Of a DNA stretch of 64,000 nucleotides, positions 1-64,000 are shown one piece after another. How positions within the stretch are numbered: position 1 is the first letter of the stretch; each line of letters starts with the position of its first letter. The notes under the pieces are model-generated. The model was not told where the DNA came from, did not search any database, and saw nothing but the letters and a program-made list of their open reading frames with translations. The position numbers were made by a program, and so were the translations under genes. This DNA comes from Nitzschia sp. DOCU1. Lineage: Eukaryota; Bacillariophyta; Bacillariophyceae; Bacillariales; Bacillariaceae. Location: positions 620,001 through 684,000 of the forward strand of contig OX595994.1 in the NCBI GenBank assembly GCA_951394045.1. Direction: 5' to 3'.

Positions 1-216
1 TTCTGTGTAGGAGCGAAACGCTGAGTCATTATGCCAGCGGCGGAAGGAGATTTCGCCACACAAAATTTGGTTCCCGCAGCGAAATTGGAAAGTCCGATAG
101 TGAGTCACTTCCGAACGCTTTCGTTGGGATCGACATCATCATAGCATCTGCAGAGCTGGTTCTCCCCAACGTCGACTCCCAATCCCTATTCAGAACCGCA
201 AACCAGACAAGGAGCG
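1..216. other. Intergenic leader upstream of first ankyrin gene
   Basis: No gene seen. The stretch lies directly upstream of the first ankyrin-repeat gene and presumably holds its promoter and 5' UTR, but I see no motif strong enough to name. Confidence 0.4.
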
Positions 217-1143
217 ATGGTTACATTAACCATGTTGCACGGAAAATGTGAGCGCACTCGCAAACGCAAAAGAGAAACAATGGCTACAGAACAAACGCTT
301 GCTTGCTCTTCCCCTGGACCCTCCCTACCGGAAAGTGCAAACCTATTATCCTCTGGGACGACAGAGAATCGCAAGGGGAAAACCGTTAACGAAACCAGCA
401 AGAGACAGAGGCTCGGTTCTAATGGGACATCCGGTTTCGACGAGCCTGGGTTTCAAACTCGGTCGGACTTAAACCATTGCTACATCGGGACACATCCAAG
501 CGATGGAATCAGCACGAACGATAAGCTGCAAGCCCTGGACCCAAATGGCCCTGAAACTCCAGAAAAATTTCTGAGAAACCTAATCTTATCTCAGTTTGGA
601 ATTGTTATCGATGATTCCTCTATTTCCTGTGATGCAGTCAGACGTATCAACTTTTTCGATGTTATTTCCGAAGATGACATGTCCTCTTATACAGTAGATG
701 TTGCCGCAGCCGCGCGTGCGAACGATGTTGAACAAATGCGCAAGCTACAAGATGCTGGCGTTTCTCTAAATTGCTGTAACAGGTTTGGAGAGTCGTTGCT
801 TCACATTGCATGTCGACGGGGTTTTGTTGAGATGGTCAGGCTAATACTTGACCACCCAGGGGCTAGTGTTCGGCTTTGCGATGATTGTGGTCGGAACCCT
901 CTTCACGATTTGTGCTGGAACCCTTCACCTCAGCTTCAAATCTGTCAGTGGATCTTGGAAAGAGAGCCAAGTCTGTTCTTTCTGCGGGATAAAAGAGGGT
1001 TTACGCCATTTGACTATGCCCGTGAGGAACACTGGCACATCTGGAAGCGGTTTGTCCTGGAAAACGCACACCATTTCAAGAAGTTGGAATCTGATTGCTA
1101 CAGTTTTCTCCTGAAGTCTGACGTTGACTCTATACAGAGCTAA
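217..1143 (+). CDS. Ankyrin-repeat protein, copy 1
   Basis: Single-exon frame of 308 residues from the ATG at 217. An ATG at 280 (MATEQ) gives 287 residues and may be the true start. The N-terminal ~125 residues are polar and low in complexity. The C-terminal part holds ankyrin-type helices: NRFGESLLHIACRRGF, then CDDCGRNPLHDLCWN, then DKRGFTPFDYAREEHW. Such repeats usually mediate protein-protein contacts; no enzyme domain is visible, so the partner and pathway are unknown. The gene at 2050-3165 is a clear paralogue with the same block order, so this is a tandem duplication. Ankyrin proteins of this shape (acidic lead, 'FFDVISEDDMSSYT'-like lead-in, then repeats) occur as expanded families in diatoms; that is recalled knowledge, not tested here. 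Confidence 0.8.
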   Translation: MVTLTMLHGKCERTRKRKRETMATEQTLACSSPGPSLPESANLLSSGTTENRKGKTVNETSKRQRLGSNGTSGFDEPGFQTRSDLNHCYIGTHPSDGISTNDKLQALDPNGPETPEKFLRNLILSQFGIVIDDSSISCDAVRRINFFDVISEDDMSSYTVDVAAAARANDVEQMRKLQDAGVSLNCCNRFGESLLHIACRRGFVEMVRLILDHPGASVRLCDDCGRNPLHDLCWNPSPQLQICQWILEREPSLFFLRDKRGFTPFDYAREEHWHIWKRFVLENAHHFKKLESDCYSFLLKSDVDSIQS

Positions 1144-2049
1144 TGTCCATCCTCTATCCTAGTAGCATGTTACGTCAAAAGAAAGCGGTAGCGAAGTGGC
1201 TCTTTAGTGCAGAATCCATCCAGAAGTAGTTACAGTGTTCTATTGGGCACCAATGAGCCAAACTAGGCGAATCGCACCCTTGTCTCTTCTAGAATCATGC
1301 AGGTTATTCCTTCATTTCAACATAGAAATGTTAGCGTCGCTGGCGGCACCTACTAGGGAGGGGACGCGGCGTTCCGGCTGCTTCGAGAACTGCCGGTATT
1401 AGAAAGAAATGCCACATTCACTACTGCTTTCATAGTAGTACTACGATAACAGTTGTTTCTGCTCGGAGTAACTAGTTGCTGTTGTTCTTTCAATGTTTCA
1501 ATAATGGGAGACTTGCGGCGTTCATGCAATGATATGCCAGGCAGGTGGGATCCAATCGTACCATACTTCGGCACCAGATTTTTGCCGGTGAAAAAACACC
1601 GACTGCAGCAGGGTCTCGTGCTGACTCCGTAGCATTTGCGCTGGTCCGATCACTACGACTATTCCGGTGGCCCTGTGCCGTTTCAGGAGCCAATGAAAAG
1701 TGCGAGGAACAGTTGCCTGACGTCAGGTAAAACCAGTGGTTTTGTCGCCGAAGATGCCTCCGACCAACAGGTCAGTTAGAAGAAAACAGCCGGCATGCCG
1801 TCATGTCATCGTCAGCAGCGTGGAACATGGATTCTTCATTTTGAAGGTAGTCAGCAGATATGGAAGAAAGCCGAAGCACCAGCAAAACCAACGCCAGTAT
1901 TAGCGACAGCTGGGCAAAGCCATCGTGGTTCATCTTCTGCCGTTTATGCAACAGATCATTAACGCTTTGGTTCTCTGCCGGTCTGCTGCGAGCACAACTC
2001 GGGACGTCATCACGACAGAGTGTTGAGGGAAACGCCTCCCCAACAGATG
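1144..2049. other. Intergenic region between the two ankyrin paralogues
   Basis: No convincing gene. Short open frames on both strands lack motifs and look like chance. A perfect 12-bp palindrome CCTGACGTCAGG sits at 1716-1727 and contains the CRE/bZIP core TGACGTCA; whether it acts on the downstream ankyrin gene is unknown. Confidence 0.4.
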
Positions 2050-3165
2050 GAAACCTCCAGTTCTACTGGGGCATTCACTAGGAAGAGACCATTGCATTTG
2101 GAGGCGCACACAACATCACTAGTGGATTGCAAGTGGTTTTCGAGAGACCTACTAGACGATATGGATGAACAACGGTCTTTTGTGAAGCGGACTAAGAGTT
2201 TAGGTATGTTGGCAATGCGAAGGACGTAGGACATTGCATTGTTTCATTATGGAAGACCGCCTCACATTATCTCAATAGTTTCGAAGTCTAGTGAAGCACT
2301 GACATTCGGCAGCTCCAAGCAATCGGCCTCTGATACCAGCAGCACAGAGGGGTCTGTTGGTGATCTAAGGAATGAGACCTTCAACCTTTCCTTCGCGGCG
2401 CAGACGGAAAGCGAGTTGAGCCCTGGGCATGAGCGTGTATCAAAGCGCAGGGTTCTGGGCGAGGATTCCAACGATCTGACATTGACGATAACTGATGTAC
2501 ATTCCAAACTGTCTCCCACGAAAGCCGGCAATGCGTTGGATGAAGAGAGGCACGACATACGTGAAGAGAGCAACGCATGTGAGCTTCCGGATCCGTCGAC
2601 GAGTATCAGCCCTGATGAATTCTTGTTGATTCTGGCAAAAGCTCAGCTTGGGATTGATTTCGAGGTGAAACCCGCCCATTCTCTATATTCCTTTTTCAGT
2701 GAGGTAACGGAGGAACAGATGGCTTCGTATACCACAGAGATAGTTGCATGCGTACGCAACAATGACCTGGAGCTGTTGAAGAAACTTCACGCGGAGGGGC
2801 AGGCACTAGATTGCTTCAATCGATTTGGGGAATCACTCCTTAACATGGCCTGCCGGCGTGGCTTCGAGTCGATAGCACAGTATCTGATGGAGAGCGAAAC
2901 TGTGGATGTCCGCATATGTGATGATGGTGGTCGAACCCCGTTACATGATGCCTGTTGGAATCCAACACCGCAGCTTAAGATTTGTAAGAGCATTATCGAG
3001 CGGGATCCTTCCCTGCTGCTGGTGTCAGATAGGAGAGGGTGCACTGCGTTTCAATACGCGCGGAAAGAGCACTGGCCACAATGGCGGAAGTTCCTGTTTG
3101 ACAACAGAGAAAGCCTTACGAAACTGAAGGATCGTGATGTTGTATCGAAGTTTGCCAAATGCTAA
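2050..3165 (+). CDS. Ankyrin-repeat protein, copy 2 (two exons)
   Basis: I model exons 2050-2203 and 2279-3165, joined across a 75-bp intron (donor GTATGT at 2204, acceptor CAATAG ending at 2278) that contains an in-frame stop. The join keeps frame and gives about 346 residues. A start at 2020 is also possible. The ankyrin region matches copy 1 closely: NRFGESLLNMACRRGF, CDDGGRTPLHDACWN, DRRGCTAFQYARKEHW, preceded by the shared YSFFSEVTEEQMASYT lead. The N-terminal ~150 residues have diverged from copy 1, while the repeats are conserved. Probably a protein-binding adaptor; no catalytic domain is seen. If the intron is wrong, the frame simply begins near 2239 without a good ATG, so the spliced model is preferred. 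Confidence 0.72.
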
Positions 3166-3276
3166 CACTAGTAACACCGGCCTTTGCTATTTCACAAGCA
3201 TGTTGTACTCTCAATGGTAATGTCAAAGATCCCACTTCCTATGGAATGGGACTACACTATGACCGGACTTCTTCCA

Positions 3277-4748
3277 CTAGTATCTCTGTTTAGCCTCTTT
3301 CAGACACTTCTTCCTCCAGCTCACCATATCGACTGGGTGGGTCATCTCCGAGGCTTCGTCGTCTTGCTTCCAGATCTTGATCGTCTTGTCCGCTTCGCCC
3401 GTAATCAACCTTGTCCCAGTTCCGTCAAACTGGGCTGCAAAGATTGCATTTTCGGCGTCCAACGACCCAGGCTGCACAATAGATTTACCGGACTGGAAGT
3501 TGTAACCAGTCTTATAATCCCAAAAGTGCATGCTTCCATCATCGCCACCGCTGACAAGGACGCCGTCTTCGTTCACAGCCAATGCGTTCACGACCGCTTT
3601 GTGGCCAGTGTACGACTTTAGGAAACGACCATCTTTTCCTTGCCAGTACTTGAGGCAATCGCTCGCTCCTGACACAAAAGTGTTCTCAAAGGACGGCTGA
3701 GCCAAGGCTCGGATACCTTTCTGGTGATGAGTCAGTGTCGTCATGCACTTTCCTGCCGCCAGGTCCCATAGTTTGATCGTTGAATCGTAGCTCCCTGTGA
3801 TGATTTGTGGATCCGTCGATTTCGTCAAGAGACTACCGACAGTATTCTCGTGGCCACCAAGGACGTGAAGTTCGGCTCTAGATCGCATGTCCCACACACG
3901 AGCGACAGCATCCCTTCCTCCCGTAACCAAGATATCCAGTGTAGGATGGATTGCAAGACAGAAGACGCCGCTCAAGTGGCCATGGTAATGACGGATTACT
4001 TGGTTCGTTTCTAGATCCCAGCACTTGACCATCTTATCTTCACCGGCGGAGAACAGGTAAGGGTGCCGAGGTGAAAAGGCAAGGCCACGTACAGGCGAAA
4101 TGTGTCCAGTCAGCGTCAGCTTTAATGCATCCGAGGCACCTACACTTGCCTTGGCTAGATCCCATAATTTGATGGTTCGATCTGCCGATCCAGTTGCAAA
4201 CATATCGTTGGTAGGATCAAGAGCAATACTTCGAACCCAACCTAAATGTGAAGACAGCACGGTCGAAAGCTTCCAGGGAGCATGCCAAGTGGGAGTTGGA
4301 ACTTTCACCTTCGAACTGGATGTCGATTTCTGCTTGATGAATGGGAAAGATAGTTAGTTAGAAAACAATGTGGCGACGTCGTAACGACCGGAGACGATAG
4401 ACGACGTACCACAAGGATTCCACCTGGCTTCTGCTCTCCGGAAACCGTGGCTGGATCGTCAGTTCGGATAAGGGCGGTTCTAGTCGTCGCGGCGCCGCTG
4501 GTGGAAGTCCCTGGTCTCATCCCCATTTCCGAATCTGCCACCAAAGCCAGGGCAGTGCTACCACCAACGCTTCCCCTTGTTACGTTGGGTTGAATGCGAC
4601 GCTTCCGCCTTGCAACGCTCAAAGCCATGATAGCAGGATCCACCGCTGGGAGAAACGCCGATTGCGCATTGACATCATAAAGGATTCTCGATCTCTTCAA
4701 CGAATGTGAAGCTGACTTCGCGGCAAGCGATGAAAGATCGGCGGACAT
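3277..4748 (-). CDS. PLRG1: PLRG1/PRL1 WD40 spliceosome component
   Basis: Two exons on the minus strand, 4748-4410 and 4332-3277, give 464 residues. The 77-bp intron has donor GTACGT at 4409 and a NAGNAG-type acceptor (AAGCAG), so a variant lacking one glutamine is possible. The N-terminal ~130 residues are basic and polar ([11 protein letters not shown]). Seven WD40 repeats follow, from [24 protein letters not shown] blades through [18 protein letters not shown] to [15 protein letters not shown], and the end [15 protein letters not shown] is typical of the PRL1/PLRG1/Prp46 family. These proteins belong to the Prp19/NTC complex of the activated spliceosome in the nucleus. Length and block order match the family, so the assignment is firm. 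It converges on the ankyrin gene with only about 110 bp between them. Confidence 0.93.
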
Positions 4749-5084
4749 GTTCGGCTGTGCTAATGGAGGAGATAGGTCGCCAGAGTTGTTTGTTTGTGAA
4801 TGAGGGTGCGTATTTTGTTGGCCGTCAAAGGATACCCGTCATGGTCACGTCGTAATCGAACGCTCGAGGGATTTTTCGGTTTCCATCGTTTTTGTGTGTG
4901 TGGCTGATGGTCGTTCGTAGCGTGTGAATATAGGTACGATGATACCTATGGTAAGATAAGTGGCACCATAACATGCTATGCCTATGAACGGTCGCATCCT
5001 TTTTCCATCAGCATCACAATAAGCCCTTTGCTCTTGTCAGCACTTTTCTACGATAGCTAGCAACAGCTACTTGTGAAAGTTAGC
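4749..5084. other. Spacer between PLRG1 5' end and the 3' end of the next gene
   Basis: No gene seen. Both neighbours are on the minus strand, so this stretch holds the PLRG1 promoter/5' UTR and the 3' UTR of nothing obvious. The stop of the 1189-aa gene lies at 5085. Confidence 0.4.
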
Positions 5085-8000
5085 TTAGCTTATGACGACA
5101 ACCCTTTCGTTCTTGCTTTTGGTAAACATGACGAGGCGAATTTTCGCAACAAGATACTCTTCGGCAGAAATCTTCCTGTTACCATCTTCGACAAAGATTT
5201 GAGACGGAAACACTTCCAGCTCGATTTCATCCTCAGTGGTTCCTTTCGCGTGATCTTGGCTTGCTGTACTATGCACGGATTCATCAGTGGAGGAGTCAGG
5301 CATTTCTACTGGAGGAGGCGTCTTTTCCGTCACGGTCGGGTTGGAGACGTCTTCAGGGGCAGGCTCTGTACCCGGCAAGCCAATTTCTTCCTCCTTGATG
5401 GCATCACGATCAGTCTGCTTCTTGTCCTCATCCCCCATTGGAGGCTCTTGTTCGGCAGGCTTATCAACATGTCCATTGAGGTCGTTGATGCTGTTGCTGC
5501 TAGCCCCCAGCGACGAGTCGTCGAACCGACTACTGGAATCGTCAGTGTAAAGAACCGCACTGTTTTTGATCTTTTTCTTCTTGTTGTTCTTCTTTGCTTT
5601 TGTCGATTTAACCACTCCCAAATTGTCCTTTGAGTTGGAAGCAGAAACAGAGGATTCATCATGATCAAAGCCAGTTAACAGTTCCTTTTCGGCCATCTCT
5701 GCTTTCCACGCCTTGCATTGTTGCTCCAGCCAACGGTACGTCAAACCTGCAAGAACGCACATGGCCCTTCGCTTGCCCTGGCGCCCCGCCTGGCAGTATC
5801 GTTGGTGGTAAGTATTGAGAGGAGAGGCGATGCCGTTGTTTCCGCTCCAATCTTCCATCACGTTACTATCGTCTTGCAGCATCCATCGCTTCAATTGAAG
5901 GGGCAACGACGGAATGTCAACCGCGTTAATTGTTCGGTTTTGCATCAGCCTGGCATGCGTCCACATGAGAATCACACCCGTAGTCATGTGCTCCACCTCG
6001 GCGTTGTCGATCAAACGCATTCGTTTCTTCACCCCTTGAGCAAGAACGATATTGGACCGAAGACTTGCAAAATAATGATTTCGCTCGGCAGGAAAGTACT
6101 TTTCAACTTTTGCATATTCTGCTGCTAATGGTTCCACAACAGACTGAAGCTGCTCCAACATACGTTCAGTTTGCCCCATCCGTTCTCTTTGAATCTCGCC
6201 CATTCTCGCACAAATTATCATTTCTGCCCAGTCTACGAGTTCTTTTAGCAGCTCAAGGCACTTTTCATCGAGGTCAAGAGACTTCTGGTCCGCTGGGGGT
6301 GATCTGTCCTCGTGCCAAACCGTTCGAGTGCAAAGTTCCTTCAACAGGCGCCGGTTCAGAAGCTCTCGTATCCGTTGTCCGAGACTTGTCCACTTCCGAA
6401 CCTGAATATCCAATAATTCGAAGAAAAGCTTTCTGAACCCAGCATGAACGAACATCTTGGGTAAAACGCCGCGCTGATCCGCCACCTCTTCTCCGACTCG
6501 TTCATAGAACTTGTCGCAGGATTTCAACGTCGAACTGAGAGTGTCCAAAAATAAAACCCACACTTCGAGCCTGAGGTCCACCAACGCATCGCTCCGATCT
6601 TGTGCTATGCTTTTTATTACAGCATAAATTTTGTCTCTGTACATCGTGAGTGCTTGCTCAGTTTTCTTCATTTGCGGAAACGATTTGTATTCCACGTTTA
6701 GGTGCGACTCTTCTTCTAGTTCCTTGGTCTTTTGAAAGAACTCCACGGTTTCCTTCCCAAGCAAGGTCATCTCGTTGATATCAGATTCAATATTGGACGT
6801 CCTTTCTAGGATACGGGTCTGCAGTTTGGCCACTTGCTCATGGTCCAAAACTTCATGCCGCGGGTTGCGGGGGGCTTCGCCTAGTCGATTGTCTACGTCT
6901 GTTGCGACCAAAATCTCTTCTTCGATGCCACAGGGCAACCAGCTTTCGACCAAACTATTCAAATGTTTTGGCGTGATTTCATCGATAAAGAGATGCTTGG
7001 TCCCAGACTTCTTGATCTTCGGTTCCGATACATGGTACGACATGTGCGTTTTGAGGTCGACATCCACGCCGTCCTCCTCGTCCATTGGCTTCGCCTTGGG
7101 TAGATGGTGACCCTCCTCCAATGCCACGTAATCAAACGCTGCATCCACATCGTCGGCACTCTTCGAAGTTCGGTCTTGGAGTACAATGGGGTTCAATACC
7201 AGAGCCTTGTCCTCAGCACGTTCTGACCACGTGCTGACTACTGCGATTGCATCTTGCTGGCAAGTACTGCATTCTATCGAATTGATAGTGTCCTCCAGAA
7301 GCGCAAGCGGAATCCCCAAGGGCTGGCTCCCGTTTCGTAGCTTGCTTTGGACAAAATTTAGAAACGAGTTATATTCTTTCTCTCGTCGCTGTGTTTCGTC
7401 TAAGGCAAAGGCATTTGCCCCACCTTGGTCCAGCAAATTCCCCATCCATTCTTCCATCAATATCTTGGTCGTCTCCAGACTACTCGGTCTGTGCTCGTCA
7501 GCATCCGTCCTTTCGGCAGAAATGAGGCTTCCATCGATGGTAGTAGTAGTTAATCCATTGTCGGTACAGAGCCTGAGAAGGAAAGGTAACTCCAGGGGGT
7601 TCTTGATGACGTCCCCCGGCGGCGTTTCGGTCTTGGCAGATGCCCCTTCCTCAGGAACCCATTCATGAGTAATAGGCGAACCGATCGGCGCATTCATGGC
7701 GTCGCTTTCGCTGGCTGTATTCTTGGTGGTCGGAGTGACGACACCGTCAAGGGAACCGACAGATGAATTTGAAAGTGTACGCGATCGCAACTTCGGTCGA
7801 TTGTGATGGCTCGGAGGAGTACCCATTGGCTCTGAAGGGGTTTCCACTGCAATGGGGATGTCGAATTCCTCGGAATCTTCTCGCTCCGTCATTTCCTGCT
7901 GTATCTGTTCAAAAAACACAACCGACGAGTGTCCAACTCGTCCAATGTTGGTGATCATTGCATCATCGGACGGCAGAGCCTGTAGAGTTGGAGTCTCAGT

Positions 8001-8654
8001 CGTCTCAAGCATATTTCGGTGCTCCTCGAGATCGTGAACTGATCGATCCAAGGATCTGACGGACAGGTCGAAGTCATGATTCCCACTTCCGTCCTTCAAA
8101 CTACCAATCTCGACGTCCGAACTCGTGAGTTCCGCTGGTGACAGCGCACGATCATCTTTAGAATTCAGTTGGGCTGATCCATTCGGCTTCTCCGTAGTTG
8201 TGATCTCATTTTCCTCCTCCTTGTCTGATTCGTCGGATTTCGAAGCCGTCAGATCTATTGAAGACGAATCCTTTTTCTTTTTCTTCTTTTTTCGTTTCTT
8301 TTTGGCAGAGGACGGCCCTGGTGGAGTATCGCCCCCGTTCTGCAACGGTCCCTTGACACTAGTAGAGGAAGAGGGAGATGATAATAAAAGCGGGGGTGCT
8401 GGTGGAAAAGACCGTTCTTTCCGTCGCTTGAGGAGTTGCCATCTCAACAACTGACCCAGTTCCGAACTCGGCATCTTTTGCTGCATTTGTTGTTGTAACT
8501 CAGGAAAAATATCTTGCACCGCGTCCAGGAGCAACCGGCAGGAAGGCGTCTGGCCATTGTGAAATGGATCTCTGCTGTAGTTCTCCACTGCGGGAGTTGA
8601 AGCGCCCGCCTTTTTCTTCCTTATCCGTTCGACTGTGGATTGCTTTCGGCTCAT
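5085..8654 (-). CDS. Large hypothetical protein, lysine-rich, unrecognised
   Basis: One uninterrupted frame of 1189 residues from a genuine ATG at 8654. I do not recognise a family. The first third is low-complexity and acidic, with a strongly basic run (about residues 115-130) that could be a nuclear or nucleolar signal, and many Ser/Thr/Asp stretches. The middle (about residues 600-1000) is helix-rich and better ordered, with segments such as ELLKELVDWAEMIICARMGE and AGLTYRWLEQQCKAWKAEMA that look like a folded helical domain or coiled coil. A second lysine cluster (KAKKNNKKKKIKN) precedes an acidic tail, and the C-terminus (EEYLVAKIRLVMFTKSKNER) looks ordered. No transmembrane segment or signal peptide is visible. 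Probably a stramenopile-restricted nuclear protein; function unknown. Confidence 0.8.
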   Translation of the reverse strand: MSRKQSTVERIRKKKAGASTPAVENYSRDPFHNGQTPSCRLLLDAVQDIFPELQQQMQQKMPSSELGQLLRWQLLKRRKERSFPPAPPLLLSSPSSSTSVKGPLQNGGDTPPGPSSAKKKRKKKKKKKDSSSIDLTASKSDESDKEEENEITTTEKPNGSAQLNSKDDRALSPAELTSSDVEIGSLKDGSGNHDFDLSVRSLDRSVHDLEEHRNMLETTETPTLQALPSDDAMITNIGRVGHSSVVFFEQIQQEMTEREDSEEFDIPIAVETPSEPMGTPPSHHNRPKLRSRTLSNSSVGSLDGVVTPTTKNTASESDAMNAPIGSPITHEWVPEEGASAKTETPPGDVIKNPLELPFLLRLCTDNGLTTTTIDGSLISAERTDADEHRPSSLETTKILMEEWMGNLLDQGGANAFALDETQRREKEYNSFLNFVQSKLRNGSQPLGIPLALLEDTINSIECSTCQQDAIAVVSTWSERAEDKALVLNPIVLQDRTSKSADDVDAAFDYVALEEGHHLPKAKPMDEEDGVDVDLKTHMSYHVSEPKIKKSGTKHLFIDEITPKHLNSLVESWLPCGIEEEILVATDVDNRLGEAPRNPRHEVLDHEQVAKLQTRILERTSNIESDINEMTLLGKETVEFFQKTKELEEESHLNVEYKSFPQMKKTEQALTMYRDKIYAVIKSIAQDRSDALVDLRLEVWVLFLDTLSSTLKSCDKFYERVGEEVADQRGVLPKMFVHAGFRKLFFELLDIQVRKWTSLGQRIRELLNRRLLKELCTRTVWHEDRSPPADQKSLDLDEKCLELLKELVDWAEMIICARMGEIQRERMGQTERMLEQLQSVVEPLAAEYAKVEKYFPAERNHYFASLRSNIVLAQGVKKRMRLIDNAEVEHMTTGVILMWTHARLMQNRTINAVDIPSLPLQLKRWMLQDDSNVMEDWSGNNGIASPLNTYHQRYCQAGRQGKRRAMCVLAGLTYRWLEQQCKAWKAEMAEKELLTGFDHDESSVSASNSKDNLGVVKSTKAKKNNKKKKIKNSAVLYTDDSSSRFDDSSLGASSNSINDLNGHVDKPAEQEPPMGDEDKKQTDRDAIKEEEIGLPGTEPAPEDVSNPTVTEKTPPPVEMPDSSTDESVHSTASQDHAKGTTEDEIELEVFPSQIFVEDGNRKISAEEYLVAKIRLVMFTKSKNERVVVIS

Positions 8655-9568
8655 TCTCCTGGATGCTGGCCGCCCCCCCCGACGAATCCCAAATGTCCCA
8701 CCACTTGCTCAATGGCACTCCCGGCTACGTTTTCGACAGCTCTTCCGAAGGTCCGATGGCACAAACCTGTGATTCAGATAGACTGAAATCAAAAGCAGTA
8801 AACGATGCCACCGGGTTCTATTCCTTCGCAATATCCATCAACGCACTGGTCGATTTCTGGTTACTATTGAAAGAGACGCTGGCGGGACACGCGAAAGATG
8901 ACCTTTTGAAGAGATGCCTCCAAGGCGCGCCCCGCGCGCTTGAGTGGTTGGCCCGCAGTCGTTCCGTGGTATCAAAATTTTGTGAATGCAACGATGCACG
9001 TACGACGTACGCACGTATCGACTGATACGAACTAGAAAAACGACGGCACCTTGCTCCCTACTATAATAATACACACTTTCGACTTCACATGCATATAGTT
9101 TAAAGCAGCGTAAAGTATCCACTATCCAGCTAGCAACTACCTTGATGACCGAAGAGGACCTATCTCGTGTAAGTAACTGGTACTATTGTTATACTAGATT
9201 GCCTGTTCTCCTTGCAGTCAATAGTCGCCAGTGAATTTATCATGGAGCACAGCATGATTGTTTACGCATCGACGGATAGGCTGTTGTTTACCCTTGGTAC
9301 TACCAGCGTCTCGGCAGAAGAATCTAGCGGGTAGTAGAACACTTGAGTGGGGGCTGAAACAAAGAGGGTCCTTCCAGGAGGTACAATGAATTCTGGATCG
9401 AAATCACTCTGACTTCTCTCTAGTGTCCGGGGAAGTAGTAAGGTATCTGCTAAATAGGCTAGTCATCCAAATCTAAGCCGCTATTGACCACCACAGCTTC
9501 ACCTTCGGTACAAATTAGCGAGTATCGGAGTATGAATCTTCAACAAAAAACGCCATGCCGGTAACTGG
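8655..9568. other. Intergenic region, no supported gene
   Basis: About 0.9 kb with no convincing gene. A 153-residue plus-strand frame overlaps the start of the minus-strand 1189-aa gene and has no motif, so it is treated as chance. The stretch probably holds the promoter of the 1189-aa gene and the 3' UTR of the FKBP gene. Confidence 0.4.
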
Positions 9569-10345
9569 TTACTCTTCTTGTGGTGCTGCTCGGCGCCCGC
9601 GCAAAAGCTTGTTCTGTAGCTCTTCCATCTGTTCTGGACTCAGCTCTGCGTCATCATAGTAACCTTGATCGGCCTCATCATCAATGACCTTTTCTAGACG
9701 AACATCGTAAACAAGATTGCCACCCCGTTGCGCCACCATCTCGTCCAAAAGACGGCTGAGTTTTCGACGATCCCATGGATATTGTGGAAGCGGCCCGAGA
9801 CCCGACTGCACAAATCCTAACTTGGGAGGGATGATAATTCTTCGAAGCCCACCTGGTCGCATTGTATGGAGGCCTTCATCGAGACCGGGGAGCATTTTGC
9901 CATTTCCATGCTTCAACACGTATGGACCCGACGAGTCGAATTGTTCCTTTTCCTTGGCTGTCGGGAGCTTCAGATAAGCCTTGTAGGAGATGATACACAA
10001 CTGTCCATATCGAGGAGTGGGTGCGGACTCTCGACCAGGTTCTAGCTCAATGTATTTCAGTCCTGACGTTGTTTTGTACATGATGACACCCTCTCCGTCG
10101 GTTGTCTGGGACGGTGAGGCATCGTCAGCTGCACTTGCGGGTGGTATTCCACATAGTAAACCGAACATTCCGGCTGAAGAAACTATGAGATTCCGTCGAT
10201 TTTCATCTGCATGATTTTGGTTGTCGAGATCCAGTCGGAGCGTCGTCGTTGTCGTTTGCGATTGATGGCGTCGTGGAGCCTTGGCGGTGGAAAAGGCAAC
10301 AGAAAACGCCAAGTTACCAACCAGAAGTATAAATCTCCAAATCAT
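9569..10345 (-). CDS. FKBP-type peptidyl-prolyl isomerase, predicted thylakoid lumen
   Basis: Single exon, 258 residues, real ATG at 10345. Residues 1-20 form a hydrophobic signal peptide ending in SVAFST, which fits the diatom plastid rule of a phenylalanine at the cleavage site. A second targeting region follows: a twin arginine (RRNLIVSSAGMFGLLCG) and a hydrophobic stretch ending in PASAAD, as expected for Tat transport into the thylakoid lumen. The mature part carries FKBP features: TSGLKYIELEPG, GQLCIISYKAYL, a LPGLDEGLHTMRPGGLRRIIIPPKLGF block, and a final YDVRLEKV strand. The usual catalytic VHY motif is replaced by ISYKA, so full isomerase activity is uncertain. Lumenal FKBPs act in folding or assembly of photosynthetic complexes; that role is inferred from family and targeting. 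Confidence 0.88.
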   Translation of the reverse strand: MIWRFILLVGNLAFSVAFSTAKAPRRHQSQTTTTTLRLDLDNQNHADENRRNLIVSSAGMFGLLCGIPPASAADDASPSQTTDGEGVIMYKTTSGLKYIELEPGRESAPTPRYGQLCIISYKAYLKLPTAKEKEQFDSSGPYVLKHGNGKMLPGLDEGLHTMRPGGLRRIIIPPKLGFVQSGLGPLPQYPWDRRKLSRLLDEMVAQRGGNLVYDVRLEKVIDDEADQGYYDDAELSPEQMEELQNKLLRGRRAAPQEE

Positions 10346-10750
10346 TTCTAAGGTTGCGATGGGTCACTTCACTTCGGAGACGGCGTTTGGAAAGTATAGT
10401 CAATATGCTATCGTTCTTTCGACCCCGGTTGTGTTGTGCTGGATGGATGAGAGACGGATGTTGAGGATGATTTTGGTTTGGTTTCACGTGTCACTCGAAA
10501 GATCGCTTCAGTCTGTCCTTCGACAGGCAATGACGACCAAAGGGCGAACAAAGATATTTTCCGTGTCGTCAAATCGGTCGCAGCATGTGGAACGGAGAAC
10601 GATGGTAGTTTGGGCCTGAACGACATTCGTACTGTGCTATCGGCACAGAACTACTCTATTACAATTGGAAGTATGCTAGCTAGCAAAAGGACATGTAACT
10701 TAAAATCGCTGCTTGATCGTTTGCAAATCATAATCCATTCCGCCGTCAAT
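10346..10750. other. Spacer between FKBP and ribH, no gene seen
   Basis: About 400 bp between two minus-strand genes. Overlapping short frames on both strands show no motif. It should hold the FKBP promoter and the ribH 3' UTR. Confidence 0.35.
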
Positions 10751-11595
10751 CTAAAAGAAACGAGGAGCCTTCTTCGAGCTGCTCTCCAGGGTAGTCTCTT
10801 TGTTGAAACCCATGGCACCTAGCTTGTCAGTGCTAGCTGCCTTGATGTTCAAAGCCTCCATTCGAAGGAGTGCCATTTCAACCGCAGTCTTTCCCCAATC
10901 TTTTCCGTGATTGTTGTCGCCGCTGCTTCGAGCCTTAACCTGCGCTTCATTATTACAATTCAAGACGCCGTAGACAATGGGAAGGGACGTTTGCAACTGC
11001 ACACTCATCAAACCAGAAGAAACAGCTTCCGAAATGTACTCAAAGTGTTGAGTCTAGAAGGGATTTTTTGTTAGACATGGCTTGACATCCCGGAAAGGGA
11101 AAAAATGATGCTCCAGTCCAAAATTACTTACTTCACCCTTGATCAACACACCAGCACATACAATAGCGTCTACAGTTCCACTCAACGCCAAGAATCGAGC
11201 CGCCAAAGGAAGCTCGTAGGATCCAGGAACGGACGTCTCAAAGATATTTTCTTCCTTGACTTTGCACTCTTTAAGCGCCGCCTTGCACCCTGCGACCAAG
11301 TTGCTGACATGTTCGTCGTTCCAACGCGTACGGATGATTCCAATTCGAACGTCGGTGCCGTCAAGATCACCAAAAGAAACTTCGCTTTCGGCAGCCTAAA
11401 GAAGAAGAAGAAGAAGAAGAAGGTCATTGTTTTGAGCCGGAAGCACGACGGCGGGTTATTTCTGGCATTGTCGGCGTCACTTACTCTGCGAGCAGTATCC
11501 AAATTGGCAGCAGGAGAGACTTTGGGGGCAAATCCCAAAGTCGCCGGCGTAAGAGCCAAGGCCAGAGTCAGAGCAAACTGTTTCAAGAGTCCCAT
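10751..11595 (-). CDS. ribH: 6,7-dimethyl-8-ribityllumazine synthase, plastid-targeted
   Basis: Three exons on the minus strand: 11595-11485, 11395-11132 and 11053-10751, giving 225 residues. Both introns (89 and 78 bp) have GTAAGT donors and fall between codons; the first ends in a CTT-repeat polypyrimidine tract. Exon 1 is a signal peptide ending at TLGFAP, the diatom plastid motif. The mature enzyme shows [39 protein letters not shown] joined to [11 protein letters not shown], and [19 protein letters not shown], all family signatures. Lumazine synthase condenses 5-amino-6-ribitylamino-uracil with dihydroxybutanone phosphate, the penultimate step of riboflavin synthesis. The catalytic histidine is in the NHG or QHFEY segment by family analogy. 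It is divergent from the ABC1-type kinase gene. Confidence 0.95.
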
Positions 11596-12072
11596 TGTAG
11601 CACGCACTAGCGTTTTATTATGAATCCAACAAATGAGAAGATATCTAAAGCCGATGACGGGATAGGCACTCGTCGTTTGGCTTCGTGCCCGGAATTTCGA
11701 CAGCCAGCTGGCAAATGGCAGCATCAACTTCTTTCTCGCGCCTTCTTTTCGATGCATCACCCGTCTGCTTTGCAGGCGCGATGAGGTGGTGACCGGCGCG
11801 CGAACGATCTTTGCTTTTTGGCGCCAAATCAACGCCGACCAGTTCGACCAACGATCTTGAGGTTCCGTCAGCCAATCATCGGAGGGAGAGATCGGTCACA
11901 TCAACGCGCTGCCGTCATTCTTCCTCTTGCCCTTCCCATGGTGGTACCCATGCGAAGGCGGCCTATGAATCACAAAATGGACAATGAGAATGCAAATGAC
12001 ATCTCACCGGGCAAGATCAAAGATTCACAAGTTGTAGACCGGCGTGATATAAAAGCAGAAAAGACCGTGAAA
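11596..12072. promoter_or_regulatory. Divergent promoter region of ribH and ABC1K gene
   Basis: The gap between the ribH start (11595, minus) and the preferred kinase start (12073, plus) should serve as a shared promoter region. Open frames cross it on both strands. The plus-strand frame is open back to 11818 and has an ATG at 11938, so part of this stretch could be coding if the kinase begins earlier. No specific site was identified. Confidence 0.4.
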
Positions 12073-14294
12073 ATGATTCGGCGATTGAGTTCGTGGTTGT
12101 GGCTGCTTTCTTTGCTCGTGCTGGCATCGGTTCGGCACGATGTCGCCGTCGCATTTGCACCTCAGCAAACGACGACGAGAATGGCTCGCATTTCCATTCG
12201 GTCATTCCCTACTGTTCGAACTTCTATTCTACCAGAGACACCAGTAAGGCCGGGCAAGTATCGTCCTTCATGTACAACTATGTCGCCACTCTTTCAACAA
12301 AGCCGATTAAGTGCATCAGGCAAGCGGAACGACAGCAGCGCATTATTGCTGAGGAAAGTGTTTCGTCGGTTTCGACTGTCGTTGCTGTCGATACTCTTCT
12401 TCAATTCTGCTTTCTCCCCACGAGCATGGGCATCTACAACGATTCGACAATCCATATCGTCCCTCACTACAACCGTTCCCTGGAAGCCAATTCTAAAACT
12501 TGCCCTGTCCATCTGGGCCACAACGCTGATGGTCTCCAATTACCAAGTAAAGAAGCGGCAAGCCAAAATGGCAACTTCCGAATGGTCTAGATATGCCCAA
12601 CGCCCAGCAGCTCGAGGGAGAGCAATCGTCTGGCTGATTCTACAGCAAGCTATGTTCATCTTGGCGTCAAAACTCATTCGAGTGAAACGGTCGTCGATTA
12701 GACAGTACGCAGGGAGCCACTTTGCCGATTCCTTGCTGAAATTGGGGCCACTCTACATCAAATTGGGCCAAATCGTGTCCTGTCGAAAGAATCTTTTGGG
12801 ACCCGAGTGGATTGATGCCATGGCGAGGCTACAAGACAAGGTCCCGGCCAACACTGGTCAGGATGCCTTGGATCTTGCCTACACCACTCTCGACGGCGGG
12901 AAGGAGGAGTTTGAGGAATTATTCTCCGAATTCGACTCAACACCATTGGCCGCTGCTAGTTTGGGTCAAGTTCACAAAGCTACCCTGAGATCTAATGGAG
13001 ACATTGTAGCAGTCAAAGTTCAACGGCCGTTCCTGCGAAAGATTTATGACCAGGACTTGGAATTCCTGACGACTATTGCGCAATTTATGGACAAGATGCC
13101 CAGTTCTAGCAAAAACGTTGGAGGTGTATCTTCGTCGTGGACCAAAATCTTTCAGGACGCGGAAGTCATTCTGTATCGAGAGATCGACTACCGCGATGAA
13201 GCCGCCAATGGAGTCCGGTTTGCCGAAGACTTTGGATTGACCCGCGGGGGAAACCCGATGACTCCCAAGGCCAAGGCTCGAAACAATCAGACATTGCCAA
13301 GTGCTGCGGACTGGATCCGAGTACCATATGTCTATCAAAACATTTCCAACGAACGCCTCTTGGTGATGGAGTTTGTTCCGTCCATTAAAGTTACGAATCA
13401 AGCCAAACTGAAGGCCGCAAACGTAACGGCAGCGGACCAGTTTGATTTGGCCGATGCACTCGCACGTGCCTATTTACGTCAGTTCTGTTGTAATCTGTTC
13501 TTCTCGACCGATCCGCATCCAGGTAAGCAAGAGGGTGGCGCAAATGTATGAGGACCAATTCCCAATTTCGGACTTTCTCACTTGCTGTTTCTTGTCGTCA
13601 AGGGAATGTTGGTGTTGAAATAGCTCCCAACGGGAAGCCACGGCTTGTATTTTATGATTTCGGGCAAGCTGCTACTCTGACGCAGAACCAAGCTGACGGT
13701 ATACTCCAGATTATTGAGGCCATCATCGATATGGACGTCGATCGATCCGTGGAGGCTTTTGAGAAAATGGGGGTGTTGAAGGAAGATGCTGACTTGGACA
13801 AAGTTCGGGCCAAGGTTGAGGAGAATTATCGGACGGGTAAAGTCAAAGCGAATCGCAAAGCGATGCGACGTAAAGGATACAAGTTCAAGGACGAAGAGGA
13901 GACCAATACTACTGTAGTGGACGACGATGTTACGGAAAGCATATCGACATCGAGCAGTCATGTCAATGCCACAGCCACCAAAGAAGCCAAGGTCAAGGAT
14001 GCCGAAGTCATGTCTTTCTTTACCTTGCCGGCGGAATATGCCTTTGTGGCCCGCGCCATTTCGCAAATGGATGGCGTCGGCAAAGGTTTGGATCCGGACT
14101 TTGATTTCGTTAGCAACTCGGCGCCCTACATTGTCGAAATCAAGGGTGCTGATAAGTACATCAAGGAAGAAATGGTCAAGTTTTTTGGTGGTTTGCAAGG
14201 ACGAATCACCAAGTTTCAGACGAAAACTATACCCAAAGTTTGCGAAGAAAAACTTGCAGAGTGGAAACTTGAAGCTATCAAATTGCTCGAGTAG
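12073..14294 (+). CDS. ABC1/ADCK/UbiB-type atypical kinase, plastid-targeted
   Basis: Exons 12073-13522 and 13603-14294, separated by an 80-bp intron (donor GTAAGC, acceptor CGTCAAG), give about 713 residues. I chose the ATG at 12073 because it puts a signal peptide (MIRRLSSWLWLLSLLVL) ending in VAVAFAP, the diatom plastid motif, at the N-terminus; the frame is open upstream. The kinase-like core is clear: KLGPLYIKLGQIVSCRKNLL (the KxGQ region), LAAASLGQVHKATL (the alanine-rich loop of the family), VAVKVQRP with the conserved lysine, YREIDYRDEAANGVRFAEDF, DPHPGNV across the intron, and FYDFGQAATL as the DFG-like metal-binding motif. Such proteins support quinone and prenyl-lipid metabolism in plastids and mitochondria. 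The exact substrate cannot be told from sequence. Confidence 0.93.
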
Positions 14295-14459
14295 GATGGA
14301 TTCCTCAATTGAATTGAAGCCTCAGATTTTAATTGCCACGAATGCTATAGTTGTCAAAACTTCCCCGTACTACTCTTGCTAGTAGCAAGCAGTACACGGT
14401 AGTGTCATACATACTCGTATAGTAAAGGTTTCTATTCACTTTCACTGCATATTGTCTCA

Positions 14460-15818
14460 TCAAATTCGAAATGTCACTGCGATGCCAAAGTGATCGCTAG
14501 GAGCCACCGGAACTACTCTGGTGCTTCCGTTGAAGGTATTCCTCTTGTTCCACGTCAAGCTGGGAATGGCTGTCATTCCAAGCTTGTGGAGTTCTGCCGA
14601 TGCACTCGTCGACGGCGATGCCAGGTAGACACATCGATCAAAGCGTCGTCGCAAGTTGTTGCCCAACATTGGGTTCTCTTTACCGTCATACGTATAGTCG
14701 AACGCACTCCCTGCATCCTTCCACGTGCCACAACCTTGCGAATGCAACAGTTCCAACAAGTTTGTGTTGGGACAGTTGCCCGCTCGTTTGCGTTCATCGT
14801 CCCAGTTGAAATCGCCAGCGATCATAGCCAGCTGTAGGTTGGGATACTGACGCAGCCGCTCTTGACAAAAAGTCGCTGCTTGTACAATCTGTGCTTCACG
14901 TTGTGCTGCTCCATCGTATTGCTTCCCATCAATAAAGGACTCCAAGTGCGACGTACCAAAGAGCATGGTCGGGGTTTGCACGTACAAGAGCCCACGTCCC
15001 TGGATCGAATCGTTATAGGGAACAAATTTGGAATCGACAACCGTGGCTTGCTTGGAGATTGCTAGACCGACTCCGTAGGCTCCCCCGAGTGGTTGGGTAC
15101 AGAATCGATAACCCATGCGTTTGAGATGAGGCTCCAAGTATCGCCGCAAGGATTCCGTCAATTCTTGGAAGCCAATAAATAAGAGATTGTCCTCACAAGA
15201 TTCTAGTTCTCTGGCAATGGCTGCCATGCGCTTCTCTGGGTGTACTTGATTGGCCTCTGGATCCTGTGGACCGAACCAAACATTGTAGGAGGCAATTTGA
15301 AAGGTCGAAGGGTCAAGCTTGGATCGTTTGCCAGTGCTCAATGCGACCGCACTGCGCTCAGATGTTCCATTCGACGGCATCCGCTGACGCTTTTTCGGCT
15401 GGGCAGATTCCCGAGGAGCAGCAGGTGAAGTATTCTCGTCATCACTGCTTTCAAGTAGATCAATTACAGGAGGATCCTTCGGACGGCTCGCCTCAGCTTC
15501 GGCTGGAAGATGATTCTTCAACCCTGAAGATTCTTTCATAGTCGTTGCCGCCAAGTTCGACGCCTCGTCAGCATTGAAAGGTTCCACCCGGCAATAGACC
15601 ATGGAACCGTGGGCGATTCCTAGCTCATCCAGAGATTTTTCTATCGCCAATGGTTCCTTTCCCGCCGGATCCCGGCTCACTGCCCCCAAAATTCGCCATT
15701 TCAACGACGAAGCATCGTCATTGCCCTTTCGAATGCGCTCGACAACTTCTGACATTCCATCCAAAGGCTCCACCGAGTACTTCCAGGTACCGACATTGGA
15801 GCGAACTCGAAGCAACAT
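14460..15818 (-). CDS. TDP2-like 5'-tyrosyl-DNA phosphodiesterase with N-terminal ubiquitin-like domain
   Basis: The frame is open from 16145, but the ATG at 15818 gives a natural N-terminus (MLLRVRSNVGTWKYSVEP) and 452 residues. Residues 1 to about 85 resemble the ubiquitin-like domain at the start of NPL4 proteins. A disordered linker with an acidic SIM-like stretch (VIDLLESSDDEN) and basic clusters (KKRQRMP) follows. The C-terminal ~280 residues are an endonuclease/exonuclease/phosphatase fold with the expected motifs in order: SYNVWFG, FQELTESL, TSHLES, AGDFNWDDER and APSDHFGI, i.e. the metal and catalytic residues Asn, Glu, His, Asp-Asn and Asp-His. TDP2 removes trapped topoisomerase II peptides from 5' DNA ends. 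Vertebrate TDP2 has a UBA domain at this place, so a UBL here is an unusual variant. Confidence 0.85.
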   Translation of the reverse strand: MLLRVRSNVGTWKYSVEPLDGMSEVVERIRKGNDDASSLKWRILGAVSRDPAGKEPLAIEKSLDELGIAHGSMVYCRVEPFNADEASNLAATTMKESSGLKNHLPAEAEASRPKDPPVIDLLESSDDENTSPAAPRESAQPKKRQRMPSNGTSERSAVALSTGKRSKLDPSTFQIASYNVWFGPQDPEANQVHPEKRMAAIARELESCEDNLLFIGFQELTESLRRYLEPHLKRMGYRFCTQPLGGAYGVGLAISKQATVVDSKFVPYNDSIQGRGLLYVQTPTMLFGTSHLESFIDGKQYDGAAQREAQIVQAATFCQERLRQYPNLQLAMIAGDFNWDDERKRAGNCPNTNLLELLHSQGCGTWKDAGSAFDYTYDGKENPMLGNNLRRRFDRCVYLASPSTSASAELHKLGMTAIPSLTWNKRNTFNGSTRVVPVAPSDHFGIAVTFRI

Positions 15819-16747
15819 GTTGAAACAGAGAGGTCGCAGAGTAAGTGGGGACACGAAATGTTGAGCGTCAACGACTCGGGCGCTGAAGTTTCGGATGATG
15901 ATAGGCAGAATATTCGAAAGCGATACAACTCGATGAAACCGCATCCAATCTATACGCAGATAGATAGCTGTTAAGTTGAATACCCCCCTTACTACCTGAC
16001 GTTGCAACGACAGTACCACACACAGGAAGCAAGACCAATGTATGTACGCTAGATGAGGGGCGGTGGTCGAGAGTGTCATTGTCGCGGCGACCATCAAACA
16101 AGGTGGTCGGAGAAGTCGTCCGAAGTGTTTGACTGATGCGACCAAAGAGTCTCAGTGACACCGGCGAACGGGTGGGCCTGCGCGCATTGTAGAAGGAATC
16201 AATCATTGATGGGGAGGCAGGCGCGTAAACGTAAATACCACGTATTGTGTATGTACCAACCGAAAGGAAGGCATCCTTGCTTGGCGAAGGAGCTTCTCCC
16301 TCCAAGACGAACCGTCGGAGCGCTTTTGCTAGTTTGCAATCTCATATCGTCTGGTGACCCATGCAACAACAACAAGAGCACCATGGTGTTAAAAGAAGTC
16401 GACAATCAGCTATTCTGGAGGTCTAAACGAAGCTAGCTTGGATAACACATTGTCGAGGATCGAAACGTTGGAGTCGCCGATGATCATGAAACGTGGGATA
16501 CTCCGCTCGTAAACCATGACGAAACCGCAGAAACTGTTTCTTGGAGAGAGGAAAACGTCCACGATTTTGTCACTTTTTTCCTGCATCGACCTCACTTTCT
16601 TGCGAAATGAGCACTCTGTGTTGCTCCTTTCTTCATCATCGTCGTGAACTTCACGACGATGTTGGAGACGACAGTCCTACAGCAGCGCCACCGGCTGCTG
16701 TTTGTCTCGCAGGAAAGTTGGCAGTTCTCTGAGTTGTGGAGATGACG
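15819..16747. other. Upstream region of the TDP2-like gene, no gene seen
   Basis: The minus-strand frame stays open to 16145, but the residues before 15818 look like translated UTR. Overlapping short frames on both strands lack motifs. No RNA gene or repeat recognised. Confidence 0.35.
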
Positions 16748-16990
16748 TCCTGGGGTCCCCATGGGTGGGATCCTAAAAGCTGCCATCGGCAGCACGCCGG
16801 GATCGATCCTCGCTCGTGTTCTGTCTTTGTTCTTCTCTCTTTCTTTCAACAGATTTGTGGATTGCTCTGGTGGTGGCAGTCCAGGTCGTGTCAATCCTTC
16901 CTGGGGTCCCCTTGGGTGGGATCCTAAAAGCTATCGTATCATCCTCCCACGGTTTCGTGGCATGGGGCGGTAGCACGCCGGGAAGGATCG
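16748..16990. repeat. Direct repeat pair around GGTGGGATCCTAAAAGCT
   Basis: Two near-identical 34-bp blocks at 16748-16781 and 16899-16932 differ by one base (CATGGG versus CTTGGG). Each is followed, after a variable gap, by the same AGCACGCCGGGA motif (about 16790 and 16975). The second copy is spread out by an extra stretch. This looks like a duplicated piece of a dispersed noncoding element. On the minus strand both copies translate to similar peptides (FRIPPxGTPGR), which I regard as accidental. Its origin is unknown. Confidence 0.6.
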
Positions 16991-17945
16991 TTTGATTGTC
17001 GACAGAGGCGCTTTGATTCGAGGTGAGTTCTTTGCTGTTGTGCTGATGTTCTTTCATTCTCACAAGATTGTCCTCTTTCTGTTTTAGCTGTTGCAAGTAT
17101 CACCGACCACGACTCCAAAAGCGTTTTCGTTCATTCCCTTGTGTGAAAGGTACATCCCCGCCTGGCTTTTAAAAATATATGTAATTTGTGAGGTAGCAGC
17201 CGAAAGAAGAGGAGTGGGAAGGGGGGCAACCGGCATGGCTTGGGGCACTGGGGGCAAAGCCAGTGATACACCATTGACCCCGGAACCCCCCGTCCCACGT
17301 TGGATGCAGCAAGTTGGCGGATGAGTGGATGCTGTGGCATGTTCCAGTCCCGAACATGGTAACGCAGACATCCATGACCCCAATGATTGGACTCCATCAT
17401 AAAAATTGGCCTCCAAGGGAATGGAAGAGGATTGCTGAGGAATGTCGTCAGATGAGGTTTTGCTTGTGATGGTGGTCTACAATGGAAAGTGGAGAAGATT
17501 GATGAGAACAAAGACGTTGGCGTGACGGCAGAGGCTTCACCTTGCAATCAAAGCTACTTTGTTGGCCGGATCTGTTGTTGGAAAGTTGAGTCCTCTCTTT
17601 GTTTTGCAGGTTGACTGTGGTGTGGGTGGGTGTATTTGCCCATGTATTTGGTGTCTTTATGGTAAGTGCGAATTGTCTGGTGCTGTTTGATCATATTTTC
17701 ATATTTCTCTCCCGCGGTGCTACTTATAACCCTGTTCTTTCTTCCTTTTGCAGGCGTCTGGTGTTGTTCTACAACAAAGCCATCTTTTTCCAGAGCAACG
17801 ATCCTGATCCCTGATCTCGACCCCGATTCCAATTCTCCCCGCACACAAACAGCCTGATCAACGCAACCGGTTTGTGGTTCCGGTTTTAAAACGTCCTCCA
17901 CTCGCGTTCGTGTCTCGTCGCGGAGAGTTAAGTGTAACCTGTGCT
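16991..17945. other. Noncoding accessory DNA, no supported gene
   Basis: No gene is supported. Several overlapping frames of 60-205 codons exist on both strands; the longest (minus, 17554-18171) runs into the dispersed repeat at 17985-18150, which argues that it is repeat-derived rather than a gene. The segment marks the start of the transposon-rich block. Confidence 0.4.
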
Positions 17946-17949
17946 GGTG

Positions 17950-18266
17950 CGGGGAGGATTGGAATCGGCTGTACGCCGTCGAGTGAAGGGGATTGTGGTC
18001 TCTACTAGGCGGATCTCCCTCCCGTATGTGCGTAGAGGGAGCTCTCCTCCGGGCAGAGCAGCTGTGGCCCACCCCTCCAAAATCGAACTGCTTTGACGTA
18101 GCGGTGGGGCTCAGTAACTTTTTGTGTGAGAACGCAAAAACGAAGCCAAAAGTTCGATGAATTGTAGCCAACTCCTGGCGAGTACTACCAGTACAATAGT
18201 TTATCTACTAGCACCGGGCGGGAGAGGATTGGAATCGGCTGTACGCCGTCGAGTGAAGTGGATTGC
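17950..18266. repeat. Dispersed repeat copy A with internal 45-bp direct repeat
   Basis: The segment 17985-18150 (from GGATTGTGGTCTCTACTAGG through CCCGTATGTGCGTAGAGGGA to GAACGCAAAAACGAAGCC) is clearly related to sequence at 44428-44567 and to a short piece at 41425-41455. In addition the block GGATTGGAATCGGCTGTACG plus the following CCGTCGAGTGAAG occurs twice, at about 17956-17989 and 18227-18260, on either side of it. The pattern fits a short interspersed element family. No coding potential is credible. Confidence 0.65.
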
Positions 18267-18593
18267 AAGTTGGGCTCGGCCGGTGCAGGTGGCTTGGCTA
18301 TGCTGGCGTGATGGCGGGTTTGGCGTGCATCTTTGGTATGTTGTGTGCAGGCGCGGATGGCAGAGAGGCGGCATTTGGCGGGTGCATATGTCCAAGTCGA
18401 TATCAGGTATCATACGTGTGGAGTGTGCGAGTGGGACGGAACAGGCTGTGCAATTGCCAGTTGGGTGAGTGTTTACGATGCATGGCAGATAAAGAGCTGG
18501 TAGAATAAGGCTGCGCAGCGTATTATTTAGAAACCAACCTACAGCAAAAGACTGCGCAGTAGTTTCAGCCCTTCTACTTATCGGAGCAAGCAC

Positions 18594-19771
18594 ATGGCGA
18601 GGATATCGCAGGATAGAATAACTAGTTTGGATCGGGTGGACAGCAAACAATCAGTGATGACAACGAGGATACCGATTGTATTCATTGGCAATTTCTGCCA
18701 ATTGGATGGAATTGGCGGTGAACCCATCTTCAAGGGAGAGCCAAGTCCATTGTGGGAGCTGTGCTTGAATCAAATGGTGGAACTAGATGGGACGCACAGA
18801 TATAAGGACAATCCACTTTTGGGCGAAGCAATGAGTAAAGCACGAGATGGTGATGATGCACTGCTGCGCAGCCTATTACGCGAACGTGAAATATACCCCA
18901 ACAATCTAAAAATTCCTCAGAATTTGGATGCGCGATATGCCATATTCACCAACCAGAAACGCTCTGAAATCAACGCCAGTGTTTTCCACACGTACCTCAA
19001 TCAGTTTCACTCATCTCAGCGCGGGGATCCTATCCCAGAAGGCGCCATCATTATTCGAGGTACCGGCAAATGGTCAGTCAATATAAATTGTTGTGGGAAA
19101 GGTGTTCCGATGCACACATCACCAACCGAACCTACAAAGCAGATCCATTTCTGGCACTTTTCCATGGATGCGAGATGATGGTGAGCGAAAATATAATGGT
19201 GAAACTCGGAGTCGCAAATGGAACCTGCTGCGCATTCCAAAAAGCGGTATTCAAGCCCAATGCGCAGCTAAAACCAATGAAAGTGCATGGCCGATGGGTC
19301 AATACGGTGGCTATTGATGATGTTGATCATATTGTGTTGCGCTTCGACAAAATGCACTCTCCTTCATTTGAAGGCACCTTCAAACTCTATCCCAGATCGA
19401 AAACGATGAAGGTCCAATATCCTTGCAGTACTGACCCAAGCAAGAAGAAAAGAGAGGATCTGGCAATCGATTTAATTCACTTTCCAGCCGTGATAAATTA
19501 CGCTACTACGGTCCACAAACTACAAGGCAAATCTGTCGACAATCTCGTCGTGGTTGATTGGTGCCGTATGCGAAACTGGGCCTATGTCGTCCTTTCCAGA
19601 GTTCGTACACTGAGCGGCATTTTCCTGTCCTCTGCCTTGCCCGACGATATCTCTTTTCAGCCTGACGAAGAATATTTGAACATGATGACAAGACTACGAC
19701 AGTCAATCTTGGCCGACGACGTTGACGACGAAGATTCAGACGACGAAGATTTAGAAACAGTAGAGGTATAA
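18594..19771 (+). pseudogene. PIF1-family helicase fragment (Helitron-type or PIF1-like), frameshifted
   Basis: Two overlapping frames, 18594 to about 19075 and about 19070-19771, together cover the C-terminal two thirds of a PIF1-type DNA helicase. The first has IPIVFIGNFCQLDGIGG (PIF1 motif III, normally GDFCQL), the HRYKDNPLLGEAM region and DARYAIFTNQKRSEIN. The second has CSDAHITNRTYKADPFLALF, KLGVANGTCCAF, the motif YATTVHKLQGKSVDNLVV and the arginine-finger motif YVVLSRVRTLSG. A one-base loss near 19072 separates them. The Walker A and B motifs are missing, so the gene is 5' truncated near 18590 as well. Diatoms have large numbers of such helicase genes, many in Helitrons; no Rep nuclease domain is visible here, so the Helitron origin is only likely. 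The Ty3 element is inserted about 45 bp downstream. Confidence 0.85.
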
Positions 19772-19815
19772 TTGAATTGGAATCGCAAACTATGCGCAGC
19801 CAAATTAAGCCCTAC

Positions 19816-19936
19816 TGCACTACGTCGTTTGTAGGATCGAAAAGGTTGTGAAAATTATGGCTAGGTTAAAAACTAGATGTATTTCTCATGCAAGTTGTCT
19901 CGTAGGCTCTCGTAGTTCTAGTAGAGTCGAGACCTT
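19816..19936 (-). repeat. 3' LTR, distal fragment of 121 bp
   Basis: These 121 bp are identical to 40434-40554 of the other LTR and end exactly where the 15.4-kb element begins. The last two bases, TT (19935-19936), are the target duplication of that insertion. Together with the 411 bp at 35361-35771 they make 532 bp, the same length as the intact LTR. Confidence 0.95.
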
Positions 19937-19958
19937 CATCAGAGGGCCGGCAAATGCA
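19937..19958 (+). repeat. Left terminal inverted repeat
   Basis: This 22-bp end matches the right end (35337-35358) in inverse orientation with a single difference at position 15 (C versus A). It directly abuts the TT duplication in the LTR. Confidence 0.93.
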
Positions 19959-20535
19959 CACCCCCATAATTTCAATTCTACCCCCTTTCCATGCCAGCAT
20001 ATTCTTGATACATATGCCTGCACTTGACATCGGCTCCAAATCCATATTAAGCCAGCCCTAAATGCGGCATATTCCGTGGCGAATATTCACCTCCAAAGTA
20101 GAATGCTGCATCCAAATTCACAACTAATGCAGCATCCCCATGTAAACATCTACATCAATGAAGCAGAATGCAATATCCAGACTCCACTTCCGTTATGCAC
20201 ACCCCGCACCCCCGCCATACCACCTTCCAATCTCATGTTAGCCTTCAATCTGTATCCATCAACACTAAACCCCACTTTGTGTACCTCATTCCCATGATTC
20301 AACCAACAATGCCCCCCCCCTAGGCATGACAATACCTCAATGCTGGAGGGGATCCCCACAATCCAATGTTGGTTCTCAAGTTTTCGCATCATCGCCTCAA
20401 TGCTGGACCCCATACCAACAATCCAATGCCGGTCCTCAAGTTTCACCCCTCTTGCATAACCATTCTAATCTAACCATAATGCTAATCCTGAACAGTCAAA
20501 CATTCCTTTCCATCTCCATTTATCATTATAGAACT
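19959..20535. other. Left subterminal region of the 15.4-kb element
   Basis: No gene. The plus strand is C- and A-rich, with C-runs (for example 20311-20320), while the opposite end of the element is G-rich on the same strand, giving mirror-like composition at the two ends. Two ~62-bp units beginning CCTCAATGCTGG (about 20335 and 20397) form a short tandem repeat containing CAATCCAATG and GTCCTCAAGTTT-like blocks. Subterminal repeats are typical transposase-binding regions in CACTA-type elements; that role here is inferred. Confidence 0.55.
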
Positions 20536-21757
20536 CTACACACCCACATCCATTAGCCGCATAAGTTTTGACATTCCATTTCTCACCTCCACTCGTCCTG
20601 CAAACTTCCTCTTGCTCTTACCCAAATCTTTCCTCTGTACTAATTTTTTCACTCTTTCATCAAAGGACTTCCTACTTCCCAACGCCAGTCTTTGTCTCTC
20701 CAGCACCGCAAAAACCAGATTGTACAATACCATAGCCTCATCCGACCATCCCGAATACTTGCCAGTACCCCTGGAGCAATCGGTGAAGCGGGAAGGAACC
20801 CCAGCACTACTTGGAGTTGCAGCCGTCAACCCACTAGTCAAAGTGGCACTATCTTCATTTCCCCACTTCCAGTATTCGTTCATGAATTTGTCATAGTTGT
20901 TCATATACAGCAACACAGCAAAACTTTCCATTGGTACTTCCACATATTCACTCAACAACTCCCAATGCGACCTTCCATATCTCCTCTGCCCTCTCCCGCC
21001 TGCATCTCTTTCAACAAAAACACTGACAAACTCAGCCCAGAACCTGGCATATTCCTCCTTACCCACACCCTCACCCAGACCCGTTCTTGACCAACGTTGT
21101 ATCTTAACCTCATCAAACTCATCTTCCTCCAAATCCTGCCCCTCCTGCGCATCCGCTTCCTGCTCTGTGCCGGACGACCCATCAGAGTTGTTAGGTGCAA
21201 CAGCCAACACTACTGGAAATCCTTAACAACCAAACATTCCCGTTAGTACACGATCTAGGAAAACACCCCCCATTCTTGAATGGTACTTACTCTGACTGTC
21301 CATATCCACTGGTATAAACATCTTTGGATCTGGAGGTTTCACCTTATCACCCTCCTCATTCACCGGTGGTTTCTCACAGTACTTTCTAAAGGCCACATTC
21401 AAGGCATTGTATAGTGTACTTCTTTTCCTTCTAACCGCCTCCTCATAGGAGGAACATCCGACAACAGACCAGAAATCCTCTGCATACTGGTCCGGCACAC
21501 CCACATCCTTACAAGCTGCCCTCTGTGCAACACTACCAAACTGCACGAGAACCATGGAATTAATAAACTGCATGTGGACAAATGCTTTCTCGTACACAAA
21601 GTTTTTGACATCATTTGACCACCTGGGGTAGTAGGTTCCTGCTAGCGCCTAAGCCGCCGTGACCATACAACAACAAGGTCAGTTGTCAATTACTCATATT
21701 CTACAAACAGCTATGACAATTTACCTCCTCAGATACGGCCAGTTGTTGTACTGCCAT
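20536..21757 (-). CDS. Transposon accessory protein, 358 aa, three exons
   Basis: Exons 21757-21725, 21648-21291 and 21221-20536 on the minus strand join in frame to 358 residues starting MAVQQLAVSEEALAGTYYPR. The introns are 76 and 69 bp; the second has donor GTAAGTACC. The N-terminal half is helical (WSNDVKNFVYEKAFVHMQF, then YAEDFWSVVGCSSYEEAVRRK). An acidic linker (EEDEFDEVK) follows, and the C-terminal third has GTGKYSGWSDEAMVLYNLV and a basic end (LGKSKRKFAGR). The KYxGWSDEA block is one I associate with small proteins found beside diatom transposases, but I cannot name a family. No catalytic motif is seen. A DNA-binding or accessory role in transposition is inference from its place beside the left terminal repeat. 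Confidence 0.72.
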
Positions 21758-22547
21758 TTTTCAAATAATATTGTGGTTCCGCCTTTCTTATGGTGTTTGC
21801 TGCTGCAGGGGGCTGCTCACAACACCACCGCTGCTCACAACACCACCACGGACTGGCAACACCACAAGCTTTCCCCCCACGTGTTTTCCATTCAAATCAC
21901 AGGCTTATGTCCATCAATTCAAAAGTATGTCTTCACGACATTACCCTCCTATTAATTTTCTATAGCATTCAACCTCTATGCCATACTAGCTCAATTCAAA
22001 ACATACTTTCCAAACCCCCACCGCTCCACTGCTAATTGTACCAGGCAGTCATCCAACGACAAGACCTGCCTTCTCACCTTTCCTCTTTTTTCCATGGGCA
22101 TATTTAAAACACCCAAGCCATTTTGGTGTCGCACCACGACACTGTCACAATTTCTCATTGTGTGACCTTTTTGTAATCTCACAAAAGGGCATATTTGAAC
22201 TGGGACACCTCAACCGGATTTTCCGTTCCATTTTAAGGATTATTAGTGCCATTCAAAGGATATTATTAGGACGGTGCAATTCCATTATTGCCTGATATTC
22301 TTGGTGTTGTAGGTACTAAAGAAAGGTACGGTAGAAACTGCTTATGTACTTACACCAGATAAAAAGGAAGCCATAACCGGATTAATGCAACCATGTAATT
22401 CGAATGATTTTACGAGGCAAACCTGCGCACAACCCATGATCGCTTGTTAATTTTTCCGTACTAATCTTACTGTGTTTTCAATTTTTATAAGCACAGGCTG
22501 CTAAATAGCATCACCCTTTAAATTTAATAGGTTTGATCGGCACCATC
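21758..22547. other. Noncoding spacer inside the element with promoter-like module
   Basis: It separates two genes that point away from each other (358-aa on minus, LRR on plus), so it should hold both promoters. It contains one copy of the repeated module seen elsewhere in the element: CATTGTGTGACC at 22156-22167, AAAAGGGCATATTT near 22184, and AAGGATTATTAGTGCC at 22235-22250. A short direct repeat GCTCACAACACCACC occurs twice near 21815-21845. Confidence 0.5.
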
Positions 22548-23752
22548 ATGCCATCGAACGTTTCAATTCTCTGTCGAAACTTACGACTTTTGTTGCCGTC
22601 ATTGTCCCCTTCCTCCCTAATAGTGGCAATGTCAATGCCACCATTACCACCGGCCCTACCTTTAAAGGTGTCCCTTCTCATCGGCAGCTACTGGGACTGC
22701 ATGCCCTACTTGGAGAGAATGATATTATATCGCGGAGTTGTAAAATTTTGTTACATTGACATCAAAGAGTCCACGATCAAAGAATGGGAGGAGCTTCTAT
22801 CTGTCCACCCATGGCTAGGGAAATATCCTATTGAGCTTAAATTCACCAACCCTGCGGGCGGCGGTGCTCCACGTGGTGGTGGTCCTCCATCTCGTTTTGC
22901 AACTTTAATGAAATACTTTCCATCCTTACAGACCATATCTCTACTGGATGGCGTCTTGAATCTAAACAACGAACAAAAAATAGCATCCTCCCTACTGCAA
23001 TGCACCCAAATCACACATCTGGAAATAGAATACTCCCACCACATAATGGTTGGCAATTCCCTCCCAAGTCACCCATGCATTCCCTGCTCTTGGCTACCGG
23101 CCTCCCTCGAGCAGCTAATCAAGCTGAAAACATTGTTAGTAGACGGCTACACAATTGGAGGAGCCGGTGGATTAAGATTTCTTCGTTCCATTTCAAAGCT
23201 CGCAAACCTGAACACGCTCATTATAAGCAATTGCAAGGTGGGCCAGAGCTGTCGCACGGTACTTGGCTCCACCCTCCAACACCTACCAAACTTGAAGTCA
23301 CTACACCTCGACTCTGTCAAACTATCACTGACTGGTGGTCAAGGCCTCTTGCACGGGGTGGTCACGATGCAAGAGCTTGCATTTCTTGACCTTGGGAGTT
23401 GTCGACTTGGTCATAGGGGGTTGGGTTGCATGTCCCTATCCTTTCACTGCCTTCCAAAATTGGCGGTGCTGATTCTCCAAGACAATAACCTAACATGTGC
23501 CGGGGCACACAAGTTACAGAAACATGTCCACCATCTTGTCGCTTTGGAAGAACTCAACTTGGAAGCAACAAGATCGGTCCAAATGGCATGCAAGCCATCA
23601 TGAACTTCATAGAAGGAAATGGTGCATCGGCCCTAAAGTACCTGTCCCTTGGCGATAACTTATTCGCCTGTGAGAAAAAGGAGGATGTAATGGTACGGTT
23701 GCACCGTCATTTGCCAGAGTTGCAAATTAAGTGGAGCCTTGATGTTGTTTAA
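22548..23752 (+). pseudogene. Leucine-rich-repeat protein with one-base frameshift
   Basis: The frame from the ATG at 22548 gives leucine-rich repeats of the ribonuclease-inhibitor style: LKTLLVDGYTIGGAGGLRFL, LNTLIISNCKVGQS, LKSLHLDSVKLSLTGG, LAFLDLGSCRLGHRGLG, LAVLILQDNNLTCAGAHKL, LEELNLE. It then runs off frame to a stop at 23603. The next repeat (LGSNKIGPNGMQAIMNF, then ALKYLSLGDNLFACEKK) continues in another frame to 23752. Restoring register needs one added base in the TTGG run near 23561, so a single G seems to have been lost. Intron or sequencing error are alternatives. LRRs of this kind bind proteins. It is unusual cargo for a DNA transposon and may be a captured host gene; the neighbouring genes of the element look intact. 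Confidence 0.78.
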
Positions 23753-23929
23753 TTCTAAAACAACCAGTCCACTTTTTCTTTTTGGTCCATTCTTTAGTAG
23801 AGAATACTTATCAAAAAAAAAGGTGACGGGCACGTGCGTACTTGTCTATTTTGTTCTTAATTTTTGGGTGGCGAAGTAACGGATTTTTGGGTAGCAAAAC
23901 ACTTCTTTCATCTGCACCACACGACCATC

Positions 23930-26900
23930 ATGGTGAACCCAAAAAGCAAAAGGTTCATGTGCGCAACGTGCCTCAAATGTTATAAAAGCCTCTCTTCACA
24001 CTACAACCAGAGTTGGAACTGTAATCCACGAACTAGAGGGCCATCTGCATCTTGGATGGGGGGCCGGCAAGCATTCGCAGCTGGTTCTCTACTTCAGCAG
24101 GTGCCCCCGCCACCCTCACTGGCAGGAGATCAGGAATTCGACAACTGTGGTATTCACATTCCTGACATGGCAGCTGAAGATGAGGAAGAGAGTGACGACG
24201 ACGGAGGTGGTAAACCTGCATCTGTTCCAGAACGACGCCTCCTTTCCCGTGTGCGCACACAGCGAGTATGCCTCCAGAAACCAACGACAGGTTCCAAAAG
24301 AACTAGCAATAAATCCGGCCCACGAGAAAGGTTGGAGAGGTACCAGGGCAAGACAGCTTGTATTCCATCTTTTGCTTCAGATTTGGACGGTGATAGCACA
24401 GATGAGGACAGCAACCACGGGGATGGCTGGGTCATTGAACACAACTTTCACCTAAACCAAAATCCGGACAGAAATGTTACCAAGCTCGGCAATTCCACGG
24501 CCACCGTGGGCAATAGTTTTGCATTGGCCTCCCAAGTGGACGGTCAACCTGATGCAGAAATGGAGTTGGGCACCATGGAAGAGAAACTGGCATCTGACCC
24601 ACCTGAAGACATATCATTCCCGCTCGATATCCAAGATTCCATGGAGTTTGTTGCTAACGCTTCTGATAGGTCGATGGCGGAGCTTTATGCTCTAACTGAC
24701 CAGGCTGGTGCTCCACGACATCTTATGGATGACATCATTTCAACAATGAAAAGAGAAAAGGAACAAAGAAATTTCAGTCCGTTCATGCCAGGTATCACAA
24801 CGAGAAAGCACTTTTTCAGTAGGGTGTCAAGGAAAACCAGCTATCAACCACCTTTTGGAATTAACATAACCTTGGAGTCTGGGCAAAAAGTGGTGGTTAG
24901 GAGATTTGACTATCTTAATGACCTAGAGGAGAAGTTGGTTTCAGAGGTGTATTCAAATCTGGACAATATCAGGTGCGACATGCGTCACCCCTTTGCCAAC
25001 ATCCCACCCCCGTTGGACGATAAACAGGCACCACATCTCCTCGACTTCAGCTGGTATAGGGATACTTACAACTCAAAATTCCTGCCTATGATAGGCGGAT
25101 CGCAGTTCGATCCCTGGTATCATCTGCTAACCTTATCATTCTATACTGATGCAACAAGTCGAGCACTGCGCTCCATTGAACCAGTCGCCTTGGTGGATTC
25201 ACGTCTTACCGATGTGGCTATTTCCCGGTCCTGTTTCCCGGTCGATGCATACTTTGTACAGGCACTGTCACAGGCGGCACTTGGTTGCACATATGGCTGT
25301 TTTGGTGTCGATAATGCTGATGTTAATGTCCCAGTGGATGATCAACCTCACATCAGGAACCTGATCAAAGCAAGGATGGGGGTTAGAGAAGGGAACGCCC
25401 TAGCCAAGAACATGACCATAAATGATGCCGTCAATCTGCCCAGCATACCTTTGAGCGAGAACCTTGATTCCTGGTTGCAATATCTGGACATATTTACAAA
25501 CAAGGTCAATAGGGATGCTGCCATTAAGGCTAGGGGGGTGCGGGAGAGGTTGTCAGAGTCTATTCTCAGACAAGTTTTTGGGAGTAAGGCTGTGGACAAC
25601 CCATTTGCCCGCTTACCGTATGGTGCAAACATCAATGGAATCCACTCAGTCACCACAGCAGACATCCTCCACACAATGAAGAGTGGTGTTATCCAACACT
25701 TTCTCAACCTTGTGATAGGACCAATGACCGATGGATCAAAGGCAGCAATTGACAGGCATGTGGAACAAATGTTTGCAAAAGGCTTAAACCGTTCCGGTGA
25801 GGCAAGCAATTACCCCCGGGTCTCCTTTCGTAAAGGATTTACCAAGCTTACTGAGCTTACAGGATCTGAACGTGTTGGTCAACTCTTCGTCCTTGCATTC
25901 TTATTGAGAACTAAGAAGGGCCGAAAACTGTTGTTACCAAGACTGGCCGCCAACTTTGACGAGAACAAGAATAAGAACAGGGATAAAACAGTTGCAGTTG
26001 AGGGAGCAAGTAGGAAACGCAAAAGGATTGCACCTGCTGCAGGCCCCCACGCAACAAGTATTGCAAATGCCGGAACAGGCTTGTCACGGGATGAGGCCCT
26101 GCAATTCCTGCGACTAGACAAACTTGTTGTTGAGATGGAGAAGGTACATAGTCTCCCCCACAACTTGCACGTCCGATTAGAAGAGGTTTTGAAAGAATTC
26201 TTAACCAAGGATTGCAGGCAGAAGCTGTACAAACACAAGACACGCATACTGCAATTGCCGATGGCGATATCCATGGATTACAGGTGTTCCATTGAACCCA
26301 CCGGCAGCCGGGTAGATCGGAACCACCATGAACAGTCTCAACAGGTGGTTATGTTTCCACCCTCAACTATTCACTTTGATTGTCAAACTGCAGGAGTGCA
26401 CCGCACCTGTACCCTGTCAATTGACCATCTATCCTATCTATGTGAAACTCTTCTAACATATTGGGCCTTTCTTGAATATGCAGACAGGGAGATGTTATCC
26501 ACTGAAAACATCTCAAGGGCATCCGCCAACCTTGAATTGATGCGAAGAGTTCTTGTAAATGGTACTAGCCGGGGATTTGGAACTAATGGATACTCTTATC
26601 AAAAGTTTATCGAGATGTTCCATCTACTCATGGAGACACCCGTCTATGGAAGGGCGAGTGGGAGAGACACCAATGATGGTGAAAGACACTTGAAGGTATG
26701 GGCAGTCCGTCCGGCCAAGACTGCACAAAAGAGGGACGATGGAACTTTCACAGGTCAGATTTCCATAAGGAGGGCGGAGAGCGAAGTCCTTGGGAAAATT
26801 CTGAAATCTAACAGAGTACAGAACCGGAAGGCCGGTGGTCAGCCTACTCATAATGGCAGCAAAAGCGTGGGTCGTTACCGTGTGCAATCTGAGAATGAAG

Positions 26901-27526
26901 GTACCTATTTGTCATTTAGAACAGGCAAAAACAAGGACATAAGCTTTGAGGTTGATCCTTTGATAGTCCATTGGTTATCAAATGAGACCCCTTTGCTGGA
27001 GGATGAGACAGCCGAGCCTATTTACATGTACACCAAGACAGAACTTGCGGACGGTTCCATCATACGTTGTCATCCTGACTTTGAAGGCAGGGGCCCCAGG
27101 TATGATTGTGTATCCATTCAAGAACAGTTGGGTGGTCAAATGATTATCCGGCCGGCCAGGGTGGTTGCATTGCTTCACATGCTAGATGAAGTCAACATTG
27201 GATGCGATGCACCGGCGAATGCTGCACTTGTGATGAAAGTTATTGAAAATGATGCTTCGCATGTGGACAACAGTCAATTGTTCCGGAAGTGGACGTGGGC
27301 AAGCGATAAAGTTGGTGATGTCTACCATAGTAGACTACACCTTGTTCCAATGACAAGCATCAAAAGAACAATCTATTGTATAGATGAGGTTCCTTGCCGA
27401 TCACTCACCAAACCAAGCCTCGATTCTTTCCGTACTTTGGAATGCCGCCACTTGCGCACTGAGTGGGCATCACAATTCTTGACCAAAAGTTCTTCCTACC
27501 TCCACAAGAAGATGCAGGGAATTTAG
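23930..27526 (+). CDS. 1198-aa zinc-finger protein, best transposase candidate
   Basis: Single exon; the first in-frame ATG is at 23930 (MVNPKSKRFMCATCLKCYKS). Residues ~10-32 hold a C2H2/C2HC finger (CATCLKCYKSLSSHYNQSWNC). An acidic disordered region follows, then a large folded part with RHLMDDIISTMKREKEQRNF, a DSRLTDVAISRSCFPVDAYF block, and a C-terminal part with FIEMFHLLMETPVYGRASG, DTNDGERHLKVWAVRPAKTA and YTKTELADGSIIRCHPDFEG. The zinc-finger start plus a late 'FHxLxE...GERxLK...A.KR' block and an 'IRCHPxxxGxGPxYD' block remind me of TNP2/Plavaka-type transposase proteins of plants, fungi and diatoms. I could not place a DDE triad with confidence. It is intact, which fits recent transposition. 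Confidence 0.7.
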   Translation: MVNPKSKRFMCATCLKCYKSLSSHYNQSWNCNPRTRGPSASWMGGRQAFAAGSLLQQVPPPPSLAGDQEFDNCGIHIPDMAAEDEEESDDDGGGKPASVPERRLLSRVRTQRVCLQKPTTGSKRTSNKSGPRERLERYQGKTACIPSFASDLDGDSTDEDSNHGDGWVIEHNFHLNQNPDRNVTKLGNSTATVGNSFALASQVDGQPDAEMELGTMEEKLASDPPEDISFPLDIQDSMEFVANASDRSMAELYALTDQAGAPRHLMDDIISTMKREKEQRNFSPFMPGITTRKHFFSRVSRKTSYQPPFGINITLESGQKVVVRRFDYLNDLEEKLVSEVYSNLDNIRCDMRHPFANIPPPLDDKQAPHLLDFSWYRDTYNSKFLPMIGGSQFDPWYHLLTLSFYTDATSRALRSIEPVALVDSRLTDVAISRSCFPVDAYFVQALSQAALGCTYGCFGVDNADVNVPVDDQPHIRNLIKARMGVREGNALAKNMTINDAVNLPSIPLSENLDSWLQYLDIFTNKVNRDAAIKARGVRERLSESILRQVFGSKAVDNPFARLPYGANINGIHSVTTADILHTMKSGVIQHFLNLVIGPMTDGSKAAIDRHVEQMFAKGLNRSGEASNYPRVSFRKGFTKLTELTGSERVGQLFVLAFLLRTKKGRKLLLPRLAANFDENKNKNRDKTVAVEGASRKRKRIAPAAGPHATSIANAGTGLSRDEALQFLRLDKLVVEMEKVHSLPHNLHVRLEEVLKEFLTKDCRQKLYKHKTRILQLPMAISMDYRCSIEPTGSRVDRNHHEQSQQVVMFPPSTIHFDCQTAGVHRTCTLSIDHLSYLCETLLTYWAFLEYADREMLSTENISRASANLELMRRVLVNGTSRGFGTNGYSYQKFIEMFHLLMETPVYGRASGRDTNDGERHLKVWAVRPAKTAQKRDDGTFTGQISIRRAESEVLGKILKSNRVQNRKAGGQPTHNGSKSVGRYRVQSENEGTYLSFRTGKNKDISFEVDPLIVHWLSNETPLLEDETAEPIYMYTKTELADGSIIRCHPDFEGRGPRYDCVSIQEQLGGQMIIRPARVVALLHMLDEVNIGCDAPANAALVMKVIENDASHVDNSQLFRKWTWASDKVGDVYHSRLHLVPMTSIKRTIYCIDEVPCRSLTKPSLDSFRTLECRHLRTEWASQFLTKSSSYLHKKMQGI

Positions 27527-28859
27527 TGTTTGAAAACAACTATGAATGTACGCTTGAAATTAGTATTACACAAACAAGAAGCACTGCATTCCTACTTTAA
27601 TCCATGAGTTATGTAGTACATCGAGCCCACAATATCCCCTTTGCGCGCACATGCGCATCATTACCTGGGTTGAGCTAGGTACCAAAATTCTAAACTATGA
27701 AGTCCACTCTCTCACAAGTCAGTAATGGTACTTCATTGAGTACATCCTTTCGATCCCAGCCAAATATTTTCAGGAAGTCAGCAGGGAAGGTTAGGATCCT
27801 AACTTTATGTTGTCGTGTATATGGCAGTTTTCAAATAAAGAGGCAGGTAAGATAGCAAAGTCACTGAGTGTTGCCTAATAATAGGCTGTGCACCTCCAAT
27901 ACAGCTCTATTCCAACATATTATCAATTCATCATATACATTTTGTAATTCAGCATCTAAAAATGCCTCGCTACGTATGAATGAGTTCCTGGGCCCAAAGA
28001 TATGGGTCTTTGAAGCGGGCTAGCTGAAACAAACACCCCATTTGTGCATTTGAATAAGTGGGTCCGTGTAATGGTAATAGGTAAACCACCATAGTTTGAC
28101 CTCATTAACAAATGCTTGTAATTACAACTGGAAGGTCAACAATATCAATTTAACTATACGTTTGATATCCGTTTGGTTGAGTAATGTTATGTCATAGAGT
28201 ACAAGAGACCATTGTTGTCCACCTAAAGTAACACTCCTCCTCCAATAAATCCTTAATCCACTATGTTATCAAGTTTCCAAGTTAGCATTTTAATTGCGCA
28301 TCTAACGAGTCCTTGCTATAATCAATCTTGTGCCTATGTCAAAAGATGTGTGATCTTAAAGACGGCCCCTAGAAATGGACCCCATATTCAAGGAAAAGGA
28401 AAAACGTGTCTGGCAATTGTAAAAGTTGTGCCCTGTTAGTTTGCCTACAGCAAACATTCCTCACAAATTTAACCAGCAGGTGAACGGCGTGAGTTCAATC
28501 ATACCATCTATATCGCTATTGTCGAGGAATGTTAGGTCAAAGAGTACCAAAGAACATTGTGGTCCCCAAAAAGCTACATTACTCCTTCAATAAAATCATA
28601 TCCCAAAATGTTATCAAATTACCATGTACGTGTCGCAAATCTTCATCTTATGACACCTTTCAATTTTGAAACAGATGCCTGCATGGAAAGATACGGCTAT
28701 GTAAAGTTGGGACTTTATTCTATAGTTTCCAAAAGTTGTTCCCATATGTGGATTATCGGCTACCAGTCAAGGATTATTAGTTCCCTCAAATGGATTTATT
28801 TATGATTAAGTGTAACTCTACAGTGGAAACGGTTCTATTGTTTGATCTTTAACCTTTAT
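27527..28859. repeat. Degenerate ~330-bp tandem repeats between the two large genes
   Basis: No gene. Three diverged units can be followed, centred near 27880-28020, 28180-28360 and 28515-28650. Shared blocks are a GTTAxGTCAxAGAGTAC motif, a CATTGTxGTCC motif, a CTCCTxCAATAAA motif, an ATGTTATCAA motif and a GCATCTAA-like motif followed by a region ending in TCTTxAAG. The spacing of about 330-340 bp is regular. One copy of the AAGGATTATTAGTTCC module occurs at 28769-28784. The genes on both sides converge here, so the array lies in a 3' region and may act as an insulator, terminator or binding array; this is speculation. Confidence 0.6.
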
Positions 28860-31800
28860 TCAAATACAGCCAATCAGTCCGCCATCCACCGTAGCCACCC
28901 CATTCCAGTCACCAACAAACCTTCCAATTGCATTCTCCAAACTCTCCCATTGACGCTCCTTGGATAAGAATTGTATCCAGGTTTTCTTGGTACCCTCTTT
29001 TACCCGGATGGGGGTATACAGTGCCCCGTCATTTGACCACAGAATGAGATCTTTTTTGCGGCGGTCATCCTCAGTAATCTGCCATCGGTGGAAAAGGCAG
29101 CAGCATTGGTCCAGCCAGGACATGGTTGCATAGACCGAATGTCGACGGAGGACACTTATTGTTTTGTTTGCAATGGCATTTGCCTCGGAGGTGGAAAGGG
29201 AGTCCCCGGTACTTTCACCTGCAAGGTATTCCACAGCCTTGTAGAAGCCTGATGATCCCTTAGTAAGCATTGCCCATGTAGCGTAGGGAAGGGGGATCAG
29301 CATAAGACATGCTGCCAACTGGATCCCCACACTTAACCTCACACATCCAAGTTGTATATTCTCGGTCACACGCTTGCCCAGTTTTTGCTTACGGTACTCG
29401 GCGGAGGTAAGCATCTGCAAGGCTTCCTGCTGTGACTGTTGGTTACCATTTAACAACTCAAATTGACTTGTCAAAAAACAAATGAAGAGTCCACAGTCCT
29501 TTCGGCTTTTGTCCAAACCCTTTGTATCAACATCGAACAACATCCGGTCAATTTTTTGGTACCGAAAGTCTTTACACGATATCACCCCGGAATGACCACG
29601 GTTGCCAATGACCTGAAGTGATAACCATTCGTATAAGGCCTCCACTCTTAAGTCTCTTAGAATGGTTTCCGTCTCGACCCGGCGCCCCTTATTCAACTCC
29701 TGTTCCATTAACCCGATGATCAGTGTTTGACCATTGCATTCTCTGGTGATGAATGCTACAAAAGATGCGGTGTGGCGGAAAGTGACGACTGGTGAGTACA
29801 TTCGCACAAAACGAGCCCAGACGTTGACAAATGATCCAATGTACCAAGACCGGTTGGCAGACTCTGGTATGGCTTGATGTTGGAACGGGTAGTCATATCC
29901 AACTGTCATTCGTGGGTTGAGGTTTTCGGAAAAGCGTTGGAAGTGCTGTGGTTGGTCCAGTTTGCTTGCATCCTGCCAGAAGTCAACCTCATTTAGTGCC
30001 ATCATTTCCTTGATGAGAGGGTCATCGATGTCGGCAAGTCCCTCCATCTGCGCTGCCTGAGAATCGTTAATTGACCGACCGTAGTTGACCACTGTGACAG
30101 AGGAGCCAACAAGGGGCACCTGGCTTGACAAGAGTTTGGAAATGTTTTCCTCCCTCTTAACATGGTTGCGCCAATCAATCTGTTTTGTCACGACCGTCAC
30201 TTGGTCTGAATGACCGACCTTTGCTCCGTTCATTGAGTCGAAATGTAGATATGCGCTACCTATCAAAACCGAAACGGCATCCGAAATTCGTAGACCAGTT
30301 GTGCATAGATTCCTTTGTTCCAACGAAAGAGACACAGGTAAAAGGAAATCTAACCACTCCTTGACCACCTTTAGACGGGTATTGTCATTGCGGCTCTGGC
30401 GATCATATTCGGCTAGATGCCCCACCATAATCTCCAAAATCTGGTGGTGAGCGATCACATTCAGCCTAAAGAGGGCACTCCGGTAGGAATCGGACAGGAT
30501 TTTGGAACTTGCGAATAGACCTGGGGTTGCGACACCAACCCCATTGGCCCGCTTCCAAGACTGGCCTGCTCTTGGACAACTACCATTGTGCTGTGCGATA
30601 ACATTGCGGAAGGAGTCTATGCTCGAATTGTCGATCATCTCGTCTGCATGCGAGAGAAGGCTGTCCATCGCCCAGTCGAGCTGAACCAGGTAGGAGCAGC
30701 CGAGCAGGGAAGCAGGCATCTTGATGAGAGACCCCAGTGCTTTGTCTTGAATACCGGCAACATCATGAGTGTTGATCACACAGGGTCGGTTGCTATTGAG
30801 GAACAAATGGTCGACATTGTTTGCCATGATTTCTGGTGTAATGTTGTACCTCTTGGCGAACTCTTCTAAGAAGCCTCGGCCCGACACCGTGTGCACCTTC
30901 TCTCGCAAACCGAACCAAAGGGTGCACGAGATTTTGTCCGATTTTTCAACCCAGTAGCTCTCAGGCCCGAAATTGCTTTTTATCAATTGCTCGTTGGCGA
31001 GGCGGAAATTGCGACGCAGCATGGTCGATGACATCTTTTGGTCCCGTGGTAGAATGGCCAGCGTCCCCTTTGGTCCCGAGGTTGAGTCGGCCATCTTCAT
31101 TTCTTTTTCGATTGTGCGGTTGACAGCATCATGATCTCCCTGCATCATCTTGGCCTTTGTTGGGCGATCGTTGTGGCGTGGGTTTGATGGAGGTTTTACA
31201 ACCCGGTCTTTCTTGGTTTCCCTCTCTTGCCATTCACAGCTAGAGCCGTCATCACAGCTCTGATTGTCTTCATCGTCATCCGGGATAACACCGGTCCACC
31301 AATCGGTCTTCACTGCCCGCTCGACAGCAGACCTGGCTGGCGAGCGCAATGACAGGGACTGGCAACACATGCGCCTTGGACGCAGGTACAAATGGCAAAA
31401 AGGACAAGTCACTTGATCCCTGCTATTATTTACAAGGTTGGCTGGTTGTGCCTCAGGCACATCGCTGGCCTCGCGACGACTTAGGCAGAGAAAACGGCAC
31501 CTTAAAGTAGCATCAGGGAAGCATAGCGGGAGCAATTCGTAGAGTAGTGAAGGTTTGGTGACGCAGGTAGTCTCCAGGAGTTCTTCCACCTCGCTCCTTA
31601 GGACACCGTTGGGCAGTACCCCATCGTCCTTTCCTAGCAATTTAAGATCCAAGCTGTCGGTAACTCTTTTGAGCACCATCTCCTCTTCCTGATCCGGTCG
31701 CAGAAATCGTAAAAGGAAATGACATTCCAGAAATGGAGTCCAATTCTCGAAGATCCTCTGCAAAATTGGGAAGGAGAGGGGTAGGTACACTCGACCTCCC

Positions 31801-32582
31801 TTCGGCATCCGGCCCGATGCCAAGTCAGGAAGGAAACTTTGACAAAAATCTCTGCTAATGATGCCCAACAAATACTCCGATGGCATCCAAATGTAGTCAA
31901 CGTAAACCTCGTTGAAGATAAGCTCGGGTGGGAACGGCTTTGCCCGTCGGTAGCTCGTCAGGTCCATGTCATAGTGGAACCTGGAATTGGTAGGATTGCG
32001 ATTGACAGTGTAAACCCGCCGTTGAATTCCATCGTTTTCAGTTGCAACAATCCGCGCTTCATCTCGTATCCGCTGCCGTAGGGAGGATGGTAGCTTTGTC
32101 GCCTCTTGGTACAAAGTTTCAATATTTCGAACATAGCCAGGGCGTTCCATTCCGATGTAGAGGATGTTGTAGTCGCGACGAGGGGGTTTTCGTCCATTAC
32201 GAAGCCTTCTCATGGACGCATTTTTCTTTTCCCGGTTACATTTGTACCGAGTTGAAAGTTCGTCGTAAACAAATTGATGTAGTACCAATAGTTTAGGATC
32301 GCGGCTGTGGAGGAAGGTTGTTTCTTGGACATCAAGGGATTCTGCTCGTTGGTTTGCTGTGACGATGATTGTGTCAGCGCCAATCGAGGATGTTGGAAGA
32401 AGAACTTTTTTGTTAAAAAAGAACACAAGGGCTCGCCGTTGATCGGTCTCTTGTGTGTATACGGCGCTGATTGCACGATAAATAAAGCTCCTCTTAGTAA
32501 GGTGGATAGAGGCGACGCCTTGAACATCCACAGAAAGGGTCGGCTCGGTTCGACCACCCGAGCGTTTGTAGGATGAGGTCAT
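28860..32582 (-). CDS. 1240-aa uncharacterised transposon protein
   Basis: Intact single exon from a true ATG at 32582. I do not recognise the family. The N-terminal ~150 residues end in a basic stretch (MRRLRNGRKPPRRDYN). Residues ~390-420 contain a cysteine cluster, VTCPFCHLYLRPRRMCCQSL, that could bind zinc. An acidic linker (PDDDEDNQSCDDGSS) and a basic segment follow. The C-terminal ~650 residues look folded, with YLVQLDWAMDSLLSHADEM, LCTTGLRISDAVSVLIGSAY and GLFICFLTSQFELLNG. TGLRISD resembles the first box of tyrosine recombinases and FRHTAS the second, but the spacing and the missing histidine make that unsafe. It faces the dioxygenase gene across a 650-bp intergenic stretch with repeated modules. 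A role in transposition is inferred from location only. Confidence 0.7.
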   Translation of the reverse strand: MTSSYKRSGGRTEPTLSVDVQGVASIHLTKRSFIYRAISAVYTQETDQRRALVFFFNKKVLLPTSSIGADTIIVTANQRAESLDVQETTFLHSRDPKLLVLHQFVYDELSTRYKCNREKKNASMRRLRNGRKPPRRDYNILYIGMERPGYVRNIETLYQEATKLPSSLRQRIRDEARIVATENDGIQRRVYTVNRNPTNSRFHYDMDLTSYRRAKPFPPELIFNEVYVDYIWMPSEYLLGIISRDFCQSFLPDLASGRMPKGGRVYLPLSFPILQRIFENWTPFLECHFLLRFLRPDQEEEMVLKRVTDSLDLKLLGKDDGVLPNGVLRSEVEELLETTCVTKPSLLYELLPLCFPDATLRCRFLCLSRREASDVPEAQPANLVNNSRDQVTCPFCHLYLRPRRMCCQSLSLRSPARSAVERAVKTDWWTGVIPDDDEDNQSCDDGSSCEWQERETKKDRVVKPPSNPRHNDRPTKAKMMQGDHDAVNRTIEKEMKMADSTSGPKGTLAILPRDQKMSSTMLRRNFRLANEQLIKSNFGPESYWVEKSDKISCTLWFGLREKVHTVSGRGFLEEFAKRYNITPEIMANNVDHLFLNSNRPCVINTHDVAGIQDKALGSLIKMPASLLGCSYLVQLDWAMDSLLSHADEMIDNSSIDSFRNVIAQHNGSCPRAGQSWKRANGVGVATPGLFASSKILSDSYRSALFRLNVIAHHQILEIMVGHLAEYDRQSRNDNTRLKVVKEWLDFLLPVSLSLEQRNLCTTGLRISDAVSVLIGSAYLHFDSMNGAKVGHSDQVTVVTKQIDWRNHVKREENISKLLSSQVPLVGSSVTVVNYGRSINDSQAAQMEGLADIDDPLIKEMMALNEVDFWQDASKLDQPQHFQRFSENLNPRMTVGYDYPFQHQAIPESANRSWYIGSFVNVWARFVRMYSPVVTFRHTASFVAFITRECNGQTLIIGLMEQELNKGRRVETETILRDLRVEALYEWLSLQVIGNRGHSGVISCKDFRYQKIDRMLFDVDTKGLDKSRKDCGLFICFLTSQFELLNGNQQSQQEALQMLTSAEYRKQKLGKRVTENIQLGCVRLSVGIQLAACLMLIPLPYATWAMLTKGSSGFYKAVEYLAGESTGDSLSTSEANAIANKTISVLRRHSVYATMSWLDQCCCLFHRWQITEDDRRKKDLILWSNDGALYTPIRVKEGTKKTWIQFLSKERQWESLENAIGRFVGDWNGVATVDGGLIGCI

Positions 32583-33231
32583 GTTTGGAAAGGATTATGT
32601 GAGCCTTCAAACGGATTTTCTGTGATGGTGTTGGGCTGCTGCCGCATCCTGGACCCTGCATACCAGGATAGAGATGGGTCGATTCGATTCATTCCACTCA
32701 CCAAAAATGATTTCGTGGTAGGTTTTCTACACGGGTAGGTGGATTAGACACTTCTGCAGTACTGAGTAAAAACTTGTCTCGACGGCTCATTGTGTGACCG
32801 TTTAGAAATCGATGAAAGGGCGTATTAAATTAATGGGTCTACGATTGGCTGATTTTATTTCCTTTGTATTATCGTGTCTGTGGCGTTGGTTGGATAATCG
32901 GTTACCTTGAGAGGATTATGTGTTCCTTCAAACGGATTTTCTTGACTAGCTCGAATAGTGTGGTGGATAGGACAGTGGGCATATGTGATTATTTTGGCAG
33001 CCGTTTTCATTGGTGGGATCAGGTGGATAAATCCTCTTTGATTGGATACCGTATTTCAAAAGATGGAACCGGCCCATTGGGTGACCCTTCAGAAATCATT
33101 GCATGGGCATATCAAAATTTGAGAAGTCTGATTGGTTGTTGTGTTGGAGCCGTTGCTTGGCGAAGAAGGTTGTTGGAATAGAAGCAAAGGGTAAGTGATG
33201 AATTTGTTGTGGCAGTCGTTGTAGATTGAAA
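32583..33231. promoter_or_regulatory. Divergent promoter region with duplicated modules
   Basis: This gap separates the 1240-aa gene (minus) from the dioxygenase gene (plus). It holds a degenerate tandem duplication of about 0.3 kb. The first unit has AAGGATTATGTGAGCC and CTTCAAACGGATTTTC (32590-32620), then CATTGTGTGACCG (32788-32800) and GAAAGGGCGTATT. The second has GAGGATTATGTGTTCC and CTTCAAACGGATTTT (32911-32940), then CATTGGGTGACCC (33075-33087) and CATGGGCATATC. Similar blocks occur upstream of the LRR gene at 22156-22250 and near 28769. The repeated use of the same pair of motifs between the element's own genes suggests shared promoter or transposase-binding modules. Confidence 0.55.
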
Positions 33232-34224
33232 ATGGAGGAGGCAGTTGCACCACCCGTCCCAGCTGTGGGGGCACCACAGGATTTTATTACCGATTACCCT
33301 AGGCGGTATTTCAATTTCCGTACACAGGTTGTCTTGCATGGCAAGAGTAAAGGTCGAAGATTGAGGCAGATGTTGCTGCAGAAACGAGAAGAATTGAAAG
33401 ACCGGTCGCTGAAGCTGGAAGCTGGAAGAGATGTTGCTCACGAGATTGGTTTCCTTTTCGGCTCATGGATGGCAAACAAGCTGTCAAGCAGGACGGTTAG
33501 GCGAGATACAAAGAAAAAGGTGGAGTTGCCCGATGGTTCTGTCAAATATAGGAGATTGCGATACGATAATTGGGAGGACGAGTTCAAGGATCTTGGGTTT
33601 ATTTTGTTGCACGATGTTTTCGATGAAGATGGGCTGACAGCAATCCGCAGTGAATTATTTGATAGGAGCAGGAAGAAGGCTCGACAAGGTGATGAATTCA
33701 AGTGGGAGACCATGTTTAACGGAGCGGTCAGTCGAAAATATCTGTTTGAGCAAAAGGCAAGTGGGCGATGGGGGATAAAGTTGGATGGTTGCCCGGTCAC
33801 TTCGGGTTTCATCGATGGACTGAAGGAGGTCATGGGGTGGTTGGAGAGACGGTATTGTGATGTTGCGTACATCAAGCCTTTCAAGAATCAAGCTGCTATT
33901 GCCGCTGGGAAGAAGGATCCAGAGTTGCACGTGGATATGGATACGGACGAGCTCGAGACGACCAGGTGGGGGTGTCCGGAATATCCCATCGTGATATTTT
34001 TAAACCTCGACAATGGCAAGATGTTGAAAATTTGGCATCAGAAACTTGGTGGTACTAGGGGGCGGCACGGAAGTCCCTACCTAATGGAGGTCCCTCCAGG
34101 TGCTGTTCTTATATGGGATCCCACCAAGTTCAAGCATGCTACAGCTGCCATAATGGCAGATCCAACCTATACAGACCCACCTCACCGGGTGAATATATTA
34201 TTGCATGGAGTGGGAGGATTGTAG
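33232..34224 (+). CDS. Predicted 2-oxoglutarate/Fe(II)-dependent dioxygenase, transposon-encoded
   Basis: Intact single exon, 330 residues from the ATG at 33232. The C-terminal 130 residues show the double-stranded beta-helix signature: an HxD pair (H233, D235 in ELHVDMDTDE), strand YPIVIFLNLDNGKML, the turn VPPGAVLIWDP, the distal iron histidine in KFKHATAA (H302), and an arginine in PHRVNILLHG (R319) at the place where these enzymes bind 2-oxoglutarate. The N-terminal part is basic, and RYDNWEDEFKDLGFILLHDVFDEDGL resembles the lead-in helix and strand of prolyl-hydroxylase/PhyH-type oxygenases. The substrate is unknown. TET/JBP enzymes of this superfamily accompany KDZ transposons in fungi, so a DNA-base-modifying role is an attractive guess, but the TET/JBP signature is not demonstrated. 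AATAAA-like signals follow the stop. Confidence 0.75.
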   Translation: MEEAVAPPVPAVGAPQDFITDYPRRYFNFRTQVVLHGKSKGRRLRQMLLQKREELKDRSLKLEAGRDVAHEIGFLFGSWMANKLSSRTVRRDTKKKVELPDGSVKYRRLRYDNWEDEFKDLGFILLHDVFDEDGLTAIRSELFDRSRKKARQGDEFKWETMFNGAVSRKYLFEQKASGRWGIKLDGCPVTSGFIDGLKEVMGWLERRYCDVAYIKPFKNQAAIAAGKKDPELHVDMDTDELETTRWGCPEYPIVIFLNLDNGKMLKIWHQKLGGTRGRHGSPYLMEVPPGAVLIWDPTKFKHATAAIMADPTYTDPPHRVNILLHGVGGL

Positions 34225-34331
34225 TAAATAAATTAAATAAAGAATAGATTGAGCTAGTTCTTTATTACTAGTATTAATGTTGTGGTACTGTCCGGTAGGA
34301 TCGTTGGAGACCGTTGATTAGTGGATGATAC

Positions 34332-34727
34332 TTACTTAGTTTGGTTGGTAGGTGCCACAAAGTTGTGAACTTCTGTTATATGAAGGGACATAGCAAGGCT
34401 GCGGTCTGCTTGCATTTGGGGTGTCTGGTTGATGGCGCTTTCTGGGTTTTTCTTCTTTTGCTGGGCTGTTCCATGAAGCCACTGTGATATAGTAGATTGG
34501 TTGGGTTCATGTGGAGTATGAGTCTTTTTCTTGGTATAAGAAGAGCGCCATTTGCGGTAGTGCGAGCGGACTTTGATTCTTCCCCGTTTGTTGTTGTTCG
34601 TGGTGGCCACAGGGGCGGTCATGTCACGGAGACGCTTTGCTAATTCCGATAGGGGAAGCTGCGGAAATCCCTCTGCATCGAAGTAGGTATCTTCTGGGTC
34701 TTGGGTAATGTTGTTGGGAGTCGGCAT
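34332..34727 (-). CDS. Small basic hypothetical protein of the transposon
   Basis: Frame of 131 residues from an ATG at 34727. The sequence is polar with a basic middle (NNNKRGRIKVRSHYRKWRSS, then KKKTHTPHEP) and no recognisable domain. The last codons run into AA|GTAAGTATC, a perfect-looking splice donor, so the real protein may continue in a further exon that I could not define. It lies tail to tail with the dioxygenase gene. A DNA-binding accessory role would fit but is not shown, and the frame could also be chance. Confidence 0.35.
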   Translation of the reverse strand: MPTPNNITQDPEDTYFDAEGFPQLPLSELAKRLRDMTAPVATTNNNKRGRIKVRSHYRKWRSSYTKKKTHTPHEPNQSTISQWLHGTAQQKKKNPESAINQTPQMQADRSLAMSLHITEVHNFVAPTNQTK

Positions 34728-35336
34728 TTGGTGGCAGGCAGTGGGCGATTTGTGTGTAGTAGGAAGTTGAGGAGTGGGTTTTGTCTTTTATGCCACAATG
34801 ATATTGGGCGTGAAAAACTTGCGGCAGGGATTACCGTTGATATAGGATTGGCAGTTGATGGGGCGTGTAAGTGAGTTGCAACGGTAGCATTTGAGATGGA
34901 TTGCTAGATAGAATTTGGAAAGAGGATGGGAATTTCACGTTAGAGGGCCAAGTTGGAAGGGCAGTTCCTAAAGTTGAGAGAATCTGGAATTTGCTTATGG
35001 GGACTGGGAGGTTGACATAGGAATGCGGGGGGTTGGTCCAATCTTTATGGTTACATCATAGGTTGGATGCACGGGTAGTCGATGTGGTTCAGGATTAGAG
35101 TACTGGGTTGAAAGTGTGGATGATGAATGTGAAAGGGAATGTTGGTGCGATGTCGGATTTGAGGGCAGACTTTGAATGTGTGGCATGGATGCGACGTGGT
35201 TCGGGAGATGAGGGTGGCATGAGGGGGGGGGGGATATGATTTGTTCCTAATTGAGGATTGGGGGGCAATATTGTGGAGTGGGATTCTTAAGTCAAATCTA
35301 TAGGGCATACCTAATTTAAATTCAATAGTACGAGAT
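34728..35336. other. Right subterminal region of the 15.4-kb element
   Basis: No supported gene. The plus strand is G-rich with a G-run at 35224-35233, the mirror image of the C-rich left end. Short frames on the minus strand are proline/serine-rich translations of this skew. Possible transposase-binding region by analogy with other large TIR elements. Confidence 0.5.
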
Positions 35337-35358
35337 TGCATTTTCCGGCCCTCTGATG
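35337..35358 (-). repeat. Right terminal inverted repeat
   Basis: Reading inward on the minus strand it begins CATCAGAGGGCCGGAAAATG, matching the left end with one mismatch in 22 bp. It is followed by TT (35359-35360), the target duplication, then the rest of the LTR. Confidence 0.93.
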
Positions 35359-35360
35359 TT

Positions 35361-35771
35361 TGACATGCATCGACAACAATCCGAACAGGAGGTTGATGCC
35401 TCTTGTAGTAGACTAGCTACGACGTTGTACTAGGGTTCTTTGGACGTCGTCAGCTACTCTGGAATAAAGTATAGCTACCTCGATGTCATCGAGGTGCCAG
35501 ATCTTAGGTGGCATTGACACTAGGATCTCATCGGCATTCGACTAGCTGGAGTCATGCGCGATGCCTGCGTCATGCAACGTCACGTCGTCGGTGACGTCAA
35601 TAGGTTATGGGCCTTGTCCGACGATGTCCGAGACCGGCCTAGCGTTCGCGTCCGCGCGCAACGCTTTCGTCATGCTACGTCATCACACATGATGTCACAC
35701 ATGACTAAATAGACTAATATTATTGGACTACAATCATTCGAAGGAGTCGACGTGTAAAGCAGTGTACTGCA
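35361..35771 (-). repeat. 3' LTR, proximal 411 bp
   Basis: Matches 40555-40965 of the intact LTR; the single difference I noticed is C versus T in ATGATGTCACAC / ATGATGTTACAC (near 35696). It contains a palindromic TGACGTCA at 35592-35599, a CRE/bZIP core, also present in the other LTR. The LTR ends in TGCA on the plus strand and is bordered by the polypurine tract. Confidence 0.95.
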
Positions 35772-35798
35772 CCCGCCCCCATGATGGAGGGACAGGAC

Positions 35799-38700
35799 TT
35801 AACTATGATAGGGATGTATGTTACGAATGTTCCAAGTCTGAGTAACTGCACCCTTCTGGATACGTACTGTACCGTTGTCATTCACGGCGACTATTGGATA
35901 CGGACCATCGTAAGGGTTAGCACCAAACTTACGTTGTTGGTCCTGCTTGATCATGATCTGTTGGCCTACGTGATACTCATACGGTAATCGCGTTTTGTTT
36001 TCTGCCGCATTGTTCTTCGCAATGCGTTGCATCTTGCGCTCACGGATGAGCTTCCAATTAGCTTCGAAGCGGGTGTTGAGAATGGCATCTCTACCGAAAA
36101 CTAGTTGCATCGGCGTAGCCTGTAGCGTCGTGTGATATGTCGCGCGCACGGCGAACATCACGGCTGCCAGGATTCCATCGAGTCCGACGGTATCGTCTGA
36201 GTGCTGCAGTTCAAACGTACGAATCATATCCCCGATAGTTTGGTGTACTCGTTCGAGTATTGCGTTCGCCTGCGGGTTTCTCGCAGTGATTGGGCGCGCA
36301 AGCACGCCATAGTCTTCCTTGACCATTCGCCGGAATTCGCCCATGAACTCCGTGCCGCGGTCATAAATAACTTGTTGTGGCCACGGGTATCTTGTGAACC
36401 ACGTCTTTTCGGCTAATTCGGCGATACTAAAAGCCTCTTTATTGGGTACGCGAACCATCTCAAACCAGCCAGTTGCCGGATCAATCATGGTAAGGCACCA
36501 AAGCTCGAGTTGTTTCTGTTTACCCTTATTTCGTTTACCCTGGTTAATCGAGTAGGGGCCTATGAGATCGACACATAGGATTTCCCAGGGTTCGCTCTCG
36601 GGTTCCTTAATTGGCAGGTGCCCATACTTAAGGGTCTTGCGCTTTGTTAATTGGCACAACCTGCATTTCTTGCAGATGTCGACGATGTCGGTTCGCAGTC
36701 CTTTCCAGTAGAAATGCTGCCGAATCGTGTGCTCCGTACGGGTCTCCCCCGGGTGACACAGTGTCTCGTGGTACCACTCAACGCATCGGCGTTGGAGTGA
36801 CTGCGGAATAACTATCTTACAATCTCTAACTACTAGAGGACGTTTCTTACCGCCCCCACGAAAAACCTTTACACTATATCTACTGTCCGACGCTGCCTTT
36901 TGGAGCAGCGCGGTATCTTTTCGCTGATGTCGCATAATGTACTTGTAGGTAAGGGGGAAGACGCTTTCAGGTAGTTCATCGCCCCCAAAGTACTCTGCGA
37001 AATTGGCCTCGGTAAAGGGCTTTTCGTCCTTACCAAGTCGACTAAGGGCGTCCGCTACTACATTCGTCTCACCTCGAACGTAGACAAGTTCGGGACCATA
37101 CTCTTCGAGGATGAGTCGCCAGCGCATAACGCGTTCAGTATTGAAGTTTTTATAGGTTAGATTCTTGTGGTCGGTGTAGACGCGAATCTGTTGACCTAGG
37201 AGAATCGTACGGAACTCCTTGAGTGTTTCTACAATAGCTAGTAGTTCCCGCTCGGTAGTGGTATACCGTGTCTGCGCGGGATTGAGTTTGCGACTATAGA
37301 ACGCGATAGGCTTACCGTTCTGCGAGATGACCGCGCCAAGCTGCGTGTCGCTCGCGTCAGTATGTATATCAAACGGTAGATGAAAGTTCGGGTAAGTTAG
37401 GAGAACCTCCTTACTTATTATTTTCTTCATCGTGTCAAATGCCTCTTGGTGCGCGCCGGTCCACTCCCACTTAGCTGTTTTCGACGTAAGTGATGCGAGC
37501 GGGGCGAGGATGTGCGAACGGCGCACCCACATGTCGCGATAATAATTCACGATACCGATGAAAGCGCGTAGTTCCTTTTTATTGCGCGGTGCGAGCATGG
37601 CTTGGATTGCTTGCACTTTGGTTGCTACTGGTTGGATGCCGTCGCGGGTAATCCAGTAGCCAAGGTATTCGAGCTCCGCTTTCGCGAAGAAGGACTTCTT
37701 GATGTTCACCTTGAGTCCCGTGTCTTTCAGACGTTGTAGTACCACGTCGAGTTTCTCTAGGTGGTCTAGGTAACTACCCTTTGTAAGTACTAGAAGATCG
37801 TCTATGTACGTACGTATGTACTCTAGGTCTGCGAACAGCGACGACATCTTTTCCTGGAAGATATCGGGGCTATTGCTGAGTCCCATAGGTAGTCGCTGCA
37901 TCTCATATTTTCCCCATGGGAAGACGAGAGTGCAAAGTTTCTTTGCGTTCGGACTAAGTTCCACATGGTAGTAGCCCATGTTTAGGTCTAAACTAGTAGC
38001 GTACTGAAAACCTTCTAGTTTTAACAGTAGCTCTTGTATCTTTGGTAGCGGGAATGGCTTCCGCTTGATTCGCTTGTTGAGCTCGCGGAAGTCGTTTATG
38101 AACCGTACCGTCTTGTCCTTCTTTGGTATGATGAACGACGGTGCCGCCCATTCAGAGCGGTTGACTTTCTTTAGTACGCCGACTGCGCAGAGGCGATCGA
38201 CCTCGTCGCGTAGCGTCTGTTCATATGCCTTCGGCACTGGATATGGCCTCGCATGATATGGCGTGACATTAGGCTTTAGCTCGATATCATAGGGCTCGCC
38301 TTTCCAAGTTCCGAGCGTGCCGTCAAAGAGCGTCTCATGTTTCTGAAGAAGCGTCTTGAGGGCGGATTTATCTTCTTCCGACAGATGGTCCATCTCGGAG
38401 ATTTTCTGCGGAATGTCCGCTGGGGCATATTTAGCGTCTAAGATTTGTTTAATAGACTTGGCACCACCATCTGCGTCGGCCTGCCAGGCGTCTTCGTTGG
38501 GCGTCTCGCCATATATCTTCATTGCTATAGCAGCTAAATCCCATTCGACTTCCCTTGTCTTGAAGTCGAACTTGACACCTAGTTCTCGCAGAAGATCTCT
38601 GCCAATGATCATGTCGTAGTTGCCAAGGTCGGATGTCACCTGGAAGACCCATTCAATCACCCTATTGGCATGAAATTCCGGAAGTTTAAACTGGATTTTT

Positions 38701-39170
38701 ACTTCGCGGTGTGTCTCGACGACACCTCCAGCTGTCGTGAAGGTGGTTCTCGATGGTGTCGTCCTGACACGTAGTTTCCTGACATGCTTCTCGGAGATCA
38801 GTCCTCGTGATGCTCCGGTGTCTAGTAGCGTCGTCAACGCTGCCGCCTTGGCCTTGCCTAGGCGCGTGTTAATTTGCGCGAAACAGTACGGAATTTCGTC
38901 TGGCGCGGTTTTCTGGCGTTTTGGTGAGCTCCGGTTGTACAGTCGCGTTATCGCGTGCGATTCCGCCGCGATACGGTAATTAATGCATTGGTCCAATGAG
39001 GCGAAGACCTCGCCCGGCTCGGACGGTATATAGACGGATGGGCTCGCATGTCGTGCCCCATCGTGTTGCTCGTGGAAAACGAAAACTTCGTCACATCCGC
39101 AATTTTTGCGTTTCCCACCTACTCTTTCAGAGATTTTGTAATAGGATAACTCGTCCTTATGATTATGCAT
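35799..39170 (-). CDS. pol: Ty3/gypsy Pol polyprotein (protease, RT, RNase H, integrase)
   Basis: Intact frame of 1123 residues from ATG 39170. Domains in order: aspartic protease with LLDTGASRG (active Asp at 117); reverse transcriptase with FINDFRELNK, LPMGLSNSP and the catalytic YIDD (455-458); RNase H with DIHTDASDTQLGA (604) and YTDHKNLTY; integrase with the zinc-binding His/His (801, 806) and Cys/Cys (CKKCRLC, 833-839) pairs, and a catalytic triad that I place at CVDLIGPY, YDRGTEF and NAILERVHQ. The C-terminus (GPYPIVAVNDNGTV) is a GPY/F-like module; no chromodomain is seen. It is in the same frame as gag, 12 codons after the gag TGA. The polyprotein reverse-transcribes and integrates the element; cleavage sites cannot be placed. 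Confidence 0.95.
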   Translation of the reverse strand: MHNHKDELSYYKISERVGGKRKNCGCDEVFVFHEQHDGARHASPSVYIPSEPGEVFASLDQCINYRIAAESHAITRLYNRSSPKRQKTAPDEIPYCFAQINTRLGKAKAAALTTLLDTGASRGLISEKHVRKLRVRTTPSRTTFTTAGGVVETHREVKIQFKLPEFHANRVIEWVFQVTSDLGNYDMIIGRDLLRELGVKFDFKTREVEWDLAAIAMKIYGETPNEDAWQADADGGAKSIKQILDAKYAPADIPQKISEMDHLSEEDKSALKTLLQKHETLFDGTLGTWKGEPYDIELKPNVTPYHARPYPVPKAYEQTLRDEVDRLCAVGVLKKVNRSEWAAPSFIIPKKDKTVRFINDFRELNKRIKRKPFPLPKIQELLLKLEGFQYATSLDLNMGYYHVELSPNAKKLCTLVFPWGKYEMQRLPMGLSNSPDIFQEKMSSLFADLEYIRTYIDDLLVLTKGSYLDHLEKLDVVLQRLKDTGLKVNIKKSFFAKAELEYLGYWITRDGIQPVATKVQAIQAMLAPRNKKELRAFIGIVNYYRDMWVRRSHILAPLASLTSKTAKWEWTGAHQEAFDTMKKIISKEVLLTYPNFHLPFDIHTDASDTQLGAVISQNGKPIAFYSRKLNPAQTRYTTTERELLAIVETLKEFRTILLGQQIRVYTDHKNLTYKNFNTERVMRWRLILEEYGPELVYVRGETNVVADALSRLGKDEKPFTEANFAEYFGGDELPESVFPLTYKYIMRHQRKDTALLQKAASDSRYSVKVFRGGGKKRPLVVRDCKIVIPQSLQRRCVEWYHETLCHPGETRTEHTIRQHFYWKGLRTDIVDICKKCRLCQLTKRKTLKYGHLPIKEPESEPWEILCVDLIGPYSINQGKRNKGKQKQLELWCLTMIDPATGWFEMVRVPNKEAFSIAELAEKTWFTRYPWPQQVIYDRGTEFMGEFRRMVKEDYGVLARPITARNPQANAILERVHQTIGDMIRTFELQHSDDTVGLDGILAAVMFAVRATYHTTLQATPMQLVFGRDAILNTRFEANWKLIRERKMQRIAKNNAAENKTRLPYEYHVGQQIMIKQDQQRKFGANPYDGPYPIVAVNDNGTVRIQKGAVTQTWNIRNIHPYHS

Positions 39171-39206
39171 TAAACTAGATTTTTCGTGTACAACTCGCTC
39201 ACACCT

Positions 39207-40382
39207 TCAGTTTTCATCGTCGCTAGCGACAAGGTTAGCCAAGAGTTCGTCCACATTGAAGTTTTCCTCGTCGGGTGGATCAATCGCCTTGCGCTTGCGT
39301 TCGTCCTTGACCGCGTCCTTGACCATGTTCTGGATCATGGCATGTAGTTCTTCTTTCTTGTTGGCGCCGCCATCGTCACGAACCCAAGTGCGGTTACCGT
39401 AACGAGGCTTTTTATCGCCATTCTTGATGAAGTTTCCATGGGCGGCAGCCATCTTCTGGGCCTGCGCCACCACCATCTTGCAGTCCCCAGTGTTGTGGGA
39501 CCAGTTGGGGCCATGGTAGGCACATTTAAAGGGAGGAGTCTTGTCATTAGGGCCGCGCTTAATAGCGGGCTTCGAGTGATCCATTCGCGGGTCTCGCTTC
39601 CCCTTCGGAGGATGGTTGCCATCTGGCTTCTGCTTACGGACGTGGTGAGTTTCGTGCAATTTTTCGGTGAATTCGAGGCGCTTGCAGAACTGGGTAAACT
39701 CGTCCAAAGTGTGGTCAATCGGCTCGAAACCCTGCAGGATCATCTGTTGATGCCAACTGGCGGGAATGGCGAATTCTGCATGCTCAATGATCTCGTCGTT
39801 GGGAAGCTTGTTGGCTGCTCCACGAGTGCTGTCAAACATCGCCAAGTAGCTGTTGAGTTGCTGGAAGCGGCTGATATATTCCTTCATCGACATCTCAGGA
39901 GGCTTGCGACACAAACGGCGCATGTAACGTTTCTGGGTCTGAAGTGCGCGAGCCGGGAGAACGTAGTTAGTCACTCCTTGGAGGACGATTTTCAAATTTG
40001 CACTTGTTTCGTTCCCAGCGGTCGCTGCGGTTTCCTCGAACTTGGCGAGGGCCTTTCCGGTGAGGATACGGCGGTAAAACTCATACTTTTGCGGACCGGT
40101 AGTCAGGTGCTGACCGTTGATCACCTTTTTGGCCTTTTCTTGGAGGCGAAACCAAGTTTCAGGCGACTCGTCGCCATTGAACGGAAGAATCGACAGTTCG
40201 AACTGAGTGGAGGTTGGATCTTCAGGAACATTGCGACACTTGAAGGTAACCAGCTTTTCCTTGTTCACTGCAACTTCAGGTTCACGTTGAATAGGGATCG
40301 GGGCTCGTTGAAAACCTTTTCTCGACATGTCATGGCGAGGAATAGCCGCGGCGGCGGCAACGGTTGCGTTAGAGAGCTTCAT
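39207..40382 (-). CDS. gag: Ty3/gypsy Gag-like protein
   Basis: 391 residues from the ATG at 40382 (MKLSNATVAAAAAIPRHD). The central region has a Gag capsid-like fold: TWFRLQEKAKKVINGQ, KYEFYRRILTGKALAKFEE, MKEYISRFQQLNSYLAMF, ASWHQQMILQGFEP and EFTQFCKRLEFTEKL. Near residue 300 there is a zinc-knuckle variant, CAYHGPNWSHNTGDC (C-x2-H-x5-H-x4-C), in place of the usual CCHC, as seen in other protist elements. The C-terminal end is lysine-rich, then acidic. It ends with TGA at 39209-39207, after which the same frame stays open through the start of pol, so read-through or reinitiation is needed to make Pol. Confidence 0.9.
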   Translation of the reverse strand: MKLSNATVAAAAAIPRHDMSRKGFQRAPIPIQREPEVAVNKEKLVTFKCRNVPEDPTSTQFELSILPFNGDESPETWFRLQEKAKKVINGQHLTTGPQKYEFYRRILTGKALAKFEETAATAGNETSANLKIVLQGVTNYVLPARALQTQKRYMRRLCRKPPEMSMKEYISRFQQLNSYLAMFDSTRGAANKLPNDEIIEHAEFAIPASWHQQMILQGFEPIDHTLDEFTQFCKRLEFTEKLHETHHVRKQKPDGNHPPKGKRDPRMDHSKPAIKRGPNDKTPPFKCAYHGPNWSHNTGDCKMVVAQAQKMAAAHGNFIKNGDKKPRYGNRTWVRDDGGANKKEELHAMIQNMVKDAVKDERKRKAIDPPDEENFNVDELLANLVASDDEN

Positions 40383-40433
40383 CTTGAGTAAATTGATCTT
40401 GATCACAACGATTGTCGTGGAGTGTTAACACTA

Positions 40434-40965
40434 TGCACTACGTCGTTTGTAGGATCGAAAAGGTTGTGAAAATTATGGCTAGGTTAAAAACTAGATGTAT
40501 TTCTCATGCAAGTTGTCTCGTAGGCTCTCGTAGTTCTAGTAGAGTCGAGACCTTTGACATGCATCGACAACAATCCGAACAGGAGGTTGATGCCTCTTGT
40601 AGTAGACTAGCTACGACGTTGTACTAGGGTTCTTTGGACGTCGTCAGCTACTCTGGAATAAAGTATAGCTACCTCGATGTCATCGAGGTGCCAGATCTTA
40701 GGTGGCATTGACACTAGGATCTCATCGGCATTCGACTAGCTGGAGTCATGCGCGATGCCTGCGTCATGCAACGTCACGTCGTCGGTGACGTCAATAGGTT
40801 ATGGGCCTTGTCCGACGATGTCCGAGACCGGCCTAGCGTTCGCGTCCGCGCGCAACGCTTTCGTCATGCTACGTCATCACACATGATGTTACACATGACT
40901 AAATAGACTAATATTATTGGACTACAATCATTCGAAGGAGTCGACGTGTAAAGCAGTGTACTGCA
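40434..40965 (-). repeat. Intact 5' LTR of the Ty3 element
   Basis: 532 bp, TG...CA, in direct orientation with the split 3' LTR. It is flanked at 40966-40969 by CTAC, matching CTAC at 19812-19815. Carries the same palindromic TGACGTCA core near its right end. It serves as the promoter LTR for minus-strand transcription. Confidence 0.95.
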
Positions 40966-40969
40966 CTAC

Positions 40970-41424
40970 TGACATACAACCACCATTTCGTTCTCTCCAC
41001 AATCCTGTCCGGTTGAATAGGAAGCGCAAACGTTGCGCAGCCAAAATAAACAGTCTGGTCCAATTATCCAATATATGCGCCGCACTGCGCACTCTATTTT
41101 TGCACCAACTAAAAATAAGCACCATTCTGTTCTCTCCACAATGCTGTCCGGGCGACGTCTTTGACACATCTTACGACAACCAGAGTCATACTATATTTAA
41201 TCCAAAGTCGATTACGACAGCGAAAGTCATCCATATCCATAAATAATACGAGCATGCCGGCGAGGATGCCCCGCCTCCACGACTGGCAACTTCATAAATG
41301 AAAATCCACTGATATTTTTGCTCCTCTAAGTAAGGGCTTAGTAAAAATGAAAACGCGACCTAAAAAATGGGCTGTTGAATCCCCCCCCCCCACACCCCCC
41401 CCAGGTATAGCGAGCCTGTGGCCT
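40970..41424. other. Right flank of the Ty3 insertion, short internal repeat, no gene
   Basis: No gene. The sequence TTCTCTCCACAATxCTGTCCGG occurs twice (about 40990 and 41131), each preceded by a CACCATT-type block. The motif GGAAGCGCAAACGTTGCGCAGCC at 41020-41043 resembles the left flank at 19780-19802 (GGAATCGCAAACTATGCGCAGCC), so the Ty3 element sits between two diverged short repeats. A C-rich run lies at 41382-41403. Confidence 0.45.
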
Positions 41425-41451
41425 CGGATTGTTGTCTCTGGGCGGATCTTG
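41425..41451. repeat. Left piece of dispersed repeat copy B
   Basis: GGATTGTTGTCTCTGGGCGG and the following ATCTTG match the start of dispersed repeat copy A at 17990-18016. The rest of this copy lies at 44428-44567. The two parts are separated by the 1.49-kb tandem units. Confidence 0.6.
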
Positions 41452-44427
41452 ACTTAGTCCTGCATCATATAGGCATGTACATATGTTTCTGACGTAGACC
41501 CAGCGAACGATATAAGAAAATCATATATTTTGCAAGGATCCCAGGAGGGAGTTCCGCCTAGCAAATCTCAAGGGAATTTTTGGAGTCCTCGAGGTACTCC
41601 CCGCATGATATAATCAATGGCGGGACAAAAATTATACCGACTTGGGATTCCCCTTCGCCCGGCCGGCCGCTTGGTACGACTGGCACGAATAGGACATGAC
41701 TCATGCGAACACGGCCACGGCGCGCCGAAGCTGCCGCTATGATACTATGAAATTGTCGGCACCACTATTTCTACAAAGTCACCGCCGCTGCCGCTAGTAG
41801 CAAACCACCCGCTATTTCTCCTTGTGCACGGTGGCGATGTGCAAGAAGCACCCCCCTCTACTAAGACAACAAACTCGTCCGACACTAAAGGCAGTACAAA
41901 TGGCAGCTGCGCCTCCATTCTAAGAATAATCTAGAGTAGCTAGTTGACCAGTAAAAACAAAAAGCTAGAGTTCTTTGTTACTGGCTGTAATCCTGCTGGT
42001 GGTTGTCGTCGTCCATCGTTCTCTGGACTCCACCAGCACCACCCGACCTTGTTTGATTCCTTCCCCATTCTTTCTACTTGTTCTTCATTCGTTCATTCGT
42101 TCCTTCCTTCCTTCATGTTTACAATGGATTTATTGTTCCTTCGCACCCCTTATCATTGCTCTCCAATTCTTTTGAAATTGTAAATATCCCAAGTAGGGAT
42201 TGTGCTGAACAGTATTTTGACATGAATAAATCCCTTGTCGTTGCTTGTTGTGGCATTTCTGTTTCCCTGCTGCTGGAGGAATATAAATGAGGACTACTAC
42301 CTTCGTCCTGGTCGCCATCTTTCTGATCTTCTTCAATTGCTGGATGATTGTTGTTGGGTGGTGCAATATTCTTGACGGTGATTTGTGCATCTTCCTATAA
42401 TAGCCAGGACAAGAAGAAATGCAGTGAGTAAACGAGTGGTGAGCGATTCCATCCACCTTAATCCCACTACTGAATATGACCCAGCATGCTTACCTTCGGT
42501 ATAACCCAATAGTTGTTCAGATTAAAACACTATTTCCCGCCGCCAACTTTTATGTTGACTTGACTTGACTCAGCGCATTGGTGGTCATTGGAGGAAACGA
42601 TCATGCCTTTGGTCTTGTAGTAGATAGCTGGCAGGGAGGGAGTATTCGGCCCGAATGCACATGGCTATCCCCCTCTAATAAACACTACAAGCAGAGCAAT
42701 TTATCGTCTTACATTCAAACCAAGTTGGCAGTCCATAATAATAATGATGACAAGATGAGTTGTCATTCATGTTTTTGTGTGATTGAGATACACGTAAAAT
42801 TTAGCGCGTGACTCTCCTCTATGGCAGTTCTCAGTAGTAAGAACTTGTAATTATTCTGATCCATCTCCTCTACATATACTTAAGTAGTAATAACGGTATA
42901 ACACGTACTGAAAAATATTATACGATGCTCGGACGCTCCTACTTAGTCCTGCATCATATAGGCATGTACATATGTTTCTGACGTAGACCCAGCGAACGAT
43001 ATAAGAAAATCATATATTTTGCAAGGATCCCAGGAGGGAGTTCCGCCTAGCAAATCTCAAGGGAATTTTTGGAGTCCTCGAGGTACTCCCCGCATGATAT
43101 AATCAATGGCGGGACAAAAATTATACCGACTTGGGATTCCCCTTCGCCCGGCCGGCCGCTTGGTACGACTGGCACGAATAGGACATGACTCATGCGAACA
43201 CGGCCACGGCGCGCCGAAGCTGCCGCTATGATACTATGAAATTGTCGGCACCACTATTTCTACAAAGTCACCGCCGCTGCCGCTAGTAGCAAACCACCCG
43301 CTATTTCTCCTTGTGCACGGTGGCGATGTGCAAGAAGCACCCCCCTCTACTAAGACAACAAACTCGTCCGACACTAAAGGCAGTACAAATGGCAGCTGCG
43401 CCTCCATTCTAAGAATAATCTAGAGTAGCTAGTTGACCAGTAAAAACAAAAAGCTAGAGTTCTTTGTTACTGGCTGTAATCCTGCTGGTGGTTGTCGTCG
43501 TCCATCGTTCTCTGGACTCCACCAGCACCACCCGACCTTGTTTGATTCCTTCCCCATTCTTTCTACTTGTTCTTCATTCGTTCATTCGTTCCTTCCTTCC
43601 TTTACAATGGATTTATTGTTCCTTCGCACCCCTTATCATTGCTCTCCAATTCTTTTGAAATTGTAAATATCCCAAGTAGGGATTGTGCTGAACAGTATTT
43701 TGACATGAATAAATCCCTTGTCGTTGCTTGTTGTGGCATTTCTGTTTCCCTGCTGCTGGAGGAATATAAATGAGGACTACTACCTTCGTCCTGGTCGCCA
43801 TCTTTCTGATCTTCTTCAATTGCTGGATGATTGTTGTTGGGTGGTGCAATATTCTTGACGGTGATTTGTGCATCTTCCTATAATAGCCAGGACAAGAAGA
43901 AATGCAGTGAGTAAACGAGTGGTGAGCGATTCCATCCACCTTAATCCCACTACTGAATATGACCCAGCATGCTTACCTTCGGTATAACCCAATAGTTGTT
44001 CAGATTAAAACACTATTTCCCGCCGCCAACTTTTATGTTGACTTGACTTGACTCAGCGCATTGGTGGTCATTGGAGGAAACGATCATGCCTTTGGTCTTG
44101 TAGTAGATAGCTGGCAGGGAGGGAGTATTCGGCCCGAATGCACATGGCTATCCCCCTCTAATAAACACTACAAGCAGAGCAATTTATCGTCTTACATTCA
44201 AACCAAGTTGGCAGTCCATAATAATAATGATGACAAGATGAGTTGTCATTCATGTTTTTGTGTGATTGAGATACACGTAAAATTTAGCGCGTGACTCTCC
44301 TCTATGGCAGTTCTCAGTAGTAAGAACTTGTAATTATTCTGATCCATCTCCTCTACATATACTTAAGTAGTAATAACGGTATAACACGTACTGAAAAATA
44401 TTATACGATGCTCGGACGCTCCTACTT
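41452..44427. mobile_element. Two near-identical 1.49-kb units in tandem, bounded by ACTT
   Basis: Unit 1 is 41452-42940 (1489 bp) and unit 2 is 42941-44423 (1483 bp). The only difference I noticed is a 6-bp indel in a TTCC-rich microsatellite (near 42112). ACTT occurs at 41452-41455, 42941-42944 and 44424-44427, i.e. at the left edge, the junction and the right edge. The array interrupts a dispersed repeat whose uninterrupted relative is near 18.01 kb. Short frames inside (for example a 79- versus 77-residue pair) change length with the indel and are not credible genes. The termini are neither TG...CA nor inverted repeats. It may be a nonautonomous element inserted twice, or an insertion followed by tandem duplication. 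An assembly artefact must be considered. Confidence 0.75.
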
Positions 44428-44567
44428 CCTCCCGTATGTTGGTAGAGGGAGCTCTCCTCTGGGCGGAGCAGCTCTGGCCTACCCCATCCATATCGAACAG
44501 CTTTGGCGAAGCGGTGCGGCTCGGTAATTTGTAGGGTGAAAACACAACAGGTGAAGCCAATTAGGTT
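44428..44567. repeat. Dispersed repeat copy B, right part
   Basis: Aligns by eye with 18013-18150: CCTCCCGTATGT, GTAGAGGGAGCTCTCCTC, GCAGAGCAGCT/GCGGAGCAGCT, ATCGAAC-GCTTTG and a GGCTCAGTAA/GGCTCGGTAA block, about 80% similar overall by inspection. Confidence 0.65.
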
Positions 44568-45001
44568 TGATAGTTTAGTCGTAGAACCTAACAAGTAATA
44601 AAACAAGGGAGTTATTTGTTTTCGAATGAGCTAGTCAAAGTAACTCTATAAGATGTAGCTTCCTCTCGACTGTTACATTGAGAAGCTAGGTAGCTAGCTT
44701 CCAGCAGATACTCTAGGCCGTTGCGTGAACAGTGAGGCCAACAATCGATGATTAAGCATAGCTCTACTAATAGTACTCTAGAATGGAACAAACTCCTGGT
44801 CGATAATGCAACAGGCGAAGCTGAATGTTCGATGATTCCATGGTTAGTAATCAACCATAGATCATAATATTGAAGTGGTATTCCTTTCTATTATTAGATG
44901 GCGTACTCATACCTTCCAATAATAATTTCTCGCTATCGGGTAGGGATGATTCCGTCGGGCGAAGATGCCGATAGCTAGTACTCACTTTCTTTCGTACATG
45001 G
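44568..45001. other. Spacer before the DDT gene, no gene
   Basis: A/T-rich stretch without a supported gene. A block AACAGGCGAAGCTGAATGTT near 44811 faintly resembles the end of the dispersed repeat just upstream (ACAGGTGAAGCCAATTAGG), so more decayed repeat sequence may be present. Confidence 0.35.
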
Positions 45002-48000
45002 CTAATCCAAGCCCATGTAATTCACACGGGCCACGCGTCTGCTGGGACGAACAGGAGGGTCGTCGTAGAAGAAGGCAGCATCGTCTTGTTCCTGCCATGC
45101 ATTCAATCTTCGACGCGTGCCTCTCGTTGTCGGGTCAGCATATGAGCTTATTTCAGGGGCTATCGTGGCACCCTTAGCAGTGTTGGCATCCACAAACGCC
45201 ATGGTGTTTCGACAAAGTAGCTCCAAGCCAAGAGCCAAGAATCCTACTGTCTTGCAGCTCTTCATGATTTCCAGAAATACGGCCCGACTTGCCTTCGAAT
45301 TCCAAAGGCCCTTGACTCCCTTCTCAATGGACTCAAGTTCAATGTCTTCGCGGCTTACCGGATTTTCCAACAAGGCCCGACCCGACGGCTCCTCTTCTGA
45401 AGAATCCTGAATACCTCCTGTCATCTCCAACAGAGCAGCTTCCAACGTCAAGAGGCCTTCTCTTGCTGTATCAAAGTCGAAGGCAAAGTCTTTCATAGAA
45501 GCCATCCAGGCGTTTCGGTTGCCATTCTTTCCACCCCAAGTATTCTCGTACACCAGATGCTTTAATCGTTGGTACAGCTCGCCTTCCCGCCGGACCATGA
45601 ATTGCGCGAAACGGATGGGCGCCATCGCTTGTGCCGCTTCGGCAGCCTTACCACAATGTCGCCCTAAGGAGTTGCGATAGGCCAAGAACGCGGCATCCGA
45701 TTCGAAATACGTCGGATCACCTCTCTTACGCTTGGCATAGCGGCAGATTCCTCGAAGCAGCTCCAAGCCGGTCAACCAAAGTTCTTGGCCCTTTCCGTCT
45801 ACGGCATGCCAGATCGGTGTATTCACCGTCGCCATTTGAGGTTCAAACTCATCGCCGTCGGGTTCCACGGGAACTTCATCTTTCCGAGTCTTCCAGCCAC
45901 TCACAACTGCATCCTCGTAACGAGCAATGTCTGAGTCCTTGTTTGCTTCCACGACGATACGAACACGGACATGTTGGCCGATACCGGAGATCAAAGAACT
46001 TATAATGTCATCTTCAATGAGATCGGACGCCGACTTTCCAACCGAGCGTTTTGCCGCGTCAAAAACAGTCTCGTCCCCAGTTGTCTTGAATGCCTTAGAA
46101 GCCTTCTCCTTCTCTTCTTCCTCGGCGTCTCCCGACTTGGTCTCTTCAACTTCGGGTGCGACTACTTTGGCGTCTTCAGTCGCAACGTCTGCTGTAGTGT
46201 CCTTCTCCAAAGCCTCCTTCAAGTTTTTCTTCAACTCGTTCTCTCGAATACCACGCCCATCCAATCCCTTCATCAGGGCTCGCATGGAGGCATCCGTCGC
46301 ATGGCATCCCCATAGACGCATAGCCAAGGACTTACAGGATCCCGAGGCGTGATACTCTTGCCGACTGAATCGCAGAAAGGAAGCAGCGTCCGCCGCATCC
46401 CGGGGTTCAAAATCTTCCTCGATGTCAGGGGCCCCAATTGACACCTGTGCCACGTTCGAGACCACTTGCAAGTATCCTTCCTCGTTCTTAAGGTTGGCAT
46501 CCGCTCCTAGCAGCACAGGATTGACCTCGGCCCAAACATGGCACTGTTCCGTATTCTCAAATCTCCAAAGCAGGTTTCGGAACCTGTCCGCCCCAAGAGG
46601 GTCGGTTCGCGTGAAACATCGAGCAAGCTTCGTGACTAGGTCCTTCTGAGCGTCGGCAACTCGCTTCAGCTGCTTGGCATTCTCCAACTCCATATGAGCG
46701 TCACGTACCAAATCCAGCGCCCAAACACCATTTGAGTACTCGTCAGGGCCGAATAGGCGCGCCGTCTTTGCTATGCGAATCGCGGCTCGCAAGCTCTTTA
46801 TGGTACCATCCGCAATGGCTTCTTGCAGACTGTCAAGTGCTGCTTCGCGTTGAATTGGTAACGACTTGGCATTGGCCTCGGCCTTTTGAATATCCCTGCG
46901 CGTCTTTTCTATTCTCCGCGCAGTCGACTTATCCAGATCTGAATCAAAGAGTGCGTCCTCGCCTCCCAGTTCTTCAAGTTGCTGCTTGAGACTATCCAAC
47001 TCGTTCTTTTCTCTCTCCAGGAGCTCCGACATGGTAAGAACAGTCAGCAGATCAGTTTCAAACGCTGCCGCTTCCTTGATCTGCTCGACGCGGGCAATGA
47101 CCTCAGCTTTCTTGAAACTTTCTGGAGCGGGCAGTGCTTCAAAATCTGCCCTTATGTCGTCATCAAAATCGAGTATATCTTCCTCGGTCAAGTCGTCGAT
47201 CTCTTCCTCCGTCAGTTCGTGGTTAGCCTTGTTGGCATTTCGGATTTCTTCACGCTTCTCTTCCAAGAATTTGCGCCGGGCCTCAAGTGCAAGATCTTCA
47301 CGTGCAGCAGCTTCGCCTGCTAATGCTTTTTCTTTGGCTTCCTTCTTGGCCCGGCGTTGCTCCGTGTCAAGAGCTTTAACGGCATTCGTTTGTTGCTTAT
47401 GATTCGAGTCAACAATCTCATACACCCGGCCAGTATCGTATGCACCGTCGATCAGCACCCGAAGAATGCACAATCGTTGTTGAGGAGACAACTCCAGGTA
47501 TTCTCCTCCAGAGCAAAGGTGGTCGACCGCTTCTTGAGGCGGGTCTCCTTCTCCAACGGCATTTGCAAACTCGGAAAAGACTCGCTTGGATGCAATCAAT
47601 TCACGCTCTCTACGTTGCTTGACTGTCAGGCGCGGTAGCTCCCTAATCAGTCGAAGACTATCGTCAAGTTCGTTTCGTAGGCGTTTGAAGCGATGGATGA
47701 TTCTTGCTGCTGCAGCGCCGGCGATTTGAGGCCAACTGGCTGCGTTTAACAGGTCCGTTGGTGGTACTGGCTTACCAGGTGGAAGCAGCAGGTCAACGAG
47801 TGATGGTGGAGGCTTTTTCGGGATGTATGACGCCGTGCGTTCATCAGGATCTACCCTGATTGTAGCGGCTTCCTCGACGGCATTTTCCTTTTGGTCCTCA
47901 TCGTCCGAGTCATCACTTTCGTCATCCGAGTCTTCTATATCCGAGGCCATGTCATCGTCAGTGACAGTCAATGCAGCGGAGCTCAACTTCTCCATCTGCT

Positions 48001-49756
48001 GGGCTATTTCCTCCACGACCTTGGCACGCTTTTGTAATACCGCCTTTGTACTCACAGATCTGGTGGTGAGATCAGGCCTGGCCTCCCTGAAATTGTCAAC
48101 AAGCCAAATAATGGATCGCTTCATAAAAGCCGAGCCACTCGTTTTACCAAGCTTTAATGCCTTGCGTAAATACGCCAGGACCCACTTGTTTGCAACCATG
48201 GCCATGGCGTTCCGGACTGCACCCCGAATAGCATTTATATCGTTTGAGCTAACGGCTCGCACATTTTCTAGATTCTGGAGCCAAGTGGTCGTTATGAGGG
48301 GGTCTTCCGTTTCCAAGAGCATCGCCGCAAAATCGACCTTGATTAACGGCAGATCGCTTTCTTCTGTACCCACAACGTCCGTCCCGTCCGCGACGGCGTT
48401 CTCGGTCACGTCGGTCTCCAGAATACTCCACCACCAGTCGTCGCTTGAACGATCCGCCAAAATCAACTTGAGTAAACCGAGATGCGCTTCGCCAAGAAAC
48501 ACAGGTGGCGAGTTGAAGAAGTCGCTGTCCGATAAGTTGGAGGGTGGCTTATAAATCAAGCACTCGACAAAGTCGTCCAGAGAAATGGGATTCACATTTA
48601 GATTTCTAGAAAAGGTGGACAAGAAATCCCACACGGCAAGGACCTCCGGCATGCAGTGTTGTGGCAAACCTGGGAATGCATCAATATCGGGGATTCTAGC
48701 CGCCGGGCAGTTTGTAGGTCGGACTTCCTTGCGTTGAGATTTACTTTGATCGTCTTCCTCTTGCAGAAGCAAGTCGTCAATCGGATACTTGGAGTCTTTC
48801 TCGTCAGTGAGAAAGTCATCGAGCTGCTTTCGGGCTTTGGTGTGCTGTCTCCGAAGTTTCTCCAGCTCTTTCCGAAGCCTCTTCTTCTCATTGTCGATTT
48901 CACGAGATGTCGCTTTTCGCTTCTTCATTCCGGCAGCCTTCTTGCCACCTGCAGATCTAGCGGGAGTCGCCAGCAAATTCAGAAACTTTCCAACTTCCAC
49001 CATGGAACGGAAGCGCTTGCCCTGCTCATTGTAGTAGTTGGTGTCGTACCGACCATCCGACGGCTTTCGTGTGACACGGCAACGATAATTTTCTACCGCT
49101 CGTCTATCTCCACCATTTTCTTCAATGTACGCGAAGAGGTTTTCCATTGCTCGTTCTTCGCGCTCGCCTAGGGTAACATCTTCCAAAGACTTACTGGATG
49201 ATGATTTAGAAGGGGGACGTCGTTTTGTTCGCGAATCATCGCCATTTTCCTCTGGTTTGCGCTTTTTGGAACTCGCTCCTTCTCCTGGGGTGTACTCCCT
49301 TGCAGCGACGGCTAAAGACTCATCTTTTTCACCGAGCCAGCTGGCCACCTGGTCCAACTGCGACTTGGCGGTCTTTGCATGTTTCGTTTTCCTGTAGTTA
49401 AAAACATAGCAGGGAATAGTGAGCCTTTATTGAACCAGATGTGCGGCGTCGCCCTGCCGTTTCGCAAGCCCCCAACTCAACACTCAAAAAGTGACTCACG
49501 ACGCGATCCAATAAAGTACGTACCGATAAATGTGCCGACTATAGACACCACCAATATCTTTTGCGAAGTCCTCCCACCCATGACGACCATAACGATAAGC
49601 CTCTTTATCTAGCTTTTCCCCGACGGCTCCCAAAGAACCATGAAAATGCTCAGCATCGGGCAATTCCCAGGCTTTGCCAAGAATTTTCCCCATGCGTCGC
49701 AATGCTTTTAGTCGCTTCTTTTCCTTTTCAGGATCGTCTTCTTTAAACTCGCTCAT
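45002..49756 (-). CDS. DDT/WHIM-domain chromatin-remodelling factor with MBD-like region
   Basis: Two exons, 49756-49524 and 49391-45002, give 1540 residues; the 132-bp intron (GTACGTAC donor, TACAG acceptor) restores frame from MSEFKEDDPEKEKKRLK into KTKHAKTAKSQLDQ. About residues 179-219 form a region like a methyl-CpG-binding/TAM domain (CRVTRKPSDGRYDTNYYNEQ, then RFRSMVEVGKFLNL). A coiled coil follows, and residues ~325-390 match a DDT domain (MPEVLAVWDFLSTFSRNLNV, then LDDFVECLIY). Further on come WHIM-type motifs (LSPQQRLCILRVLIDGAYDT; TDPLGADRFRNLLWRFENTE) between long charged coiled coils. DDT-WHIM proteins are the non-catalytic partners of ISWI remodellers (Acf1/BAZ type) in the nucleus. 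No PHD or bromodomain is visible, unlike animal BAZ proteins. Confidence 0.87.
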
Positions 49757-52179
49757 GGTGAGGGGATCAAAGAGGGCTAGTCTCTGCTGCTTCTACCGGT
49801 AGTAGGTAGAGACGGTTGCTATCGATGATTGTGAGTGTTTTGGTGAAAGATAAATGGGTGTGGGAAGGCATCTCAGTTGTCGCCGGATGAGTGCAACAGT
49901 TTTCCAGTGACGGTCGTCCGCCCGCGCACGCCGGTAGAGCTAGGTACTAAATCAACGGCAGAAAAAGTAACTAGAAGAACCACGCTATGGAAGTAGCCAT
50001 TTACTAAAACTAGCATCGAGTTGGGACAAGAGTGTTAACTTGCAAACCAGGTCATCGCATTGACCCAAAGAGGGAAATTCGCATGAAAACATAGGATAAC
50101 AGGTGGTATATCGTCATCAACCAAGAGAGTTCTCGCACCGTCATCCTCCATGGCGCTAGTAGCAGACCAGGGAAAGCTCAGACCCAAGTCATAGACAGTC
50201 ATTTACACCTACTCGACCAAATATCGTCACCTTGGAGAAGTCGACGACCAACCGAAATGTCGTCCGACCATGATATCAGGTCAGGGGGAGGATACTGGAT
50301 CGACTCCAGGCTGGAACCGAGCTACCGGTAGAAAAGGCAGGAACGCCGAGGGAACTTCGCCATGGGTCATAAACGGTCATTTGACAGCTAGGCGGCTCCC
50401 AATGACACGATTTTGCATTTGACGACCAAACGACCGTCGACCGACATCTGCAAGTCGTTCTGGGGTACAAATGACCACATGGTCAGGGGCAAAGGGACAC
50501 TGTGCATGCCACTTGTGCAGGGAGAATGCGATGGCAAATCGAAAGCAAGGCAGCGATCGACGTCTTCGATGACTCAAAAAGTGCAAACAGGTGTGCGAGA
50601 CTTGTCGCCGCGACATGTACCGAGCGCTGCAGGCACACAAATGTGTTCATGCATCTGCACTCCTTTGAACAATAGCGGTAGAAACGAGGCGACCTGGGGG
50701 TCTGCACGATCAATTCAGGACTGGGCCCGTGCTCCAGAAGCAATGCCATTGCAACGGCGGTAGTCTGAGAGTTTCATGTCGTCGTCAACAAGAAAGCGAC
50801 GGAGATATATTGCTTCAGATGCCACACCCAGAGCGCTTGCACAAAGCACCCCGAGAGAACTCAGGAAGGACAATTCCACCCTCAGGAAACAGAGGAGGTT
50901 GATTGATGTGTACTTGAATCACAGCCGATGCGGTCCAGTTTCCGCCGGTGCCAACCATCAAGGACAGATCCACCGTTGACAGTGGTAAACAGTGCCATAT
51001 TAGAGCAAACGATGAAATGCGTCAGAGCACAACTGAGTGACCGAGTGCGCCAGGAGAGTGAAAAGACCGGCATCCACCTCTTGACTCTCCAATCAACCAT
51101 GGACGGCGCTGATGCCATGAGATAGTGTCCAACAAGAAGTTCAGCCTTGGAGTTCAGAGGAAAGACCCTTTACCGTAGGCAAGTCGAGGTGACGTTGAGC
51201 GACCAAGATGGCAACGAATGACTCTGTCGGCCACCAAACAAGGACAGCGCAAAGATAGAACGCATCCCGAGCGCTCAAGCAGCGAAATGAGCTCACAGGC
51301 GCGACAGAACGAGATTCCGAGGCCACGAAGAGGTCAAATGACCCAAAACAAGGCACAGAGATATGTTTATTCAGGGTAGAAGCCCAAACGTCGGGGTCGC
51401 CTTTCAAGTCAAGGAGAAGGACTCACAGATTGAAATCGGAAGGATATCAACATAAGCAGCCGTCGCCGCGGAAAGACCTTGGCAAAGCGAAAAGTCATCG
51501 CTGGAGTCTCCAAGCAAACGCCACAGATTGCTCGCGTCCCCCGGAATGCCTCACCTCTCACTTTCTCGGACAATGAACTTACCCTCCTCCATTTCTCCCT
51601 TCATGCCTCATAGTTGATTTACGGACAAGGCATGGACCTCATGCCATGTCGGCAGCTCTTCATGATGAAGACGGGAAACCATGGCAGCAGCAGTAGCAAG
51701 AAATGCTTGGTGAGTTTTGCTTTGACACCATAATCAAGAAAGCGTTGAAACCAAAATCTTGCGTTTCTTGCGTAGACACCACGTTGAAATTGTACTAATG
51801 GGAAATGGTCATCGAGAGAGTTGCATCTTCTTCGCCCGGTCGCAAAGCATGTGTCGTAAAATCCAGTAAGTTTTCTACGGGCGCACCGATTCCAGATCCG
51901 CCGCCCAACCAAAACCTGGTGCCAATGATGACGTCATCTCCGCTCGATGTGATCCCAACCACACATCCTATTTGCACAGACACACCGTACCAGTAGAGAA
52001 GACAAAATGACATATCTCGAAAAATCGAAATGGTTCCATTTATGACTCTTTCGACCAAATGGCCGGCAGGATCGCGCTTGCCCGCCGTCCTCGTCAATGC
52101 CTTTTTGGGACACTCAAGAAACTGTCCGGTAGCCTGCATTGTTGGTACGGCGTTTTCAATTTTGACTTACAAGCCGACA
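49757..52179. other. 2.4-kb intergenic stretch, no supported gene
   Basis: No gene I can support. Frames of 60-116 codons occur on both strands without motifs. Minus-strand frames at 51795-52139 and 51619-51912 show some coding-like texture (FWLGGGSGIGAPVENLLDF) but are in different frames and lack a recognisable domain; they could be a decayed gene. Short GGTCATTTGAC-like phrases recur near 50190-50480. Confidence 0.35.
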
Positions 52180-53710
52180 ATGATCTCGAATTTCTTCGTC
52201 CTGTCTCCGCGAGGAGACACCATTATTGCGAAGCAGTATAGGAATGATAAAGGAAACTCGGGGGCACACGAAAGATCCCACACAGAAGCCTTCTTCCGGA
52301 AGATTAAGTTTTGGGACGATGCAAGCTATTTGACTCCTGGCGGTGGGACCAAAGACACCTCGAAAGACAAGGTCACTACATCGGAAAGCGAGGCCAGGAA
52401 AAAGCGAGGAGATGCGCCACCTGTCTTTATGATGCCCGATGGTCTGACTTACATGCACGTCAAGCGGAACGGTCTCATCTTTGGATGTTCAACCGCTCGG
52501 AACTGCTCGCCAGTGACAACCATCGAGGTGAGTAATTTTTGTATTCCAACGCGCAGTTTTCATATTTTCGAATCTCTGATTTTTTGTATTCCTTCTTCTC
52601 CGACTACCACGACCATAGCTCCTCTCGACTATTGCCAGAGTCTTCAAAGACTACTGTGGTACCCTATCGGAGGAGGCGATTCGAAAAAACTTTATTCTAT
52701 TATACGAGCTTCTTGATGAGATGCTGGACTATGGATACCCCCAGATTACTCGCACGCAAAACTTGAAATCTTGTGTCTACAATGAACCGATTGTCGTCGA
52801 TTACATCGGCAGCACTTCCAACATGGTCAACCCCAAGACGGCGTCCGCCAATGCCGTGCACAAACCTGTCATTTCATCGGTCAATGCCAATGGACGCAGG
52901 ACGGAAACGGCGCAAAATCAGAAGAACGAGATTTTCGTGGACATTTTGGAGCGACTCAACGTGCTCTTCTCCAACAATGGATACGTGCTTAACAGCACGA
53001 TTGATGGTTGCATCCAAATGAAGTCTTACTTGGCTGGAAGCCCGGAACTCCGGCTTGCACTGAACGAAGACCTGGCGATTGGAAGAAACCATGGGACGTA
53101 TGGGTCTATCACGGTGGACGATATCAATTTCAACGACTGCGTCAATCTCTCCGAGTTTGAAACGCAGCGTACCTTGTCATTTGTTCCTCCTGATGGAGAG
53201 TTTGTCGTTTTGAACTATCGAGTGACTGGCGACTTTACGACTCCGTTCAGAATCTTTCCCTCGATTGAAGAGGTCGAGCCCAAGAAGTTGGAGATTACTG
53301 TTTTGATTCGGGCGGAAATGGCGCACAATCACTTTGGCGCCAATGTCACTATCGAACTACCGCTTCCCAAGTGTACAGCCGTGGCCACGTGTAGCGTCAT
53401 TTCCAGTCCAGGAACTGGGGCTACCAATGCGGAGTTCGTTCGGAGCGAGGGTATGATCAAATGGACGATGAAGAAGCTTCCTGGTGGGACGGAACAAACA
53501 ATGAAGGCTAAGATCTCTCTGGATCAACCATTCACTTCCCAGATACGACGAGAGATTGGTCCCATCAACATGAACTTTGAAATTCCAATGTTCAACGTCT
53601 CCAATTTGAATGTGCGTTACTTACGAATCGCCGAGAACATGGTGGGATACGCTCCCTACCGCTGGGTGCGATATGTTACCCAAAGCAACTCGTACGTTTG
53701 CAGAATGTAA
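52180..53710 (+). CDS. AP4M1: AP-4 adaptor complex mu subunit
   Basis: Exons 52180-52527 and 52619-53710, separated by a 91-bp intron (GTGAGT donor, ACCATAG acceptor), give 479 residues, close to the ~450 of other AP-4 mu chains. The N-terminal longin-like domain begins MISNFFVLSPRGDTIIAKQY and continues across the intron into LLSTIARVFKDYCGTLSEEA and LLYELLDEMLDYGYPQITRT, a mu-adaptin signature. The C-terminal ~280 residues form the mu homology domain (NEIFVDILERLNVLFSNNGY, GCIQMKSYLAGSPELRLALN, ISVTIE-like strands, ending VRYVTQSNSYVCRM). The MISxFFxLSxxGD start favours AP-4 over AP-1/2/3. AP-4 sorts cargo at the trans-Golgi network. The MHD binds tyrosine-based sorting signals. Confidence 0.92.
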
Positions 53711-53775
53711 TGCGCACGCCCCCACTAAACAAACATCAATGCTTGAGAAATCGTATGCAACATCTAGTATTATCA

Positions 53776-55431
53776 TTAGGCTTTTACTTCAGCATCTTCG
53801 TCCTCAGCATTTTCCTGTTCTTTTGCCTCGCCGTTGCCTTTGCCCTCCTCATCTTGTTCGAACCATTCGTCGCTGTGGACTGCCAGGTTTCGATATATTT
53901 TGCGTGCAATGCCAAGGCTATAACAATTGGGAAACAAAGAAAAGCACCGTGAGATTGGCGTCGCAGTCGAGGTATAACTTCAGGTGCACAAGCTGACTTA
54001 CTCGGACCAGAAAATTGATTTTTTGATTGGGAGTCTCTATCGGCCCATACAAGCAAGCAACGTGTCAGGCTACAGCAGGCAACATTCGACAACGTGACGC
54101 TACAAATCGTACCTCTTTCAGTCGAAACATCATGACGGAAGCGAGAATGATCAAAATAATATTGGCAATTGTGAGAGTCAAAGAAGCCAAACCGGCCACT
54201 CCATAGTCCTTGGGGTCGGGGTCGAGAAGGGAATCATCATCGCCGTCAGTATCATCACCATGAGGCTCCTCGTCAATAACAACCTCAACAATATTCGAAG
54301 GAGGATTTGTTGGGCTCCCACTTTGAGAAATACGTCGACGGAAAGGAACTTCCCATAAAGTTCTAGTTTGGTCGATTGGAATCGATGATGGTGCCTCGGT
54401 AGCATTTTCCAAAAACGACGGGACGTCAGTAGCATTTTCGAAAAAGGACGGGAAAATAGTAGCATTGTCCGTGGGGAAGTCTGTCATATTTTCTGTAAGA
54501 AAGAAAGTTGGTGAACTAGAGGGTGCACTTGACGGTGCGCTTGTTGGTGCACTCGTTGGCGAACGGGTTCGTTCAGTAAAAATGGGTGGAAAGTTGATTG
54601 GAAGAGCAGGTTCGGCTGTTCCCAAAAGCTCATTTTGATCGAAGGCCCAAGCCACCCAAAGTATGCCAGCGTTGACAGCGGGCGGTAGTAGTGAGGCCGA
54701 AATAGCAACTCCTACCAGACTACTAGTTTGGTCATCCAATATACTGACGGCAACTCCCATCCCACTGAAAAATGCGACGGGAAGCGCAACTAGTACATTT
54801 TGCCACGTTCCTCGAATATACATTTCGAAGGTTGGCCATTTCGCCGCAATCGCAAGAGGTCCAGTGCATGAACATATGACCACGCCAACGAAAATACAAA
54901 AGAGAAGTGAAATTAGCTCAGTTTTGAGGGCCCTCTTACAGAGGGACCAATCACAAATGGTTGCGCCGTATGCCATTCCTGTCACAGGGCCCTTTGGGTG
55001 TCCAGTAAGAGGGAAAAATGAGTAATTTGGTGCGAATCGACTTAGCTCAAGAAGACTGTCAATCTACTCACCATGATGGGGCTAACGAGCATCGAGGCAA
55101 TGATAGTTGCGGACGAATTGCTGATGAGTCCAATTCCGGCAAGGACTGAAGCAACCAACAGCATTGTATTGTAGTTGAACGAGAACTTTGAGCCGTCTCG
55201 GAATTGTTTGTGTATTGCCCTGACTCGTTCAATCTGTTCCATGTTTATCTCCTGCACTTCATCGTCATCGCGAAGCACCTTCATCACATCGTCGAGTCCC
55301 CATTGGGCTGCCCTAGCACTTCGTCGACGAATCAAAGTTTGGTCAACGAGACGACGGCCGTCACTTGACAGCCCAGATGAGTTGGAAACCGCGGCACCGG
55401 GTGGAGGTACTTCCAATTGAACTGCTGACAT
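53776..55431 (-). CDS. DUF389-family membrane protein with Ser/Thr/Pro-rich loop
   Basis: Exons 55431-55072, 54991 to about 54099, and 53917-53776. The first intron (80 bp, GTGAGT) is firm. The last junction is tentative: a donor at 54098 gives an open join into LGIARKIYRNLAVHSDEWFE and a total of 464 residues, whereas the stronger-looking donor at 54112 gives the wrong phase. The core NTMLLVASVLAGIGLISNSS, then ATIIASMLVSPIM joined to GPVTGMAYGATICDW, is diagnostic of DUF389 (TIGR00341-like) multi-pass proteins. After further membrane segments comes a loop of about 110 residues rich in Ser/Ala/Pro/Thr with repeated Asn-Ala-Thr sites (likely N-glycosylated), then a last membrane segment and an acidic tail. 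Function of the family is unknown. It converges with the AP-4 gene. Confidence 0.83.
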
Positions 55432-56527
55432 GGTTTCAGTGTCTTTGGTTTATATTTGGATTATGGAATTCTGACTAACTTTTGGGTTGGAGGAGGAAAG
55501 TTAATGTGTGGAGAAGCTAAATTTCGATTTTTCGCAATTTATCCAACCGACGCGGTTCGCACAACACTTTAGCGATAGGATATATATGCCTACCAGAAAA
55601 CAGTTAGGCACAATGGCGACTCACAGCGCGGGCCAAACCTGATGCAATATGCCGTCCACATATCCAGTTGATAAGCCCCAATCTTTTTCACTGGCAACAT
55701 TGCACGCAGGCGATTCTGAGGGCTTATTTACTTCCTTCTTGGCTTTGGCGTCGTTATCAGCATGATCTTCATAGTACCCATTCAGTACCCAACATATTGC
55801 TGGTATGGTGCAATTTTAGAATTTTAGAAGTCACGCAATTTCCTCAAATGTCTGCGGTGTGCGACGCGTCTTTTATCCGATAGCCACATCAGGCGGATCT
55901 AGCTCTAGAGAGTGTGGTGCTGTGATATCTACTTCTACGGCAAGGATGATTGAGTGTATGTACGGCGGCCATCATGTCCTGCCTCCATTTCGATACGTCG
56001 GTCACCACGACGCAATCAGTACCCGAACAAGAACGTTTTGACAAACAGAGCAGAACTGAAAAGAGGAAGGCCCGAATTATGCGCCCACGTGAAAGCTCCT
56101 TCAGTAGTAGGCAGGAATAAAGTCCGAAAGAGGGGGACGACGCTGAGGATGGAAAAGTAGACGAAACGCGTCTGAGATTGTGGAGCTGCAATATTCATCT
56201 CTATTGCTCTTTGAACGATGCTTGAAGTGGGTAAGTCGGAGCGATGCTTTAGATCTTCATACCTTGAAAAGTCTCGCACTTTATTCTTTCGCTAGTAGAA
56301 TGGCAGTTCGTGGTCGAAAAATCTCTATGTACCATCAGGTACTGCAAAGGGTTAACCGTTTGTACGTCGTCAGTTTCGCTCCCGAGTTGAAGGATGTGCA
56401 TAATCCAACTTGAACTCCTCAAGGCATTCCTCGTGTCCACACCAACGAATCATCCAGTAGTCAGACCTCCAACCGAAAGCAAATAATAACATTAACATAC
56501 AACTGCTTAGTTGAAAATCAGTAGACC
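55432..56527. other. Intergenic region, no supported gene
   Basis: About 1.1 kb between two divergently placed genes. Short frames on both strands lack motifs. It should contain the promoters of the DUF389 gene (minus) and of the trigger-factor-like gene (plus). Confidence 0.4.
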
Positions 56528-57453
56528 ATGATGAAAATCTCGCTTTGTGTTTCGCTTCTGCTCGTTCGCCAAGTGGCATCTTTTGCGTCCGTGGCGGTGA
56601 AGCTTTCACGGGGGGCGGCATCCAGCAGCCGTCGTTGCGCTTCTGGCAACGAGTGGCAGGGAGAAGTGGTCCCAAACGAAGGAGGAATGATTCGGGGATG
56701 CTCCGTTCAAGCGGTGGGGGAAGAGCCTTCAACAGAGTGGATCTTGAAGATTGATGGGTAAGTTGCCGACGGAGGTCTGAAACCTTTGGTCCTCCCTGTC
56801 ATAGGTCGCCATTTTGGCACTCACAATTTTTTCTCCGGGCATCACGAACTATCAGCGTGGAAGCCGACTTGGGAAGATTCAGTGAAGCTGTCTACAAGAA
56901 GATCATCTCGGACGCTAAGCAGCAGAGATTCCAAGGATTCCGACCGGGAACAATACCGCCTCACATCCTGCCGACATACATCGCCTTCAGCATGGACGAA
57001 TGCGCCAGAGAAACTGTCTTGGAAGCTATGCAACAAAATAACATCCGACCATTTTCAAACACTAGAGAGGATATGACCATTGGAAGGGTCAGCATTCCTC
57101 CTCCAGAAAAGAAGACGGGGAAGAACAAAAAGAAGGGCGGCAAAAGAAAGGAAGGATTGGCTGAAGCGGATTCCCCACTAGTCGAATCCGAAGATCTGCA
57201 ACGGCAATGGTTATCATTCGAGAATATGAAAGGTGCTATTGACGCCGGATGGAAGGTAAGGAAACATGAGTACTTGATAGAAAGCCACGAAGGAAATACT
57301 ATGCTTGCTATACTGTCGGCTCACACCACCTGCCATTTGTGACTAATCCAGCCTGGGCAGAGTTTCAGTTTCGTTGCTACTAACGTGAAAGGTCAGAAAG
57401 TGCTCAGCAGACAGGAAACTGAAGGGGCAAGACCACTTGGTTTGAACAATTAA
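56528..57453 (+). CDS. Trigger-factor N-terminal-domain-like protein, predicted plastid
   Basis: Three exons, 56528-56757, 56856-57255 and 57352-57453, give 243 residues. Introns of 98 and 96 bp have GTAAG donors and CAG acceptors; the third exon encodes PGQSFSFVATNVKGQKVLSR and then ends. The first 20 residues form a signal peptide (MKISLCVSLLLVRQVASFAS) with a phenylalanine near the cleavage site, suggesting plastid import. The segment after exon 1 (GRFSEAVYKKIISDAKQQRF, then QGFRPGTIPPHILPTYIAF) has the GFRxGxxP signature loop with which bacterial trigger factor docks on ribosomal protein L23. No PPIase or C-terminal arms are present, so this is a stand-alone docking-type domain with a lysine-rich insert (KKTGKNKKKGGKRK). 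Role in plastid nascent-chain handling is inference. Confidence 0.75.
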
Positions 57454-58984
57454 ACTCCAAAATTTGTTAAAGATCTCGGCAAAGTCGAGGGACAGTCGTG
57501 AAACCCCGTGGAATATCGGTAACAGGTGCAACCAAGACTAAGACACCTACTCGCTATTGAATAAGAACTGATATTGAAGACGTTCTGAGGGTTAGGTACG
57601 AATCACAAGATCGTGTTCTTTGTTGCTGGCGTTGCTGAGCCCATCGAGGGTAAAAGCAGTATTCAGAAACGGAACCACCATCATCAACATTACAGCTCTC
57701 ATAGGTTGTAAACATAGTATTGTTCTGGCTATAATACGTGGCCGTCTGAACGCTTTTCAGCAGCTTTGACGGGCAAATTGGGTACCGATATAACCATAGG
57801 AAATAATACATCATGTTAGTCGCGAAAACTAACTCTTGAGATATGACCGCAAAATCGATGCTCCTCACAGGGTGGCCACCCTATCCCTCCTGCCCCTTTT
57901 GGCAAGCCGCTACTTCGTGGGCTTGTCTACGTTCACCTTTGAATGTCAGTGCTGTAGTTAGAAAACTTTATCTAGTAGGTATTGAATTTGCTAGCTACTT
58001 TAAGGGATTGGCGGGAAGTTGAGGTAGATGGTGACATGACGTTTGCCGATCCGCCCGGCGCACCACATAGCTTTGAACCACCATTGCCCATGAAAATTCT
58101 AATGTTGGGATAGTTCCCTGAGGAAAGTTATTCCTACACGTTGAACCGTGTGGCTGCCGTCACCAACACGCATCTGCGACGTCAGAACTCTGGTCAGAGA
58201 ATGAGAATCCCATTGAACATTCGTGTGTCACGTCATGTGGGCCTCATGTGGGAAGCCGTAGCTTTCCTAGTTTGTTCGTGCGAAATCGCCTTCGGTTATT
58301 TCAACGGAGAGATACTAACCTGGATTGCTTCCGGAAGATGGCGATGTTGGTGCTTTTTCTCCCAACATCCGTACCGAAAAATATTGCACAAGTAGAAAAT
58401 AGCTTGATAATTTTCAAATTGCTGGTACAAGGCCAGACGATAATACCAGGGGATTACAATGGCCTTTGGAACTCTCCCAGTCCATGATATTGAATATACA
58501 TATATCAATAGTATTGAAACCACATATATATGCGTCACGAATCAGGCTTTACAACCGCCTGTCTTGCATTGGAGTCCCTCGATCTCCGCATGATGTGGGC
58601 GGGAGACGGCAAATGCACACACAGCGCGAAGCAAAACAAGCATCCGATCATTGTCAACCGTACCTCTCAAACAATAACTGTTGAGACTAGTTGAGACAAC
58701 AACCACGTTTATATTTTCCGTGTGCACACATTTTAACTCATTTTCGGGATCTCACATTTTCTTTGAAACTCTGGGGATTGAGAAAGCCTCGCGGTGAACG
58801 AAGCAATTGATAGCTACGGGCTCGGGTTCGCTTCATTCCGCATTCTTGTTTCATTGCAGTGATAGAGGTGTCTTATTGCGGCCGAGTTGTCCAGTGCTTT
58901 GTTCTCTTGATAAGACTCGCTTTCCTGCGTGTGAAGTAGCTTCGTCGCCGAGGAAAGCAGTTTGATTGAGCCAACCGAAGTGCT
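57454..58984. other. Intergenic region, no supported gene
   Basis: About 1.5 kb with no supported gene. A 104-residue minus-strand frame (57554-57868) and others of about 60-95 codons lack domains and conserved texture. The last part is presumably the promoter/5' UTR of the zinc-binding protein gene at 58985. Confidence 0.35.
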
Positions 58985-61900
58985 ATGCCTACGCAAACTC
59001 GAGGCTTTTTCTCGTGCGATTTTTGCTCGATCGTCCTTGATACACTCGAGGAGGCGACGGAACACGAGGCCAGCTGCCAAAAGCGACCGCAACAATCCCA
59101 CCGTCCTCCAGGACCGCCCTATTACCCCTCACGGCATCCAGGTGGTCCTCATTACGGCAACATGGCGCCATTATCCACCGCAGAGCTCGAGAGGTACGGC
59201 AACCCCCACCACTACCCTCACGGTGGGACCCCACATCATGGAACAATCAAGCTTAGAGCTCTCCCTCTGATGGGTCCTGAACGAAGTGGCGCAATTTCCC
59301 CTGAGGATGTCGTGGCATGTCAGAACATAGAACTATTTGAAGCGTCCCCAGATATCGCCGCTGACTTTGACGGCAGCCGATCTGGAGGCACCCCCGTGGT
59401 TCCGAAACAAGTCGGCATTCGTTGCGCACATTGTGCCACCAGCAACCAGGCATCGAACTACGCCATTATTTTCCCGGCTAGCCTGGGATCCATAGCTACC
59501 AACGTTCGTGTTATCGCGGACAACCACTTAGGCACGTGCCAAATGGCGCCCCCTGATATCAGGGATGCGTGCAAGCGAGCTGCCAAGCGGCGGCAAGAAG
59601 CATCGAGTCAGGAGCGACGGAATGGGGGCGACGAAGACGAACGCAGCCGGATGGCTCTTGTCGACTATTGCGTTGGCTTTTGCCAACATTGGGGGATCAT
59701 CAATAAGCAACCATTTAAGGGTGGCATTGCCTTTGGAGATTCAGAAATGCCCCCGGGCTTCCCGCCCACTCCCGCTGAAACTCCGGCATCACATCGGGGG
59801 CCGCCATCGGGGCCATACTCAGGTGAACGAATGGGGCCACCGATGTCATACGACAGAATGCCGTATCGCCCCGGGATGCCGCCAATGATGGGTGGACCAG
59901 GGGATTCAATTGCTCCTACACCATTGCAAAGACGACGAGATCCTCCCAACTATTCTGCTGATCGAAGTGAAGGCGGTGGTTACCCCACGCCTTACTCTCA
60001 CGGTCCTCATGGGGAGGGGGGATATGGTGGTCATGAAATGCAGACTCCTGCTCAACCCAACTTTGAAGGGAAAGAAGGCGGCCCGACACCACGTTCAGGT
60101 CATCACCCAGGTCACCCACAAGAGTCTCCTCCTGGCTATGGTCACTACGAGTTGCCTCACAACTTCCCCTTTTACATGGAGAGTGACAGAACCTGGCAGT
60201 AAGTACCCGAGAATGGAACTTAAGTTTTTCTTAATGCGGATCTAACGCTTCTTTGCCTTTCAGTTGCAAGTTTTGCTCGCATATTCATCCGTCATATCGC
60301 GAGCCGCAGAGTATTTGGTCCTCAGCGAACGGAGGGCCGCCTCCCGGAGCATTCATTGATAGTCATCTTTCGATGTGCCGAAGCTATCACCAGAGCATTC
60401 CCTCACCCCCCAGCGCGTATCATGGGCCATACGGGATGCCGCCACCGTACATGAATTCATATCCACCGCCGCCAGGATGGGAAGGCAGTCAGCATAGTCC
60501 ACCACCTGGTGGTCCAATGCACCCTCCACACCCACCTTATCCGCCTCAAGCACCACAGGGCCCGCCTCCCTCGCAGGACCCGCACCAACAATATCCGTAT
60601 GCACCGGCTCCCGCTGATGAATATGGCAATCGTGCGATGATGGGGGGACCTGTTGCTCGCCCTCCGCCACGAAAGGTTGATGGCGATGCCATCAGAAATG
60701 CAGTTTCTCACCTAGCGAGCCGCGAAAACGATTATTATTCCAGAAACCCTACTGCATCCAAGTCAGATCAGCTAGTTCTGAACGAGGACAAGCTCTTGTT
60801 GACCGATTACTTTTACTTCTTGATGAAGCAGTTACGTCTATGCCGATTCTCAGAGGCCGACCGCAAAACAAGGGGCGGAAAACGAGAAAAAATCAAGATT
60901 GGCTATGGGGGGCTCCAGTGCATCCATTGCTCAGACATTCCTAACTCTCGAAAATTCTTCTGGAGCAATGTGGATCGATTGGCCAACAGTTTTGCGGAGA
61001 TCCCGGGCCATGTGCTCAAGTGCCGACGCTGCCCGATGCAAACGAAGGAGGCTCTGCTACAACTGAAGCAGTTCCACCCTGAGCAGATGGCGCGATTGCC
61101 TCGCGGGTCACAGAAAGTATTTTTCCGGCGGATGTGGAGACGCCTTCACGACGACGACCAAAGCGCTGAGGCTAGTGCTATGGCCGACCTCCCAGGAAAG
61201 CCAAAAGTCGAAGATGGCGAAGATATGGAGGAAAACGAGACAACCCCCAAGAAGTCATCTTCTGTGGGCGACGAGGACCAGGAAAAGTCACCTGGCGATG
61301 CCAGCCACGGCGATGATAGTGCACTGATTCTCGAGCGCTCCACCCTCGAGGCAGCCAAGGTTCTTGCAGATTCAGCCAATTCTGCATCCCCTTCCTCACC
61401 GTCGTCTAAAGTGTTGCTCTCCGTGCCCGACGATGCGAATTGGCTCAGTGACTCGGACTGCTTCATCCGCAAACAGCTCGAGGTATTCGTGGCTCAGGAA
61501 GAAGATGTGGCAACCGCCCAGGCGGACAAGAAGTATCCCATACATATTGGTCAAGTTGGTATTCGTTGCATCCACTGCGCTATGGCCTCGAATGATTCTC
61601 AGGGCGCAAGCGGGACTGCGGTTGCTTTTCCCTTTGCGGTGTCTGGCATTTACGAGGCTGTTCGAGAATTCCAACGTCTGCACCTGGATACGTGTGATAA
61701 TGTACCCGAGGCCACTAAAGAGAAGCTTGCAGCTTTCAAGGGCGCATCTTCGTTGAGTTCGGTGCTTCGCAAATATTATGTTCTTGCCGCCAAAGCTTTA
61801 GGGCTACACGATACCAAGGAAGGCATCCGCGCGGGAGGCGAGGCGGCCCCATTGGGCCCAGAAGCGGCATTTTTCTTTGCCGAGGGAAGTACCTCCCTTG

Positions 61901-62490
61901 TCAGTGATGAGGCTCCCGCGACCACCCCGCCTGTCAAAGTTGAACCAACAGATGACGAGGCCCCCGTGACAACCTCGCCTAGCAAAGATGGACCTGCAGA
62001 CGATGAGGCTCCCGCGACGACCTCGCCTAGCAAAGATGGACCTGCAGACGATGAGGCTCCCACGACGACTTCGCCTAGCAAAGACGAGCCTGCAGACGAT
62101 GAGGCTCCCGCGACGACTTCGCCTAGCAGAGATAAGCCTGCAGCTGACGAGGCTCCCACGACGACCTCGCCTAGCGAAGATAAGCCTGCAGCTGACGAGG
62201 CTCCCACGACGACCTCGCCTAGCGAAGATAAAGCTGCAGAGGATGAGGCTCCCACCACGTCCCCGCCTAGCGAAGATAAAGCTGCAGAGGATGAGGCTCC
62301 CACGACGACCCCGCCTGGCAAAGATGAAAATGCAGACAAAATAGTGGAAGGCGATGCAAGCAAGAAGCGCGAAGTGGAGCCTCGAGAAGATGCCGAGGAG
62401 CCGCCCGCAAAGAAGGTCAAGACGAACGAGGACGAAGATAGGAAGGAAGTTTCGACGGAAGAACCCCAAGAGGACGTCAAAGAAGATTAG
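58985..62490 (+). CDS. Large zinc-binding repeat protein with proline-rich linker and acidic repeat tail
   Basis: Exons 58985-60198 and 60264-62490 flank a 65-bp intron (GTAAGTACC to TTTCAG) and give 1146 residues. The protein opens with a C2HC-type finger (CDFCSIVLDTLEEATEHEAS plus a final Cys); a second stands just after the intron (CKFCSHIHPSY...C). Three larger modules share the layout VGIRCxHC...F(P/W)xS...(I)...H...C: near residues 140-195 (GIRCAHCATSN...HLGTC), 615-665 (GGLQCIHCSDIPNSRKFFWS...HVLKC), and 835-885 (GIRCIHCAMAS...HLDTC). Long proline/glycine/histidine-rich linkers separate them. The C-terminus has nine 16-residue acidic repeats and a basic nuclear-type signal (PPAKKVKT). 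Such CxxC...H...C modules are numerous in diatoms; nucleic-acid binding is likely but unproven. Confidence 0.82.
61906..62337 (+). repeat. Nine in-frame 48-bp repeats (DEAPxTTSPSxDxPAx)
   Basis: Each unit encodes about DEAPATTSPSKDGPAD with substitutions at fixed places (A/T/V after P, K/R/E before D, G/E/K/V and D/A/E at the end). Nine units of exactly 48 bp fill 432 bp within the zinc-binding protein. The neighbouring units are more alike than distant ones, which indicates growth by slippage. The tail is acidic and disordered; repeat number is likely to vary between alleles. Confidence 0.92.
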
Positions 62491-63255
62491 CGCTTCGAAT
62501 GTTGATTGATGTTGTATCATGTTGATTGATGTTGTGTCATATGGGTGATAAGATGAGTACGTCGATGGGGAAATCGGCGTGGGGCAGGGGATTGCCCGGG
62601 TCTAACTGCTAAAATTTACACATAGAGTGATGTCAAATAGAAATGCGCAACTTCGAAACGTTTAACAGGACTTTTGATCTCTTCACGTTCGACCAGACTG
62701 GTAGTCGCCCATATACCCGCGACACTGGTTTTGAACGAAAGCGCGACGATTTGTCAAAGTCGGCCTCATTGATACTGTCTTAGACCGTCAAGGCCAGTGC
62801 GGATCCACAGTACCTTGCTGTTAACAAATACATGGGCATCTGTAACCTGATAACTTCTATGGAGGCACTCAGCCCGTCGCCATCCAAGTTCAGTAGAAAG
62901 AATCGGACGCTTCGTTGGATCCCAAGGTACACGATGTGAATACGACGAAAGAAGCAAACAATCGTACTTCTAGTCCACTGTTCGCTACGATCTACATCAC
63001 TGTCATAAGTTCGCAGTTTCCGAGACGATCGCGTAAGGCAAAGACCATGTAGTAAATAGTAGACGGTGCTTTTCACTGAGGGCGTTTGGGGCTTTCGTAG
63101 GGCGCTCTTGCTCACTTCCATTCCATACAAGCTTGCGACCATGTCGTATCTTTCAATTTAGCCGAGTCGCAAAGGTAGAAAAGAAACACCCGCCGTGTCG
63201 CTGAAAAAGGGACGACCCTAAAATTCCTTGGCAAACTGGTAGAGTTCGAGACTAA
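62491..63255. other. Intergenic region between convergent genes
   Basis: No supported gene. GTTGATTGATGTTGT occurs twice in tandem near 62502-62537 just after the stop of the upstream gene. A 120-codon minus-strand frame (62780-63142) has no recognisable domain. Confidence 0.35.
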
Positions 63256-64000
63256 CTAGGGCAGCTTGAAGATTGAAAATGGGAACTGCTGCGGTTCTTG
63301 CCTGGACTTTCGGAGCACGGAAGCAAGCTGTTCCAGCATGGGACCATGCCATTGACCAATGATACCGCGGCTACCATACCAAGAGTCGGGTGCGTTGATC
63401 GAATGAAGAACACCATCCAAATCAAGCTTTGTGGATGCCAGGGTTCGGCTGTAATGTGAGGAATATGCCTATTGCTAGAATTGCGTATTCATCTGTTCTT
63501 CACACACTTACCTGTACGGCGCCCTCCAAATGCCCTGCACACTGAGGCACGACCCCGTCGCCAATCGCTGTGCCGTCTCCACAGACTGCCTCATAGGAAT
63601 TGAAAGCGAATCCTTTAATCGACGTTGGCTCTATTGGGGACTTGCGCTCTTGCTTCTCGCCCGTCACAGAAAGCCCGATTGCTGTCAAATAGAACAGATC
63701 GGGAGCATGATGGGCTCCCGGAAATCGTTCATTGGTAATTCGTAGCGCACCTCTCGTCATATCCATAACGCCCGGTGGAGGAGGCAAATTCGGAGCTCCC
63801 AACGTAACAATTCCTGCCACTTTTGCAAGGTCTACAGGAGGCGCACCTTCATCCTCCGATCCAAACCCAATTGCTGCCCGACCCAACCATCCCCCAGCAC
63901 TGTGACCTACTAGTACTACTTTCTCGTCTTCGCCCAGCGAGTTGATTTCTTGTGAAATTCGTTCCAGATACCAAGAAAAGGCAGGCCTAGTCGGTGGGGC
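63256..64000 (-). CDS. Alpha/beta-hydrolase (lipase-like), 5' part beyond the window
   Basis: Partial gene; the N-terminus lies beyond 64000. Exons 64000-63512 and 63468-63256 give the last 233 residues, with a very short 43-bp intron (GTAAGTGTGTG to CAATAG). The nucleophile elbow VVLVGHSAGGW gives the catalytic serine. VAGIVTLGAPNLPPPPGV supports a lipase-type core, GDGVVPQCAGHLEGA is the region that should carry the acid residue, and LDGVLHSINAPDSWYGSRG provides the likely catalytic histidine and the WYGS motif shared with plant chloroplast hydrolases of this type. Substrate unknown, possibly a lipid. If the later CATTACAG acceptor were used instead, frame would be lost, so the short intron is preferred. 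Confidence 0.8.

Follow-up and report, generated by a model that had tools for sequence, protein, structure and literature searches.

A probable Plavaka-group cut-and-paste transposon with a three-gene core in the genome of a diatom

A 15.4-kb stretch of the genome of Nitzschia sp. DOCU1 (19937-35358 of the window, by which we mean the whole analysed stretch of 64,000 nucleotides; 15422 bp end to end) has the borders of a DNA transposon and an unusual gene set, and it raises the question of what kind of mobile element this is and which of its genes belong to the element proper. Our answer, to which we assign a probability of about 0.87, is that a recently active family of Plavaka-group cut-and-paste transposons, assigned to PlavakaB by the ends, is represented here by one copy. 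The core carried by these elements in a diatom comprises three genes: a transposase, a large partner gene and a 2OG-Fe(II)-dioxygenase-like gene. The features of the locus are collected in Table 1.

Table 1. Features of the element and of its insertion site (window positions)
Feature	Position	Strand	Evidence or remark
TT target-site duplication, left copy	19935..19936	.	flank and empty-site comparison
TT target-site duplication, right copy	35359..35360	.	flank and empty-site comparison
Left terminal inverted repeat CATCAGAGGGCCGGCAAATGCA	19937..19958	+	end alignment, genome pattern search
Right terminal inverted repeat CATCAGAGGGCCGGAAAATGCA (as read on - strand)	35337..35358	-	end alignment, genome pattern search
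Target LTR, first piece	19816..19936	.	match to sister LTR
Target LTR, second piece	35359..35772 (end +/-1)	.	match to sister LTR
Intact sister LTR of the target retrotransposon (empty site)	40434..40966 (end +/-1)	.	TT at 40553-40554
ORFs of 141 and 228 aa, one after the other	20536..21648	-	ORF list, genome matches
Leucine-rich-repeat (LRR) ORF	22509..23603	+	Pfam, genome matches
Plavaka-type DDE transposase, 1221 aa stop-to-stop frame, defective here	23861..27526	+	Pfam, alignment, copy comparison
~178-bp deletion, approximate site, where transposase and partner genes converge	28737..28740	.	window copy alone among aligned copies
Partner gene (1240 aa counted from the first Met)	28860..32594	-	conserved in second family and metagenome protein P0004
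Putative 2OG-Fe(II) dioxygenase gene, 340-aa frame (332 codons)	33202..34224	+	HxD..H..R; beside partner in second family
Small ORF, 151 aa	34332..34787	-	ORF list, Pfam scan

The sequence-only reading of this DNA had claimed 22-bp inverted ends with one mismatch, TT flanks and an empty site in the same window, and all of this stands. The two 22-nt ends are complementary at 21 of 22 positions (95%), with one mismatch, and the element interrupts the LTR of a retrotransposon whose sister LTR is identical to the first piece at 121/121 positions and to the second at 413/414. Because the sister LTR matches both flanking pieces and has the TT once, it represents the empty site. The interrupted retrotransposon has its own 4-bp CTAC duplication. 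Within the window, CATCAGAGGGCCGG occurs in two places only, both at the ends of the element (one mismatch allowed), and in shuffled sequence it occurs 0.01 times on average. An origin of the end structure by chance or through an assembly mis-join is rejected in view of the shuffles, the reversed-pattern control, which gave 0 matches, and the further copies in the genome.

The 14-mer end motif has 16 exact matches in the genome and its reversed control 0, and the 22-bp end pattern finds 15 exact ends (control 0), which form seven convergent pairs and one single end; five further matches to this pattern with 2-3 mismatches were left out of the copy count. The window family has eight genome copies, seven of them with both ends. 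It had been proposed earlier that further copies with the same ends and with TT-type duplications should be looked for, and that the lack of any second copy, or an assembly join, would speak against the element; neither was the outcome, as seven more copies lie at other sites and five of the seven pairs have a 2-bp target-site duplication. The duplication is absent in C1b and C6 (in the latter, Ns lie ~30 bp outside one end), and a 3-bp match is found in 0/7 pairs. The pairs are 15957, 10665, 15600, 15422, 22224, 7425 and 20384 bp long and all seven have CATCA..TGATG termini. There are 200 Ns inside three copies, a nested LTR element in one and an internal deletion in one. Besides indels, four sites vary among the eight copies in aligned blocks, blocks of <60 bases (including the last ~50 bases of C12) having been dropped and C1a, C5 and C12 being partly covered. 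Site 15679 and a 357-bp deletion sort the copies into different groups, so the copies recombine or are mis-joined. Fifteen 60-base flanks, one of them partly Ns, hold nine matches that hint at a possible target preference near TAGTAG/CTACTA in this small sample; the window with the element left out has a background of 0.0009 per base.

Two proteins of about 1200 codons had been considered unassignable, and the contents as a whole had been said to match no element that could be named. The latter statement is not borne out and the former holds for one protein: the first is a Plavaka-type transposase, and the second, the partner, has no significant relative in Pfam or PDB. In Pfam searches with Plavaka (PF18759), matches were obtained for P0001, a longer version of the window transposase (E 2.6e-4), for P0002 (3.3e-4) and for L046 (1.6e-3), all of them below the curated cut-off of 26.3 bits, with the window family's own transposase scoring 20.7 bits. 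Among six further relatives, L039 (31.0 bits), L044 (31.5) and L045 (27.7) pass this cut-off, L047 (21.5) lies under it and two have no match; L039 is linked to the window transposase by an E value of 7.6e-15. A whole-genome search with PF18759 gave ten matches, eight of them over the cut-off and none of them a window-family copy, and 0/14 control genomes had a match. In keeping with a diatom host, the silicon transporter profile PF03842 has 18 matches in the genome, all above the cut-off (best E 8e-181), and in the controls 1/14 genomes matched, below the cut-off.

The acidic residues at positions 365, 473, 655 and 995 of P0001 are conserved in the aligned rows that cover them, apart from one fragment with Ile at 995, and residue 473 is absent solely from the window copy. 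In that copy, 123 residues are replaced by four through a 357-bp net in-frame deletion that removed the conserved second Asp (D473), and it therefore cannot make a complete transposase; copies C1b and C11 keep the longer frame of 1340 aa. Between the second D and the last E, C(2)C is found in 4/10 rows and H(3-4)H in 8/10, at varying places. Both motifs have been described for the Plavaka/EnSpm clade, and CATCA..TGATG termini with 2- or 3-bp duplications are the signature of PlavakaB (PMC12730594). The earlier hint at a CACTA/Plavaka-like group was right and can be sharpened to PlavakaB-type ends and duplications combined with a Plavaka-type transposase.

The partner protein is 53% identical to the metagenome protein P0004, and outside the two families described here it is represented by weak fragments only (C9). 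Sequence searches against PDB, run with the two large proteins and with two profiles, gave best E values of 0.79, 0.76, 1.1 and 0.17, nothing convincing, and when AlphaFold modelled the partner's last 735 residues together with one homologue, the mean pLDDT was 30. The partner carries a conserved HxDxMN, present in P0004 too; a TET-like dioxygenase was considered and not adopted for this protein, as a conserved second His is not seen at the spacing typical of 2OG enzymes. The motif residues H243xD245, H312 and R329 are found in the 340-aa frame, and an HxD followed by His 69-71 residues on and by Arg 14-17 further is present in all four proteins that cover the region. HxD..H..R in this order is the residue pattern of the 2OG-Fe(II) dioxygenase superfamily, and on this motif the 340-aa protein is a putative member. 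It has no significant relative in Pfam or PDB, no similarity to TET/JBP was detected by Pfam or by profile against PDB sequences, and AlphaFold on the single sequence gave a mean pLDDT of 34.

A second family in the same genome shows which genes belong together. Its end has 38 exact matches and one with a mismatch (control 0), and 26 of these 39 ends build 13 pairs, two of which share flanks, leaving 12 independent sites. A 2-bp duplication is found in 13/13 pairs and a 3-bp match in 1/13; all 13 have CATCA..TGATG ends, the pairs having been found through that end motif. In both families, the transposase, the large partner and the dioxygenase-like gene occur in the same order and orientation. 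Among the five second-family pairs that bear the partner, the dioxygenase-like gene is present in five (one with an in-frame TGA) and a transposase match in four, with the transposase of the fifth, C11:1949699, being supported by only ~150 bp of DNA similarity. In the remaining 8/13 pairs, none of the three core genes was found by the gene searches used. The two families are deeply diverged, with 19% identity in the alignment of their transposases and 24-34% protein identity from family to family for the partner and dioxygenase-like genes. The dN/dS values, obtained for the second family only, are 0.11 for the transposase, 0.09 for the C-terminal part of the partner, and 0.27 and 0.29 for the dioxygenase-like gene. 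Because order and orientation are the same in such a diverged family, and because purifying selection acts there, the partner and the dioxygenase-like gene are, as judged from these comparisons, a conserved core of the element. The partner and the 332-codon gene are not random cargo: both recur together in the second family.

The other reading frames behave differently. Seven of the 39 genome matches of the LRR ORF are copies of the window element and the other 32 are weak, none lying inside the 13 second-family end pairs; matches to the 228-aa ORF are confined to the seven window-family copies in which a left end is present. We read the LRR ORF and those near the left end as probable additions specific to this family. 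A stop at 23603 ends the LRR frame, and by eye an LRR-like reading seems to continue in another frame. The earlier count of "at least five apparently intact genes" is right in part, given the 357-bp deletion in the transposase and the apparent break in the LRR frame.

The element could instead be a diverged CACTA/EnSpm element for which Plavaka is a neighbour with the same chemistry in a different lineage. Plavaka and EnSpm transposases are alike and have been grouped in one clade (PMC12730594), the C(2)C motif is inconsistent in our alignment, and our Plavaka placement draws on ends, duplications, Pfam matches and conserved residues. Yet the ends are CATCA and not CAC.. with 3-bp duplications, 2-bp duplications prevail in both families (5/7 and 13/13 pairs) with a 3-bp match in just 0/7 and 1/13, and the Pfam matches among the scanned proteins include Plavaka but none of the EnSpm families, which makes this alternative unlikely.

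An origin as passengers captured from the host, possible for the LRR gene, we consider equally improbable for the partner and the dioxygenase-like gene. Such capture would fit with the LRR and left ORFs being found, weak LRR matches aside, in the window family only, and with dioxygenase-like loci that no end pair encloses. Three of these loci belong to the second family, namely C4:2136514 and C16:12996 (each beside a single end) and C8:2096791 (no matched end within ~4.6 kb); two others, C11:2276277 and C42:14051, have ~50% identity to the window protein. Passengers would not be expected to keep order and orientation at 24-34% protein identity, to be present together in 5/5 partner-bearing pairs under purifying selection, or to leave beyond the two families the weak partner fragments alone. 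The 15-16 kb size and the large proteins without assignment would suit a giant mobile element of a proviral or Polinton/Starship-like kind, but this is rendered extremely improbable by the 2-bp duplications, the DDE transposase, a Pfam scan of seven ORFs in which no polymerase, integrase, capsid or tyrosine recombinase turned up, and viral-contig scans that gave no relatives. A Plavaka-group transposon with a three-gene core remains our preferred reading.

Plant CACTA/EnSpm elements have a related DDE transposase and a two-protein machinery, TNPD and TNPA. In the mechanism that we infer for the diatom element, the structure, copies, ends, duplications, gene order and second-family selection are observed and the biochemical steps conjectural. 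The DDE transposase would recognise the CATCA..TGATG ends, excise the element and reinsert it with a 2-bp duplication, as its family and the duplications seen suggest. Copies that bear the 357-bp deletion lie at several sites; most likely they were mobilised in trans by full-length copies, or the deletion spread by gene conversion. The deletions, one of which contains a short filler taken from sequence close by, resemble the outcome of gap repair that was broken off after excision. The partner most likely has a role beside the transposase, in binding the ends or in assembly, comparable to that of TNPA alongside TNPD in plant En/Spm. The dioxygenase most likely counters host silencing through oxidation of a mark on DNA or chromatin, a role proposed for the TET/JBP genes of fungal transposons. 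It is possible, and we hold it with more doubt than belief, that the fixed core of diatom Plavaka elements comprises a new anti-silencing lineage of 2OG-Fe(II) dioxygenases apart from fungal TET/JBP together with a new large protein required by the transposase.

No published description of such a diatom element was found by title and abstract opening, subscription journals and Repbase being outside the scope of this search. Well-delimited diatom Plavaka elements with a three-gene core are now available, and the window family, because it has near-identical copies and an empty site, is a candidate transposition tool for diatoms.

Compared with known systems, plant CACTA/EnSpm elements have CACTA ends, 3-bp duplications and no dioxygenase-like gene. 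In the green alga Auxenochlorella, EnSpm-Plavaka elements have been described that are likewise potentially active in cut-and-paste movement (PMC12636532); the comparison covers this mobility and the algal host. In Amoebidium, a Plavaka transposase is likewise part of giant repeats of up to 50 kb; these contain intron-poor genes in tandem clusters, and many of the genes encode tyrosine recombinases (PMC11244446), whereas Pfam found no tyrosine recombinase in the diatom-element ORFs scanned. Closest are fungal PlavakaB elements, which have the same CATCA..TGATG ends, 2-bp duplications and Plavaka transposase, some of them carrying a TET/JBP dioxygenase gene where the diatom elements carry a dioxygenase-like one (PMC12730594). 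The diatom elements differ in their host, in a dioxygenase-like protein without TET/JBP similarity detectable in our searches, and in a large conserved partner gene, of which there is no mention in the available part of the fungal description (PMC12730594). The combination of a Plavaka transposase with a dioxygenase-like gene so far from fungi suggests that this pairing is old or arose more than once, and the anti-silencing idea thereby becomes testable outside fungi.

The element is best read, with a probability of about 0.87, as a recently active cut-and-paste transposon copy of the Plavaka group, belonging to PlavakaB by its ends. The 22-bp inverted repeats with one mismatch and TT flanks described in the sequence-only reading were recovered, and within the window the 14-bp end motif occurs at two sites only, both of them element ends (0.01 expected from shuffles). 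The joined flanks of the element align over 535 columns to an LTR in the same window, where TT is single, while it is double at the element; as the flank sequences show, the host retrotransposon is itself bordered, beyond its two LTRs, by a 4-bp duplication, CTAC. Since the flanks match an LTR with a single TT and the retrotransposon has this duplication, the boundaries are exact to the base, as had been claimed from the empty site. The apparent switch of frame in the LRR reading after 23603, seen by eye, would reflect either an intron or a change of frame throughout the family.

Coordinates of features in the window (bare numbers) and elsewhere in the genome (contig:position)
Feature	Position	Strand	Remarks
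Inverted repeats	19937-19958, 35337-35358		element ends
LRR ORF	22509-23603	+	stops; by eye, LRR-like reading seems resumed in another frame immediately downstream (region viewed, 22509-23870)
Transposase, window version	23861-27526	+	the C1b and C11 copies have a 1340-aa frame
Partner	28860-32594	-	1240 aa
Dioxygenase-like	33202-34224	+	
LTR, empty site	40434-40966		
Direct copies	41452-44427		two, adjacent, ~1.49 kb each, 99.6% identical
Large ORF	45002-49357	-	adjoins direct copies
Tandem repeats	61905-62337		period ~96 bp, 76-83% alike
C11 copy (L015-L017)	C11:401389-423612		
Second-family pairs with partner	C4:2113839, C5:96956, C5:1432645, C11:1949699, C14:1029357		
Second-family pairs with same flanks	C11:1994349-1998966, C11:2014602-2030087		4.6 and 15.5 kb
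Dioxygenase-like loci outside pairs	C4:2136514, C16:12996		each beside a single end
Dioxygenase-like locus	C8:2096791		no end nearby
Dioxygenase-like fragments	C8:67427		
Dioxygenase-like pieces	C11:2276277-2277094, C42:13602-14419		~50% identical, with a TGA

The genome searched comprises 52.08 Mb in 63 contigs, with the window within contig C10, and a diatom host is supported by 18 hits for the silicon transporter family, every one above the cut-off (one of 14 control genomes matched, below it). The proposed search for further copies with the same ends succeeded: the 22-bp end pattern has 15 exact matches genome-wide, of which 14 face each other in seven convergent pairs and one stands alone (control, 0). 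Five further matches with 2-3 mismatches were left outside the copy count, and the 14-mer has a 16th exact match, on C3, that is not followed by element sequence. Compared with the C1b copy (copies are named by contig), the other seven vary at four sites in total (2073, 2637, 5166 and 15679), counted in aligned blocks only. Copies C5, C17 and C1a contain 200 Ns, and the 4,584 bp repeated on either side of the C17 gap are taken for a scaffolding artefact; C11 harbours a nested LTR retrotransposon with 318-bp LTRs 99.4% identical, and C12 has large internal deletions. A 2-bp duplication flanks five of the seven pairs (TT at C10, TG at C5, AC at C11, AT at C12 and C17); comparison of all seven revealed none at C1b and C6, and the C6 flank may be a scaffold join because Ns lie ~30 bp outside one end. 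TAGTAG/CTACTA motifs are apparently enriched in the 60-bp flanks of the copies (9 in 900 bp), a possible target preference.

A 357-bp net deletion in the transposase gene is common to copies C1a, C6, C10 and C17 and is not scorable in C5, where the gap falls, or in C12, where the region is missing. It leaves the window transposase with 4 residues in place of 123, and its 10-bp filler matches sequence close by. P0001, a long version of the transposase from an outside collection with a later start than the 1340-aa frame, matches Pfam Plavaka at E 2.6e-4, best over residues 392-459, inside the part lost from the window copy. Acids at its positions 365, 473, 655 and 995 are kept in the covering rows of an alignment of ten related proteins, with the exception of Ile at 995 in one fragment and of acid 473, absent from the window copy alone. 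Six further relatives gave three Pfam Plavaka matches over the cut-off, one below and two without a match; genome-wide, eight of 10 matches exceed the cut-off, and no copy of the window's family is among the 10. Loci L039-L045 hold another Plavaka-like transposase group, in which several members exceed the Pfam cut-off and four hardly differ from one another. Because deletion-bearing copies occupy several sites, most likely either the enzyme of a different copy mobilised them or the deletion spread via conversion. Groupings of copies by site 15679 disagree with those by the deletion, and therefore the copies have probably exchanged sequence or been mis-joined.

Genome searches with the two large proteins detected diverged transposase relatives on several contigs (26-34% identity) and partner relatives on C4, C5, C11 and C14 (25-26%, plus weaker pieces), some of them in a second family with its own ends. 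The candidate end CATCAGGAAAGGGAAAA at C5:1432645, where the element meets sequence that by eye resembles coding sequence, has 38 exact matches genome-wide and one with a mismatch (control, 0), and 26 of these 39 ends build 13 convergent pairs. All 13 have a 2-bp duplication; two have the same flanks, leaving 12 independent sites, and are read as a duplicated region or haplotype copy, one of them perhaps internally deleted. The dioxygenase-like gene lies inside all five partner-bearing pairs (one copy with an in-frame TGA), and a transposase match is listed in four, the fifth, at C11:1949699, having ~150 bp of DNA similarity only, reaching into the transposase gene. Gene order and orientation are those of the window element. 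These searches detected no transposase, partner or dioxygenase-like gene in the remaining eight pairs, which span 1.5 to 15.5 kb. In the second-family elements L046, L047 and L048, tandem repeats of ~73 and ~117 bp form inverted arrays within the ends.

The partner has no known domain in a Pfam scan. It reaches 1599 aa in the second family (stop-to-stop frame), and a metagenome relative, P0004 (1229 aa), is 53% identical to it across the C-terminal part. Within the second family, dN/dS is 0.09 and 0.09 for two partner pairs (C-terminal 773 codons), 0.11 for the transposase, and 0.27 and 0.29 for the dioxygenase-like gene. That the partner is strongly constrained suggests that it acts in element movement. 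It is very improbable that the partner and dioxygenase-like genes are captured host passengers, a reading for which the dioxygenase-like loci outside end pairs speak; the C11 and C42 pieces are possibly remnants of a third family. The dioxygenase-like protein has no significant relative in Pfam or PDB. All four proteins covering the region have HxD, a His 69-71 residues on and an Arg 14-17 further, the alignment being otherwise ~32% identical to the window's protein; this arrangement is the 2OG-Fe(II) pattern, and by these residues the window's protein probably belongs to that class. It is not assigned to TET/JBP.

The literature searched, judged by titles and abstract openings, yielded no description of Plavaka in diatoms. 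A published account describes CATCA..TGATG termini with duplications of 2 or 3 bp for PlavakaB families and places all TET-carrying Plavaka families within PlavakaB (PMC12730594). Compared by those two features, ends and duplication, the elements described here agree with PlavakaB as described there.
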